Shown here: positions 1 to 35,580 of the stretch, in pieces
How positions within the stretch are numbered: position 1 is the stretch's first letter
Layout: every line of letters starts with the position of its first letter
Translations under genes and position numbers: made by a program
Source: a virus
IMG/VR virus record: IMGVR_UViG_3300040751_001482
Coordinates: 1-35,580 of that record
Strand: one strand, 5' to 3'
DNA: 35,580 nt
The notes under the pieces: model-generated
Databases searched by the model: none
Seen by the model: only the letters and a program-made list of their open reading frames with translations
What the model was told of the DNA's origin: nothing

Positions 1-2314
1 CAGACGAACCTGATGTTCCGCTACTACCTGATGAACCTGAAGTTCCTGATGAGCCAGACGAACCTGATGTTCCGCTACTACCTGATGAACCTGAAGTTCC
101 TGATGAGCCAGACGAACCTGAAGTTCCACTACTTCCGCTTGAACCTGAAGTTCCGCTACTACCTGATGAACCTGAAGTTCCTGATGAACCAGACGAACCT
201 GAAGTTCCACTACTTCCGCTTGAACCTGATGTTCCGCTACTACCTGACGAACCTGAAGTTCCACTACTTCCGCTTGAACCTGAAGTTCCTGATGAGCCAG
301 ACGAACCTGATGTTCCGCTACTACCTGATGAACCTGAAGTTCCTGATGAGCCAGACGAACCTGATGTTCCGCTACTACCTGATGAACCTGAAGTTCCTGA
401 TGAACCAGACGAACCTGATGTTCCACTACTACCTGATGAACCTGATGTTCCGCTACTACCTGATGAACCTGATGTTCCACTACTACCTGATGAACCTGAT
501 GTTCCACTTGAACCTGAAGAACCGGAAGTCCCGTTTGTACCATCAACACCACTTATACCTGAAGTTCCTGAAGTTCCGCTACTTCCACTTGAACCTGATG
601 TTCCGCTTGAACCTGAAGAACCTGATGTTCCGCTTGAACCTGAAGAACCTGATGTTCCGCTTGAACCTGAAGAACCTGAAGTTCCACTACTTCCGCTTGA
701 ACCTGAAGTTCCTGATGAACCAGACGAACCTGATGTTCCGCTACTACCTGATGAACCTGAAGTTCCTGATGAGCCAGACGAACCTGATGTTCCACTACTA
801 CCTGATGAACCTGATGTTCCGCTACTACCTGATGAACCTGATGAGCCAGACGAACCTGAAGTTCCACTACTTCCGCTTGAACCTGAAGTTCCTGATGAAC
901 CAGACGAACCTGAAGTTCCACTACTTCCGCTTGAACCTGAAGTTCCGCTACTACCTGATGAACCTGAAGTTCCTGAAGAACCACTACTTCCTGAAGTTCC
1001 ACTTGAACCAGACGAACCTGAAGTTCCACTACTACCTGATGAACCTGAAGTTCCTGATGAGCCAGACGAACCTGATGTTCCGCTACTACCTGATGAACCT
1101 GATGTTCCGCTACTACCTGAAGTTCCTGATGAGCCAGACGAACCTGAAGTTCCACTACTTCCGCTTGAACCTGAAGAACCTGATGAACCACTACTTCCTG
1201 AAGTTCCACTTGAACCTGAAGAACCTGATGTTCCTGATGAACCACTACTTCCTGAAGTTCCACTTGAACCTGAAGAACCTGATGTTCCTGATGAACCACT
1301 ACTTCCTGAAGTTCCGCTTGAACCTGAAGAACCTGAAGTTCCTGATGAACCGCTACTTCCTGATGTTCCTGATGAGCCAGATGAACCTGATGTTCCTGAT
1401 GAACCGCTACTTCCTGAAGTTCCACTTGAACCTGAAGAACCTGATGTTCCTGATGAACCACTACTTCCTGAAGTTCCGCTTGAACCTGAAGAACCTGATG
1501 TTCCTGATGAACCGCTACTTCCTGATGTTCCTGATGAGCCAGATGAACCTGACGTTCCTGAAGAACCATTACTTCCTGAAGTTCCGCTTGAACCTGAAGA
1601 ACCTGATGTTCCTGATGAACCACTACTTCCTGATGTTCCTGATGAGCCAGATGAACCTGACGTTCCTGAAGAACCATTACTTCCTGAAGTTCCGCTTGAA
1701 CCTGAAGAACCTGATGTTCCTGATGAACCGCTACTTCCTGAAGTTCCGCTTGAACCTGAAGAACCTGATGTTCCTGATGAACCGCTACTTCCTGATGTTC
1801 CTGATGAGCCAGATGAACCTGACGTTCCTGAAGAACCATTACTTCCTGAAGTTCCGCTTGAACCTGAAGAACCTGATGTTCCTGATGAACCGCTACTTCC
1901 TGAAGTTCCGCTTGAACCTGAAGAACCTGATGTTCCTGAAGAGCCACTACTTCCTGATGTTCCACTTGAACCTGAAGAACCTGACGTTCCTGAGGAACCA
2001 CTACTTCCTGATGTTCCACTTGAACCTGAGGAACCGTTACTTCCTGATGTTCCTGATGAGCCAGATGAACCTGACGTTCCTGAAGAGCCACTACTTCCTG
2101 ATGTTCCACTTGAACCTGAAGAACCTGACGTTCCTGAGGAACCACTACTTCCTGATGTTCCACTCGAACCTGAAGAACCTGATGTTCCTGATGAACCACT
2201 ACTTCCTGAAGTTCCGCTTGAACCTGAAGAACCTGATGTTCCTGAAGAGCCAGACGAACCTGATGTTCCACTACTACCTGAAGAACCTGATGTTCCTGAA
2301 GAGCCGGATGAACC
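1..2314 (-). repeat. Gly-X-Y (GTSGSSGSS) coding tandem array A
   Basis: A tandem array with a 27-nt unit encoding GTSGSSGSS fills at least 2.3 kb and continues past the left edge. Glycine occupies every third position, as in collagen-like phage fibres, but prolines are absent and X/Y are almost all Ser or Thr. Synonymous codons vary between units. A single break reading GISGVDGTNGTSG lies near 520-565. Higher-order copying is visible: a variant containing aagaaccatt starts at 1561, 1669 and 1831, spaced 4 and 6 units apart. Confidence 0.95.
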
Positions 2315-3151
2315 ATCATTACCTATAACACCAACTGTTGTTGTTACAAATGAGTAATTCGTGTTACCTTCAGTATACCATACTACCGTATGATTTGTCG
2401 TATCTAAGTTTTTTAGATAAATTTTAACAATCATTCTATCAGAAGAATTAATTGTTGTAGTAGGGAATATTATATTAGGAAATACTTCAACAGGTGTGGT
2501 TTCATTTATCCAAGGAATTTGATACTCATTAGTTGTTAATACTTGTCCGTATGATGTGCCTCCGGAATTAGCTAATTCTAATGTGCAAAATGTCGTAATG
2601 TCCGCATTTGCTTGTGGTAACAACATATGTAAATGAAAAGTTTGAATACCTCCGGGTATTAATTCAAATCCTAATTCATCTGTTATAAATTCAGAAGTTA
2701 AACCTGTAGATGAAGAGCTAAGTGGTACTGATACAGTTACCTCTCCTGTTGTAGTAATTCCGGTACTTAAATCTTTATAGTTTGATGGTGTTTGTGATAC
2801 CGATTCATTAAAATAGTATATCCTTCCTGATGAAATACCATCTCTTCCTGATGTTCCTGATGAACCTGACGAACCACTAGTACCCGACCCTCCTCCTTCT
2901 TGTTTTAATACTAAATCAGAATCAGTTATACCACTAAAATACCAATAATCGGCAATACCTCCTGTCGCACCTGTAAGTTGAATACCATTATATCCTGTAG
3001 TACCGGTAACTATTCCAACTGTTAATCCTACGTGTCTATTAGAAGAGACTATCGCCTGATTGGCTGCGGTAGTACTACTATACGGACCATATCTAAAATC
3101 CAGTGGTAATCCACCTTCTAAACCTATATTATTACTTAGTGTTATTGCCAT
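1..3151 (-). CDS. Collagen-like repeat fibre protein, C-terminus cut by window edge
   Basis: Probable virion fibre or receptor-binding protein. The frame opens with ATG at 3151 (MAITLSNNIGLEGGLPLDFR) and stays open to base 1, giving about 1050 visible residues; the stop lies outside the window. Residues 1-80 contain LPLDFR followed by YNGIQLT and ADYWYF, which resembles the PLDxR-type N-terminal domain common in phage fibres. A short GTSG spacer near residues 88-100 and a beta-rich region (about 105-275) precede a Gly-X-Y array from residue 280 to the window edge, made of GTSGSSGSS units. The gene sits 10 nt after the preceding, similarly built fibre gene and is probably co-transcribed. The frame is constant through the array, so I see no frameshift. 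The function as a fibre is inferred from architecture and context; the C-terminal tip, which would carry specificity, is not visible. Confidence 0.8.
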   Translation of the reverse strand, partial: MAITLSNNIGLEGGLPLDFRYGPYSSTTAANQAIVSSNRHVGLTVGIVTGTTGYNGIQLTGATGGIADYWYFSGITDSDLVLKQEGGGSGTSGSSGSSGTSGRDGISSGRIYYFNESVSQTPSNYKDLSTGITTTGEVTVSVPLSSSSTGLTSEFITDELGFELIPGGIQTFHLHMLLPQANADITTFCTLELANSGGTSYGQVLTTNEYQIPWINETTPVEVFPNIIFPTTTINSSDRMIVKIYLKNLDTTNHTVVWYTEGNTNYSFVTTTVGVIGNDGSSGSSGTSGSSGSSGTSGSSGSSGTSGSSGSSGTSGSSGSSGTSGSSGSSGTSGSSGSSGTSGSSGSSGTSGSSGSSGTSGSSGSSGTSGSNGSSGSSGTSGSSGSSGTSGSSGSSGTSGSSGSSGTSGSSGSSGTSGSSGSSGTSGSSGSSGTSGSNGSSGTSGSSGSSGTSGSSGSSGTSGSSGSSGTSGSSGSSGTSGSSGSSGTSGSNGSSGTSGSSGSSGTSGSSGSSGTSGSSGSSGTSGSNGSSGTSGSSGSSGTSGSSGSSGTSGSSGSSGTSGSSGSSGTSGSSGSSGTSGSSGSSGTSGSSGSSGTSGSSGSSGTSGSSGSSGTSGSSGSSGTSGSSGSSGTSGSSGSSGTSGSSGSSGTSGSSGSSGSSGSSGSSGTSGSSGSSGTSGSSGTSGSSGSSGTSGSSGSSGTSGSSGSSGTSGSSGSSGTSGSSGSSGTSGSSGSSGTSGSSGSSGTSGSSGSSGTSGSSGSSGTSGSSGSSGSSGSSGTSGSSGSSGTSGSSGSSGTSGSSGSSGTSGSSGSSGTSGSSGSSGTSGSSGSSGTSGSSGSSGTSGSSGSSGTSGSSGSSGTSGTSGISGVDGTNGTSGSSGSSGTSGSSGSSGTSGSSGSSGTSGSSGSSGTSGSSGSSGTSGSSGSSGTSGSSGSSGTSGSSGSSGTSGSSGSSGTSGSSGSSGTSGSSGSSGTSGSSGSSGTSGSSGSSGTSGSSGSSGTSGSSGSSGTSGSSGSSGTSGSSGSSGTSGSSGSSGTSGSSGSSGTSGSS

Positions 3152-3161
3152 GTCTTTATTT

Positions 3162-5966
3162 TTAAGTTACTATAGTTGTGTTTAAATCCATCGACCCAAA
3201 TCCTGTTGTCGTTGTCTGATAATTACTTATGTATATCTTATAATTTACTCCCGACCAATACCCATCAGGACTATCTATTGCACCGATAACTTCAGTTTCA
3301 AATAAACCTGAAGAGCCAAAATTACCCTTGTTTAAATCGGTAACATAATAACTCTGTTTTGTATTATATTCTTCAAAATGTGCAAACCATAAAAACTCAG
3401 AGGAGGCGTTAAAAGTTATCGTTATTGTATCGTTCTGATTATTAGTTATTGAAGATTTGTTAGCGGTGCCTCCTGAGATTGCGTTTTGAATAGAGTTGAT
3501 AGTTGGTTGTGAAGTAGAGACTCCGTACCAATATGGATAGACACCTGTTATAGTAACGTCTGTCGAGTTTAGGTTAGTTCTTGCTTGTTGTGGTGTATCT
3601 ACAGAAGTACCTGCGGTGCGAGTATCTGTATTACCTTTGTTATCTAACTTAGGTAACCCTGCGTTACAATCACCCTCAGCGTCATACATAACTGTTGATG
3701 CGGCTTCACCTATCGTAGGTTCTGGTATTGTTAATGTGTAGGATAATTGTGTAGACGTAAATCTCGTATTTGGATTGTTAGGGTTAGTAAAACCAAATTG
3801 GTCAGGTATGTTTGTTATTGAAGATTCCGTTGGTGAATTATCTATAACAACATCGACGTTTGGTGATGTTGTTCCTGTTCTAACCCTTATACTTGTAAAG
3901 TCTCCAGCGTCATTTTTATCTCCGTACCCACTTACAACAATAGATTTAGTAGTACCGACTTCTAAAGTTTGATTATTTAAACCTTGTAATGTGACTGTTG
4001 GTTTTGTGTATGTGGGTAATGCCGTTGGAAACAAAATATCATTAAATAACTGAACTAATGTTTTTCCTGTTAAATCGTCAACTCTTGTTCCAGCGTCTAG
4101 TCCTCCAACATCTTCATTCATTTCTAAATCCGCACTTAAATTACTATTGTATATTGTATATAATGTATTAGGGTCTATTATACCTAAACCAGTATTGGCC
4201 GAAACTGAAATATCACCACCACCTGTGGTAAATCCTGTAATTTGAATCGTATCAGATAAATTATTGTATAGTTCTAAAGTTGTTGTTGCGGATAAGTATG
4301 TACCACCAGTTATTGTTTTAAAACCGTCTACATTAATATTATCTAAACTATTTTCACTTTCTAAAACTAATCGTCCATTAGAATCGTAAGTTACAGTACC
4401 TCCTGTAAATGAATTACCACTAGTTCCACTTGAGCCTGAAGAACCTGATGTTCCTGAAGAGCCACTACTTCCTGATGTTCCACTCGAACCTGAAGAACCT
4501 GATGTTCCTGAAGAACCACTACTTCCTGATGTTCCACTTGAACCTGAAGAACCTGACGTTCCTGAGGAACCACTACTTCCTGATGTTCCACTTGAACCTG
4601 AAGAACCTGACGTTCCTGAGGAACCGTTACTTCCTGATGTTCCTGATGAGCCAGATGAACCTGACGTTCCTGAAGAGCCACTACTTCCTGATGTTCCACT
4701 TGAACCTGAAGAACCTGACGTTCCTGAGGAACCACTACTTCCTGATGTTCCGCTTGAACCTGAAGAACCTGATGTTCCTGAAGAACCACTACTTCCTGAA
4801 GTTCCGCTTGAACCTGAAGAACCTGATGTTCCTGAAGAGCCACTACTTCCTGATGTTCCTGATGAGCCAGATGAACCTGATGTTCCATTTGTACCATCAA
4901 CACCACTTATTCCTGATGTTCCACTACTACCTGAAGAACCTGATGTTCCTGATGAACCACTACTTCCTGAAGTTCCACTTGAACCTGAAGAACCTGATGT
5001 TCCTGATGAACCACTACTTCCTGAAGTTCCACTTGAACCTGAAGAACCTGATGTTCCTGATGAACCACTACTTCCTGAAGTTCCGCTTGAACCTGAAGAA
5101 CCTGAAGTTCCTGATGAACCGCTACTTCCTGATGTTCCTGATGAGCCAGATGAACCTGATGTTCCTGATGAGCCACTACTTCCTGATGTTCCACTTGAGC
5201 CTGAAGAACCTGATGTTCCTCCGCTTCCACCTGTAAATCCTGTAACACTTATTGTATCTCCTAGATTATTATAAAGTTCTAATGTAGAAGTACCACTAAA
5301 GAATGTACCTCCTGTAATTGTTTTAAGACCGCTAATTGTAACTGTATTACCTGAATTCGAATTTAAATTTAGGTCACCTGTTGAATTATAGTCTATGGTT
5401 CCACCAGTTACTTGCCAATCTGTACCCCAAAATACCCTCCATCTTGAATTAGAAGAAGTTGCCCCACTAACACCTTCAATTGAATTATCTAACCAAGCGT
5501 CTATAAATGCCTGTCCCGCTGCGTTTGGCGCAAATTGACTTCCGCTTGAAACTTGAAAGTAATCGGTAGTTTCAATTATCGCACCGCTACTTTCCGCGTT
5601 GTTATAAAGGGTCTCATAATCTGGTATTACGTATTGGTATACAGTATCCGTCTCGTGTACATATACCAACATACCTAATCTTCTTCTACCTGAAGAAATA
5701 CCATCATTATTAAGGTCTATTCTATTACTTTGGAATGATGCGGCTCTTGAGTAGTATCTTACAGGTATTATATTTCTTTCATCTTGTACTATAGAACCTG
5801 TAATACCGTAAGTATTAAATTTTAAATCATCTATTGACCATACTTCCATATAACCACCTGTACCTAAAACACTATAGTTAGTGCCGAATACGTCAGAACG
5901 TATAACAGTTTCTGTAAAATTTACTAAGTCTAAAGTTACGGGGTTTTTATAATTAAAATTTGCCAT
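3162..5966 (-). CDS. Collagen-like repeat fibre protein (934 aa)
   Basis: Complete fibre-type virion protein. The N-terminal region (residues 1-245) includes RRRLGMLVYVHETDTVYQY near 94-112, matching the GMxVYVxxTxxxYxY motif frequent in phage fibre N-terminal domains. A Gly-X-Y array of GTSGSSGSS units covers about residues 247-517 and is interrupted by GISGVDGTNG. Two related blocks flank the array: KTITGGTFFSGTSTLELYNN before it and KTITGGTYLSATTTLELYNN after it. The C-terminal 330 residues are non-repetitive, rich in Thr, Asn and Ile, and are the likely receptor-binding or tip domain. The gene is 9 nt downstream of the 716-aa gene and 10 nt upstream of the truncated paralogue. Role inferred from architecture; no enzymatic motif seen. 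Confidence 0.85.
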   Translation of the reverse strand: MANFNYKNPVTLDLVNFTETVIRSDVFGTNYSVLGTGGYMEVWSIDDLKFNTYGITGSIVQDERNIIPVRYYSRAASFQSNRIDLNNDGISSGRRRLGMLVYVHETDTVYQYVIPDYETLYNNAESSGAIIETTDYFQVSSGSQFAPNAAGQAFIDAWLDNSIEGVSGATSSNSRWRVFWGTDWQVTGGTIDYNSTGDLNLNSNSGNTVTISGLKTITGGTFFSGTSTLELYNNLGDTISVTGFTGGSGGTSGSSGSSGTSGSSGSSGTSGSSGSSGTSGSSGSSGTSGSSGSSGTSGSSGSSGTSGSSGSSGTSGSSGSSGTSGSSGSSGTSGSSGSSGTSGSSGSSGTSGISGVDGTNGTSGSSGSSGTSGSSGSSGTSGSSGSSGTSGSSGSSGTSGSSGSSGTSGSSGSSGTSGSSGSSGTSGSSGSSGTSGSSGSSGTSGSNGSSGTSGSSGSSGTSGSSGSSGTSGSSGSSGTSGSSGSSGTSGSSGSSGTSGSSGSSGTSGSSGSSGTSGNSFTGGTVTYDSNGRLVLESENSLDNINVDGFKTITGGTYLSATTTLELYNNLSDTIQITGFTTGGGDISVSANTGLGIIDPNTLYTIYNSNLSADLEMNEDVGGLDAGTRVDDLTGKTLVQLFNDILFPTALPTYTKPTVTLQGLNNQTLEVGTTKSIVVSGYGDKNDAGDFTSIRVRTGTTSPNVDVVIDNSPTESSITNIPDQFGFTNPNNPNTRFTSTQLSYTLTIPEPTIGEAASTVMYDAEGDCNAGLPKLDNKGNTDTRTAGTSVDTPQQARTNLNSTDVTITGVYPYWYGVSTSQPTINSIQNAISGGTANKSSITNNQNDTITITFNASSEFLWFAHFEEYNTKQSYYVTDLNKGNFGSSGLFETEVIGAIDSPDGYWSGVNYKIYISNYQTTTTGFGSMDLNTTIVT
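4416..5229 (-). repeat. Gly-X-Y (GTSGSSGSS) coding tandem array B
   Basis: About 0.8 kb of 27-nt units inside the 934-aa fibre gene, encoding GTSGSSGSS with glycine at every third residue. It shares the GISGVDGTNGTSG interruption (about 4885-4920) with array A and has long exact DNA identity to it, so the two arrays have a common origin or exchange sequence. Confidence 0.95.
4615..4751. repeat. 137-bp exact repeat of positions 2025-2161
   Basis: Comparing the two arrays base by base, 4615-4751 is identical to 2025-2161 in the same orientation. To the left the match resumes after an 18-nt (6-codon) indel: 4516-4600 corresponds to about 1943-2027. Units elsewhere in the arrays differ at synonymous sites, so this tract marks a recent duplication or gene conversion rather than coding constraint. 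Confidence 0.85.
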
Positions 5967-5975
5967 TTTTTTATA

Positions 5976-8126
5976 TTATATTAATGAACCACCTTTAAAG
6001 TAATTCGCATTAGTGTCAGTCACTCCAGGACTACCCTGATTATATCCTCCTCCTCCACTAAACACTCTATATGTCGTGTTTGGCCAATTTGGTCCAGTAT
6101 ACACTACATCTATCACCCTAAGCGTTGGGTCTGTTCCTAACGCACTTAAACTATTTGGACTACCTAAGTAATTAACTAGTATCTCAGAATATACCTGAGT
6201 AGAATTATTTAATAATGAGTGAGGGACGAATATTGAATAGAAGATATTTCCAGTTACTGTATTAGCCGGAACTTCCGCAGTAACAAATGTGTATTGACTT
6301 ATCGCATTACCAAATGAATCAACACCTCCTCCAGTCTGAGGAACTGATACTTGTATAGTTCCATTAGTATTGTTGGTGGTTCCTGTTACGAATCCTGGCC
6401 AGTCCATATATGTTTGTAAACCAGTTGCATTAACTCCACCGGTGCCGTTACTTTGGAAACCGTACCAAGATGCCGAACCTCCTAACTGTTGGAACATATA
6501 CTGTAATATATCGGTGTCAGGATTAGGTCCAAATTGGGAATCGTCTCCGGATTCTATAAATATTAACGCGTTTAATGTTGGTTCAGATTTAGTCGCTGAT
6601 GGTGTTACTGTCATAGTAGGTGTTATTGAAATTGATGGTGTGTTTGTCACCGAAGGAGTGACTGAGATTGACGGAGTTACTGAAATTGATGGTGTGTTAG
6701 TTACTGAAGGAGTATTTGTATTACTTGGTGTATTAGTTACTGAAGGTGTATTTGTATTACTTGGTGTGTTAGTAACTGATGGAGTGTTAGTAACCGATGG
6801 AGTATTAGTCACTGAAGGTGTGTTTGTATTACTTGGCGTATTAGATGGAGTATTAGTTACTGAAGGTGTATTTGTATTAGATGGAGTATTAGTTACTGAA
6901 GGCGTATTGGTAACTGAAGGAGTGTTTGTATTACTTGGTGTATTAGTATTACTTGGTGTGTTAGTTACTGATGGTGTATTTGTATTACTTGGTGTGTTAG
7001 TAACTGATGGAGTATTAGTGACTGAAGGTGTATTGGTAACTGAAGGAGTGTTTGTATTACTTGGTGTGTTAGTTACTGAAGGTGTATTTGTATTAGATGG
7101 AGTATTAGTTACTGAAGGAGTGTTGGTATTACTTGGTGTGTTAGTAACTGAAGGTGTATTTGTATTACTTGGTGTGTTAGTTACTGAAGGCGTATTGGTA
7201 ACTGAAGGAGTGTTCGTATTAGATGGCGTGTTAGTAACTGATGGTGTATTCGTATTAGATGGTGTATTAGTTACTGAAGGTGTGTTCGTATTAGATGGTG
7301 TATTGGTAACTGAAGGAGTATTGGTATTAGATGGCGTGTTAGTAACTGAAGGTGTGTTAGTAACTGAAGGTGTGTTAGTAACTGAATTAGTTGGCGTCGA
7401 TGTTGGTGTCGGTAAAGAGTCTGTGGGTGTTACCGAAGGAGTTACACTATTACTAGGTGTATTAGATGGTGTAGTAGTTACTGATGGTGTGTTCGTATTA
7501 CTTGGCGTATTAGTAACTGAAGGTGTATTGGTAACTGAAGGTGTATTTGTATTACTTGGTGTATTGGTAACTGAAGGAGTATTTGTGTTGCTCGGTGTGT
7601 TAGTTACTGATGGTGTATTTGTATTAGATGGTGTATTAGTTACTGATGGTGTATTGGTATTACTTGGTGTATTGGTAACTGATGGTGTTTGCGTTACTGA
7701 ACTAGTCGGTGTCGATGTTGGTGTTGGTAAAGAGTCTGTTGGTGTTACCGAAGGAGTTACACTATTACTAGGTGTATTAGTTGCCGATGGTGTGTTAGTT
7801 ACTGAAGGAGTGTTAGTATTAGATGGAGTATTGGTTACCGATGGTGTTATCGTTAATGTCGGTGTATTAGTTACCGTAGGTGTTGCAGTAGGTGTCGGTG
7901 ACACCTCAATTATCACTTCTACTTCAGTATTACAAGGCTCATCACTTTTTACAATATATATGTTGTGAGTATCGTCGTCCGTAAATGTATATCCCGTTGA
8001 AAGTTCTTGTGAGGTGACTCCAGAGGCTATTAAATTAGGGGGCGTAACTGATGAAAAGTATATATCTACGGTATCTATATCACTACCAATCGTTACACCT
8101 GTAAACGTGATTTCCCTTGTCGCCAT
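5976..8126 (-). CDS. Thr/Pro/Ser/Asn-repeat virion protein (716 aa)
   Basis: Likely fibre or surface-decoration protein. A small N-terminal beta-rich domain (residues 1-74, starting MATREITFTGVTIGSDIDTV) is probably the virion anchor. Residues about 75-510 are a repeat stalk of TNTPSV and TNTPSN units, broken twice by the block TPTDSLPTPTSTPT. A non-repetitive C-terminal domain of about 200 residues follows (from SEPTLNALIFIESGDDSQFG) and ends in a Gly/Asn-rich tail. Pro and Thr spacing suggests an extended stalk, possibly glycosylated, but no modification motif proves this. The ATG at 8126 has an A/T-only leader. It lies 36 nt downstream of the 1040-aa gene, the longest gap in this part of the operon. 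Confidence 0.85.
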   Translation of the reverse strand: MATREITFTGVTIGSDIDTVDIYFSSVTPPNLIASGVTSQELSTGYTFTDDDTHNIYIVKSDEPCNTEVEVIIEVSPTPTATPTVTNTPTLTITPSVTNTPSNTNTPSVTNTPSATNTPSNSVTPSVTPTDSLPTPTSTPTSSVTQTPSVTNTPSNTNTPSVTNTPSNTNTPSVTNTPSNTNTPSVTNTPSNTNTPSVTNTPSVTNTPSNTNTPSVTTTPSNTPSNSVTPSVTPTDSLPTPTSTPTNSVTNTPSVTNTPSVTNTPSNTNTPSVTNTPSNTNTPSVTNTPSNTNTPSVTNTPSNTNTPSVTNTPSVTNTPSNTNTPSVTNTPSNTNTPSVTNTPSNTNTPSVTNTPSNTNTPSVTNTPSVTNTPSVTNTPSNTNTPSVTNTPSNTNTPSNTNTPSVTNTPSVTNTPSNTNTPSVTNTPSNTPSNTNTPSVTNTPSVTNTPSVTNTPSNTNTPSVTNTPSNTNTPSVTNTPSISVTPSISVTPSVTNTPSISITPTMTVTPSATKSEPTLNALIFIESGDDSQFGPNPDTDILQYMFQQLGGSASWYGFQSNGTGGVNATGLQTYMDWPGFVTGTTNNTNGTIQVSVPQTGGGVDSFGNAISQYTFVTAEVPANTVTGNIFYSIFVPHSLLNNSTQVYSEILVNYLGSPNSLSALGTDPTLRVIDVVYTGPNWPNTTYRVFSGGGGYNQGSPGVTDTNANYFKGGSLI
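6598..7903 (-). repeat. TNTPSV/TNTPSN coding tandem array
   Basis: Roughly 1.3 kb of an 18/36-nt periodic repeat encoding alternating TNTPSV and TNTPSN hexapeptides in the 716-aa protein. Within it a block of about 70 bp encoding TPTDSLPTPTSTPT plus flanks occurs twice, around 7391-7464 and 7705-7780. The copies are 315 nt (105 codons) apart and nearly identical, a sign of segmental duplication in frame. Confidence 0.93.
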
Positions 8127-8162
8127 TATTTTTTATATTTTTATTATAAATAGTCATTACTT

Positions 8163-11100
8163 TTAAATTGTATAATTTCCCGTTACTATTAAATTACAAT
8201 TTGTTTTAGTAACTGAATATCCAATTTCTAAGTCACAAGTTAATTGTCTAGTAGAACTTATTATGACTAATTCGCAGTTTATTATTTGTTCGGTTGGTGT
8301 AGGTGTAATACTCGGTGTAATTGTAATTGATGGAGTATTGGTAACTGAAGGTGTATTAGTAACCGATGGAGTATTAGTAGTCGAAGGTGTTTGTGTTATT
8401 GAGTTAGTAGGTGTTGATGTTGGTGTTGGTAGAGAGTCTGTCGGAGTTACCGATGGCGTATTAGTATTACTTGGTGTGTTAGTTGGTGTAACCGTATTAG
8501 TTGGCGTATTAGTGATTGATGGCGTATTAGTAACTGACGGTGTATTAGTTATTGAAGGAGTATTTGATATTGTTGGAGTAATTGAAGGAGTTACTGATTT
8601 GGTCGGTGTAGGTGTTGGTGTTATTCCTCTTCCATTACATTCCACATTTAAACTTATCTCGATTCTAAGGTCAACGTAAGCGCCGTTAGTCGGGTCTTCG
8701 TCACCGTCACACAAACCTTGTATTGAAAATATATTATTTGTAATATCAGTGCTGTAGGTAATACCGGTAAATTGAGATAACATTTCATCAACAACTGTCT
8801 CCCATTCTTCATTAGTAGGAACATCGTTTAACGTATAACCAGTATAGAACTCATTTTCAATTGTCTGTCCAAACCCATAACTTCCACCTGAAATTGTCAA
8901 TACACCTTTAAATGTCGCATTAACTAATTCACAATCTTCATCAACTCGATTTAAATCTAAAAATGCCTCATTTAACATTTCATAGAAATCTCTAATACCC
9001 TGTGACTCGGTTGTAAAGTTTTGTTCACATAATGTATTTAAAACATAGTCATCAACATTCTCATTATCACACTGTATTGTTACCGATTGATTTAAAATAC
9101 ATCCGTCACCATCTTCAATAGAAACGTTATAAGTTCCTCCCGATAGTCCAGATATCTCATAATTAGACCTTTGTCCTTCAGGCACATTACTTGACCAAGT
9201 CACTGTAAATGGACCCGTTCCCGATAAAATTTGTAATGTTGCAGTTCCATCATCTCCAAGAACACATGGTGTTCCAAAAGTTATTGCTTGTACCCCACCA
9301 CTGTCTTCAGAAATATTAAAGTAGTTTACTACTGTACAACCCCCATTATCTGTAACATTTATTTCATAAGAACCTGAAGATAAATTGTTTACAGTTACAG
9401 AAGGACTTGTAGAGGCAGGTGTGTTATAAATTACAACATTATCGGTAACTCTTTTTACTACATATGTTAATGGGTATTGTACCTGAGTAGTACCCGATAA
9501 TACCTCAATAACTACTGAACCGTTGTTTTGGTTACACGTAGTATTGGTTGTGCTATATGAAACTGTATATTTATCTTCATTTTCTATAGTAACGGTATCG
9601 GTATAAGTACAACCGTTAGATGATTGTATAAGAACATTATATGTGTCAGAATCAAGATTATTAAATGTATGTGTTTGACTATTCGTAGTTATCGTGTCGA
9701 TATGTCCGTTAGTTGTTCCTGTGATACCATATATTAACGAACCTGAAATAGCGTTTACATTAATTTGAATAGAACCATTACCCGCACAGTTAGAGTTAAC
9801 AGGCACTATCTCTACACTATTAATACCACTACTACTATTTAGTGTATAACTTTGTTGGAATGTACAATTGGTACTATCCGTTACAGATATTCCATATTGC
9901 CCTCCACATAATCCACTTAGAGTAAATTGACCCGTTTCATTAGTTTCTGTCTGACTGTTAGAACCGACAAATGTATATGGTGCACTTCCACCTGTTAATT
10001 GAATGGTTATTTCACCATCGCAACCGAAACAATTTGGCTGAGTACCACTGTAGGTACCTACACCCATAGGGGGTATTCGAGTAATGTTTATAGATTGCGT
10101 ATTTTGACAATCATTACTATCCGTGACTGTTATAGTTATCAAACCTTCACATAGACCTGTTGCGGTAGAACCAGACTGCCCATCGCTCCACACGTAAGTA
10201 TATGGTGGTGTACCTGTTAAACCTGTTATTGACACAACTCCACTACAGGTACTACAGGTTGAGGTACCTGTTACTATCACCCCAAAATTAACAGATGTAC
10301 CTGAAGATATCGTAACTGTATTTGTTGTTGAGCTTTGCCCTGACGAGTTTGTGACTATCGCATAATATTCCCCAGGTGGTAGTTGAGGTATCTCATATAG
10401 AGTATCATCACTATTATCATAAGTATTATACAATACTGAGTCTTTATATAAGTTAACAATCCAAGGTAACCCTTGGTCTGTATTAGCGCTTATTGAAAGT
10501 GAACCAAATTCATTATTACAGTTAGCGTCATTTACATTTTCAATACTAGACTCAAAACATCCATCAATTAATACTGTAGAATAATATTCTCTACTAGGAT
10601 TAGTACTATCATATATTAAGAAATTATATTCACCAACTGACAATCCATTAAATGTAAAATCAGGACCATTACCAGATTGTGATGATATACCACCAGGATA
10701 AGTATTTTCAACAGTATATGGTTTAGTACCACCATTAACAGTAAACATAACACCACCAGTTGTTGGACAAGCCGCGGTTAGGGATTCTACAACATTTAAC
10801 GGACCTTCATCACAGTTTGGTATACATTCAAAATATGTTAAATCGACACCAAAATAAGTTAGTGTTGTATCAACACAAAAGCTCTTACCTAACGAGCTAC
10901 CAATTTGTTCCACACCACAACAATCAGTAAATCTATATGAACCAATAGTTGTTCCTGACGCACATGTAGGTAGTATAGGACTATTTGTCGGTGTAGGTGT
11001 TGGTGTTGGAGTATTAGTTGGTGTATTTGTTGGCGTAGGTGTTGGAGTTGTCGGTATATTTTCTTGTTGCGTACATATGCAACCTGAGCCCATATCAATA

Positions 11101-11285
11101 ACTTGATAGTCAAAACAGGTCCCGACAATATATGATTCTATATCGAATTGATAAGGGAAATCATTATACGATAGACCTGTATTAACTGTTATATAATTTT
11201 CATCAGCACAATCTTTTACCCTAATCGTATAATTACCTGGATTTGGGTCTAAGGTTCCTAATGTTATGTTTACTACTTGACTCAT
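8163..11285 (-). CDS. SprB-repeat adhesin-like virion protein (1040 aa)
   Basis: Large modular surface protein. Order of parts: N-terminal beta domain (1-80); short TPTPTPTNTPTNT linker (about 79-100); a Cys-rich module with YRFTDCC (about 110-157); about seven repeats of 60-80 residues (about 165-735) with the pattern C...G.I.I..TGG..PYTYVWS...GLC.G.Y.ITVTDSNDC, matching SprB repeats of Bacteroidota gliding-motility adhesins; a module with EFYTGY and EEW (about 790-892) shared with the 983-aa baseplate protein; a TPS stalk (about 893-1000); and a short Cys-containing tail (about 1000-1040). It lies 14 nt after the Cys-rich 1039-aa gene. SprB-like domains suggest binding to host-surface glycans or adhesins, or mimicry of host adhesins; this is inference. 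Confidence 0.85.
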   Translation of the reverse strand: MSQVVNITLGTLDPNPGNYTIRVKDCADENYITVNTGLSYNDFPYQFDIESYIVGTCFDYQVIDMGSGCICTQQENIPTTPTPTPTNTPTNTPTPTPTPTNSPILPTCASGTTIGSYRFTDCCGVEQIGSSLGKSFCVDTTLTYFGVDLTYFECIPNCDEGPLNVVESLTAACPTTGGVMFTVNGGTKPYTVENTYPGGISSQSGNGPDFTFNGLSVGEYNFLIYDSTNPSREYYSTVLIDGCFESSIENVNDANCNNEFGSLSISANTDQGLPWIVNLYKDSVLYNTYDNSDDTLYEIPQLPPGEYYAIVTNSSGQSSTTNTVTISSGTSVNFGVIVTGTSTCSTCSGVVSITGLTGTPPYTYVWSDGQSGSTATGLCEGLITITVTDSNDCQNTQSINITRIPPMGVGTYSGTQPNCFGCDGEITIQLTGGSAPYTFVGSNSQTETNETGQFTLSGLCGGQYGISVTDSTNCTFQQSYTLNSSSGINSVEIVPVNSNCAGNGSIQINVNAISGSLIYGITGTTNGHIDTITTNSQTHTFNNLDSDTYNVLIQSSNGCTYTDTVTIENEDKYTVSYSTTNTTCNQNNGSVVIEVLSGTTQVQYPLTYVVKRVTDNVVIYNTPASTSPSVTVNNLSSGSYEINVTDNGGCTVVNYFNISEDSGGVQAITFGTPCVLGDDGTATLQILSGTGPFTVTWSSNVPEGQRSNYEISGLSGGTYNVSIEDGDGCILNQSVTIQCDNENVDDYVLNTLCEQNFTTESQGIRDFYEMLNEAFLDLNRVDEDCELVNATFKGVLTISGGSYGFGQTIENEFYTGYTLNDVPTNEEWETVVDEMLSQFTGITYSTDITNNIFSIQGLCDGDEDPTNGAYVDLRIEISLNVECNGRGITPTPTPTKSVTPSITPTISNTPSITNTPSVTNTPSITNTPTNTVTPTNTPSNTNTPSVTPTDSLPTPTSTPTNSITQTPSTTNTPSVTNTPSVTNTPSITITPSITPTPTEQIINCELVIISSTRQLTCDLEIGYSVTKTNCNLIVTGNYTI
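8291..8622 (-). repeat. TPS-type coding repeat near the 3' end of the 1040-aa gene
   Basis: Hexapeptide units of the TNTPSI/TNTPSV type, including one copy of the TPTDSLPTPTSTPT block also present twice in the 716-aa gene. A second short stretch of TPTPTPTNT type sits near the 5' end of the same gene at about 10987-11052. Confidence 0.9.
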
Positions 11286-11299
11286 TTTTTATTTTTTAT

Positions 11300-14200
11300 T
11301 TAACACGCAGAAGACGAACATGATGATTGTAATGTTTGTGTATAAGAATATCCATTATATCCACCTAAGTTTGTAGTACTTCCCGCACTACTCAATATTG
11401 TATAACAATTAGTAACACCGAGACCTCCGAATCCATTATTTATAATCCATGATTGTAGTCCTGTATCAGACCACACGGTACCTGGTATCATTTGTGGTGT
11501 GGGTAAGACTGTGACAGTAATATGTACATTAGTAGACCATCCGCATGGTCTAACAATAAATGAACATCTAGAACATCTATTTATACACCCAACAGCGTTA
11601 GGATTCATTCCTGTTAAGAAATCATTATTGTTATCAATAGCACCTCCTGAATATTCTTGAATCGACATACATTTATCTGTCTGATTTGGGTATGGTTGTA
11701 CTATCGTATTATAAAACGTAAAACCTATATCATATATTTGTGGTATTTGTACAGAGAAAGATGGGTAATAACTTGCAATACTAGCTACGTTATCACAACA
11801 AGAAACAAAGTCATACCTACAACCTACACTGGCGTTAGACACCGCATTAGAACAGCTAGTATATGTTCCCGTAGCATTAGGATATTGTGTCCCTGTTGTC
11901 GTAATCGAACCCGTAATCTGATAAGCGTTGCCATCAATAACCACATAATCGTTAACGTTAGCGCCTAATGTGTTTAATAACCCTACAGGTCCTGTAATAG
12001 GCGTGTCTGTCGAGTCACAACATAATGTCACTTCACTAAAATATGTGTATTCGTCACAAGGTGTTGATGAACCAAAATCAAATTGTATATCTCCGACATC
12101 AAATGATGGTATATTAGTTCTACTTAATACTACAGAGTTTACATTTATACAATCAGTAATAGTTACATTACCACCACCCGGTATTGAAATACTATCTTGG
12201 TTACCAGAACCTGATACTCCACACAGTAGATATTCTAAAGTTACTGGTGATGAACTTAAGTTTTCTACACCGATATTTGATAGACAATGACAGTTTGTAC
12301 TACTACAGTTAGTAACAACTTCCGAACCTGTAGCCCAATCAGTACCTTGTAATTGGTTTTGCGCGGTTTTTATTGATGTAGTTTCACCAACGATTGTGAA
12401 ACATATACCACTAAACCCATCTTCTAAAATTATTTGGTCTTGTACTGTACCTAAGTAATCTGTACCACCAAGTAATTGTGGTGCGTTTATCGTATCCGTA
12501 ATTTGTATAACACCTCCACCTATAGAACTACCTGAAACATAGTCACACGACATCAATACTAACGCATCTAATTTATCTCCATTAAGTGGTGTTACGTCAC
12601 CATAATAATCGTCACAACTTCTAAGTACAACATAAGCACCTCCACATTTAGCACCAATACCAGTGTCACAACATCCATTATGAGTGCCCGAATATGATTT
12701 AATTGGTAATGTTTCGTCGTATATAGAATCATATGTATAACAATCGTCAAACGGAACATTTTGACTCGAAATATTAGTTACCGTATGTGTAAATTGTAAA
12801 TGTTCATATAGACCACCAACTGGGTTAGTTGTACTTAACAACGTATTATATCTTACAGGTGCCGCCATAAGTTCTCCCGCATTATATTGGTCTTCAAAAC
12901 ACGCAACATAAGTATAGACACACCAGTATTGTTGAGGTTGACTTGAAAGACAAGTTTCACAATCATTATGCAACACCTGTGAAGATGGTGTGTTTAATGA
13001 AACTCCTTGTACTGGTAAATTAACTGTATAACAAACATTATCTAATGATATAACATCACCTTGATTAACACCCAAACTATCTAATATATTTGCGTTATCA
13101 AGAACAGTTACGCTAGAATGATAATTATCACAACAAGGTGTTAAAGAAAATCTAGAATACGATTGTGGTGGTGTGCTTGAAGGTGTCGCCGTTACAGTTA
13201 AAGTTGGTGTTGGTGTTAATGTTAGTGTCGGCGTTTGTGTTAATGTTGGCGTTGCTGTCGGTGTTTCTGATGGACATGTATAACTATTACATATATTTTC
13301 AATCAAATCATTAACATTTATTTGTATTTGTCCGAACGTAATCGTACCATCTAAGTAATATGGTATTCCGTTATAATAAAATCCATCACCCACATTACCG
13401 GTTCCTCCTATAATCTCAACTGTACTTATTTCTCCGGTTTGATTTTCACAACAAGTCTCCAATCTATAATAATTGGAACTAACTAAGGTTTGTGATGGTG
13501 TATTAGTTACTGAAGGAGTATTTGTATTACTTGGTGTATTGGTAACTGAAGGAGTATTGGTATTACTTGGTGTATTGGTAACTGAAGGAGTATTGGTATT
13601 AGATGGCGTGTTAGTAACTGATGGTGTTTGTGTTGTAGTTACACTTATAGTAGGCGTATTTGTTGGCGTGACAGATGGTGACAATCCGTAAGTTGGTGTA
13701 ACTGATGGTGTGTTCGTATTACTTGGTGTGTTAGTTACCGAAGGTGTTGTGGTTAACGTAGGTGTTGCAGTATTACTTGGTGTTGTACTTTCTGAGGCTC
13801 CCGGTGTCATAGTATTACTTGGAGTGTTAGTGACTGAAGGAGTGTTCGTATTACTTGGTGTCGTAGTTAGTGTAGGTGTCGCAGTAATTGTCGGTGTAGG
13901 TGTATTACTTACCTCACCAAATGTTAAAGCACAGTCTAAATCACACGGTACGCATAGATTACATTTATTATAAAATAAATTATTAGGTATTGATGATAAA
14001 TCTGTAGGTATTTCGTAAGCAGTTATTGGCGGGCTATTTAATTGATAACAAACTCCATAATATAAAACTACCGAATTAGGAGGACTGTATGATGTAGGTG
14101 TGTAAATAAATTCTGTATTTGTGTCACAATCCGACCACCTATAACAACTTTGTGGTGCGTCTGCAGTTAATTCATCTATATCAACTGATTTTTCAATACA

Positions 14201-14419
14201 TTCTTCACAATTAAGATATTCAATAAATGTACATTCTTCACCATTAAATTCTTCTAAAATTTCATCATTATTATCTATTACGTTATAACACCCACTAATT
14301 ATACCATCACAACTCACATTCCATACCTCACCAACATCTAAAGGCGTCTCACCATTAAATATAACCCTATATTTTATGGTGTCGTCACAACTTTGTAATA
14401 TGTATTTTATTAAACTCAT
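11300..14419 (-). CDS. Cys-rich modular virion protein with TPS stalk (1039 aa)
   Basis: Unrecognised virion surface protein. The preferred start is ATG at 14419 (MSLIKYILQSCDD), which overlaps the TGA of the preceding gene as ATGA; a TTG three codons upstream is open but less likely. The protein carries eight or nine degenerate modules of 65-110 residues. Their pattern is aromatic-x-L/F-x-x-CC-D/E-N, then G-D-V, then C-Y-x-V/I, then C-x-x-C. Clear copies start at LETCCEN, LTPCCDN, VTLCCDS and VSCCDN. A TPS/TNTPS stalk lies at about residues 170-310 and a short one near 385-410. The C-terminus ends in SCSSSAC. Regular Cys pairs suggest disulfide-stabilised modules formed after lysis, which is inference. 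Confidence 0.8.
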   Translation of the reverse strand: MSLIKYILQSCDDTIKYRVIFNGETPLDVGEVWNVSCDGIISGCYNVIDNNDEILEEFNGEECTFIEYLNCEECIEKSVDIDELTADAPQSCYRWSDCDTNTEFIYTPTSYSPPNSVVLYYGVCYQLNSPPITAYEIPTDLSSIPNNLFYNKCNLCVPCDLDCALTFGEVSNTPTPTITATPTLTTTPSNTNTPSVTNTPSNTMTPGASESTTPSNTATPTLTTTPSVTNTPSNTNTPSVTPTYGLSPSVTPTNTPTISVTTTQTPSVTNTPSNTNTPSVTNTPSNTNTPSVTNTPSNTNTPSVTNTPSQTLVSSNYYRLETCCENQTGEISTVEIIGGTGNVGDGFYYNGIPYYLDGTITFGQIQINVNDLIENICNSYTCPSETPTATPTLTQTPTLTLTPTPTLTVTATPSSTPPQSYSRFSLTPCCDNYHSSVTVLDNANILDSLGVNQGDVISLDNVCYTVNLPVQGVSLNTPSSQVLHNDCETCLSSQPQQYWCVYTYVACFEDQYNAGELMAAPVRYNTLLSTTNPVGGLYEHLQFTHTVTNISSQNVPFDDCYTYDSIYDETLPIKSYSGTHNGCCDTGIGAKCGGAYVVLRSCDDYYGDVTPLNGDKLDALVLMSCDYVSGSSIGGGVIQITDTINAPQLLGGTDYLGTVQDQIILEDGFSGICFTIVGETTSIKTAQNQLQGTDWATGSEVVTNCSSTNCHCLSNIGVENLSSSPVTLEYLLCGVSGSGNQDSISIPGGGNVTITDCINVNSVVLSRTNIPSFDVGDIQFDFGSSTPCDEYTYFSEVTLCCDSTDTPITGPVGLLNTLGANVNDYVVIDGNAYQITGSITTTGTQYPNATGTYTSCSNAVSNASVGCRYDFVSCCDNVASIASYYPSFSVQIPQIYDIGFTFYNTIVQPYPNQTDKCMSIQEYSGGAIDNNNDFLTGMNPNAVGCINRCSRCSFIVRPCGWSTNVHITVTVLPTPQMIPGTVWSDTGLQSWIINNGFGGLGVTNCYTILSSAGSTTNLGGYNGYSYTQTLQSSCSSSAC
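13491..13912 (-). repeat. TPS-type coding repeat in the Cys-rich gene
   Basis: TNTPSV/TNTPSN units of the same type as in the two following genes, here with variants such as TTTPSNT and a SVTPTYGLSP block. A second short stretch of TPTLT/TPTPT type lies at about 13180-13269, between two Cys modules. Confidence 0.9.
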
Positions 14420-17367
14420 CCCGTACAATTAATATTTATATTAACACCTGCATTTATTTGTATTGATTCGTTTGTAAAATCATTATTACACCCAATATTC
14501 GATATAGTAATTGTCGTATCATTTATCTCATATCCTAAACCATTTTGGTATAAATTATTTAGTGAGTTTTCTACCGCAGTTAACCATTCGTTACTACTTG
14601 GGTAGTCTCCTCCACCATATCCTGTATAAAATAAGTCTTTTCTTAACAGTGTACCGCTAAGTCTTATATCTACATACCATAAGCTTGTTAGTGTATTAAG
14701 AACACAATCACTCACAGTATATCCCTCACTTCCAACCGCACTGTTTATACTGTTTATTAATGTAGTTTGTGGGTTATTTAACCCAATATCACATGTTATG
14801 GTTTGAGTGACACAATCAGCACCTAATAATTGACCTGTAAAAGTACAGGGAATACAAGGTATTGGTACAATTTCACAACCTCTCTGTCTTCTCCAAACAA
14901 CTTTTTGTCTTTGTAAGACATTATTCTCCATTTTTTGACCTCCCGTCCATATAGTGGTTGCAGGTAACATCTGTTCTATTAGTTTCATCCAATAGTCACC
15001 GATACCATTTGTAAAATCAATCATTTTTTGGTAGGTGTATTTGTTAGATGGTATACCTACCGATTCTTCTGAGTTTAAATATTTCCAATATACCGACTGT
15101 AATGTCGGGTATCCTCCTCCTTTACCGTCTGTTATTGTTTGTCTATTTCTAACATTTATCATATTACGATAAAATGTCTGTGCAAACTCAAAAAATGTTT
15201 TTTCTCTAGGTTTAGGGTTAATTACTGTCCAATCAACACCTTTAGGATATGGATATGGTGTAGTTAAACCTGTAGAAGGAAACGGATAATTATATTTTTT
15301 TGACATATCCCATATATCGTATATAACACCCTGACCCATATTAAGACTTAGGTCTATATTTTTAGCATTTAGTACTAATTTTTCATTATCAACAACATAA
15401 TAAGAATTAAATTCTGCCTGAGTACTTCTCCTCAAACCTGTTTGACTATCAGTCCATGATTTTTTATTATCAGGAACTCTGTTCAACCCAAATCCCATGT
15501 CCATATATGGGAAATACCTAAATTTATCAAAATATTTTTCACCATATGTGAATTTTTCCAATGTTGTTTGAACATTTGGATTTTGACCTGTGAATACTGA
15601 ATTTGTGACATCTAACTCTTCAGGCGCCCTATGTTGTGGTGTTTGTTCATACCATCCAGCACCTTTTTCGAAAAACATTTCTTCGTTTGGTACCATAGCT
15701 TTGGGATAACCTTGATTGTCTACAGGGTAATCTTCTCTTGATACGTCCACGTCAGTTATTGTTAATTCGGTAGTAAATCCTGTATATGTTACACCCTCAA
15801 AACTAAATGTAACATTCGGGTCAAGTACCGGTGTTTCCGTTGTTTTTGTACCTCCTGTTATTGTTGCGTATTCCTCATTAAATCTTTCTATATTAATTGG
15901 CCCATCCGCTAAATAAATTGTTTCATTAAATTCTATTAACGCTTCAGGAGCACCTATCATTCTCATTAACGCCTCTATCGACCTTCTCGTTCCTTTAGAT
16001 TTAAATAAATAAGCAGAATTCAATATTAAATTTCTGTAATATTGATAGTCAACTTCTGTAGGTGTTTTTTCTCTAGATTGCCCAGAATATAATGCCTTAC
16101 CCTGTGTACCAAATATACTTTGTAAAAAGTTATCACTAGTAATTAGAGATATGTTAGTGTCCCAACCTAATGTTTGTGCTAAATTTTTTAATAATTGTGA
16201 AGGTATGTCGTTTTTAACTGTATAGTTAACTGAATTCATATATGATAATGCGTCTATGAATTTTTTTGTTTCATCAAAACTTCTTCCGTATAGTTGTAAT
16301 ACCTTTTCTACGTTTTGACTTTTAGTATCAAAATCTTTAAACGCGCCTGTAGTTAAAAATCTAGAAATTAAGTCGGTTCTGATGTCATCTAAATCACCAG
16401 CAATCATATCTAACTTCTTCATATAGTTATCAAACTCAGACGTTCTTATATCTAAATTCCAATAACTATCGAGAGGCCATGTAACTTCCTCATTTGCCGC
16501 ATATAATTTACCATCGTCACTTTCTCTTATAACTTTAAATTTCGCAGTATATTTAGGTGATACCAATCTATTTAATAAGAAATCTTCAATCTCATCAAAA
16601 TTATCTTGAAACTCTTTTTCAGTCTCAAACTTATTTGGTTTTAATAAAATAGATTTAGTAGATTGTGAATCTCCATTAAACGGATTACCTTCCACTGATA
16701 TAGTTACGGTACCTGCAGATAACCTAGGTGACGCATCAAAATCAACAAATTTGTACTCATTTTCTAAATCTTGAAAGAATAATGAGTATTTTAAATAACT
16801 CCTTGTTAGATTTCTTAAAGGACTAACTTCGAACGGTCTGACTGAAATATTTCTATCCGCATTTTCAGAATAATCTATATCAAAATTATTTTTAAATCTA
16901 GTGACATCAATATCAAATGTGGTTATACCTTCCACGTCATCGTAAACTATATTATACGCGGTATATCCTGTATTTAAATTATAATCAGATTTATCTACCT
17001 GTAGTGCCGCAGGAAAATAATTAATTATTTTTATTATTGAAGTAGAAAATCTTTTTCTTAGTGACCCGTATAATGCAAAATTAGTTACTTGACTAATATC
17101 GTAATTTGGGAATACTCTAAGGTTTTTAGCAACAACTAATTTAGATTCTTCCAAAGAGTTAAAATCTAAATCATTAAGTGAAATTGGATTTGAAAATACT
17201 CCTGTTTCAAAATTTCTATTGACCTTTTCTACAACACCTTTTGAAAATTCAAAATTAGCTTGCGTAAGACCTCCACCGTCTACCAATTGGAAACCAACCA
17301 GTTCATCGGAAAATGTTCCCCTCGCGTTTGGAGGTGAAGGTGGATATCTGTACTTATTATCAGCCAT
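14416..17367 (-). CDS. Baseplate protein with gpI/gp7-like motif (983 aa)
   Basis: Large baseplate-type protein. Residues about 440-485 contain LFKSKGTRRSIEALMRMIGA, which resembles the KGT...I...L..lG motif of P2 gpI-type wedge proteins, the functional counterpart of T4 gp7. Its location after gp25 and gp6 genes fits a wedge component. The N-terminal 400 residues are mixed alpha/beta with no motif I recognise. The C-terminal region (about 840-983) begins with a Cys cluster (CIPCTFTGQ) and ends in a module with LFYTGY, NEW and a terminal NINCTG that recurs in the 1040-aa protein. ATG at 17367 overlaps the previous stop by 1 nt (TAATG); its own stop overlaps the next start as ATGA. gpI/gp7 assignment is inference from one motif plus context. 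Confidence 0.7.
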   Translation of the reverse strand: MADNKYRYPPSPPNARGTFSDELVGFQLVDGGGLTQANFEFSKGVVEKVNRNFETGVFSNPISLNDLDFNSLEESKLVVAKNLRVFPNYDISQVTNFALYGSLRKRFSTSIIKIINYFPAALQVDKSDYNLNTGYTAYNIVYDDVEGITTFDIDVTRFKNNFDIDYSENADRNISVRPFEVSPLRNLTRSYLKYSLFFQDLENEYKFVDFDASPRLSAGTVTISVEGNPFNGDSQSTKSILLKPNKFETEKEFQDNFDEIEDFLLNRLVSPKYTAKFKVIRESDDGKLYAANEEVTWPLDSYWNLDIRTSEFDNYMKKLDMIAGDLDDIRTDLISRFLTTGAFKDFDTKSQNVEKVLQLYGRSFDETKKFIDALSYMNSVNYTVKNDIPSQLLKNLAQTLGWDTNISLITSDNFLQSIFGTQGKALYSGQSREKTPTEVDYQYYRNLILNSAYLFKSKGTRRSIEALMRMIGAPEALIEFNETIYLADGPINIERFNEEYATITGGTKTTETPVLDPNVTFSFEGVTYTGFTTELTITDVDVSREDYPVDNQGYPKAMVPNEEMFFEKGAGWYEQTPQHRAPEELDVTNSVFTGQNPNVQTTLEKFTYGEKYFDKFRYFPYMDMGFGLNRVPDNKKSWTDSQTGLRRSTQAEFNSYYVVDNEKLVLNAKNIDLSLNMGQGVIYDIWDMSKKYNYPFPSTGLTTPYPYPKGVDWTVINPKPREKTFFEFAQTFYRNMINVRNRQTITDGKGGGYPTLQSVYWKYLNSEESVGIPSNKYTYQKMIDFTNGIGDYWMKLIEQMLPATTIWTGGQKMENNVLQRQKVVWRRQRGCEIVPIPCIPCTFTGQLLGADCVTQTITCDIGLNNPQTTLINSINSAVGSEGYTVSDCVLNTLTSLWYVDIRLSGTLLRKDLFYTGYGGGDYPSSNEWLTAVENSLNNLYQNGLGYEINDTTITISNIGCNNDFTNESIQINAGVNININCTG

Positions 17368-18275
17368 TACTGTGTAATATTTGTAAAGTTTTTACTAAAG
17401 TCTATGTTAGTGCCTCTGTCTTGTTTAACTTCATACAACAAATTGTTAAATTCATCACGAATTTCAAACAAGTTGTACTGTTTGTATATATTCAAGTCAT
17501 TATCATATAATGTGTATATACCATCTTCAATCGACTTAGTCTGATTACCGTACAATGCAATAGCAAGTGTTTCAACATCATGTTGTGCCATTTCAATTTC
17601 AACCGTTATAGGGTTAAAAAATGTATTTGTAATTATAATATTTTGATTTGGCTGACCTATAAATGGTGTTGCACTCGGTTTATTTGATGGCGCACTCGAT
17701 GGTGATACAGTACAGAATAATAGGTCACTTCCACTGTCAACATATCTATATCTAATAGATTTTTGTGATGAGTTAGTGAGGTTAGTCACTACAGGTTCAC
17801 AATAAAATGATGAGGTAATAATTCTATAAAAATTAGTAATCTTAGTCCCGTCATCATTTAAATATTCTACTCTATGTCCTACTAAACCTTGATTAATAAA
17901 CCTGTTTCTAAACTGTGCAGGCACACTATTTAAATCTATTATAATCCCTTTTACGTTAGGTAATGCTGAAAGAACTCCACAATCTGTAATGGTGGTTCTA
18001 ATTTCCGCAGGTCTTATGTATAAGGTGTAAATACCTAATTGGTTGAACTCGTCAGCCGGTAATTTTAAATTATATAACCCACCAAGAATTTCAACATCCG
18101 CATTACCTCCTGTATCTGCATTATGAAAATACGGAGTTAATACTTCTGTTGCGTCCAATGTTTTTAATGTAAAATCATTTGTAACATCTCTTGATGGAGT
18201 ATAGTTTAATATGATTTCTACGTCCTCAGGGGACATATCTGCTGGTCTTGTCGTTCCGTATGTTCCTAACGCCAT
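17367..18275 (-). CDS. Uncharacterised structural protein (302 aa)
   Basis: No family recognised. The protein starts MALGTYGTTRPADMSPEDVE with ATG at 18275, 1 nt after the preceding stop. It appears beta-rich, contains a mini Ser/Pro linker (SPSSAPSNKPSATP, about 193-206) that echoes the TPS stalks downstream, and ends in a Tyr/Asn-rich segment. Position inside a tightly coupled baseplate operon makes a baseplate or tail-tip role likely. It could be an adaptor for the fibres encoded downstream; nothing in the sequence tests this. Confidence 0.7.
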   Translation of the reverse strand: MALGTYGTTRPADMSPEDVEIILNYTPSRDVTNDFTLKTLDATEVLTPYFHNADTGGNADVEILGGLYNLKLPADEFNQLGIYTLYIRPAEIRTTITDCGVLSALPNVKGIIIDLNSVPAQFRNRFINQGLVGHRVEYLNDDGTKITNFYRIITSSFYCEPVVTNLTNSSQKSIRYRYVDSGSDLLFCTVSPSSAPSNKPSATPFIGQPNQNIIITNTFFNPITVEIEMAQHDVETLAIALYGNQTKSIEDGIYTLYDNDLNIYKQYNLFEIRDEFNNLLYEVKQDRGTNIDFSKNFTNITQ

Positions 18276-18276
18276 T

Positions 18277-19332
18277 TTATTGTTCTTCTTTTATTTTAAA
18301 GAAACCGTACCCATAAGATACTAAGTCTCCTATATTATCTACTTCACCGAGTCTCTGTATTCCTTCAAACGCAGAGTTTTTACCTCTATCAATAAATATT
18401 TGTGATTGTATTTCTGGAGAGGAAACTACACCAAATAATACTTCTTCTTTTGTAATAGGTTCTGCAACCAACATTTCTTCAGTTAAACCCTGACTTTCCA
18501 TAAAGAAAATAGTTTTACCATTTGGATAATCGTAGTAATCTACGTTTTGTATTGTATACGCGGTGTAAGCGTCTGTTATCTCTGTTACTCTTCCGTAATT
18601 TTCGTTATTTCTTTTAACAACAACTGATGTGTTATATTTAGTAGGTCCGTATAATTTTAAGTTAGTTAACTTAGAAGAAGTATACCCACTGATTGTAAAC
18701 GTTTGATTGGATACCTGTGCCTCTACAGTATTTTCTGAGTCACCAGTAAAAATAAAATCGTAACTTATAGGTATATTTGCCCAACTACCCCCTTGAGGAG
18801 TGAACGTTATATTACCTAACGGATTATTAATCGTTATAGGTGTATTTGGGATATCAATAGGTTTTTCGATATCTGTAATACCCCACGGATTTTTTTGAGT
18901 TAATTTTATTACATATCTATCCGCAGTAGGAGGATAAGTATGTTCTTTGTAATTAGGAAATTTTTCTGTAAAGGGTTCCACAGTACCATCTCCCCAATCA
19001 ATAGTATAATTAGATAACTTTAAAAACTTTTTAAATTCATCCGATGTGTTGTATAAATAAATCTTATATTGATTTGTGGGGTCACCACTTATAGTAAAAT
19101 TAGTTACGACATCTTTCTGTAATATAAATCCATCAAAAGGTGAGTAAAAACCCATATCGTCAAATGTCTCCGTAAATAATAAGGGTATAGACATATCCGT
19201 TAATATTTCAGAAGACAAAACACTAGACATACCTGAATAATACCCGAAGGTTATACCGCTAAGTGTTTTTTCTGCAATATCACCTTTGATTGTTTCAGGA
19301 GAAATTTTTATATAGTAGTTTTGTTGGTTCAC
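18277..19332 (-). CDS. Structural protein with PKD-like domain (351 aa)
   Basis: A GTG start at 19332 overlaps the TGA of the previous gene as GTGA, which supports this start. Residues about 78-160 look like a PKD/Ig-like beta-sandwich: DWGDGTVEPF at 112-121 and HTY at 131-133 match the conserved WGDG...HTY signature. PKD domains in phages usually sit in surface-exposed tail proteins and mediate weak carbohydrate or protein contacts. The N-terminal region and the C-terminal 190 residues are not recognised. Baseplate or fibre-attachment role is inferred from context. Confidence 0.72.
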   Translation of the reverse strand: MNQQNYYIKISPETIKGDIAEKTLSGITFGYYSGMSSVLSSEILTDMSIPLLFTETFDDMGFYSPFDGFILQKDVVTNFTISGDPTNQYKIYLYNTSDEFKKFLKLSNYTIDWGDGTVEPFTEKFPNYKEHTYPPTADRYVIKLTQKNPWGITDIEKPIDIPNTPITINNPLGNITFTPQGGSWANIPISYDFIFTGDSENTVEAQVSNQTFTISGYTSSKLTNLKLYGPTKYNTSVVVKRNNENYGRVTEITDAYTAYTIQNVDYYDYPNGKTIFFMESQGLTEEMLVAEPITKEEVLFGVVSSPEIQSQIFIDRGKNSAFEGIQRLGEVDNIGDLVSYGYGFFKIKEEQ

Positions 19333-20627
19333 GATGGATTTACATATTCATACCAATTTATTGGATTTCCGACACCTAACCTTATATCGGTTTCGGTGTC
19401 TTTTATCTCATATTCATAATTATCTATGTCTAACTGAACTTTGTAATAAAATTTCTTACTTTTTTCGAAAGTAAATTTTTCGGATAGTTGTGATTGTGGT
19501 GAATTCATCATCCTAATAAATTGTCCTGTTTTTGCATTAAAAAACTTTGCACTCATATATAGTGTATCAATATTCACATAAGTAGGATTTTTTAACCAAT
19601 AGATAAAATAACCCTCTTTATCACCAATATAGTCTAATACAAAATTTGGTAATTTTATATCTACGTTTGGTGGGGCAATGTCTAAAACCGGTGTCGCCCC
19701 TGTTCCTATACCTTGTGGGTTTGGATTTACATCTCCTCCTTCACCCGGCGGGTCAGGTTCTATAGGTGTTGTACCATCATCACCAGTAGGAAATAATGGA
19801 CCTCCACCACCCCCACTGTCACCAAAACCACCAGGACCCGGTACTAACTTATCAATTATTAAACCCTTATATGTTTTTTGATTTGTTTCTTCCGCCTTTC
19901 TTTTTTGGAGGTTTAATTCATATTCCAACTGTGCTTTATAAGCCCTATTTTCAGGGTTCATTTTCTGTTTATTTTTTGTGAGAGTTTGATTTTTTGTCAG
20001 TATCTCATTCAAAGTATCTTCATACACTTTTGCCGCCGATGAAACTGTGGTTGAATTTCTACCACCACCGCCGGCTGGTGTGTCAGGTAATACAACTGGT
20101 ATTGTGGGTCCGTTCACAGAACTTGAGGTTCCTGTAAATGGTGTTGTGTTCGATAATTTTACTTTACCTTGTTGTGTGGGTATTATTATTGTTAAATAAA
20201 TTTGTTGTGTTTCTGAGTCTGTAGTATCATATAAATCTAATTTAAAGAAACTCCTTTTAAATGAATTTGCAGTGTAGTATATCTCAGCCTCATTAAAGCT
20301 AGTACCTGTAAAATTAGGGTTTTCTGTAAAATCATAATCACTAACCCATAAATCAGTATCTGACGAGGTAGTAGAGTCTACACCCACACTTCTATCAAAA
20401 AACATAAATTTATATTCAATACTTGTTTTTGTTTCTCCTTGATAAACCCAATCTTTATGTGCGTATCGAGTTACTTCAAAATCTTCAATAGGATTTATAA
20501 CTTCCTCCGTGACTTTTTCCTCATACTTATCCAATAAATCATCTCTACCTAATAAATCTGTTTTTATTTGGATGGGAATATTAAGGTATCTATCTTCACT
20601 ATTAAGATTAAATTTATACTTATTCAC
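19329..20627 (-). CDS. Structural protein with helical and Gly/Pro-rich linker (432 aa)
   Basis: A GTG start at 20627 overlaps the stop of the 571-aa gene by 8 nt (GTGAATAA); no nearby ATG is available. Residues 1-180 are mixed. Residues about 196-255 are rich in K, E, Q and N and probably form a long helix or coiled coil. Residues about 262-310 form a Gly/Pro/Asp-rich linker (GPGGFGDSGGGGGPLFPTG). A compact C-terminal domain (about 315-432) follows. The two-domain-plus-hinge layout is typical of a structural connector. No family recognised. Confidence 0.7.
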   Translation of the reverse strand: MNKYKFNLNSEDRYLNIPIQIKTDLLGRDDLLDKYEEKVTEEVINPIEDFEVTRYAHKDWVYQGETKTSIEYKFMFFDRSVGVDSTTSSDTDLWVSDYDFTENPNFTGTSFNEAEIYYTANSFKRSFFKLDLYDTTDSETQQIYLTIIIPTQQGKVKLSNTTPFTGTSSSVNGPTIPVVLPDTPAGGGGRNSTTVSSAAKVYEDTLNEILTKNQTLTKNKQKMNPENRAYKAQLEYELNLQKRKAEETNQKTYKGLIIDKLVPGPGGFGDSGGGGGPLFPTGDDGTTPIEPDPPGEGGDVNPNPQGIGTGATPVLDIAPPNVDIKLPNFVLDYIGDKEGYFIYWLKNPTYVNIDTLYMSAKFFNAKTGQFIRMMNSPQSQLSEKFTFEKSKKFYYKVQLDIDNYEYEIKDTETDIRLGVGNPINWYEYVNPS

Positions 20628-22335
20628 AATCGTCAGTTATTGGTGCAAAAATTATGTCATTAAATAGGTTTATATTTCGTTTCATCGGAGTTAATAAGAA
20701 CATAATATTTTTAAATGGATAATGACATCCGTTTAAAAAAGGTATATTTAATCCGTTACCATCAGTATCTATATAACCATAATTATATAAGTCTCTCCAT
20801 CTCCACTGATTATCATACTTAGAGAAAAACGCATAATCAGGAATTAAATCTACTTTGTCTTTATCTCCCGTTTCTATATAATCAGAATAAACCCTAATAG
20901 GTACACTATAATGAGGTTCATATGTATATCCATCAGGTAAGTTGTTATTACTTTCGTTATCAAAAATATTTGGGTTATAGGATATTTTGTGATTAATTTT
21001 ACTTAATACAGTTTCCTGTTGTTCGTAATTATTGTACTCACAAACAGACCCCATAATTTCATGACCTACGGGTAATGTTTTATTATAATAAAAATTCAAA
21101 CCGTCTTTTTGATAGTTTCCGTTTGGTATGTCGTCTCTATTAAGTGTATTATTGATTGACCACCAACTATCTATTTCAGTATCTTTAAAATTTAAATCCC
21201 ATCCCACTTGTATTCCTGTTTCGTTATTAGCGTAATACGGATTATTAAACCATCCCATATAACCTCTGTTTACTATTGTTACGAATAACTCGGTGATTGG
21301 CCGGTCTAAATTATCTCTTAAATCACTAATATCAATATCTTTATCAAAAGAAAAACCCACAGTAAGTGAACCATCTTTTATTGACGTTCTTTGTATGTTA
21401 TTAGGTGTAAGTGCAGAATATTCCAATTGTTTTTTAATTGGGAAAGGGTTCCTTTCAAACCCCATCTTAGTTATGTCTGCAAAACTATTTTTAGTTAAAA
21501 TTTTATGTTTTCTAACATAATATTCAGAAGTGGTTTCTAATTTATTATTTATATCAGCAACTCTTTTAAAATTCCCAACCGCATAATTTCCAAACAAAGG
21601 GTCATCAAATCCATAATCAAAAATAGAAAAAACAGTATCTTCGTTACCATATGAACTATCACCTAAACTATATACCTCAAAATATTGTTTACCATCTATA
21701 ACATTTTTCGTATAAATCCAATCACCCACAGAAAGGTTATGTTTAAAACCGCAATAAAACGTTATTAGGTTTTTACCCTTATTTTGTTTATTGAGAATGT
21801 AATAAGGTACACCGTCCGTAACTATAAAACTATTTACTGATGTTCCACTTTCGTAGTTAACTCTTTGTGTTAAATATTGGTCTGTTTTTTTTTCTGACGC
21901 ATATGAAACATATACCGACCAATTATATGTTGTGGCACTTTTATTAACAAAGGGTATATGCCCATCAATACCTCTTGTTCTATAAAATGTAAATTCATCA
22001 TATTGTGGATAACCCTTCCAAGGTGCATTATTTTCAACGGAGTTTAAGGTGTCAATATAAAATAACGAATTTAAAAATGGTTCATAGGTTGTTTGACCAC
22101 TTATAGTATTGTTAAATATGTTAGTTATCTTACCCGCGATTCTAAAAGTGGAAGATGATTGTCTCTCTTTATCAAACCTTTCTTCTAAGTTTACTATGAT
22201 AGACCTATCACCTTCTATTATATTTTTTTTAGTGTTTTCTAAATTTACATTAACAGATACATCATTATTAGAGGCACCCGCAAATCGGTCTTCACCTCTA
22301 ATTATTCTAATTTCTGACGATTTTTTATTAGTCAT
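20620..22335 (-). CDS. Uncharacterised structural protein (571 aa)
   Basis: ATG at 22335 overlaps the stop of the 1832-aa gene by one base (TAATG). The protein starts MTNKKSSEIRIIRGEDRFAG, is rich in Asn, Tyr and Asp, and has no signal peptide, membrane segment or catalytic motif that I can see. Its place after gp25, gp6 and a large baseplate protein parallels gp8 or later wedge genes in cyanophage-type T4 relatives, but I see no sequence motif that supports a specific equivalence. Confidence 0.72.
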   Translation of the reverse strand: MTNKKSSEIRIIRGEDRFAGASNNDVSVNVNLENTKKNIIEGDRSIIVNLEERFDKERQSSSTFRIAGKITNIFNNTISGQTTYEPFLNSLFYIDTLNSVENNAPWKGYPQYDEFTFYRTRGIDGHIPFVNKSATTYNWSVYVSYASEKKTDQYLTQRVNYESGTSVNSFIVTDGVPYYILNKQNKGKNLITFYCGFKHNLSVGDWIYTKNVIDGKQYFEVYSLGDSSYGNEDTVFSIFDYGFDDPLFGNYAVGNFKRVADINNKLETTSEYYVRKHKILTKNSFADITKMGFERNPFPIKKQLEYSALTPNNIQRTSIKDGSLTVGFSFDKDIDISDLRDNLDRPITELFVTIVNRGYMGWFNNPYYANNETGIQVGWDLNFKDTEIDSWWSINNTLNRDDIPNGNYQKDGLNFYYNKTLPVGHEIMGSVCEYNNYEQQETVLSKINHKISYNPNIFDNESNNNLPDGYTYEPHYSVPIRVYSDYIETGDKDKVDLIPDYAFFSKYDNQWRWRDLYNYGYIDTDGNGLNIPFLNGCHYPFKNIMFLLTPMKRNINLFNDIIFAPITDDCE

Positions 22336-25300
22336 TATAAATTAAAAATATATTTCTTTATGTATCTATTTACTGCGGATTTACCTCTTTTTAAACCAAA
22401 ATAAAAATAGAACGGAGAACCAACTCTAAAGTTATTACTATTCGAATTATTTGATGGGAAAGAATCGTATTCAGGGTCTGTAGAACTTCTGTTAAATATA
22501 TGACCTTTACCATAACCATAATTAGGTTTCATATAGGGTTGGTTAGACTCAAAAAAATCATCTCCTTGATATTTTGATGCAAAGATGTACTCCGTTTGCC
22601 AATTATTATACTCTGTACCAAATAATCCGTTACTATTCATATACCACATATAGTACGGTACTATTTGTGTTTTCTCATATCCAAAATAATTTGTAGGACC
22701 TTCAGGATTTGTACCAAACGTAGTTGTACCGTTAGTCAATACTCTTCTGTCTATAGTATTTGAACTGAACCATATACCAAATCTATCGTCAGCAACCGTA
22801 ATTGCATCGTCACAATAATTTCCGTCTAAAAATGGTACTACACCATATTCCGAATTAATTGCAACCATCTGAGCGAAGTCTCCATCAACCCTTGCGTCAA
22901 AGAATCGACTTAAAGCGGTACCCAACTCTCTTGAGAATAATTGTCCGATTGATGCGTCACCAGTATTACTAAATTGTTCTAAGAAACTTGTATTTGCTAA
23001 TCTAGATAATAAAAATAAATTCACTACATCTGTTGGGTTTTGGTAGGACGTAGACGTTATTGTGTCAATTATATATCCTTCAAAATCGGGTGAGAAAGCA
23101 ATTTCTTTAGTAAACTCGTCTCTAGGCCCCAATTCCATAATAGTAGTGGGGAACCATATATTCTTTAAGTTTTGACCGTAATAGTAGTCTCTACTAGGTA
23201 CCTGACCCACAAACTGATTAATATTATCGTCAAATGGTGTTGACCTATAATAAAAAGAGTTAGTGTCGGTATTAAAATATATTGGACCCTGTCTTCTTAA
23301 TGCGGCAAATGGTTGTTGTGGGTCACCACAATACCTATACCTTTTAACTTCATTTTCACTTCCGTATAATGTTTGTTTTTGAAAAGTTGGCATGTATAAA
23401 GTTCCGTTTAACCAATTGTTTTGGAATGATTCTCCAATAACTCCCTGACATACCGCAAACATAAATCTCATTCTTGTACGATATTCAAAAAACATTTCAA
23501 TATCCGCCCTTAGAGTCCTAACCGGTTTTTTAATTACAAAAGTATAACAACCATTATTAAGTCTTTGGTCTGAACTTATATTCCACTCGTCATCTAATGG
23601 TATATCACAAGGTTGTTCTACTCCGAAACTTTCACCACTACCACTATAACAACCTAATGGTACCATGGCATCGCAATTAAATGTTGATAGTAATAATGAT
23701 GTTTCACAATTAGTGTCTTCAATCATATCTTCATACGTACCACTTGCATCTGTAGGTACTATGGAACCCGCGATGTCTGTAACAGTACCATCATCTTCAG
23801 CTAAAAATAACTGTTGTCTTAAATTTAAATGTAGAGCATATCTTCTATATTGTATCTTTTTACTTGCCACGAATACTCCAAAATCTGGTGAGTCAAAATT
23901 ATCAGATGATGGTATTCTATCTGAGCGGAATAATATTTTTTGACTATTAACCATCTTAGTGTGTGGTACACCTTCGCTCTCATCACCATCTTTATAATCT
24001 TCAGGTAAATATAAAGGTGAAACAGTTATTAACTGTCTATTACCATTAGCGGATAACTGTCTTCTTCTACTATCTGGGTTTGTTTGCATATCATCCCCAT
24101 CCGCGTTATTTGGTCCTCTATAATTATACTGATATCCACAACCTTCAATACTTCTTTGAAACCATGAGTTTATTCCGTATCTTGGAAATTTACCCGAATT
24201 TAGTCCAGGTAAAACTCCTCCATTTTCTTCTGACCAATTTACCCCCAAGTAATCGGAAAACCCACTGGGTGTGTGTACCCCATTACCAAACATTCCCATC
24301 CATCTTTCAAATGAACCATTAGGGTTAGACGAACCTGAACTATATGTTCTTTTTACTTCTGTAAACTGTTTATCAAGTGACACATATTTGTTTGGACAGT
24401 AAGTATTAAACTCTTGCCATAAATTTTCGTCAGGTGTAAACAAATATGGTTTATGCCATAAGTTAGTATTAAAATCATAACCAACTATATTATCTGAAGA
24501 GTCATATCTTCTACCGTTATTATCACAATTGTGGAAATATAATTTATTCTTATTATTTAGATTTTCTTGCCATATTCTATAGTGAGCAATGGCAGTATAA
24601 TCATCATTCCTCCAAGGAGGGTTACTCATCATATCATCATTGGCCTGTATAGGTATATTTAAAAAGTAATCACCTGTAACTGTCACCGTATCTGAAAAAT
24701 CATGTAAATTATTTACTCCATGTCCAAATAACTTTGATAAGTCGTATTTAATCCTTTGTCTTGGCATATATGGGTCAACGCCTCTAACAGCAACAACAAT
24801 CCTTATACTACTAGAATCTTCGGGTGTAATAGAACCATAATTAGATGTGTTTTTAGTTATAGATTCACTATATCCCATTTCTTCTCCATTCCAGTTATTA
24901 CCATATGTTTGATAATAATCAGTTATATATCTAACTAATACACTTGCCGTTACGTTATTATACCCATCAGGTTCTGAACTGTTAGCGTCACCACTAAATC
25001 TTTTATATCTTGTATTCCACGCATTGCTATTTTGTGATGGCTCTCCTTTAGAGAAAATATCCCAAATACTAAACGTCTTTATGCATTGGAAGTATTCTAC
25101 TCCTGACTTAAAGTTATATGACATTGTGGTAGCTGTATTATATAACTGTACTGTCACATCTTTTATAGTACCTTGCCTATCTATATATCTTAAGTTTCTA
25201 TTAATATATGAAGTTTCACTACCTTCACAAGTACCTGTTATACCCGTATTATCAAATTGATTACCGTCAGGAAATGCGACATAGTTTGGGTCATTAATAT

Positions 25301-27833
25301 TTTGTGGATTATTAAAAAAGAATAATTGTCCGTTCTCCATAGTTTCTCCTGGGTCCAGTACCATAATAAACGCATTATCTAACCATCTATTAAAAGTGTT
25401 AGATGGTGGTTGTATTGAAGCGCCGGGTATCTGATTATTTAATATTTCACCTTTTATACAAGTCGTAGTTCTCATATTATACTCTAAACTATTTAAAGGT
25501 GCTGGATATTCGCCTGCACTTGATGTGTCCCATCCATTAGTATTTAGTTTATTAGTGGCAATCGCAGACTCTCCAAAATACATTTTTCTACGATTTAATA
25601 AATTAAGAGCCTGCGCCCATGTAGGTTGAGACCCACTTTTCCATCTTATCCTAACATTATTACCTTTAACAACAGGATATGCCGGTGATTTATACCACTG
25701 TACTTGGTCTCTTCTATTAAAGGAGTTGGCTACTGACCAATCACAATCTTCTATCCCGTCTCCCTCTTCTTTTAATTGTCTAGTATAATAACCGTTTTTA
25801 CTATATTCATCATAACCCGCCGACATAATACTTTTAGCGGTTATTCTATACTCCGCACTAGCAATACCATTACAGTCTTGGTCATCCCCAACACTTTCAG
25901 CACTAAATGAACCCTGATAAAGTTCAGTATAAGAAGCGTCAATTAATGGTCCAAAATTAACTTCATCTGCATAACTCTCTAATTGTGATGCAGTATCACT
26001 ACTTTCCTCTTCAGGTATACCTGAATCACATGCACAGGCTTCACAATCAGGATAACTTATCATCGGTAATGTAATATTACTAAATGGACTATCTTTTGGT
26101 GGTGGTGTTATTTCTTTTTTAACACAATCTTCTTTTGATTTTTTTCTTGAGAAGAATGCAACAATTAAACATATACTATATAATACAAAGTTAATTATCG
26201 CCTTTATGACTATTATTATCGCTCTAACTAATGGCCATATTAATGTTATAACATGAGCCACCACTAGTAACGCAATTAAAGGTAGAGTTAATATAGATAT
26301 TAAAAAGTTAAATAAGAAAATTAAAAAATTACCATTTCTTTGCGCGTCATTAACAGGTAACGGGTTATTTTCACTTTGACAGGTTTTATCATTTATTTCT
26401 TTTATACCTAAGTGTTTTATTCTATTTCTTCCCCATTTAAACCTATCAATATGAGATGCCACAGTATAAACTTTGTTGTAATTAAATTGATAGAAGCTGT
26501 CTTCGCAATTTATTGCCGCGACTTTATCATAGTAGTCATCCCAATTTAATGAAAACGCATAAGATTTGTTTCTTTCTTCATCTGTAGGTATAAGTGTTTC
26601 AAGATACTCTCTTCTTTCTGCTTGATTTTCAGGTATTTCTTCTATTGTTGTTCCTGTCCACCCGTGTTCTCTAATGTTTGGTATTAAGTAATCCGCTCTT
26701 ATTATATCATTTTTTAATCCGTTCTCGTTTTGGTACTTTATCCTAAATCTGTATTTACCTTTGGTTGGTATACCTACAGTAGGGTCTAACGAAATAACTT
26801 GTTCCCCAAATTCATTAGTTATAACATAGTCTAGATTCATGGGTAGGTCGACCATCCATGTGCCATTCTCATCTATTACATTACCTCCGTCCTCTAAAAA
26901 GTATTGTTCTAATATTGGTTGTCCTTCTGAATCTACATCAATTGTTTGTCTTAATGCTAAAATTTGACCTGGTCCCGCGACAGTATCACATAATTTACCT
27001 AAATCATTTTTTGGTTTACAATTACCTTTTAGGAAATCATCTTCAGTACTAGTAAATAATGACCCCATAAAAATAGCCTGTGGTGATATTTCAATACCTA
27101 AATCTCTTAAATCAAAATCTGAACGAGTAATACCTATGTCACATAATTCATTATCCCCCCAAAATGGTGTTACTTCAACTTCAACAACACTATTAACGAT
27201 TTGTGGTAAACTATCTAAGTCTTGTGACGCCTTAAAATTTTGTCCGTTAAACTGAGAGGGTGCCCCCATACCCATCCTTATTAGGTCAGCTGGTCTTAAA
27301 GAAAATTGACCCATATTAGATAGGTCTAAATCCATCACTAATTTATGCTGCCCTAATGGAACACCAACAATCATAAAATCACCAGATTCGTTAGTTTTTA
27401 CGGTATATTTATAATATTTTTCATAAACCTGTAATACTTCTTTTCTTGTTAAAACGTCCTCTCTATCAGGGAATGTACCTGTAGGTGTGTGTCCTCCGTA
27501 TTCTTTTTTGTACGGTAATAAATTATATCTATACCCATCATCATTTTTAGTTTTTAGATTTTTATATGGGTAAAGTGTAGATATGATAGGGTTATTTTCA
27601 TCTACATTATCTAATGGTACAAAAACAGATATTGTGGCGTTTGGTATACCAAAACCTCCGTTAGCGATTACTCTACCAACAATAATACCGTAATCGGCGC
27701 AGAACCTTTCATATAAGTCCTCTTGTCTTAATTTTAAAGATAAGATTTCTAAAAAGTCAAAATCTTGTTCTATATTTATTCTGACTTCTTTATCGACACC
27801 AACTTCGGTTTTTAATCTATATGATTTTGGCAT
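22335..27833 (-). CDS. Giant baseplate/tail structural protein with hydrophobic segment (1832 aa)
   Basis: Largest gene in the window. Residues about 49-170 look like a carboxypeptidase-regulatory-like beta-sandwich (IIVGRVIANGGFGIPNATIS, then TNESGDFMIVGVPLGQHKL). Residues 503-561 are strongly hydrophobic, with only R537 and K544 as charges, followed by RKKSK and a Cys cluster (DCEACACDSG). This could make two or three membrane helices, unusual for a soluble virion protein. The remaining 1250 residues are rich in Asn, Tyr, Ser and Gly and look like beta-rich structural domains. Position directly after gp6 matches gp7 in T4 relatives, but the gpI-like motif is in the 983-aa protein, so I do not call it gp7. 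ATG at 27833 follows a 75-nt gap with a palindrome. Confidence 0.78.
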   Translation of the reverse strand: MPKSYRLKTEVGVDKEVRINIEQDFDFLEILSLKLRQEDLYERFCADYGIIVGRVIANGGFGIPNATISVFVPLDNVDENNPIISTLYPYKNLKTKNDDGYRYNLLPYKKEYGGHTPTGTFPDREDVLTRKEVLQVYEKYYKYTVKTNESGDFMIVGVPLGQHKLVMDLDLSNMGQFSLRPADLIRMGMGAPSQFNGQNFKASQDLDSLPQIVNSVVEVEVTPFWGDNELCDIGITRSDFDLRDLGIEISPQAIFMGSLFTSTEDDFLKGNCKPKNDLGKLCDTVAGPGQILALRQTIDVDSEGQPILEQYFLEDGGNVIDENGTWMVDLPMNLDYVITNEFGEQVISLDPTVGIPTKGKYRFRIKYQNENGLKNDIIRADYLIPNIREHGWTGTTIEEIPENQAERREYLETLIPTDEERNKSYAFSLNWDDYYDKVAAINCEDSFYQFNYNKVYTVASHIDRFKWGRNRIKHLGIKEINDKTCQSENNPLPVNDAQRNGNFLIFLFNFLISILTLPLIALLVVAHVITLIWPLVRAIIIVIKAIINFVLYSICLIVAFFSRKKSKEDCVKKEITPPPKDSPFSNITLPMISYPDCEACACDSGIPEEESSDTASQLESYADEVNFGPLIDASYTELYQGSFSAESVGDDQDCNGIASAEYRITAKSIMSAGYDEYSKNGYYTRQLKEEGDGIEDCDWSVANSFNRRDQVQWYKSPAYPVVKGNNVRIRWKSGSQPTWAQALNLLNRRKMYFGESAIATNKLNTNGWDTSSAGEYPAPLNSLEYNMRTTTCIKGEILNNQIPGASIQPPSNTFNRWLDNAFIMVLDPGETMENGQLFFFNNPQNINDPNYVAFPDGNQFDNTGITGTCEGSETSYINRNLRYIDRQGTIKDVTVQLYNTATTMSYNFKSGVEYFQCIKTFSIWDIFSKGEPSQNSNAWNTRYKRFSGDANSSEPDGYNNVTASVLVRYITDYYQTYGNNWNGEEMGYSESITKNTSNYGSITPEDSSSIRIVVAVRGVDPYMPRQRIKYDLSKLFGHGVNNLHDFSDTVTVTGDYFLNIPIQANDDMMSNPPWRNDDYTAIAHYRIWQENLNNKNKLYFHNCDNNGRRYDSSDNIVGYDFNTNLWHKPYLFTPDENLWQEFNTYCPNKYVSLDKQFTEVKRTYSSGSSNPNGSFERWMGMFGNGVHTPSGFSDYLGVNWSEENGGVLPGLNSGKFPRYGINSWFQRSIEGCGYQYNYRGPNNADGDDMQTNPDSRRRQLSANGNRQLITVSPLYLPEDYKDGDESEGVPHTKMVNSQKILFRSDRIPSSDNFDSPDFGVFVASKKIQYRRYALHLNLRQQLFLAEDDGTVTDIAGSIVPTDASGTYEDMIEDTNCETSLLLSTFNCDAMVPLGCYSGSGESFGVEQPCDIPLDDEWNISSDQRLNNGCYTFVIKKPVRTLRADIEMFFEYRTRMRFMFAVCQGVIGESFQNNWLNGTLYMPTFQKQTLYGSENEVKRYRYCGDPQQPFAALRRQGPIYFNTDTNSFYYRSTPFDDNINQFVGQVPSRDYYYGQNLKNIWFPTTIMELGPRDEFTKEIAFSPDFEGYIIDTITSTSYQNPTDVVNLFLLSRLANTSFLEQFSNTGDASIGQLFSRELGTALSRFFDARVDGDFAQMVAINSEYGVVPFLDGNYCDDAITVADDRFGIWFSSNTIDRRVLTNGTTTFGTNPEGPTNYFGYEKTQIVPYYMWYMNSNGLFGTEYNNWQTEYIFASKYQGDDFFESNQPYMKPNYGYGKGHIFNRSSTDPEYDSFPSNNSNSNNFRVGSPFYFYFGLKRGKSAVNRYIKKYIFNL

Positions 27834-27843
27834 AAAATTTCTT

Positions 27844-27869
27844 TTAAGATAAATAGTTATTTATCTTAA
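27844..27869. promoter_or_regulatory. Perfect 12-bp inverted repeat upstream of the 1832-aa gene
   Basis: ttaagataaata, 2 nt, then tatttatcttaa: two perfect 12-bp arms in the 75-nt gap between the gp6-like stop and the next ATG, 10 nt before that start. A second short palindrome (aattttaaaatt, 27868-27879) abuts it. It could be an operator, an RNA processing hairpin or part of a promoter. It lacks the GC stem and U-run of a terminator. Confidence 0.4.
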
Positions 27870-27908
27870 TTTTAAAATTAAAAACAAAAAAGTATACTAA
27901 AACTGAAT

Positions 27909-29747
27909 TTATGAAAATTCAACGTTTTTAAGTTGTTTTATCCTAACTTTGATGTCTTTTTCTGGAAATCTAACTTGGTAGATTTGATTAGGTTGTGCAA
28001 AAATGGTATCATCTATCAATTCAATTTGTTTTGTTTCCAAGTCTGAATATCTTTGTGATGTCTCTGATGATGAGTATTGACCACCTGTTTTATTAAAAAC
28101 TTTTAAATCTGCTAGTGTACTAACTCCTGGTATATCTTGTATTAATCTACGGATATCCGATATATTAACATTTTTACCTAATAAGTTAGTTCTTGGTGAC
28201 ATATATGAATTAACACTATTAACAATATTTGTTATGACTTGTCCCTGATTTTCTGTAGACTCCATTGCAACTGAAAACTCAAACTCTAAATCAATTACTT
28301 GGGCACTTCTTACTGAGATATAGTCGTTTATCATTCTGTAATTAGATAAGTAATTAGCGACATTTTCTTTTAAAGTGTTTGACACGTTACCCGTTAACTT
28401 TCCATTATTATCATAAGATAATATTTCTATTTTTATTTTATTATCTTCCTCAGTAATTGATGCTTTAGCGGGTGCACCAAATCTATTTGGCATCGTTCTT
28501 ATTAAAGAATTATAGTCATTAACCGTTACCGCCCTTTTTTGTGCCGCAAAGTTATATGTCACCATATTCCTAACTTCTTCCGTCGTTGGTAAGTCACCCC
28601 CACCAATAGCCGCAGTAACATTATTACATCTTAAACTTTTCTTAACATTTTGATTTATATTTTCTGAAGGTCCATTTAATGAAAAGTTTATAGTACCTAT
28701 TTGATTAATTGTATTAACACCTATATTAGAAACTGAACCACCCCCTATTCTATATTTTACAAAAAGTGTGGTATTAGCTTTAACCGTTTTACCTAATGCA
28801 ATATTATTTTGATAGTCTTCTAATCTTAGTGGTATCCCTGTTCTTGTAAATTGTGCCAGTTGTTCATCTGCGGTTACTGTAGCAGCCCCAAATTGTATCC
28901 TACAATATCCTTCGGGTGTGTATTCAGATATAAATCTATTTTCTGTTTCTATGTAACGGCCAACCTTTATACCTGGTTTATCAGACGCCTTTGTTGGGTC
29001 TTCAACAAATATGGTGTTTTCTGCCAATGCGTCCACTTCATACCATTTATCCGCAGCAGTTAAGAATTCATCATATGTAGGTGGACTTGAATATGTCGTA
29101 CCATCTTTTTGTATTATAGATGTAATACTAATTACATTCTTTTCAGGTAAAAAGAACTCATAGAATGGTTTAACGTCATTCGCATTAATAACCTTTTTAA
29201 ATATCTTACTTGTTCCATTAACTACAACCTCTCTTTTAGTGATAGTGTAATTTACTATTCTATTGTTAGAGTCAAAATTAGGTATTTTAGTCCTGTTTGG
29301 GTAACCTTTACTATTATATTGAGTACTAAAATCAATATCATCTACATTTTCAAATATTTGTCCAGCACCAATAAACTGTGAACCAGACCTTATCACTCCT
29401 AAGTATCTACTATCTTCTTGGTCTCCATATGCCGGTACCGTAACTGAAACATCGAGTAACGCAATCGAAGGTCGATTACCAGGTATTTTTAAACCGTAAG
29501 TTCTGGCAATATTATATATTGAAGACTTTTGTTGTGCGTACTGTAAAACCGTCTCTTGAATACTTCTGTCTATGTGATAATGTAGGTTGTCACCTATCGC
29601 AGCGTTTAAATCTAAAAATACTGAGAATACTGAAGCGTCATTAAAGTTATCGATTAAATCAGGATAATATTGTCTTGTAAAATTTATTAAGTCCTGTCTT
29701 AAACCTTCGAAATCTCTTTCCGTATATGATATTTTACGATTAGCCAT
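27909..29747 (-). CDS. 6: Baseplate wedge protein, gp6-like
   Basis: T4 gp6 / P2 gpJ / TssF-type wedge protein, which forms the inner ring of the contractile-tail baseplate. The N-terminus (ISYTERDFEGLRQDLINFTR, then YPDLIDNFNDASVFSVFLDL) is the typical gp6 opening, followed by a helical region and a long beta-rich middle. The region around residues 375-420 (GGGDLPTTEEVRNMVTYNFA ... VTVNDYNSLI) matches the conserved baseplate J-like segment. At 612 aa it is close to T4 gp6 in size. ATG at 29747 is 5 nt after the gp25 stop, the order seen in many T4 relatives. Confident from motifs and neighbours. Confidence 0.88.
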   Translation of the reverse strand: MANRKISYTERDFEGLRQDLINFTRQYYPDLIDNFNDASVFSVFLDLNAAIGDNLHYHIDRSIQETVLQYAQQKSSIYNIARTYGLKIPGNRPSIALLDVSVTVPAYGDQEDSRYLGVIRSGSQFIGAGQIFENVDDIDFSTQYNSKGYPNRTKIPNFDSNNRIVNYTITKREVVVNGTSKIFKKVINANDVKPFYEFFLPEKNVISITSIIQKDGTTYSSPPTYDEFLTAADKWYEVDALAENTIFVEDPTKASDKPGIKVGRYIETENRFISEYTPEGYCRIQFGAATVTADEQLAQFTRTGIPLRLEDYQNNIALGKTVKANTTLFVKYRIGGGSVSNIGVNTINQIGTINFSLNGPSENINQNVKKSLRCNNVTAAIGGGDLPTTEEVRNMVTYNFAAQKRAVTVNDYNSLIRTMPNRFGAPAKASITEEDNKIKIEILSYDNNGKLTGNVSNTLKENVANYLSNYRMINDYISVRSAQVIDLEFEFSVAMESTENQGQVITNIVNSVNSYMSPRTNLLGKNVNISDIRRLIQDIPGVSTLADLKVFNKTGGQYSSSETSQRYSDLETKQIELIDDTIFAQPNQIYQVRFPEKDIKVRIKQLKNVEFS

Positions 29748-29752
29748 CTAAT

Positions 29753-30232
29753 TTAAATATTAATTATTATAAAGTCCTTACTTTCAAAAGTATCACTCTT
29801 TACTGAATAGTCTATCCTAACTTTAGCAGTATATTCATCAACTCCTTCACCCGCAGTTCTAAAGATGTCAAACATTTCGTATGATGAGTTTTGGTCTTCT
29901 ATGTTTAAATCACCAATAGGACTTTTATCATCTTCAGTATATGGTGTTATACTAATTTCATTTAATAGCAGATTTGGGATGTATTTTTCAACTGCCGTTT
30001 TTATGTCTGATTTTATTGCGTCGAATGTTGGTCCATCCATAGGTTCAAAAATAAATTCATATATTCTTGTTCCAAAATCAGGTAAATAGTATCTACTACC
30101 TTTTCTAGTTAAAATTAAATGTAATAAATCAGCCCTTACTTCCTCGCCAACATCTTTTGTTAGTGATAAGTATTTACCTTCAATACTTTCTTTAAAGGGA
30201 AAATTAATACCATATGTTTTATTTATCGCCAT
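29753..30232 (-). CDS. 25: Baseplate wedge protein, gp25-like
   Basis: Small wedge protein of the gp25/gpW(P2)/TssE family that links the sheath to the baseplate. The family core is visible: RADLLHLILTRKGSRYYLPD then FGTRIYEFIFEP (residues 33-64), matching the LI.T..GeR...PdFG....lFEP signature. At 159 aa it is slightly longer than T4 gp25. It is the first gene of the structural operon: a terminator lies just upstream, and a candidate promoter overlaps it. ATG at 30232 has an A/T-rich leader without Shine-Dalgarno sequence. Confidence 0.92.
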   Translation of the reverse strand: MAINKTYGINFPFKESIEGKYLSLTKDVGEEVRADLLHLILTRKGSRYYLPDFGTRIYEFIFEPMDGPTFDAIKSDIKTAVEKYIPNLLLNEISITPYTEDDKSPIGDLNIEDQNSSYEMFDIFRTAGEGVDEYTAKVRIDYSVKSDTFESKDFIIINI

Positions 30233-30246
30233 ACATATAAATATTC

Positions 30247-30277
30247 ATTATAGTATTTTTATAAAAAAACCCGTCAA
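30247..30277 (-). promoter_or_regulatory. Candidate promoter for the structural operon
   Basis: On the minus strand, TTGACG (30277-30272) and TATAAT (30252-30247) are separated by 19 nt, close to a sigma70-like layout, and lie 14 nt before the gp25-like ATG. The -35-like box is inside the loop and 3' arm of the nrdA terminator. Bacteroidota promoters normally use TTG/TAnnTTTG instead, and the -7 box fits that poorly, so this is tentative. Confidence 0.3.
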
Positions 30278-30290
30278 TAAGACGGGTTTT
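30263..30290 (-). terminator. Rho-independent terminator after nrdA
   Basis: A perfect 10-bp stem (30266-30275 with 30281-30290; aaaacccgtc / gacgggtttt) with a 5-nt loop aataa, followed on the minus strand by seven Ts. It lies 5 nt beyond the nrdA stop codon. The flanking A/T runs are nearly symmetrical. It separates the replication genes from the structural operon. Confidence 0.9.
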
Positions 30291-30295
30291 AATTT

Positions 30296-32002
30296 TTATC
30301 CTTCACACGCTACGCATTGTAGGTCGTTTAAATTTAGTTTTTTCCTCGCGAATGCTTGAGCGGAATTCATAGAGTGTTGGTAGTATAGAGTTTTAATCCC
30401 TAACTTCCACGCATCTATTAATAGTTTATTCACATCTCTTGTCGGCATATCAGGAGAAATCATTAGATTTAAAGATTGTGATTGGTCAATAAAATCTTGT
30501 CTTATAGCCGCCTGATTAATGATTGACGCCTGATTAATTTCTGCAAAAGTTCTAAATATGTTTTTCTGTTCATCATTTAAAAAATCTAAATGTTGAACCG
30601 AACCATCTTTCTTCTTAATACTATCCCAAACTTCTTTAGTGTCTTTATCCATTTCATTCAAAAGATTTTTAAGTACAGGATTTTTAATTGTGACTTTCAT
30701 TTTAGCAACATCTTTAACGTAACAATTTGACCATATCGGTTCAATCGATTGTGACACCTGTCCTAAAATAAATGCCGACGATGTGGTTGGTGCAATAGCA
30801 TTTAAGGTAACATTTCGTCTACCATAACCTTCAAGATATTCAGGTTCTCCAAACATATCCGCCAATTCTTTAGATGCATTATATGATTTTTCTTTTATTA
30901 GTTTAAAAACTTCAACATTTAATTTAGCACTATCTACAGTATCAAAACCCAAACCTTTTGATTGTAACAGTGAGTGCCAACCTAAAACACCTAATCCAAG
31001 GGCTCTTTGTCTTTTTGCGAAATTGTAAGCCTTTTCTAAGTAGAAAAATGCCCTTTTACCTTCAATAGTTCCGTTGTCTCTAATATCTTCAATTTTAGTC
31101 AAAAACTCAGTAACAACGGCGTCTAAGAAATAAGTCATAGTTTCAACTGCATCAGTGTCTTTCCATTCATCATAATGAAGCACATTCATAGATGATAGGA
31201 CACAAACAAATGACTCTTCTTCTGAATTGTGTAATGCAATCTCAGAACAAAGATTAGAGTTATATATTTTAGCTCCTTTATCTTGATATACATCAGGTGA
31301 CTTTTTGTTCATAGTATCAGTAAACATAATGTATGGATAACCTATCTCTCCTCTTCTTTGAATCACCTTAGCCCATATCGCCCTTTTTTCTTCGTCACCT
31401 TCAATCATATCATACATAAAATCATCGGTAACTGTAACCGCATGTGTTAAATCCTGAATAGGGAAACCTTCGGTACCAATTTCTAAAAACTCCATAATAT
31501 CAGGATGTTCAACGGGTAGATATGGTGAGAATCTACCTCTCCTAGTAGACCCCTGTGATATGTTATCTACAACACTTTCAAATAGGTTCATAAAGTGAAC
31601 CGCACCAGGAGCATGACCATTGTCTGTAATTTCTGCACCACGTTCTCTGATATTACCAAAGTATCCTGAGGTACCTCCACCCATTTTACTCATTTCACCA
31701 ACTTCCGCCTGAGTATAAAGAATCGACTCAATATTATCACCAATATTAGAACCAAAACAACTTACTGGTAATCCTCTTTTTTTACCAAAGTTAGCCCATA
31801 CAGGTGAAGATAGTGAGTACCACCCTTTACTCATATAGTTGTAAAATTTATCAGAAAAACCTTCCATACCTAAAAGTTTTTCAGCATGGTCGGCAATTGT
31901 TCTAATTCTTTCTAAAGGCTCTTCACCTTCACTCAAATATCCTCTACGAAGAAATGTTATAGACTCCTCGTTAATCCAATCAAATGGTTTTCTCTCTTTC
32001 AT
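30296..32002 (-). CDS. nrdA: Class I ribonucleotide reductase, catalytic subunit (no ATP-cone)
   Basis: Reduces ribonucleoside diphosphates to deoxy forms for phage DNA synthesis, together with NrdB. Key residues are visible: C82 (LPVSCFG) and C267 (FVCVLSSMN) as the redox pair; N250, C252 and E254 (NSNLCSEI) at the active site; Y540-Y541 (TLYYQHS) in the radical path; C-terminal CVACEG (C563, C566) for re-reduction. At 568 aa it is clearly shorter than E. coli or T4 NrdA (about 750-760 aa), and it begins directly in the catalytic region without an ATP-cone. The cone is on the partner subunit encoded 16 nt upstream. ATG at 32002; the gene ends at a terminator. Confidence 0.95.
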   Translation of the reverse strand: MKERKPFDWINEESITFLRRGYLSEGEEPLERIRTIADHAEKLLGMEGFSDKFYNYMSKGWYSLSSPVWANFGKKRGLPVSCFGSNIGDNIESILYTQAEVGEMSKMGGGTSGYFGNIRERGAEITDNGHAPGAVHFMNLFESVVDNISQGSTRRGRFSPYLPVEHPDIMEFLEIGTEGFPIQDLTHAVTVTDDFMYDMIEGDEEKRAIWAKVIQRRGEIGYPYIMFTDTMNKKSPDVYQDKGAKIYNSNLCSEIALHNSEEESFVCVLSSMNVLHYDEWKDTDAVETMTYFLDAVVTEFLTKIEDIRDNGTIEGKRAFFYLEKAYNFAKRQRALGLGVLGWHSLLQSKGLGFDTVDSAKLNVEVFKLIKEKSYNASKELADMFGEPEYLEGYGRRNVTLNAIAPTTSSAFILGQVSQSIEPIWSNCYVKDVAKMKVTIKNPVLKNLLNEMDKDTKEVWDSIKKKDGSVQHLDFLNDEQKNIFRTFAEINQASIINQAAIRQDFIDQSQSLNLMISPDMPTRDVNKLLIDAWKLGIKTLYYQHSMNSAQAFARKKLNLNDLQCVACEG

Positions 32003-32018
32003 TGTATATAGTTAATTA

Positions 32019-33299
32019 TTAAAATAAGTCGTTAGATGTAATTGATTTTGATTTTTTACTGTAGTTAATGCTTCTCTTGTTAAAGAAGTCAGTATGTTTT
32101 GTAGTTAAGATTTCATCGTCAAACCATTCGGTAGTCGACAATAAAGTTTCGTTAACTTTAAAGATACTATCAATACCAATTGAATTTAATGATACGTTAA
32201 ATCTGTGTTTTATAAACTCCATAGTTTGTTTTTTAGTTAAAAAGTCTAAGTCTCCGTTTTCAAATATCCAATTAACAATTTCCTCTTCAGCATCATATGC
32301 TTCAAGAGTTGCATCTATCAAATCTTCAACTAAATTTTCTGTCCACCAATCAGGATTTTCTTCCTTAATTAAGTTTACTAAGTCAAACCCAAATTCAGCA
32401 TGAATATTTTCTTCTTTTGAGGTTGCCTCCACTGCGTTACTAATACCCTTTAATTTATTCTTATGTTTGTTAAATGACATAATAACTAAAAACTGTGAGA
32501 ATAAAGATACATTCTCAACAAACATTGAGAACAAAATTACTGATTCAAAGTACTCTTTGTTTTCAACCGCTTTAGAGTTTACTATCGCCTTTTCCAAGTA
32601 TTTAATTCTTCTACGAATTGCAGGTACCTGTAACAAATTTTCAAACTCTTTATTAAGTCCTAATAATTGAATTAGATGTGAGTACGCATCCGCATGTCTA
32701 ACTTCAGACTCGGCAAAAGTCGCTCCGACATTACCAATTTCAGGTTTCGGCATTCTCTTGTATATGTCTCCCCAAAATGTTTTTACCGCAATTTCAATCT
32801 GAGAAATCGCTAACATAGCCCTTTGTACCGCAGACCTCTCAGTTTCATTAAGATGTACCTTAAAATCTTGTATATCCGAAGTATAATTAAACTCTGTATG
32901 AACCCAGTAGGAATGACGTATAGCATCTACATAATCGTTTAGATTTGGATAGTCATATGGTTTTAGATTAACTCTCTTAGAAAAAATGTTTGGTCTATTT
33001 TTTGCTCTATAAACTATGTATTCCTTAGCAACTTCATTCAACCCATTATCCATTAGTTTATTTTCAACCATATCATGTATTTCATCAACATGAGGTACTC
33101 TTTCTTTATTACCTCTGAACAAAGCCTTAGTTGATATTCTGGCGATTTTCTCAGCCATTTCACTATCGACCATATCAATACTACCCATAGCCTTTAATAC
33201 CGCTTTTTCAATTTTTTCAGTTTCAAATGGTACTTTATTCCCGCTTCTCTTAATTACATAACGCATATCCTTCTCTAACATATTGTTTAAGTTTTCCAT
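32019..33299 (-). CDS. nrdB: Class I ribonucleotide reductase, radical-generating subunit with N-terminal ATP-cone
   Basis: Residues about 12-103 form an ATP-cone (YVIKRSGNKVPFETEKIEKA ... AKEYIVYRAKN), the overall activity regulator normally found on NrdA. The ferritin-like domain follows. Metal ligands are visible as E199-x-x-H202 (AESEVRH), E297-x-x-H300 (KEENIH), probably E169 (ISQIE) and a glutamate at 252 or 262. Y206 sits four residues after H202, the position of the E. coli radical tyrosine Y122. Y413 in the C-terminal tail (INYSKKSK) could relay the radical to NrdA. Cone-bearing NrdB with cone-less NrdA is the arrangement described in Leeuwenhoekiella blandensis, where the metal centre is MnIII/MnIV; whether that holds here is inference. 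It is 16 nt upstream of nrdA. Confidence 0.95.
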   Translation of the reverse strand: MENLNNMLEKDMRYVIKRSGNKVPFETEKIEKAVLKAMGSIDMVDSEMAEKIARISTKALFRGNKERVPHVDEIHDMVENKLMDNGLNEVAKEYIVYRAKNRPNIFSKRVNLKPYDYPNLNDYVDAIRHSYWVHTEFNYTSDIQDFKVHLNETERSAVQRAMLAISQIEIAVKTFWGDIYKRMPKPEIGNVGATFAESEVRHADAYSHLIQLLGLNKEFENLLQVPAIRRRIKYLEKAIVNSKAVENKEYFESVILFSMFVENVSLFSQFLVIMSFNKHKNKLKGISNAVEATSKEENIHAEFGFDLVNLIKEENPDWWTENLVEDLIDATLEAYDAEEEIVNWIFENGDLDFLTKKQTMEFIKHRFNVSLNSIGIDSIFKVNETLLSTTEWFDDEILTTKHTDFFNKRSINYSKKSKSITSNDLF

Positions 33300-33320
33300 A
33301 ATATTAACAAGTTTTATTAT

Positions 33321-34694
33321 TTATTTTTCTTTTTGCTTCCTTTTTTCAAGAAGTTCCCTAATTCTCTCTTTGTTTCTTTCTTCTTTTTGTTCTTCTAATC
33401 CTAAGAAAGTAACACTTTGTTCTGTATCAATAACCAACATCTCGTTATCAAACTTACAGTTCTCAAAAACGACCCCATCCTTTCCGATACGAGACTTTGT
33501 AATCGCAATGGTAGCCAAGTTCATCTCCTTCTGTTGTAATGACTTGGCGACCGATATAATTACGTGACCGACCTGAGCCTTTTTAATTGAACCACCCATT
33601 TGGTCTGTGGTAACAACATCAGAAGAAATAGAACTTCTATTACCCTGAGTTGCTGTCCATCCAACCAAATTAAGTTCGTGACACATCGATTCAAATCCTC
33701 TCATAACAGAACCTTCACTCTTCCATTCATCACCCAAGTTTTTGTCAGGGACAACACAATCGATATAATCCAAAACCACCATATCGACCTTAGTACCTTC
33801 AGCCATCATCTTACGGATTTGATTTTTAATCTGATTCATAGTCAAAGTGTCAGATGGTAGTTTTTTTAGTACAAGTTTATTCGGTGCGTTTTCTCTGATT
33901 TCTTGAACCTTTGATAGAACTTTATCTTTATGCATAGATAATAAATCAGGTGCAATTTCAGTCCAAAGAGTAAAATGTTTTCTCTGTATAATCTTTGGGT
34001 TGTCTTCAAAAAAGATTTGAAGTACGTTATATCCCAAATTAAAAGCATGATTAGATATCTTTGTCAAGAACGTAGACTTACCGACGCCTGTTGGTGCTAA
34101 TATTACACCAAGTTCTCCTTTAGCAATACCTCCTTTTAAAAGGTTATCAATACCAGGTATCCCCATAGGGATTGGGTGACGGAAATCTTCTTCCAAAACA
34201 TCGTCTAAATTAGCGAACACATCCGCGGTTCCGGTGTCAACCTCACCAACTTGTAAGGCTTCTCTAACCATCTCTTCAAGGTGGTCATAGCTTTCAAAAT
34301 CACCCTTATCGATGATTTTTTGAGCTTTACCCATAACTTTTTGAAGTTCTTGTTGTTTACAAAACTTTAGAGCCTTTTCTTGAACAAACGTTTCCCCTTC
34401 CGCAGGCGCTTCCTTTACTTGGTCAATCATATCCAACACCATCTTTTGTGCCATAGGTGATGACACTTCAGATTTAACAAGTTGTTCTAATGTATTATAT
34501 GAAGGTGTATGTTCGTACTTTTGATAGTACTCCTTCATAATTTGCATAATCAACTTGAAGTATTGGTTGTCAAAGTATTTTGGCTCGATTACATCAACAA
34601 TAGAAGTAGCAAAGTCCTTATAAAGGACGATGTTATTAAGTAGTTGAATTTGAAATGTGTTGCCGAGGTATCCAAAATTTTTTTCTTTTGACAT
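33321..34694 (-). CDS. 41: Replicative DNA helicase, DnaB/T4 gp41-like
   Basis: Hexameric 5'-3' helicase that unwinds the fork. The N-terminal helical domain (about 10-150) is DnaB-like. The RecA-like motor shows Walker A APTGVGKST (K206, S207), the catalytic glutamate in FFED (E230), Walker B MVVLDYID (D309), the sensor TATQGNRSS (Q350) and the KSRIGKDG region (K400, R402), which probably supplies an arginine finger. The C-terminus is a highly charged KE-rich tail. At 457 aa the length matches T4 gp41. ATG at 34694; the nrdB gene follows after 21 nt, so helicase and dNTP synthesis are probably co-transcribed. No primase is in the window. Confidence 0.93.
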   Translation of the reverse strand: MSKEKNFGYLGNTFQIQLLNNIVLYKDFATSIVDVIEPKYFDNQYFKLIMQIMKEYYQKYEHTPSYNTLEQLVKSEVSSPMAQKMVLDMIDQVKEAPAEGETFVQEKALKFCKQQELQKVMGKAQKIIDKGDFESYDHLEEMVREALQVGEVDTGTADVFANLDDVLEEDFRHPIPMGIPGIDNLLKGGIAKGELGVILAPTGVGKSTFLTKISNHAFNLGYNVLQIFFEDNPKIIQRKHFTLWTEIAPDLLSMHKDKVLSKVQEIRENAPNKLVLKKLPSDTLTMNQIKNQIRKMMAEGTKVDMVVLDYIDCVVPDKNLGDEWKSEGSVMRGFESMCHELNLVGWTATQGNRSSISSDVVTTDQMGGSIKKAQVGHVIISVAKSLQQKEMNLATIAITKSRIGKDGVVFENCKFDNEMLVIDTEQSVTFLGLEEQKEERNKERIRELLEKRKQKEK

Positions 34695-34735
34695 GCTGAT
34701 TGAAATTATTAAAAAGGTTGTTTAAATAAATATAC

Positions 34736-35191
34736 TTAAGTTAGGCTATATTCTTGATATTCGCATGTCAATTTGTCAGAAGAGCAGACCTCGGTTAGTG
34801 ACTTCAAGACAGACTTTAGGTGTGGGCGTACGTCAACGGTATATCTGACCTTTGGTGGGTACATTTTTCCGTCCCATCCTCTATGAAAAATAATTTTATC
34901 GTTGTGTTTAATGTAGATATTAAACATCTCATCATCGTCAGTCATAGATGTTTCAAGTATCATCGGGTCAGCCATAATTTGAAACTGATTGTCCAACATA
35001 TACCATACAGTTTTACTCTTTAAATCGTCATGAATCTTATCGTAGATATCGCTAACAGTTTCATGTAAATCAATACTGTTTTTAACATCTTCGTTAAAAC
35101 TTTTAACATTATAAAACCTCTGTACGATGATGTTGTCGTTCAACGTCAACAAAAACTCCATCTTCGTGATTTCATTTTTTTCCTTACTCAT
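34736..35191 (-). CDS. Uncharacterised phage protein (151 aa)
   Basis: Not recognised. ATG at 35191 with the same MSKEKN opening as the helicase downstream, probably coincidental. The sequence looks like a small soluble alpha/beta protein: two beta-rich parts (EFLLTLNDNIIVQRFYNV; FNIYIKHNDKIIFHRGW) around an acidic helical stretch, and a basic helix near the C-terminus. No Cys motif or nucleotide-binding loop. It lies between an unknown gene and the helicase gene (41-nt gap), so a replication-related role is possible but unsupported. Confidence 0.75.
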   Translation of the reverse strand: MSKEKNEITKMEFLLTLNDNIIVQRFYNVKSFNEDVKNSIDLHETVSDIYDKIHDDLKSKTVWYMLDNQFQIMADPMILETSMTDDDEMFNIYIKHNDKIIFHRGWDGKMYPPKVRYTVDVRPHLKSVLKSLTEVCSSDKLTCEYQEYSLT

Positions 35192-35206
35192 GTTTTTTGT
35201 TTTTAA

Positions 35207-35580
35207 TTAGTTTTTTGTTTTTTTAAATCTTCGTTTTTCTTTTCTTGTTAGTTTCATAAAAGGTGTCAAGAAATACACCCATGCATTGTCTGTTTTTGGT
35301 AAATATTTGAATATTCCATCGTCCATCATCATCCTCATAAGATTTTGATATCCCCTTCCCTCAGGGTCTATATCTTCTTCATAATAGAGTTGAACGAGTT
35401 CCCTTGCTTCTTCTGTCAACAAAGGTTCTGATAGGTCCACGAGTTGTTTGTTGATAACATAAAACTCTTCTCCATAAACACCCCTTTTCGTTTTCCCTGA
35501 TAACAAGTTTTGTAATGCTCTGTTGTCTTTATCATTCTCGTGTAGTTTTTCACCTTTTTGTAAAATATCGTCAACAGAAA
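35207..35580 (-). CDS. Uncharacterised phage protein, N-terminus cut by window edge
   Basis: The frame is open from the right edge to the stop at 35207, giving 124 visible residues; the true start is outside. A TTG at 35506 is not needed as a start, because the reading continues upstream as DDILQKGEKLHENDKDNRAL. The visible part is rich in E, R, K and Y, with a C-terminal basic tail (KLTRKEKRRFKKTKN) suggestive of nucleic-acid contact. No family recognised. It is 15 nt upstream of the 151-aa gene. Confidence 0.7.
   Translation of the reverse strand, partial: SVDDILQKGEKLHENDKDNRALQNLLSGKTKRGVYGEEFYVINKQLVDLSEPLLTEEARELVQLYYEEDIDPEGRGYQNLMRMMMDDGIFKYLPKTDNAWVYFLTPFMKLTRKEKRRFKKTKN

Follow-up and report, generated by a model that had tools for sequence, protein, structure and literature searches.

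Membrane insertion is the role assigned to hydrophobic stretches of several phage tail-end proteins, namely gp9 of phi29 (PMC6542822), gp12 of Andhra (PMC9710869), pb2 of T5 (PMC10038345) and the amino-termini of the RcGTA megatron (PMC7296036). In phi29 gp9, the L-loop exits the knob and forms a helix barrel whose outer surface is hydrophobic (PMC6542822), and T5 pb2 contains a hydrophobic stretch of 46 residues that could accommodate two transmembrane helices and was proposed to form an outer-membrane channel (PMC10038345). In RcGTA, four cysteines hold an iron-sulfur cluster in the hub, and the megatron amino-terminus was proposed to be membrane-penetrating (PMC7296036). In Anabaena, a contractile injection system is held in the thylakoid membrane through a transmembrane domain of its tail-fibre protein, Cis13 (PMC8894136). 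How contractile phages pass their DNA over the last membrane, once the envelope has been pierced by the tube, is not well understood, and in the open-access literature we found no account of a contractile phage whose baseplate contains a membrane-active protein. If a baseplate protein carries a conserved element of membrane grade, this would mark the baseplate as a membrane-acting part.

We analyzed a 35,580-nucleotide stretch of viral DNA (the window), for which a preliminary description had pointed to a hydrophobic segment within a giant protein of 1832 residues. The gene is located in a conserved cluster on the minus strand:

29753..30232, minus strand: gp25-like baseplate wedge protein (Pfam PF04965, 3.2e-11; phrog_261, 4e-18).
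27909..29747, minus strand: Baseplate J/gp6-like wedge protein (Pfam PF04865, 2.6e-7; phrog_219, 1.9e-20).
22335..27833, minus strand: gene of the giant 1832-aa baseplate-cluster protein (open reading frame and orthologue synteny).
20620..22335, minus strand: p571, conserved cluster protein (synteny; no Pfam or PHROG match).
14416..17367, minus strand: p983, conserved cluster protein (weakly like a protein of immuto-type phages, E 1.6e-6 to 1e-3).

The 1832-aa protein is encoded between the J/gp6-like wedge gene and conserved tail genes, and the order gp25, gpJ, 1832-aa protein, p571, p432, p351, p302, p983 was constant in the viral contigs of sufficient length. Distant relatives, including contigs from Bacteroidota and Mycoplasmatota MAGs and one deposited under a Prochlorococcus single-cell genome, exhibited the same gene order where their flanks permit. 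Like a T4-type wedge cluster, the locus has gp25 and gp6/J as neighbours; a tail sheath gene, none of which is visible in the 35.6-kb window, is present in a 162-kb relative (G003; phrog_23, 8.9e-53), indicating that the phage group is contractile-tailed. Comparison of the 1832-aa protein with the known wedge families (gp7, gp8, gp10) yielded zero Pfam or PHROG matches, and its "baseplate" label derives from gene order, without a family match. Its place directly after gpJ recalls T4 gp7. Based on the neighbouring baseplate and tail genes we infer that the protein is present in the virion; the gene order suggests that this contractile-tailed, uncultured phage uses it as a structural part of its outer baseplate.

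Elsewhere in the window, ribonucleotide reductase genes (30296-33299, minus strand) lie between a DnaB-like helicase gene and the baseplate genes; at this site the proteins of the relatives L089, L099, L104, L113, L117 and L148 are just 22-25% identical to those of the window. Two minus-strand genes encode a 934-aa protein (3162-5966) consisting mostly of GSSGTSGSSG-like repeats and a 716-aa protein (5976-8126) consisting mostly of TNTPSVTNTPS-like repeats, and the long antisense or out-of-frame reading frames over them (e.g. 6370-7968, plus strand) are by-products of the repeats.

The feature under study is the following:

26151..26327, minus strand: hydrophobic segment, residues 503-561, FLIFLFNFLISILTLPLIALLVVAHVITLIWPLVRAIIIVIKAIINFVLYSICLIVAFF (hydropathy; predicted helical).

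The mean Kyte-Doolittle hydropathy of the segment was 2.41 over its 59 residues, whereas in 1000 shuffled versions of the protein the best window of this length averaged 0.54 ± 0.18 and reached a maximum of 1.36, confirming the earlier claim of an almost entirely hydrophobic stretch at exactly these coordinates. All 19-residue windows stayed at or below 1.2 in the rest of the protein and at or below 1.75 in the other 15 proteins tested from the minus-strand gene run; the segment is the only membrane-grade stretch in the 1832-aa protein and its conserved gene cluster. In the 162-kb relative the segment was the strongest among reading frames of 350 aa or more, one 657-aa protein exhibiting a small hydropathy peak of 2.02, and a search of this record for a tape measure protein gave no match. 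A simplified Hessa-type sum yielded two insertion-favourable segments at about residues 503-525 and 538-561, so that two of the two or three membrane spans proposed previously are retained and a third is not.

Profile searches of Pfam, PHROG and the PDB with the 1832-aa protein resulted in zero matches, and no relative was retrieved from 50,697 phage records by tblastn, either with this protein or with five members that diverge from it. Searching viral contigs with the protein gave 76 loci at first, and the profile search at least 596 matching stretches; in genome contigs, a first profile scan yielded no match and a second one with a deeper alignment five distant relatives. The phage group has hundreds of environmental members, with no cultured relative found among the phage records. 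One baseplate cluster resides on an 84-kb contig deposited within a Prochlorococcus single-cell genome (L265; QCKH01000004.1), which may hint that one of the distant clades infects cyanobacteria. In two relatives, a pair of overlapping frames takes the place of the single giant gene (L042, 3535-7725 and 7631-9817; L150, 3052-6600 and 6564-7877), owing either to a frameshift or to an error in sequencing. The Flavobacterium phage immuto and the Microcystis phage Mel-JY01, together with an uncultured phage of 484 kb (L151, L152, L153; LR756508 among them), have gpJ (27% identity) and gp25 in common with the window and encode a protein of 1265-1404 aa weakly like p983. A search of immuto, Mel-JY01 and LR756508 for the giant protein revealed nothing corresponding to it, and the reading frames over 300 aa of their clusters contained no hydrophobic segment.

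The segment was present in 216/216 close relatives long enough to show it, in all 101 non-redundant relatives and in 105 of 108 non-redundant members of the wider family. The absence of the segment from homologues, named in the preliminary description as evidence against a role, thus does not apply to the main family; it does apply to three distant orthologues at the same locus, described below. Among 42 non-redundant members, mean pairwise identity was 62% for residues 1-500, 34% for 501-525, 26% for 526-565 and 65% at the cysteine motif (588-604). This near-universal retention, while identity drops to 26-34%, indicates selection on the hydrophobicity of the segment rather than on its letters. 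Its length in the 101 non-redundant relatives fell into two groups of 39-74 and 88-101 residues.

The segment and its carboxy-terminal flank comprise the following elements:

26238..26327, minus strand: helix 1, residues 503-532, almost uncharged in the 101 non-redundant members, with a weak polar stripe (N509, S/T513, T516, H527).
26253..26255, minus strand: His527, a histidine in 90 of the 96 non-redundant members with a residue there.
26151..26231, minus strand: helix 2, residues 535-561, amphipathic with a 98 degree period.
26133..26147, minus strand: RKKSK, residues 563-567.

Across the columns 503-532 of the 101 non-redundant members, L/I/V/F account for about 69% and charged residues for less than 1%. 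The periodicity of helix 2 was not reached by any of 2000 column shuffles, and in the same set position 537 is K/R in 71% and position 541 is polar in 73%; in L033 and L036 this helix is markedly cationic and resembles a cationic amphipathic peptide. Basic residues flank or lie within the segment (R499, R537, K564). As described before, RKKSK follows the segment almost directly, but the cysteine cluster DCEACACDSG (596-605) only comes about 30 residues later. A more distant clade has a hydrophobic stretch, often with a histidine, leading into an Asn-striped helix that ends in a cysteine, an arrangement that looks related as judged by eye.

AlphaFold2 predictions were obtained for residues 1-1200 from 33 sequences, giving a poor model with a mean pLDDT of 51.5, and for residues 1-625 from 101 sequences, with a mean pLDDT of 80. 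The better model predicts residues 503-561 as one 59-residue helix (pLDDT about 68-84) with flexible linkers on either side, whereas the poorer one breaks it at residue 532 into two helices; as the two models differ, they are compatible with a hairpin as well as with a long helix. The part preceding the segment is organized as follows:

26334..27833, minus strand: amino-terminal platform, residues 1-500, conserved with a mean identity of 62% (AlphaFold2).
27090..27698, minus strand: beta domain, residues 46-248, transthyretin/CnaB/carboxypeptidase-regulatory-like, a fold resemblance only.
26454..27086, minus strand: second beta domain, residues 250-460, with weak Ig/MG-like resemblance (5hcc_B, Z 5.0, 89 residues, rmsd 3.0).

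For residues 46-248, VIA-align gave Z values of 5-6.4 over about 80-107 residues, with 2nsm matching 80 residues at an rmsd of 2.3 and Z 6.4. The fold search with the first model (1-1200) yielded no match under E 0.001. Cytolysin and pilin rows obtained by Foldseek with the 1-625 model were rejected as kinship, having low TM-scores and reflecting the beta domains rather than the helix. A tape measure assignment was likewise discarded, as it needs a long, largely helical protein and residues 1-500 and 740-1060 are beta-rich here.

The segment is flanked by conserved cysteines on both sides:

26505..26507, minus strand: Cys443, fixed in the main clade.
26379..26381, minus strand: Cys485, fixed in the main clade, 18 residues ahead of the helix.
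26028..26069, minus strand: CxxCxC motif, LPMISYPDCEACAC, residues 589-602, fixed in the main clade.

All of C443, C485, C597, C600 and C602 were found in 95/95 non-redundant main-clade members reaching them; the loss of CxxCxC in L240 is only apparent, as the locus ends there. This bracketing suggests a clamp at the base of the segment, putatively formed by a metal or by disulfides, in a region where AlphaFold2 is unsure (residues 591-611). A distant group of five lacks C282, C443 and C485 and has 19-23 cysteines within 150 residues at or after the helix; a stretch this rich in cysteine is located at residues about 510-780 in the distant clade L249-L254.

Beyond the cysteine motif, the protein divides into two parts:

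23514..26027, minus strand: variable exchanged middle module, about residues 603-1440 (window versus L007).
22335..23513, minus strand: carboxy-terminal part, about residues 1441-1832, conserved, with an FQNNWLNGTLY motif.

Between the window and L007, identity of the protein is 92-100% as far as about residue 540 and again beyond about residue 1440, the middle part exhibiting 33-85%, mostly 33-73%, and the neighbouring genes 96-99%. Similarly, L225 and L219 share 99% identity over residues 1-480, but within the helix identity drops to 54%, and beyond it to 46%; the helix is still hydrophobic in either protein. Judged from these alignments, the hydrophobic segment is the head of an exchanged middle module, with the exchange point near the helix start. 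In the tree of the amino-terminal part, long and other segment forms switch at least 14 times, a count possibly inflated by recombination inside this part, and the segment is never lost there.

The three orthologues lacking both segment and module (L266, L269 and L355; 3/108 non-redundant members of the wider family) are short forms of 731-747 aa at the same gene position, all located before p571 and L355 also after gp25 and gpJ; an 810-aa form (L268) retains a short segment. These short orthologues sit on long branches of an unrooted family tree and are compatible with gain as well as with loss of the module. Their occurrence indicates that the scaffold can exist without the helix, and by this comparison the segment is an add-on, apparently not required by all phages with this baseplate. 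Together, the natural short forms and the exchanged modules provide ready comparisons for testing its role.

Thus, the observation on the segment was right, and stronger than could be known from the single sequence, and its interpretation as a membrane-active element is plausible. We regard insertion into the host envelope, whether as an anchor or as a channel, as the likeliest role, although with somewhat less than even confidence; insertion is suggested by the composition together with the precedents of phi29 gp9, Andhra gp12 and T5 pb2. The hydrophobicity, helix prediction, conservation, amphipathicity, co-conserved cysteines, synteny and module exchange are observations, whereas we infer the virion location, oligomeric state, release, insertion and outcome as follows. 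The module would be inserted between the two parts of a scaffold (residues 1-500 and about 1440-1832), starting with the hydrophobic helix pair, bracketed by C443, C485, C597, C600 and C602, and running on into the variable region, which is probably host-facing. In the free virion, packing within the baseplate would shield the helices from water; once the host is contacted and the baseplate rearranges, they would be released and insert into a membrane of the host envelope. The uncharged helix 1 would face lipid, and the Asn/Lys/Arg stripe of the amphipathic helix 2 would face its neighbours or a water-filled space, resulting in a baseplate anchor or, if the copies sit near the axis, a helical channel. 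The preliminary description had proposed a released channel; the sequence would be about equally compatible with anchoring in the outer membrane of the host, or in the producing cell while assembly takes place.

Alternatively, the helices of neighbouring subunits could form a hydrophobic bundle buried inside the baseplate that never contacts a membrane. The single continuous helix predicted by AlphaFold2 is expected of a bundle or stalk, C485 and the CxxCxC cysteines could staple it, and the T5 pb2 carboxy-terminus forms a three-helix superhelix with buried hydrophobic residues (PMC10038345). However, helix 1 lacks a charged face over 30 residues in the 101 non-redundant members, which is unusual for a soluble bundle, and the segment form is freely exchanged, unlike a tight core. 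Furthermore, the amino- and carboxy-terminal parts occur without the segment, disfavouring both an ordinary structural core and a universal need. The ordinary buried helical core against which the preliminary description had cautioned is therefore unsupported, and we consider a buried assembly element unlikely overall, though a serious contender. If the segment were a passive linker or a recombination joint that owes its hydrophobicity to nothing but common descent, this would explain why the exchange boundary is located there, but such a reading appears highly improbable given the hydrophobicity in 216/216 relatives despite changed letters and the conservation of His527 and the helical polar pattern.

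Very hydrophobic segments are likely to be recognized by the insertion machinery of the cell, and the membrane machinery of the producing cell could recognize this one, which a model of insertion into the host must avoid. The same property would favour a segment that, during assembly, tethers the protein to the infected cell's membrane, and with it the baseplate under construction, as would the flanking basic residues. For the Anabaena system, deletion of the Cis13 transmembrane domain frees the assembly (PMC8894136). Phage particles, however, must exit the cell free, nothing points to export of the remaining protein, and the single, carboxy-terminal Cis13 helix contrasts with the internal and long segment here, rendering an assembly anchor rather improbable. 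Returning to insertion into the host envelope, a wider reading, advanced tentatively as a possibility, is that a large group of uncultured aquatic contractile-tailed phages carries an outer baseplate protein with a cysteine-clamped, membrane-inserting helix pair heading an exchangeable host-facing module; in such phages the baseplate itself would grip or perforate the host membrane. To our knowledge, no such gripping or perforation has been described for contractile tails.

In BFVD, the amino-terminal part of the 1832-aa protein has an uncharacterised homologue in Myoviridae sp. ctPuP5 (A0A8S5LA66; 35% identity, Foldseek E 5e-46). With Cis13 it shares a transmembrane-type helix on a contractile-system component near the baseplate, the Cis13 helix being single, terminal and anchored in the producing cell. 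RcGTA likewise combines cysteines and a membrane-type segment among its distal tail proteins, although distributed over two proteins (hub and megatron) instead of one. Compared with a gpL-type Fe-S tail tip protein, in which four cysteines bind an Fe-S cluster, the cysteines are conserved here and a bound metal is putative. T5 pb2 resembles the protein in its long hydrophobic stretch fitting two transmembrane helices, but is a tape measure inside a non-contractile tail tube, in contrast to the beta domains and wedge-cluster location found here. No PHROG or PDB sequence match indicated kinship with gp9 or gp12, nor did any Foldseek or VIA row, in lists that barely test the helix. As in phi29 gp9 and Andhra gp12, an internal helical hydrophobic stretch of tens of residues is present in a large tail-end protein. 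Those proteins belong to short-tailed phages of Gram-positive hosts and form the tail knob tube itself, whereas the 1832-aa protein belongs to a contractile-tail baseplate cluster, has no sequence match to them and combines its hydrophobic stretch with a cysteine cluster and an exchangeable module.
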